Assembly (NCBI RefSeq): GCF_002775205.1
Contig: NC_036447.1
Coordinates: 16,722,501 to 16,786,500 of the forward strand
Length of the DNA: 64,000 nucleotides
DNA from: Xiphophorus maculatus
Taxonomy: Eukaryota > Chordata > Actinopteri > Cyprinodontiformes > Poeciliidae
Reading direction: 5' to 3'
Below the pieces are notes generated by a model. The model did not search any database. It was not told where the DNA came from and saw only the letters and a program-made list of their open reading frames with translations. Position 1 is the stretch's first letter. Each line of letters begins with the position of its first letter. Made by a program: the position numbers and the translations under genes. Positions 1-64,000 of the stretch are shown in pieces.

Positions 1-99
1 AATAGCAGTGTGAGTAGTGTGACACACATCCGCAATATCTTCAGCTGTATTACACCAAGGTGTCCTGTGTTTTGCAATAGTTGCTTTTTGTTTTTTCAG

Positions 100-1544
100 A
101 AATGACGCATCTGATGACAACCTGAAGTTCACTCCAGAAAATTATAAAACACAAAAACTGTCAACTGTATACAATGTAAGTGATTTAAAATATGGTGCAA
201 TTGTATCACTTTGAAGCAAAAACATATCAGTTTATTAAAGAAAAAACATACCTGTTGATTCAGAATGATGTGGCTTCTTATTATTTACAGATACGCAACA
301 CAAATTATAAGGATTTTCCCATCAGTGTATTCCTCTTCTTCCAAGAGAAACTGGAACACGACTTTGAAATGACAAACTATAAAGTTATTGTCAAGCCAGT
401 AAGTTGTCCAATTGTCTCAACACTTCTCATTTAACTTTTAATGCTTCTCGTATTTGCAAGCTTTCAATATTTACATTTTTCTCATGTTTTTAAGAATAAA
501 TCTCAGTGCTCAAAGTTTTCCACCCCAAAAGCTGAGGTTAGTGTAACAGATTGGGACTTAAACTATGTCGTCACATTATGAGTAAATCACTATGTGACAC
601 AAAGTATTATTTTGTTGCAGGACTGCCCATGGAAAGAAAACTGTGTGGCCATAAAATGCGATACATTTATGTTAAAAAACTATTCAGATGTTTACATTTC
701 CCTGTTGGGGGATGTGCATTTCCGAAATCTGAAAAACTACGAATCGGTATGTACTGTAAAGAGTTAAGAAAAATTACACCACATGTACCTGTGACATTCC
801 CTCAACTGTCCTGTCCTGCTCTTTCTCTAAAGAATATGCCCTTTCTGAAAAAATATACTGGAGTCCACGGAGAGGTCAAATTTAACAGCTCTATAAAAGT
901 TCGCTATGATGGTAGTAGATACGTGATGAAACAAGAGGTATGTATAGGTTGAACTGCTGAGACACTTTCTCAGAGATGCAGTTTTGAAGGTAATTGTAAT
1001 CTGAGTTTTCGTTTCAGAAAAACAAGAACTACGCAATAGAAAAATCAGTATGTACAACTCTCATCGATACCTATGTAGTTAATACAAATTAATGTTTTTA
1101 TGTAAAGCATAACCTGTTTTTTCTCTGCTAACAGACTGGAGTTGTAGTTGAATTTAAGGTGTCTCAACATAGAAATCTGATCATTGCGACTGGTGTGATA
1201 ATGGGATTTATCCTTCTGATCATACTCACGATCATCATGTGGAAGGTGAGATTTCTATGTCCAGCTTTGGAGCCTGTTGGGAATTAAGACATGGTTTTGT
1301 TTGTTTTGGTGTTTAATGGTCTAATGGTTGCATTTGTGCCTGTCCTTAGTGTGGCTGCTTTAAGAGGAAAACCATTGAGGATTTCAATGAGGAAATGGCT
1401 GGTCAGATAATAACCTCATCTGTGCCATCTCTTAACAAATTTGAACAAGTGAAAGAGGAAAAAAAACCTCTTAATGCAGATGAGGACAAAGAAGACAAAT
1501 CCCCAGCTAATCCAGAAGGAGTCTGTGAAAACGTGGATCTTTAG
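100..1544 (+). CDS. Integrin alpha chain, 3' coding exons (partial)
   Basis: Eight exons can be read in one consistent frame: 100-175, 291-398, 495-536, 621-746, 833-937, 1018-1047, 1135-1245 and 1350-1544 (stop TAG 1542-1544), giving about 263 residues. All are bounded by AG and GT. The first part is a cysteine-containing extracellular stretch (DCPWKENCVAIKC) that fits the membrane-proximal calf region. Exon 1135-1245 encodes a single membrane span (LIIATGVIMGFILLIILTII), and the last exon opens with CGCFKRK, which with the preceding K gives KCGCFKRK. This is the GFFKR-type motif that binds the beta subunit and talin-regulated clasp in integrin alpha tails. The first Phe of GFFKR is Cys here. 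The tail is acidic and about 64 residues long. The CGxFKRK form resembles ITGAE or another leukocyte alpha chain, but which paralogue cannot be settled without the head domains, which lie left of the window. Confidence 0.85.
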
Positions 1545-2520
<976 letters not shown>

Positions 2521-3640
2521 ATTAGCCTTTTACTGGAAACAGGTTTTGCTTTTGCAGTCGTCAGTTTTAATGAAATGTTTTAAGTGCACTTAAAATCTGA
2601 TACAATATTTATACACTCAAATTCAATAACTTAGAATACTTATAAAAACCTTATTTATTTCAGCTTTATTTATAAGGTTATTTATTTTAAATTGTTCTTT
2701 TAAAATTGTTTTTTTTAATTAAGGCTTTAAAGAACTGATAGGTGTTTTAAAACCTTAATTTGTATTTACTATGGTGATTTTTTAATTATTACTATTGTTA
2801 TTAATATTATGATTAATACAGATTTAAGATTACAATATTACATCAGACCAACAAAAAACAGTTGATGCAGAACAGATGGCTTAATGAAAATTATGTTCAA
2901 CACCACCATAAAGGTTATTTTCAGCAGGTAGTATTAATCTGACAAGCCTCATCAAAATGCATATTCTAATTTATTGAATATTATTGTACACAGTAGGCAC
3001 ATTACCTTTTTGTCTGGCAATAAGTCAGACTTATATAACTGATCAAAACCTTCAAGGTATGCTTGTTGGCATTACAGCAGGCACATAGAATCATTTTAAA
3101 AATATATATAATTAAATAATCATGAAGATTATTGTCACATCGATGTAATTCTCAATAAAGGTTTGGGAGTTGAAGATTTTAGTGCTTTACCACAGAACAA
3201 CCACAACATCTAGTGACATGATTTTGAAACTGCAAGACATTTTGAATCCCAATTACTGCCCAATACCAGCTGATACAGCACAGGAAAGTGGAACCTGACT
3301 CGGTAGCCTCTGCTCAATCCAATAACACCATCAGTCTTGTGTCTGATGTTAATCTTTGACTTTAACCAGGATGCATTTTTCTGCTTTAAATGTGCTGTAA
3401 TTGTGTAGGAATAAAAAGATTTCTTGCAGCATTAAAAACTGGACAGAAATGCTTTGGGTCAGATTTCTCAAAGAAAAAAAAAACAGTGAGTAAATTTTCA
3501 TTTAGTCCTGCTGCAAGTTAGACGAGATTAAAAAGTGTATCTATGTCAAATTAATCAACCAGTTTAAAAGCAGGTTTTCCAGAAACATCAACCACTCATG
3601 AATGTTTTCATCCAAGTTGTTCCTGAAAGAATTAAGTGCA
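2521..3640. other. Intergenic, nothing recognised
   Basis: AT-rich DNA lies between the presumed integrin polyadenylation site and the 3' end of anapc11. The two genes point towards each other. I see no coding exon, RNA gene or clear repeat here. Confidence 0.5.
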
Positions 3641-3809
3641 ATAGCGACACACAATGTTATGTTTACTTTATTACAAACTTAACAGAAATTATATCAAAAA
3701 TATCCACAGCATTAAACAAACAGGAAACTCTGCGGTTTACAGGAGGTAAAAAAAAAAAAAAGAATTCCTGTGAAGCGTCCATCTTTATAGTACACATAGT
3801 CGACCGGAG

Positions 3810-5825
3810 TCACTCTTTGAACTTCCACTCCTGACGACACATAGGGCACTGCTGCTGGACTTGCTGGGAGTTCAGCCACTTCAGGATGCAGTGCATGTGG
3901 AAACAGTGAGAGCACTGACCCCAGACCAGAGGGCAGTCGTCTCCAGGAACTTTGCCTGCAAAATAAGAAATATATTACAAAACCATTAAGAGTGCACACA
4001 AGAGAGGTACATAATCTAAACCCGTAGATACAATGCTAAATACTAAGCCTTTATTTCAGCGTATGATGTTATTGGCAGTCATGGCACCACAAACATTGTC
4101 ATAGCAACGTTTTTCAGATACCACTGCTTGCTGTTGACAATAGGTTGGCTGTAAAGCAGCTCGACTCCTTTTTCAAGCATTTTTGATTGGCCTTTAAAAT
4201 TACGAAAAGAAAAAAAAACTTAAGGGAATTTGGATGGATCTCAGCTGATAAAGTTAGTACAGCAGACAACTGGCCATCTTTTACAAATTAAAGAAAATGT
4301 AATAAACTTTACCTTGAAACACTTTACAGGGCAGGTACATCACAGGATGTTGCACACGGATATATTTTGAATAGTTAGACACCCATACAGTGTACTTAAA
4401 CTTTGTTATATTAAAAACTTGATGCCCTAAGGATACAAAGGACCTAGTGCCTGTTCAAGGTATTCGATATTTAGCCCAGTCCTACTTTTCTGTTTCGCTA
4501 TTTATCACACGAAGCTAAAGTAGCTTCCGATTCGGTAAAAGGCTAGAGGGCGATTCCACCTAATTTTTCACTACCTTTCGCATCTTTAATAGACTCTAGT
4601 TTAAAAACTAAAACTAATAGCAGTCTAGTTCTAAATATTCTGCTATTAGTTGAGAATAATCCAGTCCAACTTTGAAGTGTCTAGGTGTTGTAGTTTTGGA
4701 GCTAGAGCGGTACTAGTGCAACCCAGATACAAAAAAGTGGTAAAATCGCCCCTTACTGAAGTTTCACAAATCTGATGAAAGTTTCACAAATCACAAACAT
4801 GGTTATAAATGTTCTGCTATTAGTTGAGAATAATTTAGTCTAGGTTTGAAGAGTCTAGGTGTTGCAGTTTTGGAATTACAGCAGTTATATTATGACAGAG
4901 ATCCCAAAAAGTGGTGAAATGAACCTTTATTGAAGTTTCACAAATCAGAAAAAGGTTTCACAAATCACAAACATGGTTCTAAATATTCTGCTATTAGAGC
5001 AGAATAATCCAGTCCAGGGTTGAAGTGTCTAGGTGTTGTAGTTTTGGAATTAGAGCAGTTCTAGTGTGATCCAGATGCAAAAAAAAGGTGGTGAAATCAA
5101 TCTTTATTGAAGTTTCACAAATCAGAAAAAGGTTTCACAAATCACAAACATGGTACTAAATATTCTGCTGTTAGTGGAAAATAATCCAACCCAGGTTTGA
5201 AGTGTCTAGGTGTTGTAGTTTTGGAATTGGAGCAGTTATACTATGGCAGAGCTCCAAAAAAGTGGTGAAATCAATCTTTATAGCAGTTTCACAAATCAGA
5301 TAAAAATTTCACAAATCACAAACATGGTTTTAAATATTCTGCTATTAGAGCAGAATAATCCAGTCCAGGTTTGAACAGTCTGGGTGTTGTAGTTTTTAAA
5401 CTAGAGTCGATTAAAGATGAGGAAGGTAGTGAAACATTAGGTGGAATCGCCCTTTAGCCATTTCCCGAATCGGAAGCTAGAATTGGAAACCAACCTCAGC
5501 TTCGTATTTATCACTAAATGTGGTCACAATTCTTTTGTCTGATATGCACATTAGGGTTTCAATATTCAAAAATATTGAAATGAATGTGTTTTATGAGTTG
5601 TAAGGAAATTGAGCTAAATGTTTAGAAAATGAAGGGCATTTGGACTTTAGGCTAACATTAAGTGGTCAAGCAGACAGGCAGTATGTAGGACAGCAGCCCC
5701 CGGCTCAGGTACTCACAGTCCGGACAGCAGCCGTTAAAAGGCATCCTGCAGATGCCGCAGTTTTCATCGTTAGCCACCCAGGACCAGGAGGCCACTCCGC
5801 TCCACTGCCTTATCTTCACCTTCAT
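3810..5825 (-). CDS. anapc11: Anaphase-promoting complex subunit 11 (RING-H2)
   Basis: Two coding exons on the minus strand: 5825-5717 (ATG at 5825, 109 nt, ending in phase 1 before GTGAGT) and 3955-3810 (stop at 3812-3810). They encode exactly 84 residues, the usual family length. The protein starts [14 protein letters not shown] and carries the zinc ligands of the APC11 RING: C23, C26, C34, C37, C44, C51, H53, H56, H58, C59, C73 and C76, ending [12 protein letters not shown]11 is the catalytic RING subunit of the APC/C ubiquitin ligase; with the cullin APC2 it recruits E2 enzymes in mitosis. I chose the ATG at 5825 over the in-frame upstream one at 5846 because MKVKI is the conserved start. 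A poly(A) signal (AATAAA, minus strand) lies at 3667-3672. The intron holds a transposon at 4509-5505. Confidence 0.96.
4509..5505. mobile_element. Non-autonomous DNA transposon with long TIRs and internal satellite
   Basis: The ends are inverted copies of each other over roughly 100 bp with small gaps. The left end begins acgaagctaaagtagc and contains gggcgattccacctaa (near 4549); the right end reads as the reverse complement, ending ggtggaatcgccc ... agcttcgt. A perfect 9-bp direct repeat, atttatcac, flanks the element at 4500-4508 and 5506-5514, so it is a target-site duplication. Between the ends lie about five tandem copies of a unit of about 175 bp, recognisable by ATTCTGCTATTAG starting near 4638, 4811, 4986, 5162 and 5337. 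No transposase frame is present. The long TIRs and 9-bp duplication would suit a Mutator-like family, but the superfamily is not proven. Confidence 0.88.
4631..5400. repeat. Tandem repeat, about 5 x 175 bp
   Basis: Successive units share the phrases aaatattctgctattag, gtgtctaggtgttgtagttttgga, and a pair of tttcacaaatca boxes. Spacing between units is 173-177 bp and the last unit runs into the right terminal inverted repeat. The array is wholly inside the transposon at 4509-5505. Confidence 0.9.
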
Positions 5826-5970
5826 TCTCTCCGAGCTGCTGTTCAAACCCGAGTCAAACGCTGCGGCTCACAGTCCAGCTCCTCAATAAATTACATATCA
5901 AACATTAAACAATTGGACTCTGTAAGTAGTATAGATTAATTCCACGCTAGTCAGCTACATTGATTGAAAG

Positions 5971-6058
5971 ACTTCTTCTTCTTCTGCTTCCTTTTCTTCT
6001 TCTTGAGCTTTTTCTTTTTTTTTGACAGTTGGCTTCTTCTTCTTCTTCTTCTTGTTTT
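5971..6058. repeat. (CTT)n / (GAA)n microsatellite, LINE tail
   Basis: Several runs of CTT are interrupted by short stretches. On the minus strand they read as GAA repeats directly after the LINE 3' UTR at 6060-6120, which is how this teleost LINE type ends. Confidence 0.8.
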
Positions 6059-6059
6059 A

Positions 6060-6684
6060 TGGCGGTTGGCAAACAACTTACATTACCGCCACCTTCCAGG
6101 TTGGAGTATGGATCACACGCTTATACCCTCCCCATAATACCCGTTCTTCTTAGAAATCTAAAAATACTCTCAAATATTATATCTCCTGATGATTTCTGAA
6201 ATATTTCTTCTAAATCTAATTTACAATTATTCAACTCATTAACCAACATCTCTCTCTCCCTTACATACTTATTGCATTCTAAAAAAAATACACGCTGTAT
6301 TGTTTCCATCTCTCCACAATATTTACAACAACCTGTACTGTGTTTATTAATTAACTTAAGAGTACTATTTAACCTTGTGTGCCCAAATCTGATTCTGGAA
6401 ATAATATCTTCTTCCCTTCTATTCCTATTACCTTTTCTATACCCCCCAACTCTTTTTTGAATTTTATAATAAAATCTCCCCTTTTCTCCTCTATCCCACT
6501 GTTCTTGCCATTTTTCCTTCATGTACTCCTTAACAACACTTTTTATCTCATTTCTACTTATTTTAATATTTAACTCAACAATTTCCTTATTAGAGGCTCT
6601 CTTAGCAAAACTATCCTTGGCAGTTGGCTTGTAAACAGCTTTTAGGTACATTACTGCCACCTTTTGAATCGGAGTAGGGATCAT
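6060..6684 (-). mobile_element. LINE remnant: ORF2 C-terminus plus 3' UTR
   Basis: A minus-strand open frame of 187 codons (6684-6121) resembles the end of a non-LTR retrotransposon polyprotein. It has a WQEQWDRGEKGRFYYKIQK block, then RIRFGHTRLNSTLKLI, then a CCHC-like knuckle CCKYCGEMETIQRVFFLEC. This layout is typical of the region after reverse transcriptase in RNase H-bearing fish LINEs of the I/Nimbus kind. The sequence then runs into a 3' UTR with ggtggcggtaatgtaag and a GAA-repeat tail (5971-6058). It is 5'-truncated, as usual for LINEs. The first 30 codons of the frame look like a second copy of the 3' UTR rather than protein (see findings). Assignment to the I group is from recall. 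Confidence 0.75.
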
Positions 6685-7828
6685 AATCTATTTCTTACCA
6701 CCGCTTTCTGAGCTATCTTATTTTTTTGTATTTTATTTATTTATATATATATTTTTTTTTAAATATGGGCCATTAACTGGTTCCCAGGATGCCAGGAGCA
6801 AAACACTAGATAGGAAAAATAAGAAGTCGTTCATCCTCCTACCAGAAGGGGCAATATTTTGGAGGAAGTAAGTTGAAACCAAACGGCCTTTTTCCAGCAT
6901 AACTTCGGCTTCATTCGTTTATTACGTGATATTGCTGAATCAAGCGCATTAATTAATTGCTTAATCGTGTTTACGCGTTTTATTTTAACTTTAAAGGAAT
7001 ACAGCTACTTCAAGAAAGTGGAGTCATCCCACGCAAACGGTAATTTAACGGGATAGTATTAAGTAGATACATAAACAAAACTAACCTCAGTCTCACAGCA
7101 ACCCATTTTAAATGGATTAAACTAAATGCATTGTTTTTGGCTTAAATCGTCAGCCTGTTACTTATAGCTTATGTTACATTTACATTTGTAAAGTGTGAAT
7201 CTTTAGACTGTATCGCATTTGACCTCTGAACGGTTAGCTTCATTTTAGCTGAGGAGCACCGCTGAAGTTAGCACCCAGTTCAGCACAGCCCCGTCGGCCA
7301 GAGAAACTGATCCTCGTAAGGATTCTGTACCGTTTAATTGACAATGGTGGTAAACGGACTTAGTTATTCTACACTTCTTGCATATTTTACCATACTAGTT
7401 CAAGATATGACAACCGGTTATTCTGTTTATGAAATGACGGAATTGGTCAACTTCAATAAATTTAATCTTACATTTCAGCTAAGTGCAATGTGTAACTGGA
7501 GCCCTTTTTAGATGATACTAATGTGGAGCTTGTAGCTACAGACTCACCATGTCGGCAGCAAAACGATGAATGGGTTGTGGACATTCACCATATGACCACT
7601 GTTAGTAACTGTGGAGGTGTCTGTGATGCTGTGGGCCTTTTTGCTTTTTCTTCGTTTGCTAGTTCGAGGTATCAAACGGAGGATATGAGTGAAAATCTGT
7701 TGTACTTTGCCAAAAGGGTCTTCATTTGGCCTTTCAACAGAATAATGGTCTAATACAGATGGAAATAGTTCACAAGACACAAATAACCCCTCTTTTTTTC
7801 TTTTCTTTTCAGCTATAAATGTGAAAGG

Positions 7829-10619
7829 ATGTATTCACAAGGATCTGACTACAGTTACAGGCGGCAGGATGGTGACAGAAATTCAAGACAGAAGTGGGAT
7901 GATTATGATGACAGACGGGAAGACAGGCACGACTTCTGCAGTAATACACCTCGGGCCTCTTATTATAAGTACAGCAGTGAGGGACACAGTAGCACAACCA
8001 GGGTGAGCAAAAGTCAAGATTACAGCGAGTCTCCTAAAACACTCTGCAGCTCAGATTCAGTAAGCAGAGAGTGGAGTAGAATGAGCCCGGTGAGGAGGCG
8101 TTTGTCCCCACCTGATTGGGATGTGTCTGAAGTTAAAAGGCGAAGGCAAACAGAGGAAGATGATACGGATTATAGATATAAACGGGATTCCCCAGAAAAA
8201 GCTCACAGGCTGTCACCAGCAAGTTTTTCACGTAACCAACAGTTGGGATATTCGCAGTCACATGAAGATGATACCAGATACAGGAAAATGTCGCCATATT
8301 CCAGATCCAGAAATCAACGTGAAGAGCTGCCTCACAAATACCAGTATGAGGATTTCTTTGACAGAGATTCATCTGATCGTTTCGAAGGAAGTGCTTATAG
8401 GAGACCTGGGTATTCGCTAGAGAGGACCCTCTCACCAGATGACACTACAAAGGTTAGTTGTGAGTTTTAATGCTTTTAACAGACATTACATTTAAAATTA
8501 AGTTTATTTGATTAATAAAGATGTTCAAATATCTAATAGATTCAAGCCAAGATGAGAGAGAGAATACCCAACTCCTCGGCATCTGGGTATTATGATGAAT
8601 ATTATGAAAACAGAACCACGGTGCCTCTAAATGGATCCAGTGGACAGGTACATTGTCTTCTTAAGTGTTTTTTTTTCACTTTAGCTTTTTGACCACAATC
8701 AGAAGACCTGAGTGACCTGGAAGATTGATATGACAGCAGCTATATAATGTATTTTGGTGCCAAGAAATTCAGTGATTTATAAACTAGCAACAGTATTTTA
8801 AAGTATATTCTCTGACCTGCAGGGAGCCAGTGTAGGGACTTTAGAACTCGTTTGATGTGCTCTATCTTCCCTGTTTTAGTAAAAATGCGAGGAGCAGCGT
8901 TCTGGATCAACTGCAACTGTCTTAATTTATTTTTTTTAAGCAAACCCGTGAGGACACCATTGCAGTTTTCAATGTGACTAAAAATAAATGCATGGTTGAG
9001 TTTCTCAAGATGTTTTGTAGAGACGTTAATTCTTTAATACTAGAAATGTTCTATCAGAAGACATGGTTTTATTCTGATAGAAGGCTGACTTTGTAAATTG
9101 TCTTTATGTGATAATTGTCTTTAAATTTATCTGGTATGTCTCTACCAGATACCTAATCAAATCTATGCTTTCTTGTGAATTAAATTGGAGTAACACAAGC
9201 AGGCTGGAAGGCCAGTTTCTGGGATTATTAATGTGTACTTTTTATAGGACTTGTGATTCCTGATATGCAATGCAAAACAGCACTATTTATGTTTTTCTTG
9301 CTAAAATATACAGTTCCTATTTTTTTCCTTGGCTTACAACTTTAAACACAGAAACATTGTTGCAGTCTTATTAATTTCTCTGTGATCAGAAAACGTCAGC
9401 AGAATATCTGCCTCATTCTTAAAATAATGTTTTGAATTCATAGATCTAAAGTTGTGGCTTCTATGTTTCCCATCAGTCTTCTAAAAGCGACGCCCCTCTA
9501 CAGAGAGCCGCACTCCCCGAAGACAAGTCATCCAAAGGCTTCCAACGCTTTCTTGAAGTACTCAACAAGGGCGTGAATGTTGACGTTCTCACTCAGATAG
9601 TAAGTCAGAGCCCTGCACCACAGTGTGATGGGCCCATTATTCCAAGGTCTTTTGTGAAAGTTGCAGATCAACAGTGGTCTCCCAGTTGCACTGAGAGGCA
9701 ACAGAAATCATATAAAGATAACAGCTACTGGAATGAAAGTAAGGGCTCCCTCAGGTCGACATCTCCGCTGCCTCATCATCACTCCGCTAGTCCAGACCGG
9801 AATGTCGTGTCTATTGGCAGCAAATCCCCTTCAGTGGAAAAGACGAGTATAACACCTGAAGATGAGCAAAAGCGCAAGCAAATGCAAGACGTTTTACAGG
9901 CTATCGGTGTGGATTTGGGATTCGAGGAGCTCGGTCAAATGTCCCATCGAATCCAGGAGCGTCTTTATGGTAAGAGGGATAACGAGCGTGGCCGCAGATT
10001 AAGTAGAGAAAGAGGTGTTGGACAGACGTTCACCGAGGGACGCAGAAGTAGATCGTTGTCAAGCAGTTCTAGTTTTAGCCCACCAACTCAAAATTTTTAT
10101 ACAAGGAAAGACTCCTTAAGCAATTCAAGGGACGAAGCAGACCTGCAGCGATCTGAACGCAGTTCGGAGTTAAAAAGGAGGACTTTTCAGGATGGTCAGA
10201 GCAGTGAGGAGAGTAAAATGAGCACAGTGAAGAGCATTCCTGTACTGAATGTTGCTTCCAAACCTATCTCTGCTGTAAGGCAACCTTCTCCAGCAATGAT
10301 GCCTCCAACTCTTCCAAGGCTACCTTATACTCCCATCACCCATCCACCACCGTCATACCCAACTGTTCCTCCACCTCCGCTTCCTTTCCCGCCTCTTGCC
10401 GGACCAGGAAGTTTCCTTCCCCATGTGCCTCCCATGCTCCCTCATCCTTTCTTTCCACCTCCAAATGTCTTTCCTCCGCTGCACCCTCAAGTGAGACCGC
10501 CATTCCCACCGAACCTGCAGCTTTGCAATCCAACAAACGTAAAGGCTCAACCGGCCATGAAAACAAAGCAAATATCAAGAACGCAAGGAAGGCGACGCTT
10601 TCTGCAGTTTATTAAGTGA
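7829..10619 (+). CDS. ZNF318-like protein, paralogue 1 (no zinc fingers seen)
   Basis: Three coding exons: 7829-8452 (ATG at 7829, just after an acceptor at 7812), 8540-8647 and 9477-10619 (TGA 10617-10619), all in frame, about 624 residues. The N-terminal part is rich in Ser, Arg, Asp and Tyr (RS-like). At about residue 264 is SKGFQRFLEVLNKGVNVD; at about 375-412 is a KRKQMQDVLQAIGVDLGFEE block ending RIQERLYGKR. The latter matches the human ZNF318 stretch LLKTIGLDIG ... RTQERLHGKK as I recall it. The C-terminal part is strongly Pro-rich (about 9.7-10.5 kb). ZNF318 is a nuclear protein that modulates androgen receptor activity and IgM/IgD splicing; the matrin-type zinc fingers it carries are not found here. 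A poly(A) signal is at 10760-10765. The stop codon overlaps a possible splice donor, so more 3' exons cannot be excluded. Confidence 0.7.
8700..9040 (-). mobile_element. LINE fragment (L2/CR1-like ORF end)
   Basis: The minus strand reads LQLIQNAAPRIFTKT, then VLKSLHWLPAGQRIYFKILL and VYKSLNFLAPKYI. This is the very common C-terminal signature of L2-type reverse transcriptases in fish (LQxxQNAAAR ... LHWLPVxxRIxFKxLLLVYKxLNGLAPxYL). It lies in the intron between the second and third coding exons of the ZNF318-like gene. Limits are approximate. Confidence 0.75.
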
Positions 10620-12780
10620 GTGTGATATGTCATCATTCATATGCTTTTTTTTATTTGGAAAACACTGAAAAAGACATAGTTTGTAGCTTTTTCTTATTTG
10701 TTTTGTAAAATGCACAAAACAAACAATGTAACCTGGTTGGAGGTAATTTGAAGGCGAAAAATAAAACTGTACAGTTAATGGTCATAAAGTAAATAGTTTT
10801 TGCTCGAAGTAATCGTTTCCACCTAAGAATGACACATTATTGCATTTGATGAAAGAGAATAAACACTGGACATCTATCATAACTGAACCAGTAGTGGAGT
10901 TTAGTCTGTAATGATCAACATCTGTTTGGTATCCAAAGTTCATAAATTCTGAATTCTGCCATGAGTCCAGCTCTGGCTTAGAAAAATTTTCTTTTGCATG
11001 CATATATTTCATTTTTTTGACTGATTTTGTTAACATAAGGAAAGACTATTGAATTGTCTTGTCAGGTTTACCTCATTATTTGTGTACTTGTAGTTACCAC
11101 TTGTTTAATAATATGAAGTGTACAACATTAAAAAGTTATTCAAAGGAAACTTTGAAGCAATTGTTCTTTTATTACTGATTTTTTTTAATGCAGTGAAAGT
11201 AGGTGTTCTTTTAATAACAATATGGTCTTGCAATTGTTAGTCCATATTGCTATTTTTACCATTGTCAAGATTTTTAAAAATCTGCAGTTTCCACTTAAAT
11301 TTCTTATTCAAATGTGGTTGAAAGCAGAAGTAGTGACTGGCGACAAGCAAAAGCTGTCTTGTCTAATCACATATAAAAGCTAAATTGCTAAAGAAATTGA
11401 TATTGGTTCTGGTAGAAAGGTGTCAGTCTGGTTAGTGTATTGCAGTTTGTAGGACATTGGAACTGCATGATCCCAGAACATTTAGGGCACCAACACTGAT
11501 CCTTGATCATGGCTGCAGAAATAATGGAAGCAAGAGCAATAGAAATATGCTGTATTATAATCAGACCGGCCTGGTCTGATCAAACACTTTTCTTTTACAT
11601 CACGTGGATTACCAGGTGGCGGTACTCTGCTTACCTCAGGGATAAAAGATGCACCGTAGGAATTAGACAACCATTTGAGGCACTGTAATACTTTGGGTCT
11701 GTTCCTATGACGACTGCAACTTACCTTAGCATTGTGGCGATCCGTGTACACTTGACGTTGATAGATTGCTTTGACTTCTTTCAGCAGCTTAATTATCCCA
11801 AAAGGCAAATTTGGTACAGGATTACAACAAGTTTAAGTTGTCCTATCCTATCCAGTTTTTTAAGGTCTTGTTTTGTAATTTGCAGGATTTAAAGGATATG
11901 CTTCTAACATCTTCGTGACAATCCGCTACTCTATCATGTCATAATATTGTGCCTGATCGGTGTGTATACTTGGTACAATATTAACAATAACAGGAAACAT
12001 TTTTTTTTTATTTATGCATTCACTTTTCAAGTACACATACACTTTTTCCTGTTTCTTGTACAATATGTTTTGTGAAATATGCATCCTACTTTACTTCTAT
12101 TGGTATATCTATATATGCATGTCATTTAAATTTTATGGACCTGGCCAGCTTTTAAAATTAGCTTGATACAACCTCAGATAAACCATAATGTATTATGCAT
12201 AGGTCTATGAATAATATGATTATTATTCAGATGCTTATTCCAGATGTAAAAGCAGTTTCTGGGTAAAAAGAAAAAAAAAGTTCCTAGCTCACTTGAAAAT
12301 CTTGTTAAATCACCTCTAGTTCTGATTGCTTGAAGTAAATGTCTCCTGTTTTGTTTTGTTTTTTTATTTCATTCTGATTGACATTTTGTCTTTAAAAACG
12401 GACACAAATTGTAATGTCCTGAATCAGTCATTCTCAGGTAAATATGTGTCTGTTTACTGTGTAATATTACAATCAGAGTGGAGGTAAATTTTGTCTTGCT
12501 TTCACTTAAAAACATTTTTAAGTTATGGCAGGTTTTTGAGTTGTTTAACAGATTTTGTATTTATGTAATTTTAACAAGTGGAAGGGTTTAGTTGACTTTT
12601 CCCTGATATTAAAATTACCAATATATTTAGTTAGCTCATATAAGAGTTTCAGACAACGAATATTTTTTTCTGTAGGCATCTCCTCAACGTGTTTTTGCAG
12701 TGGTGGTCCTCCATCACATAGGTGGCGCTATTGAACAATTATCATTTTTAACGCCTTAAAGATTCTGTCCTTTTGCTCTC
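10620..12780. other. Spacer between the two ZNF318-like genes
   Basis: About 2.6 kb of AT-rich DNA separates the first gene's stop from the second gene's first coding exon. The first 150 bp is the first gene's 3' UTR. Around 11480-11810 is a stretch with a more complex base mix that may be a dispersed repeat, but I cannot name it. The second gene's promoter and first non-coding exon probably lie at about 12750-12946, where a GTAAAC donor follows gcagaag. Confidence 0.4.
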
Positions 12781-13017
12781 CAGAGCAGTTTATGGCCGAA
12801 TTATTTTGACCAGACCTTTTTCCACCAAAGAAGGTTAATTTCGTCTACGTATTGTCACAACAAGCTATTTTGGAGCTCATTTTATTTATGTTTTTGATAA
12901 AGACAACTATTCGGTTGTGTAGCAGATGACGGTTTTCCAGCAGAAGGTAAACCTGTTAGCTTCTATGCTATCCTCTTTGTAAACACTTTTTTAATCATAT
13001 CTGATTTTCCGTTGTTT

Positions 13018-13048
13018 CTAGTTCAAGTATTATTTATACTTGAACTAG
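13018..13048. repeat. Perfect 13-bp inverted repeat
   Basis: The arms ctagttcaagtat and atacttgaactag are separated by five bases. The hairpin is in the presumed 5' UTR intron of the second ZNF318-like gene. No function is known. Confidence 0.85.
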
Positions 13049-13267
13049 GATCTAATGATGTTATACTTTTATATCTGCTTACGTCAAACACCCTTCCATC
13101 AAGCTTGGCTGTTAAACGCTGATTCTCGAGTGTTTTGGTGTCGCTAGCTAAAATGAATTATTCTGTTTTGAGCGTTTATCTGTGGGATCGTGACTTCAGT
13201 ACTCTGTTTAACGTGTGTATGTATCCTCTTGTCAATAGAGCCTCTATAAACTGTGAAAGGCAGTACG

Positions 13268-16200
13268 ATGGATTCACATGACAATGCCTGGAGTTTTCCT
13301 GCTCAAAGGCTGCAGGTACGTCTGGAGCCAGATCAACAGAAGCTTGTTAACACCAACAGGATAGAGAGAGTCCAAAGATTTACCGATCACTGGCAAACAC
13401 GCCCTATGTACACTGCTGTCCAGCCTCACAGCGGTGGTGTAGCCTGGAAGGAACAAAGCTCCCCATCCCTGAACTCCCCAGACCCAGATGGAAACCCATT
13501 CAACTCAGAGGATGAGGAAGATCCTGAGTTGGCGAGAAAGAAGCGAGAGCTTCAGGAGTTACATGAGCAGATTATGCACAAGAAAACCACCATCGCTATC
13601 AAAACAATTGAGATGATTGTGAAGAATCCAGATTCTCCTGATGACCAGGAGTTTGATACTTACAATCCTGAATCGCTTCGAGACAGAGTGACTGAGATAT
13701 TGCAGCAACGTTCATTCAGCTTTTTCTCCAAGGTAATGTCCGTAAAGTTTTATGTGCAGATCTGAGCAGACTTTGATAAAAGTTACATACATAATTCATA
13801 CTCATTTTGGTATTAATGTGCTGACCCTAACCCTCTTTCCAGGTTTTAAGTAATATATAAGTTACTATTGTAATGATTTTAAAGATAAAAATTAGATAGG
13901 CAAGTTTTAATTTATAGTTGACATCATTCTCTAATCATAATCCAATCAAAATTAAAGTACAAGTTTAAATACATAAATACATTTTACTGAATCTTAGAAT
14001 AAATTACTTTGAAAAACTTAGACTGTGTAACTTTAAAAGGCTAAGTTTTCATAATTGATTGGAGTTGGTAGTTTTGCTGGAATCCAACCAATTTAAAGTT
14101 TTCTTTATTGCTTTGAAGACCATATTGTTGAGATTCCGCTTGCTAAAGGGTATTTATAAAAATATCAGTAGGTGGATGTATGTATATCTTTTGATCTGGT
14201 TTGGATGAGAGTATATCTATAATGAATTCAAGCAATGATTATTGCATCTTCTAATTCTATTTTTCTGATTGCCAGGTTAAGTTATGTAAACAAAAAGTAA
14301 AAGCCGCTGCTTCGAGAAAAGATGAAGTGAAGCAGCAGCACCACCCACTGAAGCTCAGAGTGAAGGCATTAAATGCACACAGACTCAGGGACCGTGGCAT
14401 TTTACCACCGAGCAGAGAGAAGGTTTGTACTAAGCGTTTTATGAATAAATTTAATCGCAATGGAAAGAAATCCCATTACTAAACATGCATTTAAAATGAT
14501 CTAAAACCTTCTAGAAATTTAGAATATGTTTAGATGAGGATTATAAATTTGAAATCAGAATATATTTGTTATTTTTAAGAATAACATAATAAGTCATCTT
14601 ATATATGTTTCTCTTAAGATGCACTATTTGGGGAAATTATGCACGACCTGAGCAAAGATTTATAGTGTGTATACACAGTTGCATGTTTTAGATTTAGCTT
14701 TTTTTAGCCATTTCAAAAACAAACTGACAGTCCAAAAAGGTTTTTTTAATTTTTGTTTTTACTTAGAATTTTTTACATCTGTTTTTTATTATCCAGCTGT
14801 GCTACTGTAGTGCCATAATATGAATTTATGTGTGTAGTTCCCATCTCCTCACAGAAACCTGTTCTGGAAGAATTGTTTAAAGAAGCTAATAAAACTGCTG
14901 TTGGTGTTTCTCCCACTGTGAATGTGTTTGTATTATTGATGCATAATGTTAATGCACTGATGTTTGACAGATCCTTGATGTTCCTCCACCTCTCACCACC
15001 CGGGCTGTTGCTTCACCGGCTAAAGAGGAAAGCAACGCTGCTAAGGGCTTCGAACGCTTCCTGAATGTGCTCAACAGAGGAGCTGATCTCAACCTGAAAA
15101 GCATGGTATATACAACAAAAAATAAAAATAAAGAATGTCAAATGTATAACAAGAGCTATTACATGGATTGGGTAAACAAAATAAAAATATGCATCTGAAT
15201 AGAAATGTTACTAACCTCAGTTGAGGACAGTGATACGTAAATGTTGCTCCATCAGTTTTTTTACTCTTTGCGAGACCAACGTCAGCAAAGTATGTAAAGC
15301 AAATTCCCGTTCTAGAGCCTAACCAGGACTCTAGTTTTACTCTAAAGCTTGAAAACCCATAAATTCTGCAACAACAGCAAAGCATGGTGATGGTAGCCTC
15401 CTGCTGTGGGGGTGTTTCAATGTTACTGGTAGTACCGGTATTAACTTTGAATTCATTTAACTACATTTAAAGTGGAAAATGAATCCCAAAACATATGGAA
15501 TGAATGAATCACATGAAATGTAACTTCCCAACAACCTCAATTGATTTGTTATTTTGACTACTCTTACGTAGAATCGAAGCGATTCAGGATGCGTCAGAGC
15601 CGAAAAGACGAACATAATTTCTTGTTTTCTCAATATTGATGAGTGTGTGATGTTTCTCAGCTTTCAGATGACCCTCTGCCTCCTCCTGACCACATCATTA
15701 CTTCGCCTGCAAAGCAGCAGCAGGAGGAGACCACCACCAACAAGGGATATGAGCACTTACTCACTGCTCTCAAGACAGTCGCAGCAGCAGTCCCTAACAT
15801 GAAAAAAACGGTACGTCAGGTTGGTTTTCATTTACAGAGCAATGAACAATGTTTGCCCCTTAAAGATTTCTTCTATTGTTTTTTCATTCCACTGGCCTGT
15901 TTATGTGTTTAATCGGGTCATCTTAATCTAGTGTTAAAATACGTTTGATCTGAAACAATTAAGCATGACAAAGATGCAAAAACGGAAGAAATCTATAAAG
16001 GCTGTGTTTCACAGCACTATATATGACAATATTATTAATAGGACAAGAATTGTTCATGTAGAATAATGTCATTCTTCAAGTTTTATTGACAAGATAAACG
16101 TATTTGAACATGATTCCAGATTACGTTAAACCCCTGTAACATTGAGAGAATTGGAGCACCTCAAATCTCTAAAAAGACAAAAGAGAGAGAAACAAAAACT

Positions 16201-19200
16201 TAAAGAAGTGTCTATCCTGCTAAACGTTAGCTTACTTATTGCCAGATTAACTACTGTTTCATTAATTTTTATGAATGTGGGATGATTCACAGGGTCCTGA
16301 TGTCCCTCTGCTGCCTCCTGGCTGCAGCATTACTTCCCCTGAAAGGCAGGAGAGAACCACAAGCAAGGGATATGAGCGCTTACTCAGTGTTCTCAACAAA
16401 GGAGCTGCTCCCAACTTGAACACCACGGTACGTCCTGTAGAGTTTTTCTTCTATATGGAAACTGGCATTTGTAGAGTGTTTAATTGTGTAAATCTTTATT
16501 ATTATTATTATTATTATAAATTAGATCTAATAAAAACCAAAAATTCAGATTCTAGAGGCTTGGTGAATACGTTTTACTTTGGGTTGTAATTGTATGTGGA
16601 CAAATAGCTTGTGTCATAAATGTATTAAAAACGGTTTAGCACTTTCAGTACTTTTCAGGATCATCAGTGGGTCTTGATGGTCGTCACTTACTTGGGCTCA
16701 GCTCTGAATTCAGTCTCTGTACTCATGACAGCTGTTTAAAGATAAACCAGAGTTCATGTGCAACATGGCTAGTTCAGGATAATATGGTATGCCCAGCTTG
16801 AATTGAAGTTTTTATCAAATATTTCAAGTTTCGCAAGGAAATTAGTTTGTGGAAGATCTTATCGTCAATTATGTCATTATTACAATAGCAGCAGAAAATA
16901 TAGTAATAAAACTTTTAAGCCCACATCGCACAGCCGTACTTGGTATATTCCCAGATTAAATTTATGTTTGTGTGTCTTAAATGTTTTTCAGATCCCTGAT
17001 GTTTCGCTAAATCCTCCCAGCCATAGCGACCCTCAGAGAACAAAAAAGGAGAACAGTACCAAGAAGAGTCCTGAGGGTGAGAGCAGAGCCAGTCGAGGTT
17101 CTGAGCATACAGGGCAACATTCTGAGAGTAAGAGCAGTGCAAGCACAAAATTTGAGAGCAAGAGCAAAGCTGACAGATGTTCAGACCATGAGAAAAGTGA
17201 AAACAAACATTCTGATCATGAGAAAAGTGTCAACAAGCATTCTGACCGCAAGACCAGTCCAAAAGGAGGCAATGAGGGCCAAACTGGTGACAGCAGAGCT
17301 TCTGAGCCCAAGAAAAGTGTTGACAGAGGCTCTGACCTTGAGAGTACCATCAGCCGATGTTCTGAAGTCAAGAAAAGAAATTCTGATTGTAAAGACGGAG
17401 CTGATAGAGGTTCTGAGAACGCGAACAACCTCGACAGACCTTCTGAACGCAAGACCAGTGTCCACAGAGTTTATGAGCGCGAGAGCAGTGCGAACCAAGG
17501 TTCTGAGATTGAAAACATTCTCGACAGAAGTTCTGAAACCAAGAGGAGTGTCAGCAAGGGCAGCGTTGATCGGCTCCTTGAAGACAAGGGCAGCTTGACA
17601 AGAAATTTTGAGTCAGATAGCGGTGCAAACACAAGTGCTGGGCACAAGAACAGTGGCGACCAAGTCTCTTCTCAGTCAGAGAGCGGTGTCAGTAAAACTC
17701 TTAAAAGTGAGAACGAGAAGAACAGAGGTCTCAAGAGCAGTGATAACAAAGGTTTTGAGCGCTTTGTGAGTCTGCTCAACAGTGGAGTGGACATCACCAA
17801 GCTCAGTAAGATGATCAAAGATGAGGTAGATGATCTCCCAAAAACCTCTCCCTCTGGTTTGAAAAAGGCCCCCAAGAGTGAAAACCAGAAGTCCGATACT
17901 GGATTCTCGCTGCAAGGCTGCAGTGGGATCAGCAGCGTAAAATCAAAAACTGTCAATCAAGAGACGTCTTCACCTGAAGACGTTGAGATAAAGAAAGTTA
18001 AAAAAAGGAGCAGTTTGGACTCCAGTAGTCAACCAGAGCCTGCCCTGGAAGTGAAAAAGAAGAAGGAAGAGGAAAAGGGAACCTCAGAAATAGATGAAAA
18101 GCAGAAACAAGTGCAGAGCATTCTTAAAACATTGGGTTTGAATTTGGATGTGGAGGAATTGACCAAACTAACAGATCGCACTCAGGAGAGGCTATATGGA
18201 AGGAAGAATGAAGGTAGAGAGACGAGCGAAAGCAGGATGGAACAGAAAAGTCAACTTGCGCTCTCCCATAAAAAACACAGTAGGTCCCGCTCCTCCTCTT
18301 CCTCTTCGTCGTCTTCTTTGTATTCTTCTTCTTCCTCTTCCTCCTCAACTTTCTCTAGATATGCCTCTAGAAGCCGTAGTCGGAGCCCTCGGGGCCGCCG
18401 GCATCGGCGCTCTCGCAGCAGAGATGCACATAGACGTTCTCGTGACAGAGGCAGAGATGGAGGGAAGGGGCATAGCAGGACTGAGGCCAATAAAGACGCC
18501 CAGAGGCCCAGTTACAGAAACCAACAACATCCTTTTTGTTCTCCTTACGGTACTCCTTCTGCATATGCCGATTACAATTTCTACCAATATGCCCAGTATA
18601 TGAACTACTACAATGCCTACAACAGTGCTATAAACTCCAATTGGGTATTTGATCCAAATCAGAGTCATGTGCCACCGTCCCGTTCACAGTGGCACTCAGT
18701 ATTAGCAGATATGAAGCTTCCCAACCAACCTGGACAGATCTCACTTCATGACTTCATGCTGTTCATGAATCCAGACTTGTCTGGGAGTGAAGGTCAGAGC
18801 AACGAACCCTCTGGTTCTCGTTGCCTCACGGTCATCAATACTTTACCATCTTCTGCAAGCAGCGCAACTGAATGTCGACGGTTAACGAATCTGGAGAGGA
18901 ATGAGTTGGGGTTGAAAAGAAAGAATCATATAAAAAATAAGAGAAAACAGTCTGCAAGATCAACTAAAGACTTTACACCGAAGAGAATCATAGAAAAGTC
19001 TACTGAGAAAAAACCTGCAGAGACATTGACTGCAGAGAAAAAAGCCTCAGAAACGGTTTCTATGGAGAAAAAAACCCCAGAGACGGTTGCTATGAAAGAA
19101 AAGATTGCAGAGACGGTTGTTATGGAGAAAAAGGTTGCAGAGACGGTTGCTATGGATATAAGAGTTGCAGGGAAGAAAACCATCAACTCGAAGACCTTAA

Positions 19201-20626
19201 ACTCCACGCCGTCACAGGGTAAGACTTCTGGTGCTATAACCAAGGCAATGGAAGAGAAGAAACGTCGCCTTACAGAGGAGAAAATAAAGACCAACCTGAG
19301 GGAAAAGGTAAATTGACTTTTTATTTTTCCTTTTTTTAAATTTTTTTTACCTTTTTCACTTGCGCTATGAGATTTCTATTATTCTACTTCAGAGGTATTC
19401 CAAACTATCCACCAGATAAAAGGTTCTACCTTAGATCAGTGGTTCCCAGTCCTAGTCTTGCATGTTTAAGATGTCTGTCTGGTCCAGCACACCTGATTTG
19501 ACAGATTGATTTACCTTCTCAGCATGCTATCATGATCTGCAGCAGCGTTTTAATGACACATTCGATTAAATCATGTGTGGCACCAGAGAAATCTCTACAG
19601 TGTCTGGCAGAAGTTCTCATATCTAGGGTCCCAACTTTATCTCAAAGAGTTTTGAATTTACTTTTAAAGTATTCCAGATCTGGACAAATACAGTGTGAAT
19701 TTTTGTCTTCTATATTTTTTCTCTTATTATGTTATCTAAAGGGTATAAAATCTAAATTTCTAAAGTAAGATGAAGATTCTTTCCTTGATTTTGTTATTTT
19801 ATATCCTTTTACATTTTATGAATAACCAGAGAAAAGCACACATTATAAAAGTCGTTACAAGTAATAAATATCATTGAATGAGCTGCTCTTCACATTCATA
19901 TTGCAGCTGTAATAACAGCACAATGTGGATAACAGAAAAGGAGCACGAAGGACTTCCATGTCCTTTTTTCTATATGTCATGTCTGTCCAATGAGAGCAAT
20001 GATCGCCAATCGCGTGGCTTTGTTTACAAACTATAGTCTGCTTGCAAAAAGGCAGAATGTGAAAACAAACTGCACCAAATGTAAAAAAATATAGTCCTCT
20101 TTTGGTCTGAACCAAACAAGCGGACCAATAACACCAGAAGTGTTTGAAAATTTAAAGTAGAGCTGATTTAACTTGATGTTTTTCTCTCTTATGAAATCCT
20201 AATGAAGCACATTTAACTATTTTTTTAATTTTATTTTTGTATTTAATGTCCAGTTGCTGGAACCACTGATGTGAAGTATTTGCCCTGGTCTCAGTAAAGC
20301 TCCACGTTTTACTGATTGCGATTATGTGTTATGTGCAAGTTTTAAGATGCATTTAGTTATCAATAAAATTGATAATATATATCAATATATATATTATATT
20401 CCTTTATTTAATCAGGTAAACCCCGTTGAGATCTAGATCTCATTATCAAGAGGGACCTGAAACAAACTTATATATATATATATAAAATGTCTTGACAAGA
20501 CGGTACAAATATTTCTACAAAATCTTTTTGTAGCTTCTAGAGTTTAACCGGAAAGCGAGGCTGCTGACACAACCCACCACCACCATCAAGCCATCAGCAA
20601 ACTCCCTGGACTCTGAGCTCCTTTAA
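13268..20626 (+). CDS. ZNF318-like protein, paralogue 2 (about 1,167 aa)
   Basis: Eight coding exons keep one frame: 13268-13732, 14276-14422, 14855-14917, 14971-15105, 15661-15810, 16293-16427, 16992-19307 and 20534-20626 (TAA 20624-20626). The donor of the third exon is the least certain. The N-terminus (MDSHDNAWSF) carries an acidic and coiled stretch DPELARKKRELQELHEQIM. Exons 4 to 6 and the big exon 7 each carry one copy of a KGFERFLNVLNRG-type module. Exon 7 also has Ser/Glu/Lys-rich repeats of 10-11 residues, a QVQSILKTLGLNLDVEE ... RTQERLYGRK block (residues about 735-772) shared with ZNF318, an RS domain (from about residue 796), a Tyr/Asn-rich patch, and EKKxAETVxM repeats. The RS domain suggests a nuclear, RNA-processing setting; that is inference. 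No zinc finger follows. The gene is a tandem paralogue of the one at 7829-10619. Confidence 0.75.
15180..15430. mobile_element. Possible Tc1-like scrap
   Basis: The sequence gcatggtgatggtagc ... ctgctgtgggggtgtttc near 15383-15420 resembles the KHGGGSxMxWGCF region of Tc1-family transposases. It lies in an intron of the second ZNF318-like gene. Only this short match supports it. Confidence 0.35.
17070..17700 (+). repeat. Coding minisatellite, 30-33 bp period
   Basis: Within exon 7 of the second ZNF318-like gene, the word (g/c)(a/t)ttctga recurs every 30-33 bases. It encodes degenerate repeats such as HSDHEKSENK, HSDHEKSVNK and RSSETKRSVS. All three phases of the strand stay largely open here as a by-product. 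Human ZNF318 also has a short Ser/Asp/Arg repeat in this part of the protein, as I recall it. Confidence 0.8.
19434..19600. mobile_element. hAT-like MITE scrap
   Basis: The sequence begins cagtggttcccagtcct, like a hAT terminal repeat, and continues with the phrase ggtccagcacacctgattt, which is found in a very common teleost non-autonomous element. Only one end is recognisable. It sits in the last intron of the second ZNF318-like gene. Confidence 0.5.
20393..20465. repeat. Dispersed teleost repeat fragment
   Basis: The phrase cctttatttaatcaggtaaa ... gagatct ... tcaagagggacctg resembles a repeat commonly seen in fish introns. I recognise the wording but cannot name the family. It is followed by a short AT run (20469-20483). 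Confidence 0.4.
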
Positions 20627-23150
20627 TGCAAGTAAATTACATTTTCAGCTCTGTTGTGTCCTTGTCTTTTCTTTAATGTCTGTACTGGCTCAAAGTTAAT
20701 GCCACTTCATCTCTTATTTAAGTTTCTAGTAGATTGTGTTGCTCAAAGTGATGTGTGTGTGAAATTCTACAGAATATCAAAAGTACTTATTTTAGATTAT
20801 TAATTTGAGTATAAAAATCCAATTTGCTCAGAGGTAACATTGAAAGCTGTGTGTTCATGCTCTGCATGTACTCTTCTTAACCTTTTCCATGAACAGTAGA
20901 AGGTTAGTCAGACCTCTCAGAGCCAAATGGTAATTAACTGGAAATTCAGCAGTTTAAAACTATTCCTTTAATTGGAGATTAATGTGTTGTAGAGACGACT
21001 TATTTCATTTTTGACTTGGGTTTCTGAAATATCACTCCTCCCACCCCTCTTTTTTAGCGTGTAACATGAATTTAAATAATTTATTAATAGGTTCCTAAAT
21101 GTAACTGTCAAAACATTTATGATGAAACCCCTTGAATGATAGAGCTGGTATTATTTTTAAACTGTTGACATAATTTTAACAAAACCTGATATCTTCTGAA
21201 CTAATGTATTTATTTTTTATCTGATGCATAAAAAACAACGGGAGTTTATCAAATCAATTTTGATTCATGAATTATGCAGATTTTAACTGGCTAAAATTTT
21301 AATGCAGTTAATCGCTGTTTTTGTCTATATGGTTTTATATTAAAATGCAATTAATTTTACATGTAACTCCATTAAGAATGTTAAACAAGTCCCACCACTA
21401 GAAAAGCACAGAGAATTGCCATGCTTAAACTCATCATCATGGGAACAAGCCTCCCATTCCAGACAAACTTTGACATGTGTAGATATATGTAAATTTATAT
21501 ACAGTATAATGCAACTTTTAATTGTTTGTTCTCTTTGCTTTCAGGGATCTGTAGAAACTCTGACATCCCCCGTGGATCGTTGACCTTCATTTCAGTCCTT
21601 ACATAAACATTTTGCTACTCCCTGTTCGAGCTGAATCCTCCTCCAAATACCACAAGTAAATGAAAACTTCCTCAGAAGAATTTACTTTAAGTTGTTCCTA
21701 GTTTATATCAAAGTTTTTACTTTTGTCACCACTAATTATGTTATGTTCTAACATTTATTTGCTGGTTCTGTTATAGTTAACCTCTTTTTGTTGCCAGGAG
21801 TCTTTTAGTTTGTCTGGTTTCTCTAGTAAACTGTTTAAAAACTGTTTAAATTATTGTGGATGTTTGATTTATTTAGTTATACTGTAATTTTGAGGTGCTA
21901 CTTCTGAAAGTCTTCACTACCTTAACGTAAAACTCCAAGGGCAAAGTTGGTCTGTGGAGCTTGTCTGTACAGCCAGACAATAAGCTGAATTTTTTTAAAA
22001 AGGAGAAACCTTATACATAACTTTCTCTTGACTTTGGATGTCAAAAATTAGCAATGAACAGAAACCGTATTAAATATGTGGGAGATGAGAGGCTTGTCTC
22101 TTTAAACTCAATAATTGCTGACTAACTGTAGAATATGAATTTTTTAGTTTCCAATTCTTTTCATGTTTTTTGTTTTTTTCTTTTACTAAGGGACATGTGG
22201 ATCAAGTAAAACCCAGAGACTTGGATCTGTAACTACAATAACATTGCCTCAGCAAACATTCACTTAAGGGTACCAAATTCATGTACAGGCCACACATTTC
22301 AGATTTCTATTCATATAAAAGTTAAATCCTTCACTACTTTTTATTGGTCTTCAGTGTAACACATTGAAGTTTGTATTTTCACAAAGCATTTTTTTATGCA
22401 TTTAACAGCAGAAGGAAGTAGGTTTATATTTGGCATTGTACTGCTCCAGTGTAAATTAAAATTTTCAAAAGATGTGGAGGGTGTTAACTTCTTTGAGTGC
22501 ATACTGGATTGTAGGCAGTATCACATATGAGACAGAATAAAATGTCAAGCGATCAAGACTATGGGTTTGTGTTAAAAATAATTCAGTTTCCATTAGAAAA
22601 ACAGGAGGAAATTAAATTTTCTGGTTGAGACTTAAAACAGGAAAAAGTCTTGGTGGAGCATGTTGTTTCACTATCAGTGTTGAGCATGTTTGGTTCACAC
22701 AGTGAAAATAAATCAACTACTCAGAGTAATTGAAAAAGGGGAAGGAAAAAAAACATGTCATTTTTTTATTACTTTTCCCTCTTTTATTTACTTCAAATAG
22801 ATCAGACTGTTGTTACTGGAGGTGCCAGGTAATAAATGAAAGCATCAGGTATTAAATAAAACTCTTGTCTGAATTTTTACATTTTTATTTTACGCACATA
22901 TTTAACACTTATTTATGGGTAATAACATGGAAGTTCTTCACAGATCCATAAGAATTCATGTTGAAATAAAGTCATCTCACATGGCGCTCAAAACAATACT
23001 GACATTTTGCCGAATAATTAGTTTTAGGAAAACAAAGACAAGAAGGTTCAAATAAATTACTCAGTCATGGGCATATTAAACACACTACACCATCAATATG
23101 ATGCATCTCCGTGCTTTCCCTGTGGCTCTTGTGGAATAACAACATGTCCA
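20627..23150. other. 3' UTR and spacer, no gene recognised
   Basis: This is AT-rich DNA between the second ZNF318-like gene and pla2g12b, which point towards each other. Candidate poly(A) hexamers for the plus-strand gene include AATAAA near 22537. A possible acceptor (ctttcag, ending 21544) might mark an alternative terminal exon, but nothing after it is clearly coding. Confidence 0.4.
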
Positions 23151-23154
23151 TGGT

Positions 23155-26100
23155 TTACAGTTCATCTTTCTCCTCTCCTGGGCAGTAGCAGGCCGCTCTC
23201 TGGCTGTTCATGTAGGGTCTGCAGCCCAGAGTCCACACTGTGTTGAACAAGGTGTCGGCTACCGTCTCGCATGCTGAGGATAAGCAGCACAGAAAACGGA
23301 AGACATGTTATCTGCTGTTATGTTGCACTGATTTCTATGTAGAATAAATACAGGAGATATTAGATGTTAGTAAATAGGAAAAAGCAACCTTTTGCTCTTA
23401 GACCTCAGCAGTTTCTCACATTGTTCTGTTTTTGTTTTGTTCTTTGTAATATTTGTTGGAGGTTTAAAGTAATCTTTTACCTACTGGTAACTCTTCTAAC
23501 TGGCAGTACTATTTACTGATTCAGTACAAAACAGAATCTGATAGATGATTAATGGATGTTAGCTAAAATTAGGGTGATGGCAAAGAGGCACTTCAACCTC
23601 AAACACATCAACAAAGATGAATCAAACATGAAGTCGGTCAGCCATGCTTGACTGTAATTGAAAAGGATCTAAAAAAATTTTTATAATTTAAAAAATGGAA
23701 ATACATTTTTTTAAATTTTTTCCATGGATATTAAATAGTTTTTCTTATAAGTCTTGCTGTTATCTCTCCTTGGCTTTGGGTAAACTGCAAGTGCAAGTTT
23801 GCACCCAAGTTCCTTCTTCCCGTAGTTTCTGCATTTAGCTCCGAGTTAGCTAAATAAAGGATGGCACGTTGTAATATACTATGTGTCGATTGTCAGCAAA
23901 GGTTGTAAAATAAATCAAAATGGCTTCACTAAATAATAGAGAAAATGCAGATCGCTGACCTTCGACTTTGGACACGAAGCCGAGGCTCTTCTTGAGGTCC
24001 GAGCAGATGCTGTGGAGACACCAGCGAAACTTGGAGTCGCAGCGGTACTTGTTGGAGCCGCAGGTGTCGTAACACGTGTCCAGCTGATTGCAGCACTTGG
24101 TCATCGCTGGGATTCCCACATCCATCTGGCACAGACACACAGGGGAGTACGATTTCATGTACAGTAGCTTCAAAAACCACTGAGGTTTTATTGCAGCAAA
24201 ATGACCTCACCGAAAATTTTAGAAAAATACTGGATTTTATTAATAGTAAATCCCCTTTTTTTTCTGTCATGCCACTCGCATCTGAAATGTTTTCGCAAAT
24301 TGACTTTCTCAAGGGAATTTACAAGAATTAAATTATAAACAAAAAAAATACACATGGATGGAATAGTAATGGGAAAAACAAATGTATTGATGTGGAACTT
24401 ATTCAATCATTGGATTTTTCTTAAATCTTCAGTGAGATTATGCTTTTTTGTAAATTTTTATCAGGTTTCCACATTTGTCTACCTGAGTGAAGTTGGCCCC
24501 CCCACCTTCTTCAAATTAGACAAAATTGGTGTCAATCAACTCGGCTACGTTTGTGCTGGTTTGTGCAGCAAAAATTTTCGTTTGTGCCGCTATCATTTTA
24601 AAGATATAAAGACATGTTTTTAGAGGTCATCAAAGGTCAACCAGCCCCCCACCTTCTTCAAATCAGACGAAATGGGTGTCAATCAATTCGGCTACGTTTG
24701 TGCTGGTTTGTGCAGCAAAGATTTTTGTTTGTGCTGCTATCATTTTAAAGATATTAAGAAATGTTTTAGAGGTCATCAAAGGTCAACCAGCCCTCTTAAT
24801 ATCTTTAAAATGATAGCTGCACAAATGAAAGTCTTTGCTGCACAAACCAGCACAAATGTAGCCGAGTTGATTGACACCCATTTCGTCTGATTTGAAGAAG
24901 GTGGGGGGGCTGGTTGACCTTTTGACCTTTACCCTTTCCTTAATATCTTCAAAACCGATGCAGCACAAACAAAAATCTTTGCTGCACAAACCAGCACAAA
25001 CGTAGCCGAGTTGATTGACACCCATTTCGTCTGATTTGAAGAAGGTGGGGGGCTGGTTGACCTTTGATGACCTCTAAAAACATTTCTTTATATCTTTAAA
25101 ATGATAGCGGCACAAACGAAAATTTTTGCTGCACAAACCAGCACAAACGTAGCCGAGTTGACACCAATTTTGTCTAATTTGAAGAAGGTGGGGGGGCCAA
25201 CTTCACTCAGGTCATTTGTCTGCATGTATATATATATATATATATATACGTATATATGTGTGTGTGTGTGTTTGAGCTTGAAATTAGGTTTTATCCTCTG
25301 GGTCACATCCAAATTCATTCTATTATTCTTTCATGTATGTAATCAGATATCCTTACATAAATATTTTACATGTAGAATTCATGAGAAAAGCATTATTGAA
25401 TAAAATTGATTTTTTTTCTAACCCAAAAACCTGCTTTTAACTACAAAACCTACCCCGTCTGGAACAGGAAGGCCAAAGAAGTATGAGGTGCATCCATCAG
25501 GCTCAGGCATGTTGTAACCTGGACGAGGAAGAGGCGCTTTACCTGCAATACAAAATAGAGAAAAAAATTATTTTGATGTAGGTCATGAAGCCAGCTGGAC
25601 AATATACCTGTGAGGTTAAAATAGATCCATATTTGCACATAGAAACACAGAATCTAAATCTTTGACACGTCCCCCAGTGACCGGATGGCCCCTCTCCTAT
25701 TACCCAAAGGCCACAGTCCGTTTCCTGGGCCTAACCCAGATAACAGAGCCAATATGGGAAAACATATTACTTCCAACTCTACGTTTAGAGTTGAAGTACA
25801 TCGTACGCATTTAAGAGAAGCGGGAGAACCATTTTAAAATAAAAAAAAATAACAAGAGACACTTAAAACAATGTTATTCACATTCTAAAACAGAAAATGT
25901 TTAAATGTATGTTAATGTATCATTGCCATACATTTAAATTAGAAAATAGTATGTATAAAATGTAAAGTGGTAATTAAAATGTTTTGTTCAGACAAACAGA
26001 TTTTTGATAGAGAAAGATCTTAAAAGTAAATGTATATCAGCTGTCTTTAAGACCTAAAATATCAGCAATGCTATGTGGCAGTAAAGGCAATTTGAAAGAT

Positions 26101-26597
26101 TACCATATGATTGTGTGTCTTGCAGAGGTTACGGATTTTTTTTACTTATAATCTGAAACAAGGATGAATTTAACATTTTTGTTGAATTTTTTCAGCTATA
26201 AATTTATTTGGAAAACAATATATAAGTACTGTTAGATCTTGCAGACGCTTGATGACTCAAACAAAAGCAATAAGATCACTTGTTACTTAACCCCAAATCA
26301 AAATATGCGATACCGTTAATCCAGCTCAGATTTACCATGTCTGCAGCGGTACTGGCACACGCCATCTTTTCCACCCATGAACTCCAGCATGGAGTCAAAG
26401 TAGCCGCTGACCGCCTCAAAGCCTCCCCGGAGGGAGTTCAGCCCCCAGTCCTCGCTCTCATCCCCTGCCTGGGTGCTGCCATCAGACGGTGGACCCGGTG
26501 GAGGTGGTGAGGCTTCTGGGTTTCCAGCCTCCTGACCTGCAGCTCTGAGAGTCAACAGGCCCACCAGGAGGGGCACGACGAGGGCCCAGCGTGTCAT
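23155..26597 (-). CDS. pla2g12b: Group XIIB phospholipase A2-like protein
   Basis: Four exons on the minus strand: 26597-26336, 25542-25454, 24125-23960 and 23273-23155 (stop 23157-23155), all phases matching, 211 residues. A signal peptide ([17 protein letters not shown]) is followed by a low-complexity Pro/Gly stretch, then [20 protein letters not shown] and the PLA2-like core, and the C-terminus [13 protein letters not shown]. The catalytic site reads [12 protein letters not shown], with Leu132 where active PLA2s have His; Asp133 remains. This Leu is the hallmark of PLA2G12B, a catalytically inactive secretory-pathway protein needed for proper lipidation of apoB lipoproteins in liver and gut. 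The protein ends EEKDEL, an ER-retrieval signal. The start at 26597 gives a clear signal peptide. The gene is divergent from the CCCH gene at 28714. Confidence 0.95.
24481..25212. mobile_element. Foldback (inverted-repeat) transposon, 732 bp
   Basis: The element begins acctgagtgaagttggcccc and ends with the inverted copy ggccaacttcactcaggt. Each half holds about two units of roughly 150-180 bp (caccttcttcaaat ... gacaccc, tcggctacgtttgtgctggt, atcattttaaagatat), and the right half is the reverse complement of the left, so it could fold into one long hairpin. A perfect 9-bp duplication, catttgtct, flanks it at 24472-24480 and 25213-25221. It encodes no transposase; open frames here are by-products. 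It sits in the intron between the second and third coding exons of pla2g12b. Confidence 0.88.
25226..25271. repeat. (TA)n(TG)n microsatellite
   Basis: A TA run followed by a TG run lies directly beside the right flank of the foldback element. Confidence 0.9.
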
Positions 26598-26639
26598 CCT
26601 GTCGCTCAGACGGCTCAGTGCGAACAGGAGTCAGGTCTT

Positions 26640-28540
26640 CTCAGGGGGAGGCACTGAAACTTTACTGCGTGACCTGAACTTTGAGTCGGACGTGGATAGA
26701 TGTCACGTCGAAAAGCGCATGCCTGCTGAGATTTGCATGACCTGTCGCGGGAACGCGCGTCGCAAAGCAATCTCGCTCTCTTTTTTTAGGTCATTTGGAT
26801 ACGAAAGGTGTTAATATTTATAATATATTTAAAGCACCCTTTTCGGTCAGATTTTAACGCGCTTTCTTCATCGAAATGTGGGTGTTTTTGAGTAATGCGC
26901 GTCCTCGCGGCGAAGAATAGAAATCTCGACAGGCGCGCACTTTTTGGCACAACACCTGTCTCACACACATGTGGAAGAACAAAGTCCAGCTGGTATCTCT
27001 GCTTTTCAGCATGCTTAGCCTTTTATCAGTCCTGCTGATGATGAGTTTGTCTGCAGACTGTTTTAATTTAATTAATTACACTTAGTCATTTTAGATTTAA
27101 GAAAAGGTTCAAATAAAGGAACACGTCATTATCAATTTCCTACCCAGTTGTGCTTTAGGGTAGCATACAGATTAACAAGTAAAGTAGAAAAACATTTAAA
27201 CTTGATTTAAAACTGTTCCAACCCGATAAGAAATCAGATCGGGAGATTGCTTTTGTATTTTTGCCTTTGACTGCTAAAATATCCCTCAATGAGTTTTTTT
27301 TTTTAAAGTTCAAAATCAACAAAGGAAAAAAAAATGTTAGATTCTTTTTTCATCTCTTGAACAGGTAAAACTTTTTAACAGACTGTCAATTTATATTTTC
27401 AAGCTTTTGTACAACTAGTCAGCTCCATTACATGTTGAAAAGTACCATTTCACCTCTAGAAAATGTGGTGCCCAAGACTTTAAAATATTGCATCTCTCCT
27501 GATTTTTGACCTGAATATGTGATCCTACATTAATTCCACAATTATTTAAACCCCAGGCAAAATTTGCATCAAAGTAATGTTTTAATTTTACTAATATGTT
27601 TGCTATAATTAAACATTTTGAGAGGTCCAGCTAGATCCTGATTTCAATATTATAAACTATCTAAAGATTATGGTGATGGCAAAGAGGCCTGGTAACGTCT
27701 CAGTATTGCTGAGAATTAGCTTAAGTTGGCCACTTAAGCAAATTTGTCAAGACTGATACTCCTGTTAAACAGAATAATTATCTTTATGCCTTTCTCATTT
27801 TCTAATTAAAACAAACTTTTTGGTTAACTTTATTGTTTGTTTAAAATTAATTCATTTTGCACCTCAGCTTTCCCTGTCTTGTTTCAGATTTATGTATAAA
27901 ACCTATCTCAATCAATCACTTTATTTTGGTAAATTGTCCACATTAAACACAAGAAACAACAAAAGAAAAGAAAAAATAAATAAATAAACCAAAAAAAAAC
28001 TGTTCACATAAAGTGTGACTGAATTAAATGTAAAACTTGGATTTAATTGGAATTTAGGTCTGTGAGTTACATTTTGATTTAACCCAAAACCTGGAATACA
28101 TTCATTAGGGGATGAAAGCTTTTAACTGTCTCTTTTTTGATTCACACAATCTTCAGTCTTTTAAGCTGAATTGTATTTATAAGACTCATTGCTCAGTTAC
28201 TGGATGGTACATTTCTCTGCTCCAGAGGCCACAGTCCATTTCCAGGCCTTTGCCCAGAGGTTAAATCAGTGAGAGTCCAACTCCTATACAACCAAAGAAG
28301 AACTCACTATAGTATTTCAAACCTAGCTAAAGACACACAGGTGCAGTATTTCTTCAGAAAATATTGGTTACATTTTTTTTATTCAAATGAATATTCTACT
28401 GTAACTTTGACATTTTAGATCTGTTGTTTTAAAATGTGGTTTTCCCTGATTAACACTCCGGGCCAAAAGGCGGCGATAAAACACCAGTAAACTGAGTACC
28501 AACGTTTATAAAAAGAAGAAAACATCCGCTTGAGGAAGGT
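26640..28540. other. Divergent intergenic region pla2g12b / CCCH gene
   Basis: The first part, next to pla2g12b (26640-26960), is richer in CpG and may hold its promoter. The rest is AT-rich. The word ggtgatggcaaagaggc at about 27670 also occurs near 23574, which suggests a shared dispersed repeat. No coding exon is seen. Confidence 0.4.
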
Positions 28541-28713
28541 ACTTGACCAGGTTCAATAGATTTATGTTTGTTTATGGACATAAATTAAGCGCACTGAAGT
28601 ATCTGCAGAGGGCAGGTGATAAATGCTCATATTTCAACCCCAGTCAGACTAAGGTAGTGTTTCTGAGGGACATTTTACAGTGTTACGCTCCTGTTTTGAC
28701 ACGTGAGGAGAAA

Positions 28714-31700
28714 ATGGCTTTTGCTAACTTATTCTCTGGACTGTCTGCTATGAGTGAAGATGCGGGGAGCCCAGGTGAATCTGACGTCACATCCAGGTAA
28801 AACGACTGATTTTCCATGGAGTAAAATCGAATAAAGCAACGGTAATGTGTTACCATTGCGTTTTCTGCATCTCTGCGCATGTCTGTGTTTCATGGCAACA
28901 GAAGGGAGAATGGCTCAAGACGGAGGAAATGGAAAACACAGCGGGAGATTCCCGGCTCGTACAAGAAGGTGAACTACTTAAAACATTTAAAGTCACTTGT
29001 CAGTTTTCTAAAAATCCGTTAAAGTCAACTTTGGATGTAGTTTGTCAGCCATAAAAAGACAAGTGATGCTGAGTGTTGCAGAAAATTAAATAAATCATTA
29101 GCTACAGTAACTGATGGACGTTCTTTTAAAACGTTCTGTATGTTTTTGTACATTTTTCTCATCATTTGCAGGTTTTTAATCAAACAGTTTATTTAAACTT
29201 GTTTATTTTGAAATAGCTACATCTGTAGAAAGACATTTGAGCCCAACTTTGATCAGTTAGTATGTTAAAACTCCTGATTGAAAGGAGAAAACCCATTTTC
29301 TTTAAAGAGATTGTCTCCGAAATGTAATACCTCTAAAATAATTTAAAGCCTTGGTGAAATCTCACAGGAGTTTTTTGTTTGTCTAAATGTGTCATGGTAT
29401 GTTTTTGTCATTTTTAGACTTTTAGTCTGTTTTGGAAAAAATACCACAAAATTAATGGACCCTTGTCCTTTAGGCTGATGAAAACTAATGTATCAGCCCA
29501 AACACACTGCACCAAAGTGAAGCATGGTGATGGAAGAGTGATGATACGGGCCTGTTTTGACCTGGGCAGCTTGCAGTTATTGTGTCGACGCTGACAAACC
29601 CTATTTACCAAATCACTTAGTAATTAAAAGTGTGGCCAGTTGGCATTTTTATTGTTTTCTGATATAATAAAACCCTAAATTAAACCAGCGTGTACTTTTA
29701 TACCACAATGTTGAGACTGCATCAACATTATCAGACATTATTAACTCAGAATAAGTCAGTCCAGACATGCCTGAAGAAAGTTATGTGCAAATGTTATGAG
29801 GTGAGCAGGTTATGAACCTGTTATCAAGTTAATTAGCAAAATATGTTTCGAAATTTCCTTTGCCTTTACTGTGTCATTTTTCTTTCTTTTTTTATAAAAG
29901 AGTTGTCATCAGTTCCAGTCCAAAGACAACTTTACCTCCTGGAGCAAACCCTGCCACAAGCAGGTCACAGAGAGTGAGCGCTCTTCTCCAGCCCAGAAAC
30001 ATAAGCACAGCTTTAACTCCACTTACAACCGCAGGCAGAATGGCAGCGGTCAGAATTATCAAACCAAACGCAAGAAGAAGGGGAAGAATCAACATCATGA
30101 TTATAGAGGCCCAAGACCAACAAAGGAGGTGAACAAAGGTTGACAGTGATATGCTCAGAGAAAATCTGAGAAATTTAGTTTTTAATCTCATCTTTGATCT
30201 CATTTAGGAGAAACCAAAATTCATGACCCAGGAGTTTAAGGACCAGAACACCCTGTTGGTGGACGGCCGTCTTGTGTGTCGACATTTTCTCTTGGGGCGA
30301 TGCATTAAGGTCTGCTGTGTAAAACCTAACAAGTTACAGGATCAGAAAAAAAAAAAAGATTCTCATGCTTCACTTGTCTTCATTTTGTTTACTTTTGTTT
30401 TTTGTTTATTCCTTTTTGTTTTGCAGAAGGATCAATGCCAGCTGGAGCATTTTCAAGGTTACAACGACATCATAAAAGAAGCCTGCAAATATTACATCAA
30501 AGGATTCTGCATCAACGGGCAGAGCTGCCCTTACATGCATAATATCCTTTTACCTTTTTCTTGTCTTATCGCACAGATCACTGTCAGAAATGGCAGGACA
30601 GTTTTCTTGTTTTCCTTTACTCAGCAGCACAGTCGTTTCCGTGCAAGTTTTTCCACAAGAAAGGAAACTGCCTGCAAGAAGGAAACTGCAGGTTCTCCCA
30701 TGAGCCGCTCAACGACGTCACTGAAAAACTGCTGGAGGAGGTTGGTGCTGCCGCTGTTTAGGGAATCCAGAGCATTAAAGTGCATTTCTTTGTGTTGTAA
30801 CATCTAAGTGAGGTTAATGTCTTCCCGCTGCAGGCCTTGGAACAAGAAAAGGCCTTTTACCAACTTGCAAAGGCAAATAAAGAGGAGTCATCAGAACAGC
30901 AGGCGGACGCACAGGAGACCAAACCTGTTGAAGAAAACAAGAACCCAGATTTTATCTCTCAACCTCTCAGGTTTGCGATGCAACACTAATATTTCACGCC
31001 ATATGATCAAACACAGTGGTGGCAAGATAATGCTAAGTGAATACTTTATATGTTTGTAAAAAAATTTAAACCATTTACTATTTTCTTATTTCACAGGTGT
31101 GTGCCACTTTCTGCCACTGACTGGTGGTCTATAAATTAAAATGGGTTAAAGTTTGCGGTTTCCAGACGTCTTTTCGTGGAACTGCACTGTGCGAGTTATC
31201 ATTCAGGTTGAACTTGTATCCGTTTTCGTTTTCCAGGCCAAGCTTTTACAACAGCACGGATGCTGAGAAGAAACCCCTTGAGCAACCTGATGTAACAGAA
31301 CAGCGTGCGTCAGACGCTGACCAACCTCCCAGCTCTTCATCAAACACTCAGAACCAACAGGAGCCAGTTTGCTACTCGGTGGAAGCCGTACTTGGACCTC
31401 AGCTGTCCAGAACTTTCTTCAATTTCTCTAAAACTCCTGCAAGTCAGGATTCTTCATCTGCCTCTCACCCTCGAACTTCTTCTGACAGACCTTCTCCAAA
31501 CCAACCCAAAGCCCTCTACTCAGTTGAAGCTGTCCTCAGTTCCTATAAATCTGCAGACAATTCCTCCAACAGCCAAACACCTGATTGTCCCAGAGAGCGG
31601 ACCGTATGTTATGCACCTCATGTCATTTCAGAAAAAATCCAAGCTCCTCCTTTTAGAAAAGAGGAGGCACGTTCATCTCTCAGATTTATAGAGAATAGAT

Positions 31701-34224
31701 GTCAACAAACATTGCCAAAGAGCTTGTCGTGTCTCGAAGTGAAAAACCGCCTGATTTCAGACTCCCTACCAGTTCTCTCTCATACATCTGGGGAAGAGAT
31801 GGAGGGGCAGAAAGCTTGCATCAAACAAAAGTTGTTGCATCGTCCAGAGATGTCTGCGTCTTCCAGAAGCAGAGAAATGAAGGATTCACTGGCAGGAACT
31901 AAACCCAGTGAAATCTCTACAGGACAGGCATGTCCTCTGAAGCATCCAAAGCCAAATCTCTCCAAAGGAAGAGGTGCTGTTCCAGATGAACCTGTAATTA
32001 CATGTAATAGAAGAAGAGAAGCAGCTGATGTTGCAGTTCATCACTTTGAACTCTCTAAGACTCTCCCAAACTTCAAAAAGAAACATTCAGATGCCCGACT
32101 TGCTACACTAGACCATCATTCTTGTAAAAACTTCATAAAATCCAGCAGTGACACAGCAAATCAGGGAGATTTTTCATCCGAAATTAATAAAACCGGGAAT
32201 AGATCGTTCAGTAGCCTTTTTGCAAGCCCGCTCACTGACACTGTTACACCAGGATCAAACTCTTTGACTGCAGGTATGAGACCTCAGCAGTCTGCGGATG
32301 TCCAGATTCCCTCCTCGCCCTTCTTCAGGCTTTTTGCTTCCCCTCTTAGTGAGAATTCACCTTCTTTTCTAAGCTCAAAGTCTCAAACGATGGAGTCTGC
32401 TGCTGCTCCTTGCAGGAAGACGTCGGCTGAGAGTGCGGCATCAAATTCCAAACGGAGAGACTCTGATCGAAGGTGCTTCCCATCCCAGCTTAGAATGCAT
32501 CACAGGCGAGCATCTTCTGAACCCTCCCAGAGCTCCAAAACTGAAAACGATGCCGTGAAACCGCCGCCAGCCACAGTTTGCAGCATTTTATCCGGCTCTC
32601 CTTGTGAGCCGTCTTCAAGTCGGACTAATCAGAACCGACCTGACGTTTCATCCCCAAAAGGTAACAGATTCTTCAGTGTTTTTTATATTTTTTTCAAACA
32701 GACTTTAATGTATTATATTGGGTGTTATGGCAGACCAACCAAAGCAGTTTAGTTGGAAAATGAGGAAAAAATGATTCATGGCTTCAACATCCAAACCTAT
32801 GGCCTGTATTTGTATTCATCCTTTTACTCTGATATCCTCAAATAAAATCCAGTGCAGTTACACCAAATAAGCACATTCAAGTCCACCTGTCTGAATTTTA
32901 CCCAAATGCAATAAATTGTAGAACCAAATTTTTTTCCGCAATCACTGCTGCACGTATTTTGGGATTTCTTTAGCTCAATCAGGATTGGGTGGAGAACATC
33001 AGTTTCCAAGTCTTGCCACACATTCTCACTTAGATCCAGGGGTTTGTACTTTAACTGGGCCTTCCTATAACACATGAGTATGCTTTACCAGTTTAACCAG
33101 CTTCATTGCACCTTGGAAAACAAATGAATGACAAGTTTTAATAAAAAAGTGTCAATTTTTCCCCCCTTCAAAGTTATACAGTGCTTTGTTTTGGTTTGTC
33201 GAAAAACGTCACATTGAAAAAACTACAATGTAAACTGAATGTGTTTTTTTTCACACATTCATTTTAATATTCGTTCGCTCTTGCGTAGACTCTTCAGCAC
33301 CGTCAGTCCTGAAATCCCTCTTTGTGCAGCTGAGGCCGTACCCAGAGGACGGAGAACAAAAGGGCTCCGGCCGGAGCAGAGACCAGCCAGGTACACTCCA
33401 AGTTATTTATGTGCTCTGGGCAAAACGGTGTTGTATTTAACAATAGTTTGATTCAACTTGATTTTAGAAGATGAAAAGGAGAGGGCAAAAAGAATAGACG
33501 TAAAACGACACTAAAGAAGTCGTAGTAACTGATGAGGGCCCCGTTGAGAAACTAGTTATTCCAAACTAGAACTTGGCCCAGTGTTGAAGAAGGAACTAGA
33601 TTTTTGACGAATAAAGCTGAAAACAAGGTGCTTCAATATTTAAGGCTGTACCTCTTATTTCCTCCACAAGGGGCAGTGTTGAAGCGCTGCCCTGAACATG
33701 ACTCCCTACCATAAAAACAAAGACGTTGATTCTTACCATCCTCCACACTGTATGCTGGTGAAATAAACCTGTCTCCTCGTTCATCCTCGATTGTGTAGTT
33801 CTACTTGTTCTTAAACTTTTATTGTATTACTGTAGATATGAAGACTTACACAATATTGACATTAATATTATATAATAAATAATATTAATATTAGTCAACA
33901 CGCCACTCAATATAAAACCAGAATTGTAAATGGAAAAAAAATATATAAATGTTATTTATAATAAAGCAATTGTAAGGGGTGATTATGAAAAAAAAATCCT
34001 AAACGTAATCAAATTGTTTGATTTTTTTTTTTTTTTTGGCAGTCTATTGAGCCACCTGGCAGGCCAGCAGCCCCCCTCTCAGCCGTTCTCCGTCTTTCAC
34101 CAGTCCAGGTGCAAGTAAGGCTCAGGTGAACAAATCTCGCCCACACTGCTCACCTTTCAACCCACTGGCCCCGCAGCGAACAGAGAGGGAGGCCAGAATC
34201 AGAAGAAAGAGAGCTGGTCAATGA
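28714..34224 (+). CDS. CCCH zinc-finger protein, ZC3H4/6/8 group (about 846 aa)
   Basis: Exons: 28714-28796, 28902-28968, 29901-30128, 30208-30309, 30427-30541, 30631-30740, 30834-30970, 31237-32660, 33289-33390 and about 34052-34224 (TGA 34222-34224). Together they keep one frame. Three CCCH fingers follow each other: CRHFLLGRCIKKDQCQLEH, CKYYIKGFCINGQSCPYMH and CKFFHKKGNCLQEGNCRFSH, with the order and spacing of the ZC3H8/ZC3H6/ZC3H4 family, nuclear RNA-binding proteins (ZC3H8 acts with the little elongation complex; ZC3H4 restrains non-coding transcription). A basic RRRKWKTQ stretch precedes them. The large exon is Ser-rich and has paired motifs (YSVEAVL twice, LFASPL twice). The ATG at 28714 has a good Kozak context; upstream in-frame codons exist. 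The last exon's acceptor is uncertain. A poly(A) signal is at 34477-34482. The 30542-30630 intron looks U12-type. Confidence 0.85.
30542..30630 (+). other. U12-type AT-AC intron (89 bp)
   Basis: The intron starts ATATCCTTTT, the textbook U12 AT-AC 5' splice site, and ends AC. A branch-site-like TTCCTTTAC (30612-30620) lies about 11 bases before the end, which fits the tight U12 spacing. Joining at these points gives codons H-K-S-F-P-C, aligning with MHNEFPC in the mammalian relatives, and restores the third CCCH finger. No GT donor near 30540 does the same. Confidence 0.85.
32790..33110. mobile_element. Dispersed DNA-transposon-like repeat
   Basis: The phrase aactgggccttcctataacacatgagtatgcttt and the preceding gattgggtggagaac resemble a widespread teleost interspersed repeat. 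It sits in the intron between the eighth and ninth coding exons of the CCCH gene. Family not assigned; no terminal repeats located. Confidence 0.45.
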
Positions 34225-35609
34225 AAAATCTGCAGCAAAACCAATGAAACACCTTTGAAAGACTTTAAAAAAAAGAAAAACCCTACAGACCTGTGATGGA
34301 TGTTTGGAGTTCAGTTTGGTCTAGCTTGTATGCATTGACTAGTTTTAAATATTTCATGATTATAGGTAAAATGAAAAATCAAAATATGTAATTTAATTAA
34401 AGTGAAGCTTTTTTAGATTCAATACACTCACAAGGATATATTCCAGTGATATATTCTCAGAATTTTATAAAAGGCCAATAAAAAAGGATGTAAAACTTTG
34501 TTGGATCTGCTTTTGCATGAATTACTCCACAAGTGCGGGGTGGGATGGGAACCCAGGTTGCTATGGTAACAAACTTCAGCTCGTCTGCATTGCTAGGTCT
34601 GGTGACTCTACCGTTTGACAATACGTTCTGTCACAGTAACACTACTGACATTGATCCAAAGACCAAATGCTGCTGTTAAATAAAATTAATTCAGTTTATT
34701 TAAATTTCACCAATTGACAACATGTTGCCTCAAGGGACGTTACATAAACTAAATACTTATGTACTTGTGATTTTAAGTATTTGTGATTTCTAAGTAGTTT
34801 ATTGAAGTCAATTTAGAATAAGGCTGTAACACAAAATATGGAATACTCTGGAGGCACTGAATTCGAGTTTCACTTTTTGAATTGAATTACTGACATAAAT
34901 TTTCTTTTGTTTAGATAAATATGTGTTGATTTAAGACTAACGAACAACCTTGATCCATTATAATTCATGATATTTCATTGGAAACAGAACACTAACTTTA
35001 ACGTGATGTTACAGAGTTGCTCTGTTGGTTTATCATCTCCTAAAAATATATTTAGCTTAAACGTCTGATTCTCTTTTCCGTTAAATTACTTTCTTAAATC
35101 TGTTCAGTTTAACCTTAATGTTCACTGCAGAGTAAAGCAAAGACATCAGGAATTAATTAACTTTATTGAAACAAGTAAAAAAGGACAAACAAGTTAATGA
35201 ACAGTACAATTAATTTAAAATTATCAAAACAAAACAACAAACTTGCTGGTAAAGGCTAAAAACATAAACATGACAGTAATCTTAGAAATGGAACTAAAAA
35301 GTGCAACAGCTTTGTTTCACAAAGTCGAAAATTCCTGCACCTTCAGATAACAATATAAAAAAGCAAAGTTATAAAAAGGTCTGAGGTGCAGAGAGGATGC
35401 AGCAGGTTGGTGCTGCTGGAGTAAAACAGTCCAGTCAGACGGGTCTGTCAGCTCTGCCGGCCCTTCGTCCACCCAATCAGCCATCCCCTCTCGGAGCTGT
35501 GGCAGCTCAAAAACCAGGAACCTGGACTGATGCGGCTTTCTCCGTTCACCGCCGAAGAACTTGCAGCGGCTTTCGGACGACTGTGATTCTCAAGGGACCT
35601 CTGGGGTCT

Positions 35610-36794
35610 TCAGTCGTTGACCGCCAGCCCAAAGAGCCTCAGCAGCTCCTTGTTCTCCGGCTCAATGAGGTCAGCCGGCTTCTCGCCGCACTCGTTCTCC
35701 AGCTCGGGGTCGGCGCCCAGAGACAGCAGGTAGCTGAAGGGAAACCAGACACACTCCAGGTCAGTGAAGGTGAGGCGTCAGCACAGCGGAAAGCCCTATC
35801 TGAGTCCCTGTTTGTCGTGCAAATACCTTAGAATCTGACAAGTAACTTTTTAGCAAGAAATACTGTAGGAGCTTGTTTTAAATAAACAATTCCTCAATAT
35901 TGATGAAAAAGAACTAGTTTCACTGGCAGATTATTTTTCCATAATTTGTACTTTTTTATCGATTTTAAGGAATTACTGACTTAAAACAAGCTCTTGCATG
36001 AAAAGTTACTTGAAAGTCAGTTTTGGCTTATTTCAAGTGTGCAAAGATTTAAACTAGAAACTACACCAAAAGTACTTGGTAAGATTTTGTGTTTTTGCAG
36101 CACAGCTCACAAGAGAATCCATACACTGATGGCAAACATAACTTTAATGAGGGCTGTCATGTACAATTTATCTGAAATATATTGTGAATTCATTCCATAT
36201 TCAGTAGCACTTCATACGTATTGTATGTCATAACTGACTGCAATTATGACATAACGAGACCCAGACTTCCCTGCTCCTTAAGGAGCCCCTGATAAATTGC
36301 TGCAGAGACTCTAAATGAACCGGTGTGGATGCTCACCGTGCGATGTGTGGGAAGCCGTCACTGCATGCCATGTGCAGCGGGGTCCACCCCTCCTCGTCTC
36401 TCTGGTGGATATCTGCCCCATAGTGCACCAGCAGCTGCACACACTCCAGATTCCCGGTCAGGACTGCCTCATGGATGGCTGCCATTCCTTTTGAGAAAGA
36501 GATCTTTTTTAGTAATTTAAATTACGCCTGATTTCAAAGCTCGCAATCCTGAAAAGGCCCCTCACCAGAGTGGTAAATGGTGTCCAGCTTGACCCTGCTG
36601 GCCCTGATGAAAAGTCCGATCCTTTCCAGCTCGCCGTGCCGGACATAGTCCTGGAAAACGACGTCGTTGGGGAAGTGGACGCTCCGGACCGGCTTCAGGG
36701 AGGCTGCTCTCTTGCAGGTGACTGGAAGGTTGCAGCGCTGGCTGTAAGCTTTGATTCCCAGGGTCTGGGACACGGGGCATCCATAGTACTTCAT
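35610..36794 (-). CDS. ppp1r27: Protein phosphatase 1 regulatory subunit 27 (ankyrin)
   Basis: Three exons on the minus strand: 36794-36566, 36487-36337 and 35733-35610 (stop TGA 35612-35610), 167 residues, phases consistent. The sequence includes VRSVHFPNDVVFQDYVRHGE, which carries the VxF-type PP1-docking region of the family, followed by ankyrin repeats (AAIHEAVLTGNLECVQLLV, GADIHQRDEEGWTPLHMAC, YLLSLGADPELENECGEKP). This is very close to human PPP1R27 (DYSFIP1), a muscle-enriched inhibitor of PP1 that also binds dysferlin. The ATG at 36794 is used because the upstream frame has no ATG. A poly(A) signal (minus strand) lies at 35161-35166. It stands directly upstream of nothing else on this strand until p4hb, whose 3' end is about 2 kb to the right. 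Confidence 0.95.
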
Positions 36795-36899
36795 CCTGGA
36801 GTCTTGTTGCAGAAGAACTTGCAAAAACTTTAAGTCCCTTTAGGGTGTGTGTCTCTCTCTTGGATCAACCGCTCCTCTAAGGGTGCAGCTTCCTCGCTG

Positions 36900-38780
36900 T
36901 GGCTCTTTTATTCTCCCTGCTGGCCTATTTTAAGATCAGCCGCAAGATTTGGAAGATGAGTGGGCTCAAGCCAATTCCCTCCCTCTGACCCGTCATAAGC
37001 CTCTTCAGACAGCTTACATCAACACACATGACAGCCAGTAACCTCCTGGACCTGTGTCAACATCACATTTCTTAATGTTGCCCACTTAAATATATCAGTG
37101 ACATTCCTTCAGCTGACAGGAAGGTAGGACGCTGGAGGTTTCTAGTAAACACCAGGCAGGATCAGGTGAGGTCAAGTCCCCATGAGGGGCTGTTGATGGT
37201 AAAGTGAACTGATAAACAGGTTTGATTACTGTTATAGGATGTGACACAGCAGCTGATGACAATTTCTAGATTGTTTTGCATCATGATGCTGTTTACTTAT
37301 TGGGAATCAGCTTTGAATAAGAGTTAAAAGTATTTCAGGAGATGAATTATATAAAGATTAAAGTTTCAGTTGTTACAAAGCAAAGTTTGCTATGTTCATA
37401 ATTAGCTCATTTAATTTGGTAAAACACTGGACTTTCCATTATTTATCAACACAATGCAAATACATGCCGATTAAGGGTTACAGCTGCTTGTATGTGGGTC
37501 ACTTGTCATTGCATACAGGCCCATACTGCTGCATCTGAAAGTGAGACTCGTATACAAGTCCAGCAACAAGAAAGGTTTAAGTGGAAGGAAAAATTGTGGT
37601 TGAAGTTAATAGCCTGGGTTAGCCTTAGTCCTGACAGGCTTGGGAAGCAAATCCCAGTCAAAATTCATAAGAGATTCATGAACTGCAGCCTTCAAACGCC
37701 ACCAGACAGACATATTCAGAACGTTGTTCCTTGAGACTATTATTTTTAATTCTGGGAGCTTTGTGCTGCCATCTAATTCTGAGAACAAAATCTAACTATG
37801 CCAAATTTTGCATACAAAGTATCTTGATACATCTGCGCACACTTAATTTAGCATCTGCTTAACCAAAGCTTTTTTTTTTAAACAACTTTGGTTCAGGCGT
37901 AGCTAAATTGTTGCCTAAATCTGAGATGTCAGAATTGTCTTATTTGGACCAAGGAGTAAAATACCAGATGGCTCAGTGGTCCAAAGTCCTTTTAGACTTT
38001 AGATTAAAGTTAATTTTATTTGGAAATGAAGGTCCCAGAATGAAGGAAGAATGGAGAGTGTAATAGGTTTGCTGGAGGTCATGTCTGAAGTTTCATAGTA
38101 ATTTAAGAAGCCACATCATCTGGTGTTGACCCCATGAATTTTATCAAGGCCAGAACCAGAGCAGCCAACTACAAGAGCATTTTAATGTTTTCCCCGACAT
38201 TAATACCTCATTTACATCATGGCATAACTACACTGGATTAACAAACTCAACTAAATCTAATATATGGGACAGTAACAAAAAAAAGATGGAATTCTTTATC
38301 ATTTTCATTTATCTTATGCAATTTAATTTTAGCCTCAGCCTTCAGAAGCAAATCCCAGTCAAAATTTGGGATTGTACAAGAGATGGAGAAGTATGTCCAT
38401 CTCTTTTCTACCAATTCTTCCTTCTACTCAATTTTTCAATACATTTGGATAGAGCTCTCTCACCAGCTTGACCTTTTGAAGGATTTCAATTACCATCTTC
38501 TGGACAAGTGTCAAGTCCAGAACATCTGGAGTAGTTTTACTATTTTGTTTTTAAACCTAATTGCCAATTGGCTTTAAGTTTGTGTAATATTGGTGTACAA
38601 TAATAGCCTTGAAGACTTGCAGCTATTTAAGATTAAAGAAAATAGATTTAACTAGATGCGAGTTAAGTTACCAAATCTCAAATGAATTAAATCTTTATAC
38701 ATGCATTTTAGAATCAGAACTATATGCAGTGGCATTTCATGACTTTAGTGCAAAAACAAAAAATCCACACATTTCCATTT
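36900..38780. other. Spacer between ppp1r27 and p4hb
   Basis: About 1.9 kb of AT-rich DNA holds the ppp1r27 promoter (left) and the end of the p4hb 3' UTR (right). The 20-base word agcaaatcccagtcaaaatt occurs twice, at 37646-37665 and 38347-38366, within slightly longer similar stretches. No gene recognised. Confidence 0.45.
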
Positions 38781-38788
38781 TTCTTTTT

Positions 38789-40135
38789 TTTATTGGCCAC
38801 CATTTCACATTTTCCACATTAATTTGAATATGATGGAATGGTTTGTTAGTCCCCTTCCCCTCCCCAACGCTGGTTGACAAACTCACCCGTCCCCCACTCT
38901 ACTCAGCCCCCTTTATGCCCAAACAGACATGTTTACATTCTCTCAGACAAGCAAACATTCTCCACAGGGCACCATGGCAACTATGGGTGCCGAGTAGAGC
39001 CAAAAGAGAAGCAGGAGACTGCAGTGTGGGTAAGGGGCGGGGCTGTGTACCTGTTCCCTCCCCACTTCAGATACAAGCTGACAATCAGACTAAACTGCAC
39101 CAATCTGTCTGCTTCAGTAACCACAGTGAATCTCCAATTAGGCGTGAATGCAGTGCGACCCATCAGAACCGGCTCTGGTCACCCTACAGGTCTGAGAGGG
39201 TGAGTAAGGGCCACCTCGGCCCCAACAGGGCCAACCGCCCGGCAACAGTTGGGCACGATGGTACAATAAGAATAAGTCCTAAATTAAAAAATAAAATAAA
39301 AACACAAATACCCCCAATGTGAATGCAATTAAATAAGAGATTTTACTCAAACGTTAACTGTTCCTGTTAGACAAAAATAAGTCAGTAGATATGCTGACAT
39401 GAGGAGAAAGAACTGAAATATGTGGGAATGAAGAAATGGCACCCAACCCCCTGTTGGAAGATAGAAAATGGCTGGTCTCGGCTACAGATGTGAGGGGGAG
39501 GGGTCCTCTGTGTGCTACACTGAGTTTACTTTAAAAAAAATAGATATAGAAATAAAAAATTAAAAATGAAGGATGGCCCCTTGTCCCCTGAGACAGTCCT
39601 TACAAAACCCAATGGTCCTCTGGATTTCTTTAAGAGGGAGAACACTGGCAGCCCCCAAACTTTCAGCTTGCAGATCATTTCAGCTCAAACCAACACTGAA
39701 CAACAGATTTAGTCATTTTACAGATGGGAGTCATAAACTTGTTGGGAAAATTAGTATTTCAAAAACTGGGCATCAGTGCCATTTTTTGTTCTTAAATCAT
39801 TTGGTCAAAAATATACAAGGCTGTGATGAGGAGCCTTGTGTACAAGGCATTGGGGTCACTGTCCCAAGAATCCCGCAGGAGGAACGAGACCAGTCTGGGC
39901 AGAACGTGCCAAATTAAAGATTTAGATGGTGAACACCAAAAAACTGCCGAACCAGCCTTGGATGGTCAGACTGGTTGGTTCTCAGGCTAGCTTTACTGAA
40001 AGACAGTTTAAGGTGGACTGTTAATGTTCACAGGACAGGGAAGGTCCACGAGGAAGCAAAGGTGGTGGTGACTGGTTGGAAAGGTTGGGGTGGGTCTCCT
40101 CTCGCCCTCTCTCTCTCTCTCTCTTCCTGCAGCTC
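38789..40135 (-). other. 3' UTR of p4hb
   Basis: About 1.3 kb follows the p4hb stop codon before an AATAAA hexamer (minus strand, 38789-38794). Open frames in this stretch have no family resemblance. A CT run lies near 40108-40124. Confidence 0.55.
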
Positions 40136-40920
40136 TTACAACTCGTCGTGTCCGTCATCGTCGCCGCCATCCTCGCCATCTGAATCATCCGCATCTTCCA
40201 AGTCCTGAGTGTGAATAACAGTGGTCAAAACACTGGCAACTTTATGCAAACACGTGCCTGTTTAAATATAGTGGTTGCCTGAAGTGAAGGTTCAAACCCT
40301 TATAGAGCAACTTCAAAAGGAATTTAGAGAAAATTGGACTTTTATTCATTCCTGCACTACAGCATTTTGAGGCAATAAAGCAATCCTTTAAAGATCTTGA
40401 AAACTGCATGTTTGTGCAATGAAATGGTCTTAAAGTCTAAGGCAGTACAAGCTATACAATGATTAGGCATTTGTGGGGAAGTGACTAAAGTGAAATGAAG
40501 TTGCAGCAACTACGCAGAATTTCAAAACATTTATTGTAACCCCCAACCATTCCAGTTCAAGCTGAACGAGGCACGTGCAGCTCCATCAGGAGGCTCAGGT
40601 CTCCACAGAAAGCCCAGTGACAGCTGACCGGGCAGCTGCAATTAGACCTCTGAGAAGGGGGGCTGGGGTGGGCTCATTGTGAGACAGGCAGGTGTTAATA
40701 TGGAGGAACCCCCCACCCACCAACAGTACAAATGTTTATGCGACTATCCCACTGTGGCACGGAGGAAACTTTAGAGTCGAGTTAATCAGTCTGCATCTCT
40801 AACCAAGTAACTGCAGCAATGATGCTGACAGTAAAGTTTAAAGGTTGCTAACAAAGATTCGCAAGATGTAATTTTCTGTCTTTGTGGTTCTTTAACTCCC
40901 ACCCTGATACTGCAGATATG

Positions 40921-40973
<53 letters not shown>

Positions 40974-43900
40974 TTTAAACAAATGCAGACAATCTACATT
41001 TATACACATTCATTGTCTATATGAAAAGATATTTCAAAGTGAAAAAACTTGGAAGACACGGATTTTTACAAAGTTTATGCACCGGCCTTGCCTTATTCAA
41101 CCAGTTAACATAAAACTTTAAAACTAAAAATTTAAAATGTCAAATATGTGATTATATCTAGAGGATACACTGTCCACCTTAATCTATTTAGTTAAGTGCA
41201 AAAACAAAGGGTAGTTTTTGGTTTTAAATAAAAAGGTTGAAAGTTTTCTATCAACTATTTCTCATGGAGCTGCAACCCTGAAGCTCAGGATGAGCTTTAG
41301 TAAGCTCACAAACTCACATCTGTATCGATGTCATCGTCTCCTGCAGGAGCGCCTCCATCTTTACCACCGCTCTCCAAGAACTTTGTGAAGCCCTCCAGCG
41401 TTCTCTCTCCATTATAATCAATCACCTGTTGACCACAAGTAGTAAAAGCACATTAATCAGGTCAGAGAATGCAATGGAAACATGAAGCAATGTGGCTAAA
41501 AGTTTAAAATTTCATTATGTTTGGCTAGATGTTCATCATACAACTGTAAATTATAAATTAACATGTTTTTTAGAACCTTCCTTAGGTTTCCGGTACTATA
41601 AAACTTCTTAAACACTTTGTTTCACTGCACAACATAAAAGGAGACAGTTGTATTACAACATGAGGGCTCCCAGCCTTGGCCGTCTGGCTCACTGTGCAGG
41701 ACGCTGCAGAGGTTTCCCCACCGTTTACACCAAATTTTATAAGTGAGTAAACAAACGGCTTCAACAGAACTCAACATGCTGAGGATCTACAGGTGCATTG
41801 CAAATTAAACATTTAAAGCAAATTTATGTCAGTTTATGGTAGTGGGTATTGTACAGTATAGATAGGCTTTTTTCTTCCACTTAACTTTCCATGTTTCATT
41901 GCAGCACAGCCTTTTGTCTTTAGCAATGGCGTTTTGTGGTCTATGTGGATATAACCACCAGCAGTTTCATCTATGACTGCATGTTCTACCATTCTGCCAA
42001 TAAGCTGCATCTGGTTTTAAGTACCATTCAGTTTAATGGAATTGATTGTATTGTAACTTGTTGATGTAATGTGAATGACTCATTTGAGTTGAGCGTTAAT
42101 GCTGCAAGTAAACATCTAAAACATGCAAACAGTGAACCAGGATTAGGGACTACCGCAGTAGAACAATAAAAATTGGTACTGATATTTTAAAAAGTAATAA
42201 TTTCTGCTTGTAGAAGCAGTCTTTGTTCTAGTCTGATTTCATGCAAATTATGGAAGGATTACCTCACGATCCCCTCCTGCAGGGAAGAACTTTAGCGTAG
42301 GGAAGCTGTGGACTTTGACCGATTCGATCTCGTTGGCCGTGGAGTCCATCTTGGCCACGATGATGTCACTGCTGTCCTTGTACTTCTCTCCCAGCTGCTC
42401 CCAGATGGGAGCCAGCTGTTTGCAGTGCCCACACCAAGGAGCATCTGGAATGCAGCGCCATGTTTCTTTAGCATCACTTTTAATATTACTGCAGTATTGA
42501 ATATAGCAGATTAAGAGAAACCCAAGTATACACTTTTTACTCTTTCTGCATGTTAATTTGGGTTCTAAATATGCTGTAAAGTGCAAACCTCAACTTCACT
42601 CTGAAATTTTCCACCTGACCATAACCAGTCAGAAAATATAAGCTTTTCCCCGGCTGTGCCTTACTGGCCATCAGCTGCGTTTCAACAGCCAGACGTGGAA
42701 AACGATCCCAAAAATAAACCTGGGATGGGTATAAAATACTCCTGCCGCTATATTTATCGTTGCAGCATTAGAGGCTGGCAACAAATTAATTGGCAGGAAG
42801 TGGAGCTGACGGGCCACAAAGAGCACCTGAAGTCAACTCTTAGATATTTGAGACAGGCTTACAAAGAAATTTCAGACTGCAGTGGAATGTCTGATCATCT
42901 GCTTTTGAGGAATTAAGTTTTAATAATAATAAATACATAAACATAAAAGGCTAAAAAAAGGCAAACAAGCAAAATTATTTCTTACAGAATTCAACAAAGA
43001 CGTTCTTAGTAGGGTTGAATGCAACCTCCTCGAAGTTTTTGCCCACCAGGACCTTGACAGGGGTCTTCTCCCAGTCTTCAGGGATGTCCTGGCTCATGAG
43101 GTGGGCCTGCAAAACGGTTAGGGAAAGTAACATAGACAGCAGTTAGTTTTGGTTGCATTTTGGCACCAACTAGAATACAACTCCCACAAAAATAAGACAT
43201 GACCTCTTAATAGAAGTGGTGCATACAGTGGGGCTAAAATTGTTCACACTATGCTACATATTTATAACAGTTAAAATGAGCCTTTAAATGGTAAACTATC
43301 TATAGCCACCGCTGCTGCTATAAGCAGCCTCTCAGGGCTTCACCTTTAGTTTGCCCTCAACAAACAGCGTGCAGAACTTTGTGATGCTCTCTGCCGTGAT
43401 GTCGCTGCTCTCAGGCTTGTACTTGGTCATCTCGTCCTCCAGTGTGATGAGGCGGATGGCGGGGCAGTCCTCTTTCTTCAGGCCGAAGAACTCCAGGATG
43501 CGCTGGTTGTCGTCGATGTCGCTGTCGATGAAGATGAACAGGATCTGGACACAGAGTCAGGAGATGAATGCCTGACTTTTTCATGGAAAACTGACAATAG
43601 TTTAATATTTTTAAAAGATCCAAGTAATGAAACATTATTTCATTAAGGTTACCCATGAGGTTAAACAAATGCAAGTTCTCATAAAGAGGCTGCCGTTTTA
43701 TGCAATTCTAGATCACCTGGCAACAAGACAAGGCTGTTGCATCATTTGCCTGTTTAAGAGCCACACAAATCAAGATCAAATTGAAGTCAAGCCTAATAAA
43801 GATTAAACAACTGTCATTTAACTTAAAATTAAATACAACCATCACCCCAGCTTCAGGAATATATTGTTTTTGCAGTAAAACAAAGAAATGTTATTATCAA

Positions 43901-46900
43901 CTACCCAAATACACTACAATAGCCCTGCTTTGAGAAAATTTGCTGCACAGGTAAAGCAGACGGACTGAACTCCCTCTGACAGCATCTGCTAATCTTCAAC
44001 TTGTGGTTTTGTTAACCAAATTGCTCAGTAGCATTAAATTACTGCTGGATACAGGCTTACAGTGCATTTCTCCAAGTAAATGTCCAAGAAGCAACTAAAT
44101 GCATTTTCTCAGCTAGAATGAAAAGAAACCCTGAATGCATTTAAGACCCGACTATGAGGTTTTTAAATTTAAGATTTGAATTTTAAAAAGACACTGAAGA
44201 TTAAAAAACAGGTATTGCGATTTATTGAATATTCAAAATAAATCTGTTGCTTTATGTAAACAGTTCAACACTGTTGATTCTATAACTTTCAGTAACTTCA
44301 TTTGGTTGTCCTGAAGGTTGACCTACCTGACCCTTGAATCCCTCAGCAGCTTTCTTAAAGTGGTCCATTTTGTCCTGGAAGTCAGAAGCAGCTTTGGGCA
44401 GGAACATGAGGATGTGGGACTTTATGTCTCCGCCAAAGATTTTTGGGGCGGTCTGCAATAGGGAAAGATGAACGTATTAATACATTATAAGTGTATCAAT
44501 AGTATGAAGGGAGAACTGTCTTGGTTTAATTTTACCTGCTCTGTGAACTCAATGACCAGCGGAAGCTGGTTGGCCTTAACGAAAGCCAAGAGCTTCTCCT
44601 TCGTCAGCTCTCCATCAAAGGTATTGCGACCTTCATCGAACTATCAAGAAAACATGGAAACACTTAGACGCAAATATTAACCACCTGGTGTCCCAGCTAA
44701 TCTGCCTGTGAACCAGCAAACTACTCTAAAATCATCCAACTCTCTGCAGACCAAACAGGCCGTTTATTGGGTATCAAGAATAGCAGCTGTAGCTCTCTGC
44801 CAAGTAGCTCTTGCGGGCACACAATAGCAGAAAATAACCTTCTAAGCACTGAAACCTAAAACCAAATCCCAGTTGCAATAAACAAGCTAAAATTCACCGG
44901 CTGTTTATTGAGCTGATCCCCTACTTTAGGAGGGTTCACCAACTACAACCTTTGGATTAAAGTAAATTTACCAGAATGAACCTCTGGCCGCTCAGCAGCG
45001 GCAGAAGGTGAAAGCACCGGTACAAGTCCTAACATGAGAAATCATCGTCATCACTATAATCGAAAGTTAAGCCATAATCAAAATAAAGGCTTGAAATATT
45101 TCACAGTGTAATCTTTAATACACATTTTACTTTCTGAATTGAAAGTTCAAACATTGTCACGATTTTTGAAGTTTGAGACGCACCTGTAGAGTGCAGCTCA
45201 ATTTCCTAAATACACTTTGTCACAGCCTTTTATTCAAATTACGATCAGCCAGAGCTCACCATAAAATGTCCTGGTTGGAGTGGACATTTTATGGTGAGCT
45301 CTGGGTATCTTTTTATAACATTGAAAACTTGTGTGCTCTGCAAGACATTTTATAGACCAAATGACAAGCATTCATATAGTAAAGAATAGAATCATGAGCT
45401 ACAGTCCCCAAAAAGCTTAAGACAAAGTTTTTTTAACAGCATTTGTAAAAAAAAAACACGGATATTTGATTACTTCATTTCCGTAACTGAACCTTTGTAC
45501 TTTGACCCAATCTGACAAATCACAATCTCACAAAAGTTGATTGTTCTGCTGATAAAAGGACTTCAAGACCTACCATATCAGAAGAGGTGTACTATGTGCA
45601 GTGTACAGCTAAGCTACAATTAAAGAAAAGGGAGAAAGTCATGCAAAAGTGAGAAAGGAAACTATTCACTGATTTTCTGGATTATCAGCATCTCATCCCT
45701 ACCAAAAAGTGTACAAGTTTTTTTATGTTTTTATTTCCACCAAATCTCTGGATGGCTTCATGGTCTTAAAGATTTAAGTTTGTCACCTTAAAAACTGGAA
45801 CCACTTTTATCATGGCAAGTCAGTCACTTTATACCTACAACATAAAACTTAGTCTGGGATGATCAGTGATCATTAAACCAGTTTAAGGTTTAATGACTAT
45901 AAGCAACTCCAAAATAACAAAACTGATAAAAGGATATGGCATTTAAGTCAATAAATTCATTAGTCGATGGAGAGTGGTGCTTGGACAGGCAGACCATTCA
46001 ATAATACAGCAAATAGCTCAATACTGCTAAGTCATTCATTAACCGGTGTCAAACATAACCCAACATCCAAGACATTGAATGACCTCAGAGGAACTAGGAT
46101 TAGTTCTGCAGATGAAGATATTTGACACTTTATCTGCAGCATCAAATTCCTGAAGGTGTAGATCAAACACCAGCAGGGTGCCTTCAGTGGCTAGATCACC
46201 ATTTCACATGCCTCCATTCCATAACCAAAAAAAAAAAAAGATAACCTACATTAAGCTGACCTCAACTCGACCTGAAACACTTTAGAAGCTGCATCTTAGA
46301 CATTTTGTAAAATCAGATCAAATGGTTTAATGCACCGCTCAATTTTAAATCTCTCCAAGTAGAAAGTCACCTTTTTGAAGAGGATGACACCATCTTTGGA
46401 CACCTCAAACTTTGAGTAAATGTCGTCACTGGAGGTCATGGCGAAGGGAACATCATCCATGGCTTCAGCTGCTTTTTCCAAGGCTTTGGCGTCAGCAGAC
46501 TCAGCATCCTGTAAACAAAGAAAACAGTAGCATTCAGCAAGTTTTGTACAATTCTTAAAGACAGAGGCTTAACCTGTATTAAGGCCTTATGATGGGCTTA
46601 AAAGGAAGATTGAGCCAAATACTTCTGTTCTGGAGACCCACCTTAAAGAATCCAATGACTGCCACCTCATTGTCAGCAATCAGGGACTCTGCTGCAGTGA
46701 CCTCAGTCAGGGTGGCAACAGCAGGCCCTGTGCGCTTCTTCAGCCAGTTGACGATGTCATCTGCCTGCCTGCCAGCTGCCGAAAAATAAAGAGATCATCA
46801 ATAAGTGTGTAAGAAGCTGGCTCAGACAGATGCAGTGAATCTGAAATTATAGCGCCTAAATGAAGCAGAGTTTCTAATGTGGGTAAACTGAAAGATGGAA

Positions 46901-49900
46901 CCCTCTTGTGAGAATGCTTCAGTGGCTTTGACAGTGAAAACGACAGCAGAAACTTCTGCAATTTTTAGCAAAAACTTCAAAGTGCTTCAAGCAAAAGTGA
47001 AGTTTGCCTTCAACACAAAATTTAAATGAACCTTCATTTCAGGTTTACATTAGTTAAAAATGGGGCTGATTGTTTATGAAAATCGTTTTCACCCCCAAAC
47101 TGTTCAGTGTTTTGATGAGGGAAAAGAAAAAAAAATGTGGGGCAAGGAATTTATAAAAAAATTTTATCTGAAATGGCACTGATGTTATTAATCTAAACTT
47201 AGATGTCTCACTGGTGAACAAAACGGGTGCTGCAACAAAGCAGCAATTTCTCAGAGACGGTGCCTGCGGTCCTGGTTGAGCTGCATGTGGGAGGCGGTCG
47301 AGTCATAAAAACTAGATCCAACCCACAGTAGTCACTTCCAAGCTTCCTGTCCCTCCCCTCCCTTTCCTAAAGGAGTCAGACGCAAGTCGGCCGAAGAGGC
47401 GACGTGAAGAAATGCACATAGGTCTGCCCCGACTCAGCTTCAGCATGAGCGGAACGTGCCGAGGAAGCCCGGCCCACCTGCACTCTGTTGAAAGCTGATT
47501 GGTCGGCTTACTTTTTGATGCTGTTGTGCAAGCCAAATTGCCAGAGTGAACAGAGTCTGCAGGCCTGGCTTTGAACCATTCATTATCATATTTTTAGATA
47601 ATTTTAAAGCATAATACTTCTTGTTCTGAGAAGAGCTACTCAAAAATCACGACATGTCATCACTGCTGAAATTATTCAAGTAGTGATCAAGATAAATTAC
47701 TGTAAAATCTGCAAGCAGCTAATATCCAGACAGACCATCAACAAATGCCAGGTTGATATGGATGAGTATGTTCCCAGTGACTGCACTGTAACTGTGTCAC
47801 TCACCAGAGTACTCCTTGGGAGACTCCTTCTCTCCACCCTTGAAGAACTTGATGGTGGGGTACCCCCGAACGCCGTACTCCTGAGCTAGCTCGCTTTCTT
47901 CAGTGGCGTCCACTTTGCCGAGGCGGATTTCTGAGTCCTCGGCCTTCAGCATGCCGGCAGCCTTGGCGTACTCTGGAGCCAGGGCCTTGCAGTGGCCACA
48001 CCATGGTGCATCTGTGGAGAGCAATCAAGAGGATTTCATGGGTCGTTGCAGCAAAATATGAGCAGAAAGACAAAGTGGGAATCACAAATCATCTTGATTC
48101 AGGAGAATTCAACTGTAGGGAGTGGTACAGCAGAGAAAGATAAAAGTAGCTAAACACAGTTTTGATTTAAAAACAAAATTAGCTGTACACGCACTGCATA
48201 AGTTAATAAACTTTGATGCATTGTCTTGCCGACATACATTATGGGAAAGTTTTTAATGTTTTTTTAACAACCAGAAATAAATCTTGTGAGTAGTAGAGCT
48301 GACAGAAGGAATTTCTGTTGCCTTTGAAGAATGAAGGGAAATGCTTCATCTCAGATGCATATAGATGTCAGACCAGTACTATTTTAAATTGTTTTACAAA
48401 CAACTGGCAAATAACTGATTAAAGAAAATTTGTTTTTAAACAGAAAAGCTAGTTTGTCTAATTTTTATATGCAATATTTATTTGCACAGAACACTACGTG
48501 ATAAGGATACGTTGTATGAAGTCTCTCCCTTACATGGTTATTTTATCCAAAGTTTTTGACTCAAGAAAAAAAACATTCAATTTGCAAAAAGTCAGATGTC
48601 TTTTCCTGATGAGATTCTTTGTAACAAAAACCAAGCAGAAATTATGCATTAGGCAAATATCAATTCTGATAAACAAATTTTTTGTTGTAATTTTGTTTAT
48701 TTCCAAAGGGTCATGCTGGTTTTCACCTCAAGATAATACATTTATTAAAAGCAGAAGCAATAATGACTTATCTTTTCATACACTTGTTCAGTATCCAAAC
48801 TGTAGGAATCCTACATCTTGCTGACACTTCCTCCTCTCCACCAGTGTTGTATTTTAGTTTCCACATCGACATGCTTTTAGTGAGGCAGAAATATTTACAT
48901 ATCTTTTACGTTCCTTGTTGAGGAAATGCACACAATATATTTCAAACTTCCCAGTGAGGAATTACTAAAGAGCATCTACCCCGTCTTAATTATGTGCTGC
49001 AGGTTAATTCAGGTCAGACTCTTACTGTAAGGTGAATCTACTATTCCAGTTAATTTAAACTACATGTTTGAATTTTACTCAACAGATTACTGAAAGAAGG
49101 AGAAAAGGGATGGATAAAAAACCCTATGATGAGTTTAAAAGTATCCTTTAGAGGCCATCTTTGCACATTCCAACCAGATGGCAGTGACACGTCTAATTAA
49201 GTGGAAAGCCTTGCATCACTTGTCAGGGAGCAAAACTTCCTTGTCCAGTCCAGTCAACGTAAACGTGCACGCATACATGAACTTTTGTAAAGTACACGTC
49301 AACCTAGCTGCACACCACAGCAGCTACCACGTACGTCCACCCAGCTGAGGACGTACGTGGGGACTTACTCTACTTCTCACCCGGTGCTCATTGGTCGGCG
49401 TCGGCCCACGGCCCCGTTTGACTGGTCCACACTGCTGTCACACAATCCACGGAGCAGGTCCCAACAATCCGACAAAAGTGTAGCGGGATGGGCCCCGATG
49501 GCCCGTCAAGATTTGATGCAAGCATTCAAGAACTGATCTGGTTCAACGCAGGTTCAACCATGTTCTCACTTATTTAGCTGGGGGGCTTATGGTCCATGAA
49601 GGGGCTACGAAATCTGAAAGTACTTGTGCGAAGCCACAGCTGGCAATCGAAACTTGCAGCTCTTTTCTCATTAACTCAAGGCGTTAATAACAAAGAGGCA
49701 GCCAACCAGGACATCCCAGGAACAAAGTTGATCTCAACGACGATTAACTGCTAAAATTAATTTAGCAGTTCATTTTACCTACCACCAAAAGAAAAAAAAA
49801 ATGCTAACGTTTATCTGGTGCTAGGTTGTCCGATTGAACCAGAACGCCTGCAAAATACAGAGAGCCCACCATCTGAAATGCAATGTCTAGTTTCTTCCCT

Positions 49901-50218
49901 CTAAAAAAGTTTAAAAAGCAGTTAGCCAAGTAAGCTAACTGATGCAGAATTCATCAAAAATATATATATGCGCCTTATGCGTTAGCGGTTCCCAGCTGCA
50001 GCCTAAAACCTGGAAGTTCAACGCTAACATCAACAGCGGAAAGTGCAGCTAGCGTCGGCTAGCAGCGTGGAGTACTTACAGAATTCAACCAGGAGGTTGG
50101 GATGAGCCAGGAGAGCCTCGTCGAAGTTACTTTTCTTCAGCACCAGGACATCTTCTTCTTCTGCGACTTCAGCCCTGCTGGCAACGGCCAGTGTACACAA
50201 CAGCCAAAACTTAAACAT
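40136..50218 (-). CDS. p4hb: Protein disulfide-isomerase A1 / prolyl 4-hydroxylase beta
   Basis: Eleven exons, all phases matching: 50218-50080, 48011-47805, 46775-46642, 46508-46371, 44640-44536, 44452-44327, 43544-43344, 43106-42986, 42444-42263, 41425-41318 and 40204-40136. The product is 509 residues, matching the usual 508 or so. It has a signal peptide ([16 protein letters not shown]), thioredoxin domain a with WCGHC at residues 50-54, redox-inactive b and b' domains, domain a' with WCGHC at 394-398, and an acidic tail ending HDEL. It forms and rearranges disulfides in the ER lumen, and is the beta subunit of prolyl 4-hydroxylase and part of the microsomal triglyceride transfer complex. 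Both active-site exons start in the same phase inside the codon for the Tyr before APWCGHC, reflecting the ancient domain duplication. Confidence 0.98.
40924..40971. repeat. (AT)n microsatellite
   Basis: A pure AT dinucleotide run of about 48 bp lies in the last intron of p4hb. Confidence 0.97.
45249..45304. repeat. Perfect 23-bp inverted repeat (hairpin)
   Basis: The left arm is 45249-45271 (starts ccagagctcacc, ends aaatgtcc) and the right arm 45282-45304 (ggacattt ... gagctctgg) is its exact reverse complement. The loop is ten bases, tggttggagt. It lies in the p4hb intron between exons 4 and 5. Confidence 0.95.
49327..49360. repeat. Perfect 12-bp inverted repeat with nested ACGTACGT
   Basis: The arms ccacgtacgtcc and ggacgtacgtgg flank a ten-base loop acccagctga in the first intron of p4hb. 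Each arm holds the self-complementary core acgtacgt, so the site can be read as a doubled palindrome. Confidence 0.9.
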
Positions 50219-50415
50219 AGTTGTCGTCGAGTTTTCTTCTTGATTACAGAGGCGAGAGCTGCAGACGTAAATGGTCGCGGGTTAGTAGATAAATTCGTAT
50301 CAGTTTGTGAGTTTTTTGTTTTCTTGTTTAGGGTTGGGAGAGCAGCTGGTATTTTTGTGTCTACCGCTACTAACGTGGCAGTGCACGCAGAAAACCGGAG
50401 GGGGGTCAACTTCAG

Positions 50416-50427
50416 TGCGCATGCGCA
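50416..50427. promoter_or_regulatory. NRF1-type palindrome upstream of p4hb
   Basis: The sequence tgcgcatgcgca, an exact match to the palindromic NRF1 consensus, lies about 200 bases upstream of the p4hb start codon in a locally CpG-richer stretch. Function is inferred from the motif only. Confidence 0.55.
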
Positions 50428-50559
50428 TTTATGGGGCCGAAAGCAGTTCGTGTTGAAATGTGACTGGACCACGGCAGGCTGCACCTGGAAGTGAAAAGTG
50501 GGTCTCCATGAAACGCTGCAGCCGAGAAGAAAACACAGCCGCTGCGAGCACGTGATGGC

Positions 50560-53500
50560 GCTTCATCAAAACAATCACCGTATTTAATTATTACTCAAAC
50601 GTAATATGTAAATAATTCGCTTTTTTTTTTGCTATATTTTACAGCTTGCAAATAAAATATAAATAAAATAAAAATACGGCAAGTCCCGATCTACCACGAA
50701 TTTTCTAATGTTTTTCTTTTCAGTGAAGGTTTCTTTCTCTTAAAAAATAAATTACATACCTTATAGGGTGTTTTTTATTTTTCAGACTCGTTCGATCTTG
50801 TCCAGATTTATGCATTTTTTTTTTAGTTCAGATATATAAGTAAGGGGTGGTCTAATTACAGATGCATTTCACTATATTATATTATCAGAAAGTTTAATTC
50901 TATTTAATTAGGGAAACTTATAAATTTACATAAACACATTTGCCGCACAGTTTAAAGAAACAGCGCATGTGTGCGCAGCGTAACAGAGGAGTGGCTGTAG
51001 CGGGAAATTTTGAAGTTGTTCAGCCGGTAATGTTAGAGATCAGATCCAGAAATACCTCTACGGGAAACATGTATGAAAACAAGCATTTCAGGTAATAGGT
51101 GAGGCTATTCAGTCACTGTAAAGAGCAACAGCTAAACAGTGGGACGAATGCACACAGATACATTCAATTTCATTTTCTAATATTAAAGAAGCTTGTGGAA
51201 GTGTAACATTTTGTGAGTTGCCAGTTTAAACAAGGTATTTGTCCAGATAACGAGCCAGTGAAAAGTTACAGTCCCTTGCTAATTTTGGTCTGTTAATGAT
51301 ACATTTTAACCTTTTGATAACAGAACAAGCAACTTTATTGCGTCTTCAAAACAAGAATTAGGCACAGAAGTCAAAATTGCACATAAACTCCAACTCATAC
51401 ACGGCCATTAAAATTTGGATAAATGTGGTTTCACACGTTGCAAAGAAGCCACACAGTTTCTAGGTATAATTCTGGTATAATTCTAGTGGGACCCCTTTTC
51501 ATTTAAACTGGCTGGATTCCAGGCATAGCCACTGTGTTTTAAATTTACTCCACATATTTTAAACAGGGTCATGGCTAGAAATTAAATGTTAGCTGGCTTT
51601 AATAATTTCAGAATTATTAAAGTCTCATTGGCTCATTGTCTTGTTGGAGCACTAAATTGTGTCCTATTTAGTGTCAACCTTAGCTTGATTACTCTGACAG
51701 ATAGCTCAATTTTGGTCTTATCCCTCCATAAAGCTGACTGCTTGTACTAAAAGCACTACGTTTATCAGCAGCTTACTAAAATAGATTTATTAAAATATTA
51801 TTGAGAGTGCATGTATATATTTGAGCAAGTTATTTGTTGTTTTTTTTTTAAGTATTCCATTCTGGAAAAAGCTGCATTGTAAAGAATGATCACAAGAAAG
51901 TCAGTGTAAATAACGTCATTGCCATCATCTGTAAGTATACTCTTGAATTTGTGTGGCACATATTTGTATCATAGTGAATTATGGCATATTGTTGCTTTAC
52001 TGTCAATTTAAAACCTTGTGGGAGTAGGGTGATAATGACAGATGTTTGAAAATGTTGATGTAATAATCTTGTTGATGGTGAGCAGCAGCAGGACAGGGCA
52101 GCTGGGAACAATATATTCTACTTAGTCACAGAGTATTTTACATTTTCCCAGAATTCTAAGTGATTTCACAGTTCAGAGTCCTGACAAGTAATGGCAAATA
52201 CTGTTACCTCTACCAAATCAATAGTTCTCTGCACCAGACAGCAGATAACAGCCTTGTTCCAATGAGTCATTGATGCAAGAGTCATTACAGCTGTTTGTGA
52301 GAATCAATAAACCTCTAATGTATTTTATGCTCTAGGATGGACTTGGGAGAGAATAAATCACAATTAAAATAAGCATTCTACTACTTACAGTGACCTGTGT
52401 TCAGTTTCAAACAGTAAATACCTATAAAATTTCAGATTTGATGTGAATGCTTTTGGCATTTTGCTGATTGTATTTTTTTACTTTTGAGCTTGACAAAAGT
52501 CTCCCAAAATAATTGCTTGTTGTTTTGGTTCTATCAGGTGTTGATGAATACTGGATCTTGCTGCAATAATTCTTCCACCTTTTTGTCCTAACTGCATTAA
52601 AAATTTTCCACAATCTCTGATTTGCTTGTTGGTTACACTATATAAAAAAACATGTAAATTTTGTTCAATCTTTTTTTAACAAAGTGCTTAAAAATGTTTT
52701 TCATGCTTATATTGACAGTCTGCAGATCTTTGTCCAACTCTGCTTTCAAATATACATTTTTATATGCAAGGCTGCTTTGGTTTTTCTTTATTACTCACCT
52801 TGAATATTAGAATAATTAAAAAAAAAGAAAAGCTAAATGAAAGCTTAATCTCCTGGAAAGTCATTACTGTGTGATCTGGAAATATAACAATTACTCAACA
52901 TATAACTCATCAATCTCTTGAAGCTTATTGCAGCCTTAGGACAATCTTGTGCTGGAAAAATCCAAACAGTCCTTGAACGTTTTACCTACTTATATTGTAA
53001 AGGTCACCTATACTTGGTACACATGACATGTCTGCAAGTAAAGATAGTAATCCCATTAAATGAGAGAACCTACAGAAGAATGCTAGGATGCTCCATTTCT
53101 TGAACAATATATCTGTATAATATATTTTTTTGTTTCAGCTGGATTATGAGCATTTTTAACATGTGACATTTGATTCAGTGCTTTTATATCATCTTTGCTA
53201 CAAGGCTACATACCAAGGACTTTCCGTCTCTTCTAAGATGAATTGAACTTGTGCCACATTGTCAAAACATTGGGGTTTGTGAACCAACTGGACAAACCAG
53301 GTTTGACACATTTTTAAAAGTGTTCACATAATTAGAAAACACAAGTTAATCTAGGGCCTGTCTGCAGCTTCTGCTGCTCTGGAGGAGCTGCTAACATGCA
53401 CAGCTCCGTCAGGATAATCTGTAGATCGAATGTATATTGCGGATGTGCAAATCTGGGCTGTACAGAGGAATGGAAGAAACTCCAAGAATTCTCATTTAAA

Positions 53501-54540
53501 GTTTAGTATAGTTTCTCTGGACTGGAGAAACTAGACAGCAGCTGGTGGCAGCATCATGCCCTGGAGATGCTTTTCCTTCACAGGGACAGAGAAACTGAAC
53601 AGAGTTGATGCTTATGCATAAATACTGAAGAACATGTTGTGAATTGTACACAATAACTACACTCAGGATATACAGTTCCAGCTTTCACCAGTATGTGTAT
53701 ACATTATTAATTAGCTTTATTTGCATACAAGTGTAGGAAAAGGAATGAAACTGTTAGTGTCCATGCAACAGGAGGTTTATTTATAAGCAGAATGGCCGCA
53801 AGACGGAACGACAGGATATTTGATGAGAAAATGCTGGATGAATCATCCCTGACCTTCTATGTTTGTCCATTCAGATTCTACCTTTTGTGATTAAAGCCTT
53901 CTGGGGCTTTAATATAGGTGATGGCAGAGAAAGCTGGGAAAAAAGATGTTCACTTTAAAGCAAGCAAAGGGAGAATAATTGAGTTTAAGTTTGGTTGCCA
54001 TGCCATTGCTGTTATCATAAACCCCAGGGGTCAGTGAAGCCCTTCTGCAGATGTGACGCAGGTTTTTAATAAATTACACAGATACCAACGGCAACGGCGT
54101 GTTCAAATTGATGAAGATGTTATGTTTATTTCAGGATGAGCTGTTTATTATATATTGAAAACAGTATGAGTCACTTCCACTGCATGGCAGAAACAATACA
54201 TTTTAATAGCAGAACACAGAAGATTACTAGCCATCGATGTTTGTGTTTGAGTCAACAGCCACATTCATATTACTAAGTTCATTTCATCCAGAGTCGTGGT
54301 TGAACTGCACATTTATAGCACATATCTATGGGCCTCTGCTTCGGTTTGTAAAAGCAGCAGTGATGCAATGACAGTGTCTTCCTCTATTTATTTCACACCC
54401 TCAACAAAATGTGTTAAGTAATTGCTTCAGCCGTTTACCCTGCCTCATTCTTCTCTACCAAACAGTATTGCTTCAAGTGATAAAAGCCTTCACTAGCTCA
54501 TTAATGGACGGATATCACACTGATGTTTCTACTGATATGC
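50560..54540. other. Gene-poor region, left part
   Basis: Roughly 4 kb upstream of p4hb shows no coding exon that I can support. The stretch 50940-51080 has a more CpG-containing mix. Around 51640 (cattgtcttgttgga) and 53530-53620 (ctggtggcagcatcatg ... gatgcttttcc) are short phrases like decayed Tc1-family transposons. Confidence 0.4.
53520..53625. mobile_element. Decayed Tc1/mariner-like fragment
   Basis: The phrase ggtggcagcatcatgccctg, followed by gatgcttttccttcacaggg, resembles the GGGSIMLWGCF block of Tc1 transposases. Neither end of the element is visible. Confidence 0.45.
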
Positions 54541-54544
54541 TTCC

Positions 54545-54835
54545 ACTCAGTTGGTTTGCAACAAGGTCCTGGGTTTGAATCCCTGCATGGTGTTTGCATG
54601 TTTTCCATGTGAAAGTGTGGGTTGTGGAGACTCCAGTTTCCTCTTATACTGGTTAGGATAATTAATGATTCAAATTGTACGTGTGTGTGTATATGTGTGC
54701 ATGATTATTTGTCCTGTGTCTCTGTTTTGCCCTGTGGTGGACCGGCGACCTGTCCAGAGTGAACTCAACCTTTTCCAAGGATAAGTGGGTGTAGACAATG
54801 GACGGATGGAAGACAGAAAAAGAAAACTGTTTCAT
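54545..54835. mobile_element. tRNA-derived SINE-like fish repeat, degraded
   Basis: A B-box-like word gggtttgaatccctgc is followed by gtttgcatgttttcc, then tgtttgccctgtggtggacc-type sequence, gcgacctgtccagagtga and a tail ggataagtgggtgtagacaa tggacggatgg. This order of phrases is that of a very common teleost SINE with an old core. Divergence is high, so it is an old copy. It is on the plus strand. Confidence 0.7.
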
Positions 54836-54839
54836 CAGA

Positions 54840-56740
54840 CTCGGGGATTTTATTGCTGGAATACGTCTGTGAAACATATCCCATCTAAATTAATTTTTGT
54901 CTATTTACATGGTGCCAACCTACAATCAATGTTATTGCAGATGTATAAAGGAAAAAAGTGGTGCAGAAAACAGTAATGATAATTCACCTACCAAACATCT
55001 GATAAAGTGATGAGGTGTACTTCTGGTTCTGAATTTCGGTTACTCATTCCTCTTTTAAACCTGCCAGACAGCCTCCAACCCCTGAGGGGCCTATTTCCCG
55101 TTTTGGCTGCTTCGCAAAACAATGCGTTGTCTTTGTGACAAGCAGCCAGAGCTCTTAGTGGGATCATTAGAGATGGTTTAAAGAAAACAGCTGTTTAAAA
55201 AACTAAACTTTCTAACACGTCACACATAAGATAATAACTACAGCTTAAATGAAATGCAAAGCGCACTCACACTGTGTGGGTTACAACAAACTGTCAGTTT
55301 GTTTAAAAAAAACCCCAAAAAACAACCAAAGTGCAACACGATCAAGCAAATGCTAAGTAACACTAAGTAAATTCTATAATAGCAAAAAATCTCCATTATA
55401 GTGCACTTAGTCTATAACTGAGGAGAATAGAGGAATGTAAAACACTTTATTTTTTCTTGAAGTACATATATATGAAAACCCAACTACATGATATTAAAAA
55501 TGGTTATCACATTAAAGTTAGTGATATCTTCTCACTTTTCAACTTATAAAATGAAAACATGGATGTCATACTCAGAAGTTTTCACACCTTTTATGTAATG
55601 TGTTGTTCTGCCACAGGATGGACTCAGACCAAAACACGAACCGTGAAAGCAGAGAGAGAAATGCTGGCCGAGATTTAGTACAATGGCGCCCTCTACCGGT
55701 GAACAACTAGAAACACTGGTTTGTCGAAGTAAATATTTTTCAAAAGCCTTTCAACAAATCTTAGATTATTAACGAATTCGAAGCACTCAGTGGATATCGT
55801 TACTTCTCCCTCTGCTCCCTTTCCTGCTTTTTAAAGTGCTCAGTAAAGGCCATTAGTACCACACAAAAATATTTACGAAGACTCCATACAATGCTAAGAA
55901 AAAAGTTCTCCCCTTTACAGGTTTTTGTATTTTATTATTTGTTGTCATTCTTCCATTTTACAGATTATCAAACAGGTTTTACCAAATGGAAACCAAACAT
56001 GAAACATAAAAGATTATCCAAAAGTCTTGGGAATTGTCAAGTTATTTTTTTTAGCAAATAAGATTGACCTTTATGTTGTTTTTTGGTCAGTAGTGTTTTA
56101 ATGCAGTCTCTTTGTTATTGTTGACTCATGAAGGAAGTGAAGCCTGCAGTATTTTAGATGCTCGACATTCTCTGACCACCTGGATGAATCACCGATGTGC
56201 TCTGAGTAATATCAGTGGGCTAGCTACTCCCAGGAAGTTGCACAAATGTTTCATGTTTTCTCCATTTGTGGACAATGGCAGTGTGGTTTGGAAAAACATT
56301 AGAAATGACGTTGAAACCCAGAGGGGTTCAATGTTCTCATCTCTTCTTGAAGTTGTTTAGATAGAAGAATTATGTGTTTCCTTTCAGATCTTTTGGCCAA
56401 CTTTATGCATGTGGTGGGTGTAGCTAGTGAATCTCATCAAAACAATGTGCTTAATCACAATTAATCACTACTTGAAATGACAGGCCAGCTGTATTTTCAA
56501 AGGCCAAGTTGGTCTTGACATCTTTGTTTTTTTATTTTTGTAAATGAAACAATAATATTAAAACACATATTTGTATTTTTATATCTTTGTCTGATATTAA
56601 AATGTACAGTACTTGATAACCTGAAGCATGTAAGTATGTAAAGACCAGCAGAAGGATCTTTTCCATGGTCATTTATTTTTAAAGCTTTTTATCAGATCAC
56701 TGTCTCTTGTTGTTAAATCACACATGAAGACATAATGTGT
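54840..56740. other. Gene-poor region, right part
   Basis: AT-rich DNA up to the 3' end of the PECAM1-like gene. No coding exon, RNA gene or clear repeat is recognised. The short frame at 56112-56360 has no family resemblance. Confidence 0.4.
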
Positions 56741-56916
56741 TGGTTTAAAAGGCTTTTATTAAAGTGAAAAATATTTACAGCAATTCAGCAGTCAGCAGTA
56801 ATATGACTGAAAATAAGTGGTGAAGTATTTTAAAGAAACAGTAAAGCGTGGACACGAAGTGTAAGGGAGAAAAAAAATATTACAGTCCAGGAAGTGAGTG
56901 AAGACAGCACTCGTCT

Positions 56917-59900
56917 TTAATCCACAGGCATCGGCAGATCTGAGTAGCTGATATCTTTAGGACTGTGCTGCGTGATCCCAGGTTGTTGGTCTCCATTCAG
57001 ATCAACATACTTTACTGAACCCTGCAGGCACGTAACGTAAAGTCAGCAAACTCAAATTTAAAACAAGATCATAACAAAAATAAGCTATAAACAGGGATTA
57101 AATCTGTTACTTTTTACTGGTGAATAAAACACAAGCATACAATCTTAAACAATCAGACCAAACAACATCTTTAAAGAAGAATACAGATACATTGTTTATT
57201 ATTTCCAGTTCCTCCATTTTGCTGCCTTCAGTGCCATGTAGGGGCAGGCAGGAGGGTCACCAGCAGCAGTGATTAATGCACACAGTGAGGCTGTATGTTG
57301 GTTGGGATGGGCTTGGCACTAATTTGACTGGAGCAGAAATGCTGATCTGAACAACTGATAGGAAAGGAAGCCTCGGCCCCAAATGCCTTTGTTCATCTCT
57401 GGAAACTTTGACAACAGTTTCCCTTTATGGCTGCAGAGAGTCAAAGCAACCAGGAGGGGGCTGAATACAAAAACTGAAAAGGAAGGTTTTAGGAAGGATA
57501 TGCAGTTCATGTTATTCAGCAAACAACTGAGAAATCCATCCGTCAAGGGTTTGGCATAATAGTCCTTGAAGGCGCAAAATATTTAAAAGTGTCCTAAAAT
57601 GATCTATCTTAATCTTGAATTTCTAAGTAAAATCTTGATTAATGTAGCTAAAAATGTAATCTAAACTAACTGTTGGAATAAATGTTGAGCTACACATTTC
57701 ATTTAGTTAATTATTTAGCTAAATATTTTACTTAAGTATATTATTAGTTTATTGTTTAATTTAGCTAAATGTGGAAAAATTGATTTTGAAAAATCAACTT
57801 CTTTATACGTTACGGTGGGTGTTTGCTGTATTTTCCGTTACATGTTTCCCTTCTGGAAACCTGAGAAACAATATCCTTTTAAATGACTAAATATAAATAT
57901 TTTTATACATTTTAGGATGGATCGAGACTTGTTTGCATTTTTCTGTACAGAACAAAACAAAATTGGCGAAAAACTTTTAGCATGTAATTCTGCCTTTTAG
58001 GGCAAAACTTGTAGATGTCATCCAATGACTCAGATGTTACGTTGTTAAGGAAGAACACCCAGTTACTCACGTAGTCATGATGGTCAGCAGCACCTGCAGG
58101 AAAAAGCATCACCCGTTAAACATGTAAAGTCCTGCTCACTCACTGCCTGACCTCAGCGCAGCTCATTAGTCATTTTTAGCAGTGATTCATTAGAAACCCC
58201 TCTGCAGGGGCCTCTGTCCCAAAAACCCAGCCTAATATCTCTAATCTGACTCTGTATTTACATTATGTCTGATACACACTTGCATAAAACACTCACGGTT
58301 CCTTTGTACAGGAAACATTAGGTCTCTGATGGACTACATGATAGACATGTCCAGCTTCTGTCTGCTTGTATAATAACAGGAAGTTCCTGACTGCAGTAAC
58401 AGGATGAAACTGCTCCTGTGTGCTGCAGTGCAAATTCACCTCGCTGACTCCACGTCTTGTTTAGTAAAATCTAAAGAGGCTCAAGTGGTGAAGCCATAAA
58501 TATTGTTATTGTATATTCCTTTCCCATTTTAGAGCCAGAAATCAAGCTTTAAGGGGATGCAATAACAAGGTTCATATGGCTGCAAAGAGTTACAGCGCTT
58601 ATCAGAAGTTTACAGGTTTGATTATCAAATGACATTTGGGGGTCTAATTATGCATTTGAACAGTTTTTTCTCAGATTGGAAAGACAAGACAAGGAACAAC
58701 TACAGTGAATTAAAAAAAAAAAGAAGTTTCAATTTATTATAGATTTTCTGTAAACCTTGCCAGATAAAAACTATCCAAATAAAAAAAGAAAACACAGAGG
58801 CGGATGAAGCAAAAGTCACTCAAAATTCAAACCAGAATAATTGAAGACAGTCAATAGAAGGATGTTAGTGGAGGTGAACTCACCATGTGGAGAGTTTTGG
58901 AGCTCGCTGTAAACGGTGTCTGTGCCTTTTCTAAGGGGGTCTGTTCATGGAAGAGACAAAAACAGGCAGTCTAAGCATCAAAGGAAAAATATGAGTAGAT
59001 ACTGTCTGAAATATCATAAACAACGTCCTAAAAATAGGAGGGAGTTGCCAGTGTAACGACCATCTTCACCCCGATGGGATCCAGAGCACAAGACCATGAC
59101 AATGAAGGAACGAACTTCAAAACCTTGTTTGCAATTAGCTCAACCCTTCCTGTTTACAACTACTGCCACAGTGCTGGAAATCCCATCAGCTATCCATGTC
59201 AGCACTGAGGTGTATTAATTAAGTGCAATTAGGCCCCTCCCAGGAAGTCTTGCCATGTCTTATCAGCATCTAAGGAATGTGGGACAGTTCTACAGATTTG
59301 TCCAGGAAATGGAGAAGCTCTGAGTAACAAACTACTCTACTCTTCATACAGAGTAGAGTTGAGGTTTTTGTGTATTACTTTTAGTAGGATCTGATGAGCG
59401 CGGATGCACCACTTCTGTGTACTCCACTTCTGGCTCGTTGGACAACGTGCTGCTATCATCGTCAATTTCTGCATGAGAAAAATTCACATCAACGCAATAA
59501 CACAACATTTCAAAATCTCTTCATTCCCTAGCAACCCACATTCACACAAGTACAGTAGATAGACCACTATCTATTTGTCAATCTGAGCAATTGAAATTTC
59601 TGCCACTTGAACACCCCAAAGACAATGACTCTAAAAGGCCACAGAAACCTTTTCTGTGGAGGCATTTCCAAAATTTCAAAAACAAATCTCAGCCAGTACC
59701 AGGATAAAAGGCCTTATCAGCCACATAAGATCACAAGAGACGTTAACGAAACAAATAAAGCAGTTTCTCCAGGGATGAACTACTTCCTGAAGACAATTAG
59801 GCAGAAAAAAATGACTCAAGAGAAAACCAGTTCAAAATATGGTCTTTAAGTAAAGTAAAAACAAGAAAGGCAACAATTGAAACTATCCCAGATATGAAAA

Positions 59901-60406
59901 CAAGTATCTATTTGTCAATCTGAGAGTTTATATCAGTTTTCACTCAAAATGTGTAAAATGTTTTTGCCTTGACTTCTCAATTTATTCAACTGTAAATGTA
60001 GCTGATGCAGTTAGTAACTAATGTCCTTATTGAAGGATGCTTTCTGTTATTCTCATACCTACACTAGACAAGAAAGAAATACAGAACAGATGGAATTAAA
60101 AACACAAGTATAGGCATCAAACAACCACTAATGTTTAATAATTGTCTCTAAATAACAATTGCTAATCACGTCTACAATTCTCTTTCAAATGAAAATAGAT
60201 CTAGGGTTAGGGTTAGGGTAACCCTAGGGTTTTTTTGACTAATGACTAAATTTAAAATTCCTTAGTTCTTTTAAGAAATGATTTGAAAGAAGTGTATAGG
60301 CAACAGAAAAAAAAACCCATGATGGTAATGGTGCTATGGAGTTTTGTCTCACCTGCTTCAGGTTTCCTGCTGCTCCATACGCTCTCTGGAGTTCTGTCCA
60401 CTCTCA
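56917..60406 (-). CDS. pecam1: PECAM1-like receptor, cytoplasmic-tail exons (partial)
   Basis: Five exons on the minus strand join in frame: 60406-60353, 59468-59379, 58940-58884, 58093-58071 (23 nt) and 57021-56917 (stop 56919-56917). The first four all end in phase 1 except the 23-nt exon. The peptide, about 109 residues, holds VEYTEV, TVYSEL, VKYVDL and ISYSDL in order, and ends LPMPVD. The first two match the VQYTEV (ITIM) and TVYSEV (ITSM) sites of mammalian PECAM1 as I recall them, in the same order and on small separate exons; these recruit SHP-2 after phosphorylation. The membrane span and Ig domains are not in the window, so they should lie to the right. Another ITIM-bearing receptor is possible. 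A poly(A) signal (minus strand) is at 56755-56760. Confidence 0.7.
60201..60230. repeat. Interstitial telomere-like repeat with inverted copy
   Basis: Three TTAGGG-type units (ctagggttagggttaggg) run directly into taaccctaggg, an inverted unit, making a short palindrome. It lies in an intron of the PECAM1-like gene. Confidence 0.85.
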
Positions 60407-60944
60407 CTGTTAAACACAGACCAAACAGATTAAGTTCAGACAAAACTATAATTTACAATTTAAATTGCAAGGGGAAAAATTATATCAGAAGCAATTTCTG
60501 GAAACTTTCCCAGCATGCAAAAAAAAAAGAAAAGAAAATCCATTAAACAAATTGTTCAATCTTTCAAACACAAATAATGAAAGCAGATGGTCTCAGTTCG
60601 GCGCGGTACACATCAGCACCGCAAAGTTCCCTTGGCTCCTCAGGTGCCTACTCAGCCTGAGCTGCACTCTGCACTCCCCATGGAGATTCTTTGGAGCTTC
60701 CATCCATTCCATCCTTCATTTATAGAGATTGTGAGGAGATGAGAGGCTGTTAGCTGCCAAGCTAGGATAACTTAACCCGGATATTCTTGATATTAACTTG
60801 TAATGCAGAGTTGGACCTTGTGGGTAAAATGAGACCTAGTACAAATTAATTGTGAGTTGAAAAGACAAACTCTTGAGGGTTCTTTTCTTTCTACATGGTG
60901 CTAATGCAAGATGATGGGGTCAGCATGAGGTGACAAATTTTGGG

Positions 60945-61175
60945 ATGTCATCTTTTTTTTTTTTTTACCCCTCCAGGGGCTCTTTTGTGGGCTCTAGTGT
61001 CCCTTATATGACAGTGGGCTGACAGGAAACAGGGAAGGAGAGGGGGGAAGACATGCGGCAAATGTCATCGGGTCCGGGAGTCGAACCCGCGACGGCCGCG
61101 TCGAGGACTGAAGGCCTCCAAATATGGGTCGCGCCAACCCCTACGCCACCACGACACACCATGTCATCTTTTTTT
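60945..61175 (-). mobile_element. tRNA-derived SINE with intact target duplication
   Basis: On the minus strand the element starts at about 61160 with ggtgtgtcgtggtggcgtag (A-box region), then the B-box gggttcgactcccggac, then a body (cgcatgtcttcccccctctc, catataagggacactagagc) and an A-tail near 60960. The direct repeat atgtcatcttttttt flanks it at 60945 and 61161, a target-site duplication. The sharp ends suggest a young copy. It lies in the presumed intron upstream of the PECAM1-like tail exons. Confidence 0.9.
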
Positions 61176-61179
61176 AATC

Positions 61180-62355
61180 TAGATGTTTCAGCATGAGGTT
61201 TAATCAAGTCAGATTAATCACTGCTTAATATTTTGTCATGTTGGATTCAATGCAGCCCTCCAGGGTTGGATTCCCAACCCTGAGAACTCTGTTGCAAGTC
61301 TTCCCCCCTCCGCCCATTTTCTGTCTGGTGACTGTCAACAACTAATCGTTCCAGGAAAACCGTTTATCCTTCATCATCTGTAGTCATGCTAACGAGCCTG
61401 AGCATTCAAGGAAGCCTCTGCCATCAGGAAGAAGCTGCAGTGTAGCAAAATGCAAGGGGAGAGGGAAGGTGTTAGGTGAGCAGCGCATACATGATGGACA
61501 GCACTAAGACCCTCCTCCTGGGTCTGATTGGTTGTTTCCAGTTAGCACTAGGAGAAGGCAGATATTTTCTTTTTCTCAGATAATCTGATAATCTTTCAGC
61601 AATTATGTAAAAAAATATATTTGTATAAAACTTACATACTGCAGGTTCAAGTTCTAATATGAGCATCGACTAGAGCCCAAAGCAAAATCTATAAACTGAG
61701 ATAAATTCAACTGGACAATATGATTTGACAAATGGTTCACAAATGTACTCCTGAAATAATTTTCACAAATCCCCATAAACACACTAACATTTTTTCCATG
61801 CTATGAGATATGTCTTTTAAATGTATTCTTAATCTGGCATTTATTATGTTCTTTACTAAAAGCAAGGAAAAATGTTCTGTGGCATTCCATGTCACTATGA
61901 CCTCTAAGTTACTGTAAAAAAAAAGAAGCAGGTTTCACATCCTTAATTTGTGAACAGAGAAATCCTCAGCTGAGTTGTTCACAATAGTCGGTTAATTTAA
62001 GAGCGACTGTGCCGCAGATTCTGGCAAAAACAACTTCCCCAGTTGGTAATGTAATCTCACACGCGGCTCAATCGAGGCTTATGTGAATAATTTCCTGTCC
62101 CTGCTGAGTGCATTCAAACTCGCCTGGCCTGGAACAAAACAAGCCCAACCCGCCAAAATACCACCAGTGTGATCTGCACAGCAGAGTTTTTCATGCCAGC
62201 ATAGGAAGCAAATCAGAGACTCCATTGTTCCACCATTTCAAGGAAGTCTCTGCAGAGCATTTAGCTTTCAGGAAACAAACTGACTTCATGGTATGCAGTT
62301 GTTCTTGCCTCAGGACTTCGACATAACCAAGCCTGCAAGGTCAAATGTGAGATAT
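61180..62355. other. Presumed intron, nothing recognised
   Basis: AT-rich DNA between the SINE and the Tc1 element. I searched the minus strand for Ig-type exons and a membrane span of the PECAM1-like gene and saw none. Confidence 0.4.
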
Positions 62356-62359
62356 GTCA

Positions 62360-63480
62360 CAGTTCAGTCAGAGGTTTATATAAACACATCATTGGCATGA
62401 ATGTCAAAATTGCAGGCTTCCAATGATGCATTTGAACAAGTGTTTGTTCAGGGTCGCCTAACAGATTTAATTATTTTATGACAGAACAACAATTAGGTGC
62501 ATACTTTTGAATTCACGGTGGAAACACCCTCAATCAAAATATTAATGCTGCTCATGTTTTTTAATTAAGCTGAGGCTGAGAGCATTTTACAAGCTAAATG
62601 TGAGCCTGTTTTATATATCCCAACAGCACTTTGATATATGCTTGGGATAATTGTCCTGTTTGATCATCCAAAATGGTCCTGCTTTCATCCATCAAGCTGA
62701 CGATGTGAGGTAAAGTTGAAGCGATCAACTTTTCTCTTCGTTATTCTACCCAGTTTGTTAATTCACCTGTACCACTGCCAGAAAAACAAACCCAAATCAT
62801 GACACAACTACTGCCACGCTTGACATCAGGCACAGAGTTGTTTGGTTTGAAAACTTTACTTTGACTGCCCCAAACAAAATTCTTCTCATTGTAACCAAAC
62901 AGCATAATTTTTCTTGTCCAATTAAAAAAAAAAAAATTTTTCTGGAAGCGCTCTGGCTTGTCCATGTGATTAGCTACAAAGGTGTAGAAGTCAAGTCTGC
63001 TCTCTTGATAGCACTCTGTAGGCCAGGTTGAAATTTAGACTCACTCGGGTTGTCCAACTGGTCAATGAGCCAAATCACCTAATCAAAAATATTCTTGGAA
63101 GACTTACATGAAATCTACTGAATGGCAATCCTGAAGAAATTACATAATCTCTGTTAAAATGTGATCATATCCACCCTGAAAACCAACAAATTCTATAAAC
63201 CTGCCAACGTCAAGAATAGTGGTCAAGATAATTAAACCAGGAACTGGAAGGTTAACAAAAAGAAATCATGTGGAGCTCCATAAGGGACATCTAAATGAAT
63301 GTTGTTTGGTTTTTATGTAACACATATCCCAGCCTGTGTCTGTAATGTACAGAAAAAACTTCCAATTTTATATTTTATGATTACTCCACCCTGTATGACT
63401 CATTTGCATCAACAGTAGCCCCAGAACCTAAATGACAATTATGTCCATGATTAGTGTATGTAAACTTCTGACTGCAAGTG
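62360..63480 (-). mobile_element. Tc1-like transposon, internally shortened
   Basis: The right end reads, on the minus strand, cacttgcagtcagaagttta catacac, the typical terminal repeat of fish Tc1 elements. The left end, cagttcagtcagaggtttat ataaacac, is its degraded inverted partner. Between them, 62965-62741 (minus) encodes a transposase scrap: KPERFQKNFFF, IMLFGYNEKNFVW, KVFKPNNSVPDVKRGSSCVM and WVCFSGSGTGEL. The element is about 1.1 kb, shorter than the 1.6 kb of an intact copy, lacks most of the transposase frame and has no clear TA duplication left, so it is inactive. Confidence 0.85.
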
Positions 63481-63821
63481 TTTAATAACATATTTCAATA
63501 ATTCAGGTGTCGTTCAAAAGCAGGAGAAATGAATGAATGGTTGAGACACACCTCTAAATAAAATAAACACCTTTATTCTACAGAACTGCTCTCCATCATC
63601 AGTCCAGTAATCAACCAAAATTATATACACACATTTCCTGTAATAATATATACAGATCAGTGAAATCAGGTTTACTTCATGTAGATTAGTTGAATAGATG
63701 AAATAAAAAATGGGCATGCAGTCACACAGAAAAACGACACAAAGGCCAAAAAATGATTGTTAAGACAATGACTGAAAGAGGAGAGGAGAGGGAGCAGTGG
63801 GCCCTAGTTTATTTCTTTTTC

Positions 63822-64000
63822 TTAAAAAAACAAACAAAAAAACCCAAAACAGGGCCCGCCATTTTGTAGGGAAAAAATATTGTCCACTTCCTCCAAAATG
63901 TCATAAATATCAGGAAAGTGTTTCTGTTTCCTGTATTTGTCTCTTAAGTCTTTCAGAGTTTGATTTTCTTTAAAGATAGAGCATTCTGCCTCTACACTGT
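63822..64000 (-). CDS. Possible terminal exon of an unknown gene
   Basis: The minus strand is open from the window edge to a stop at 63824-63822, with a composition that looks coding: TLKDLRDKYRKQ, then HFPDIYDILEEVDNIFSLQ. An AATAAA hexamer (minus strand, 63572-63577) with a GT-rich stretch beyond it lies about 250 bases downstream. I do not recognise the protein. If real, it is a separate gene end, which conflicts with the PECAM1-like gene extending past it. A frame this long in AT-rich DNA could also be chance. Confidence 0.25.
   Translation of the reverse strand, partial: SVEAECSIFKENQTLKDLRDKYRKQKHFPDIYDILEEVDNIFSLQNGGPCFGFFCLFF

Follow-up and report, generated by a model that had tools for sequence, protein, structure and literature searches.

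In a 64-kb stretch of the Xiphophorus maculatus genome (“the window”), we identify two neighboring genes that, as judged from their gene models and protein comparisons, are intact-looking, spliced, finger-less members of the ZNF318 family. In the block tree they group together, apart from the family members on contig C22 of the same genome, namely znf318 and the adjoining gene that we call X. We lean toward reading the pair as finger-less ZNF318-family genes, likely duplicated locally, whose products may act in the nucleus as adaptors to, or competitors of, ZNF318.

Background

Natural finger-less relatives of ZNF318, if expressed, would split the job of the conserved block from that of the fingers. 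Searches for literature joining the cold shock domain with zinc finger protein 318, or on “zinc finger protein 318-like”, returned nothing, and among the matches listed for ZNF318/Zfp318 (titles and abstract starts) finger-less paralogues were absent. One study calls ZNF318 a matrin-type zinc-finger protein and ties it to proximity of the HUSH complex, through its labelling by BirA-TASOR (PMC7532188). A review ties ZNF318 to the choice between IgM and IgD transcripts, with Zfp318 proposed to act at Ighm/Ighd on the termination of Pol II (PMC4920211).

Two spliced genes in tandem

The two genes, probably real members of a known family (ZNF318) by their sequence, lie head to tail on the forward strand. 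Gene 1 (7829-10619; 624 aa) has three coding exons and lies upstream of gene 2 (13268-20626; 1146 aa), which has seven. All introns of both models are GT/AG and phase 0, stop-to-stop frames stay open for 389 and 847 codons, and poly(A) signals lie downstream of both genes.

In gene 1, the first coding exon with its leader (7813..8452) is supported by an acceptor (cag/) and a donor (AAAG/gttagt) and by the leader comparison given below; the leader CTATAAATGTGAAAGG occupies 7813-7828 and is followed by the ATG at 7829. The gene model adds a phase 0 exon of 36 codons (8540..8647) and a last coding exon (9477..10619) in which alignments place a KGF module and the conserved block KRKQMQDVLQAIGVDLGFEELGQMSHRIQERLYGK (9870..9974), the latter also recovered by blastp and genome search. 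Because the stop codon (TGA, 10617-10619) is overlapped by a donor-like GTGAGT at 10616, this last exon is not proven; AATAAA occurs 3′ of the stop at 10760 and 10858.

The first coding exon of gene 2 (13239..13732), placed by the gene model, blastp and the leader comparison, includes the leader CTATAAACTGTGAAAGG (13244-13260), the ATG at 13268 and a motif common to X, ELARKKRELQELHEQI. A 49-codon exon (14276..14422) in the gene model is followed by three exons that each carry one module: exon 4 (14971..15105; KGF, copy 1; gene model and shuffle alignments), exon 5 (15661..15810; KGY, copy 2; gene model and alignments) and exon 6 (16293..16427; KGY, copy 3; DNA comparison with copy 2). The large exon 7 (16992..19307), defined by the gene model, alignments and the RS count, holds charged serine-rich repeats, a fourth module (KGF), the conserved block EKQKQVQSILKTLGLNLDVEELTKLTDRTQERLYGR (18096..18203; alignments, block search and blastp), an RS cluster and 30-nt repeats. 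The last coding exon (20534..20626), of 30 codons plus the stop, follows the acceptor tttttgtag/ in phase 0.

Homology between the genes

The two proteins match each other by blastp at 7e-12. The block reads IGVDLGFEELGQMSHRIQERLYGK in the first gene and LGLNLDVEELTKLTDRTQERLYGR in the second; the two align with a score of 111, whereas 5000 shuffles never exceed 53. The sequence-only reading had described two genes, each bearing such a block at these places, and the gene models and this alignment bear it out. Its proposal of homologous 5′ leaders also holds: CTATAAA-TGTGAAAGG (gene 1) and CTATAAACTGTGAAAGG (gene 2) score 27. Among 20000 random pairs of non-overlapping windows, 5 reach this value, and among 20000 drawn pairs of 40-nt stretches before ATGs, 8 do.

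Gene 1 carries one KGF module and gene 2 carries four, three of them on exons of their own. Nine of the ten pairings among these five modules exceed all 1000 shuffles; the pairing of gene 1 with exon 5 is weaker (reached by 28/1000). We considered and dropped the idea that the module is a shortened block. With four of the five modules compared (all but that of exon 5), 2 of 16 comparisons fell below 50/1000 shuffles (2 and 45), and hhalign gave a probability of 0.2 per cent.

Gene 2 multiplied its exon-borne KGF/KGY module later than the duplication of the pair, as read from these copies. Exons 5 and 6 form a tandem duplicate with 76% nucleotide identity, and the likeness extends into the intron preceding exon 6; among the introns around the duplicated exons, no pair rose above its 60 shuffles in intron-wide similarity. 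Between the two exons dN is 0.27 and dS 0.33 over 45 codons, so that any constraint acting on the added module is weak or unproven. When the exon 6 module was searched against the genome, neither the gene 1 module nor that of exon 7 came up. KGF-module matches on C7 (0.61) and C1 (8.9) were read and look like chance.

Membership of the ZNF318 family

Contig C22 carries a true znf318 with both finger patterns, against which gene 1 scores 6e-9 and gene 2 3e-8 by blastp. A whole-genome block search at E<=10 finds four places: gene 1, gene 2, znf318 (4.2e-5) and X. These matches confirm the proposal that both genes carry a ZNF318-family block, although a search started from the gene 1 block at E<=0.001 recovers the pair alone and misses znf318. 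The same proposal had extended to the KGF module, but no module is significant against the znf318 of this genome (best, 57/2000 shuffles). Against X some modules are significant, that of exon 4 being the best of the five (2/2000), and the exon 5 and exon 6 modules find no counterpart (1713/2000 and 147/2000).

X adjoins znf318 upstream and has cold-shock-like exons (one with a Pfam CSD match at E 3.2e-4, under the gathering score), an RS region and a ZNF318-like segment. The ELARKKRE..KK motif of gene 2 matches X at 55% over 31 aa (E 6e-6, versus 0.25 for znf318). The coiled-coil junction of gene 2 is not above chance against znf318 (145/2000 shuffles) or X (703/2000). Neither protein hit a Pfam family at E<=10, and a block alignment run against viral contigs gave 53 pattern stretches, 0 of them confirmed.

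Absence of zinc fingers

Neither a C2H2 pattern scan nor tblastn found a matrin-type finger in gene 1, gene 2 or the window. The pattern has three matches in six frames of the window, at 36362 and 42370 (both far downstream, + strand) and at 17458 (- strand), none of which reads as a matrin finger. Searched by tblastn, the coiled-coil, finger and post-finger exons of znf318 give nothing in the window under E 0.23; the coiled coil RKKRREKDGHKDPLL, which precedes the fingers in ZNF318 proper, has a best E of 1.1 there. Genome-wide, the finger-1 exon has one strong match, which lies on C22, where Pfam gives the znf318 fingers only a sub-threshold C2H2 match (zf-C2H2_jaz, 0.019). A further finger match on C6 (0.23) was read and looks like chance. 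The scanned part of X is likewise free of the C2H2 pattern.

In the sequence-only reading, the pair appears to have lost its zinc fingers. That both genes end without fingers agrees with these scans; loss as such does not follow, given that X is also finger-less where scanned. Because of this, and because two N-terminal motifs are nearer to X than to znf318, this branch may have been without fingers from the start. The description of the genes as an N-terminal half fits roughly, with the qualification that gene 2 has also been enlarged by exon duplication.

Origin of the pair

The unrooted block tree (51 columns) separates (gene 1, gene 2) from (X, znf318) with a RELL support of 0.93, and local duplication is therefore likely. 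Together with the common leader, this sustains the earlier suggestion of a local duplication, which we regard, from these comparisons, as the most likely origin of the pair. On this tree the AU test rejects gene 1 with X (0.029) and does not reject gene 1 with znf318 (0.083); the KH and SH tests reject neither rival topology (0.068, 0.084).

It is quite possible, if short of probable, that the pair goes back to a finger-less ancestor resembling X and itself never had fingers, so that “loss” names the wrong direction. The lack of a C2H2 match in the scanned part of X, the exon 4 module and the ELARKKRE..KK motif all point this way. However, the block tree groups X with znf318 and with neither gene of the pair, and block identities place gene 2 (18/51 with znf318, 15/51 with X) and gene 1 (15/51 and 9/51) nearer to znf318; the exon 5 and 6 modules lack an X match, and the 3′ end given to X is provisional.

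We consider it unlikely that the pair, which lies on C5, is a whole-genome-duplication copy of the C22 tandem, with gene 1 derived from X and gene 2 from znf318. Both contigs do carry two family members head to tail, in equal order and relative orientation, but the block tree speaks against gene 1 with X and, more weakly, against gene 1 with znf318. Moreover, when open frames of at least 35 aa from the 64-kb window were compared with 90 kb of C22 (E<=1e-4), matches fell only in the family genes and apparent repeats. The neighbors of the pair in the window are an ANAPC11-like gene (named by eye) and PLA2G12 (Pfam), and the C22 locus has DLK2-, LRRC73- and CUL9-like frames (named by eye only); DLK2, LRRC73 and CUL9 are the neighbors of ZNF318 at human 6p21.1.

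That missed finger exons continue one or both genes, through the GTGAGT at 10616 (from which the next exon would start in phase 2) or, for gene 2, through a 3′ end further downstream, is very unlikely: the + strand has no C2H2 pattern before 36362, the best tblastn match of the znf318 exons in the window is E 0.23, both genes are followed by poly(A) signals, and the finger-1 exon is strong only on C22. Least credible is that the pair is decaying into pseudogenes, for which the strong divergence of gene 1 from gene 2 and the weakly constrained exon copies could be cited, against open frames throughout, GT/AG splice sites and phase 0 introns.

RS content and predicted structure

The pair had also been called possibly RS-type, a description that suits one stretch of gene 2 and does not suit gene 1. 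Within 70 aa, RS/SR dipeptides number 18 in gene 2 (maximum of 150 shuffles, 8) and 7 in gene 1 (maximum 9), which has no cluster. Over whole proteins the counts are ordinary, at 17 for gene 1 (shuffle mean 18.8) and 33 for gene 2 (mean 24.0, maximum 42).

For the segment from the KGF module to the block, helices are predicted at 3-13, 18-30, 111-130 and 137-152, with a disordered linker. The predicted structure is weak overall (mean pLDDT 57.9, pTM 0.21), with ten-residue pLDDT means of 68, 84, 79 and 84 in the block. Foldseek against the PDB with this segment gave 0 matches at E<=10. Its PDB sequence matches, three MazF chains (0.04-0.052), cover residues 70-134, that is, the low-complexity linker and the block start, and are not credible; nor is the best match of the block profile to PDB sequences (E 1.1).

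Possible function

Both proteins are predicted to be nuclear and mostly disordered, the ordered parts being short two-helix motifs (the KGF module and the block). The block might join the RNA-processing or silencing assemblies of ZNF318, or hold their partners, and a protein without nucleic-acid-binding fingers could then serve as an adaptor to ZNF318 or compete with it; in gene 2, the module array and RS cluster may provide multivalent contacts. A more speculative and rather improbable extension is that the finger-less branch as a whole (X beside znf318, together with this tandem) forms a multivalent scaffold that opposes or steers the action of fingered ZNF318 on transcript termination or on HUSH-type silencing. 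The block and the exon-multiplied two-helix module would supply the multivalency, with X joined to cold-shock-like exons. The exon array of gene 2 is well suited to asking whether the number of modules matters functionally.

Comparison with znf318 and X

Like the pair, the C22 znf318 has the IQxLLxxIGLxLxxxEIxKxxxRxxERLxG block and serine-/arginine-rich low-complexity arms. Unlike the pair, it has fingers, the RKKRREKDGHKDPLL coiled coil and the NPLYEQRRNLDRQAG segment, none of which was found in the window, whereas the KGF/KGY exon array of gene 2 has no significant znf318 counterpart. X resembles the pair in having no fingers where scanned and in sharing the ELARKKRELEELNEMIAYKK motif, the LHRFLDMLNKK module and the block; it differs in its cold-shock-domain-like exon, gene 1 and gene 2 being without any Pfam match.

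Gene models of the tandem pair

The two ZNF318-like genes lie head to tail on the + strand, with coding exons at 7829-8452, 8540-8647 and 9477-10619 for gene 1 (624 aa) and at 13268-13732, 14276-14422, 14971-15105, 15661-15810, 16293-16427, 16992-19307 and 20534-20626 for gene 2 (1146 aa). Splice sites, first positioned by eye, were then tested in a script, which returned GT/AG ends and phase 0 at the introns of both genes; the span given by the sequence-only reading runs from the gene 1 ATG to the gene 2 stop. Non-coding first exons are likely upstream of both. A splice-donor-like GTGAGT at 10616-10621 overlaps the gene 1 stop codon.

The two proteins match at 7e-12, and alignment of their block, a conserved segment predicted to be helical, scores 111, where the best of 5000 shuffles reached 53. 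Short leaders sit between acceptor and ATG (CTATAAA-TGTGAAAGG in gene 1, CTATAAACTGTGAAAGG in gene 2), and the likeness claimed for them stands: their score was reached by 5 of 20000 random non-overlapping window pairs, by 0 of 20000 with shorter stretches, by 8 of 20000 draws of 40-nt stretches before ATGs (close pairs skipped, still in the denominator), and by 31 of 20000 when pairs could overlap. With up to two differences, no other copy occurs on the window + strand or in the 90 kb around znf318, the finger-bearing gene on contig C22; a looser match yields one, on the window − strand.

On the minus strand, an ANAPC11-like gene (about 3820-5836, named by eye from its translation) is transcribed away from gene 1; its intron holds, by eye, several direct copies of a ~180-nt unit (4560-5420). 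A 188-aa minus-strand open frame (6124-6687) resembles by eye the end of a retrotransposon polyprotein, with no Pfam match at 0.01. A minus-strand PLA2G12 gene (about 23150-26600; PF06951 on two exons, 6e-30 and 3e-15) carries in an intron (24490-25200) direct and inverted copies, seen by eye, of a ~130-nt unit (CCACCTTCTTCAAATTAGAC...), possibly a palindromic mobile element.

Modules, composition and predicted structure

Gene 2 has one KGF module, a short motif preceding the block, in each of exons 4, 5 and 6 and a fourth in exon 7. Over 45 codons, exons 5 and 6 share 76% identity (dN 0.27, dS 0.33), and their similarity begins ~38 nt 5' of the exon, giving 76% across 98 nt; for exons 4 and 6 the identity is 61.5% (dN 0.41, dS 1.16). 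Whole introns of this array are no more similar than shuffles. A search of the 704-Mb assembly with the exon 6 module returned exons 4, 5 and 6 along with two chance-like places; as neither the gene 1 nor the exon 7 module was recovered, the search is an insensitive test. Separately, 30-nt coding repeats at 19005-19170 of gene 2 encode EKKxxETVxM units.

The description of the pair as RS-type proteins applies locally to gene 2, where 70 aa from residue 771 hold 18 RS/SR (maximum of 150 shuffles, 8), but not to gene 1 (at most 7 per 70 aa; shuffle maximum 9) or to whole-protein counts, which are ordinary in both. An AlphaFold2 model of the KGF-to-block segment, from four rows, has mean pLDDT 57.9 and pTM 0.21, with 48 of 162 residues at 70-90 and 0 above; it predicts two helices in the module, two in the block and a disordered linker. 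Foldseek matched the model to nothing in the PDB at E ≤ 10.

Relatives on contig C22

Across the assembly, in which the window spans C5:16722501-16786500, the gene 1 block recovered the pair alone at E ≤ 0.001. Used as query at E ≤ 10, the gene 2 block recovered four places, a lower bound as only the best candidates are scored: the pair and two on C22 (4.2e-5 and 1.65). The stronger is znf318, which has the block, the coiled coil RKKRREKDGHKDPLL and two fingers (CKNCNITSGSMFDFFTHLHSKPH, CLLCKEFYGDAICAEEHVITHFH); Pfam on its finger-1 exon gave zf-C2H2_jaz at 0.019, short of the cut-off. Frames around it were read by eye as DLK2, LRRC73, PPP2R5D and CUL9, presumably the conserved neighbours of ZNF318.

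The weaker place, whose block is not significant by itself (1.65), is gene X, directly upstream of znf318 at ~17 kb on the same, minus strand (L011:2843-4573 and L010:3594-5807, stretches of C22). Against znf318, X gives a 53% match across 32 aa (2e-7). Cold-shock-like exons (CSD on one, 3.2e-4, under the Pfam cut-off) are followed by a retrotransposon-bearing intron with matching phases and a single long exon that encodes an RS region, the motifs ELARKKRELEELNEMIAYKK and LHRFLDMLNKK, and the block. The 3' end is provisional, since the last exon read is followed by a donor. A scan of a 60-kb stretch detected no C2H2 pattern in X, whose first exons lie upstream of that stretch. The intronic retrotransposon (C22:3266178-3271758) has endonuclease-like and reverse-transcriptase-like frames, named by eye.

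Zinc fingers and origin of the pair

That the pair ends before any matrin finger agrees with both searches of the window. A six-frame C2H2 scan gave three matches, none reading as a matrin finger and none on the coding strand within the pair; the coiled-coil, finger and post-finger exons of znf318 reached at best E 0.23 there by tblastn, and each matches C22 at 2e-18 or better. Genome-wide, one strong place was recovered for the finger-1 exon, on C22 (1.2e-25), and one at chance level, on C6 (0.23).

An unrooted tree of 51 block columns from gene 1, gene 2, X and znf318 is best as (gene1,gene2)|(X,znf318), RELL 0.93. Joining gene 1 to znf318 gives AU 0.083, KH and SH 0.084; joining it to X gives AU 0.029, KH and SH 0.068. 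This short tree favours the proposed origin of the pair by local duplication.

Which of X and znf318 is nearer to the pair is mixed at sequence level. Block identities of 51 are 20 for gene 1-gene 2, 19 for X-znf318, 18 for gene 2-znf318, 15 each for gene 2-X and gene 1-znf318, and 9 for gene 1-X. Against these, the gene 2 N-terminal motif shows a 55% match to X across 31 aa (6e-6) and one of only 12 aa to znf318 (0.25), and the modules resemble X in part, not znf318. In ten uncorrected comparisons, shuffles of 2000 reaching the score against X numbered 2 (exon 4), 22 (exon 7), 41 (gene 1), 147 (exon 6) and 1713 (exon 5), and against znf318 57 (exon 7), 183 (exon 6), 1488 (exon 4), 1650 (exon 5) and 1870 (gene 1). 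Because this evidence is mixed, the loss of fingers proposed for the pair is not demonstrated.

ZNF318 is also known as TZF, an androgen-receptor corepressor. BirA-TASOR labels ZNF318 (PMC7532188), and a review (PMC4920211) proposes Zfp318 as a suppressor of termination in the region that separates the mu from the delta exons. Beside such a protein, finger-less, block-bearing relatives might act as adaptors or competitors.
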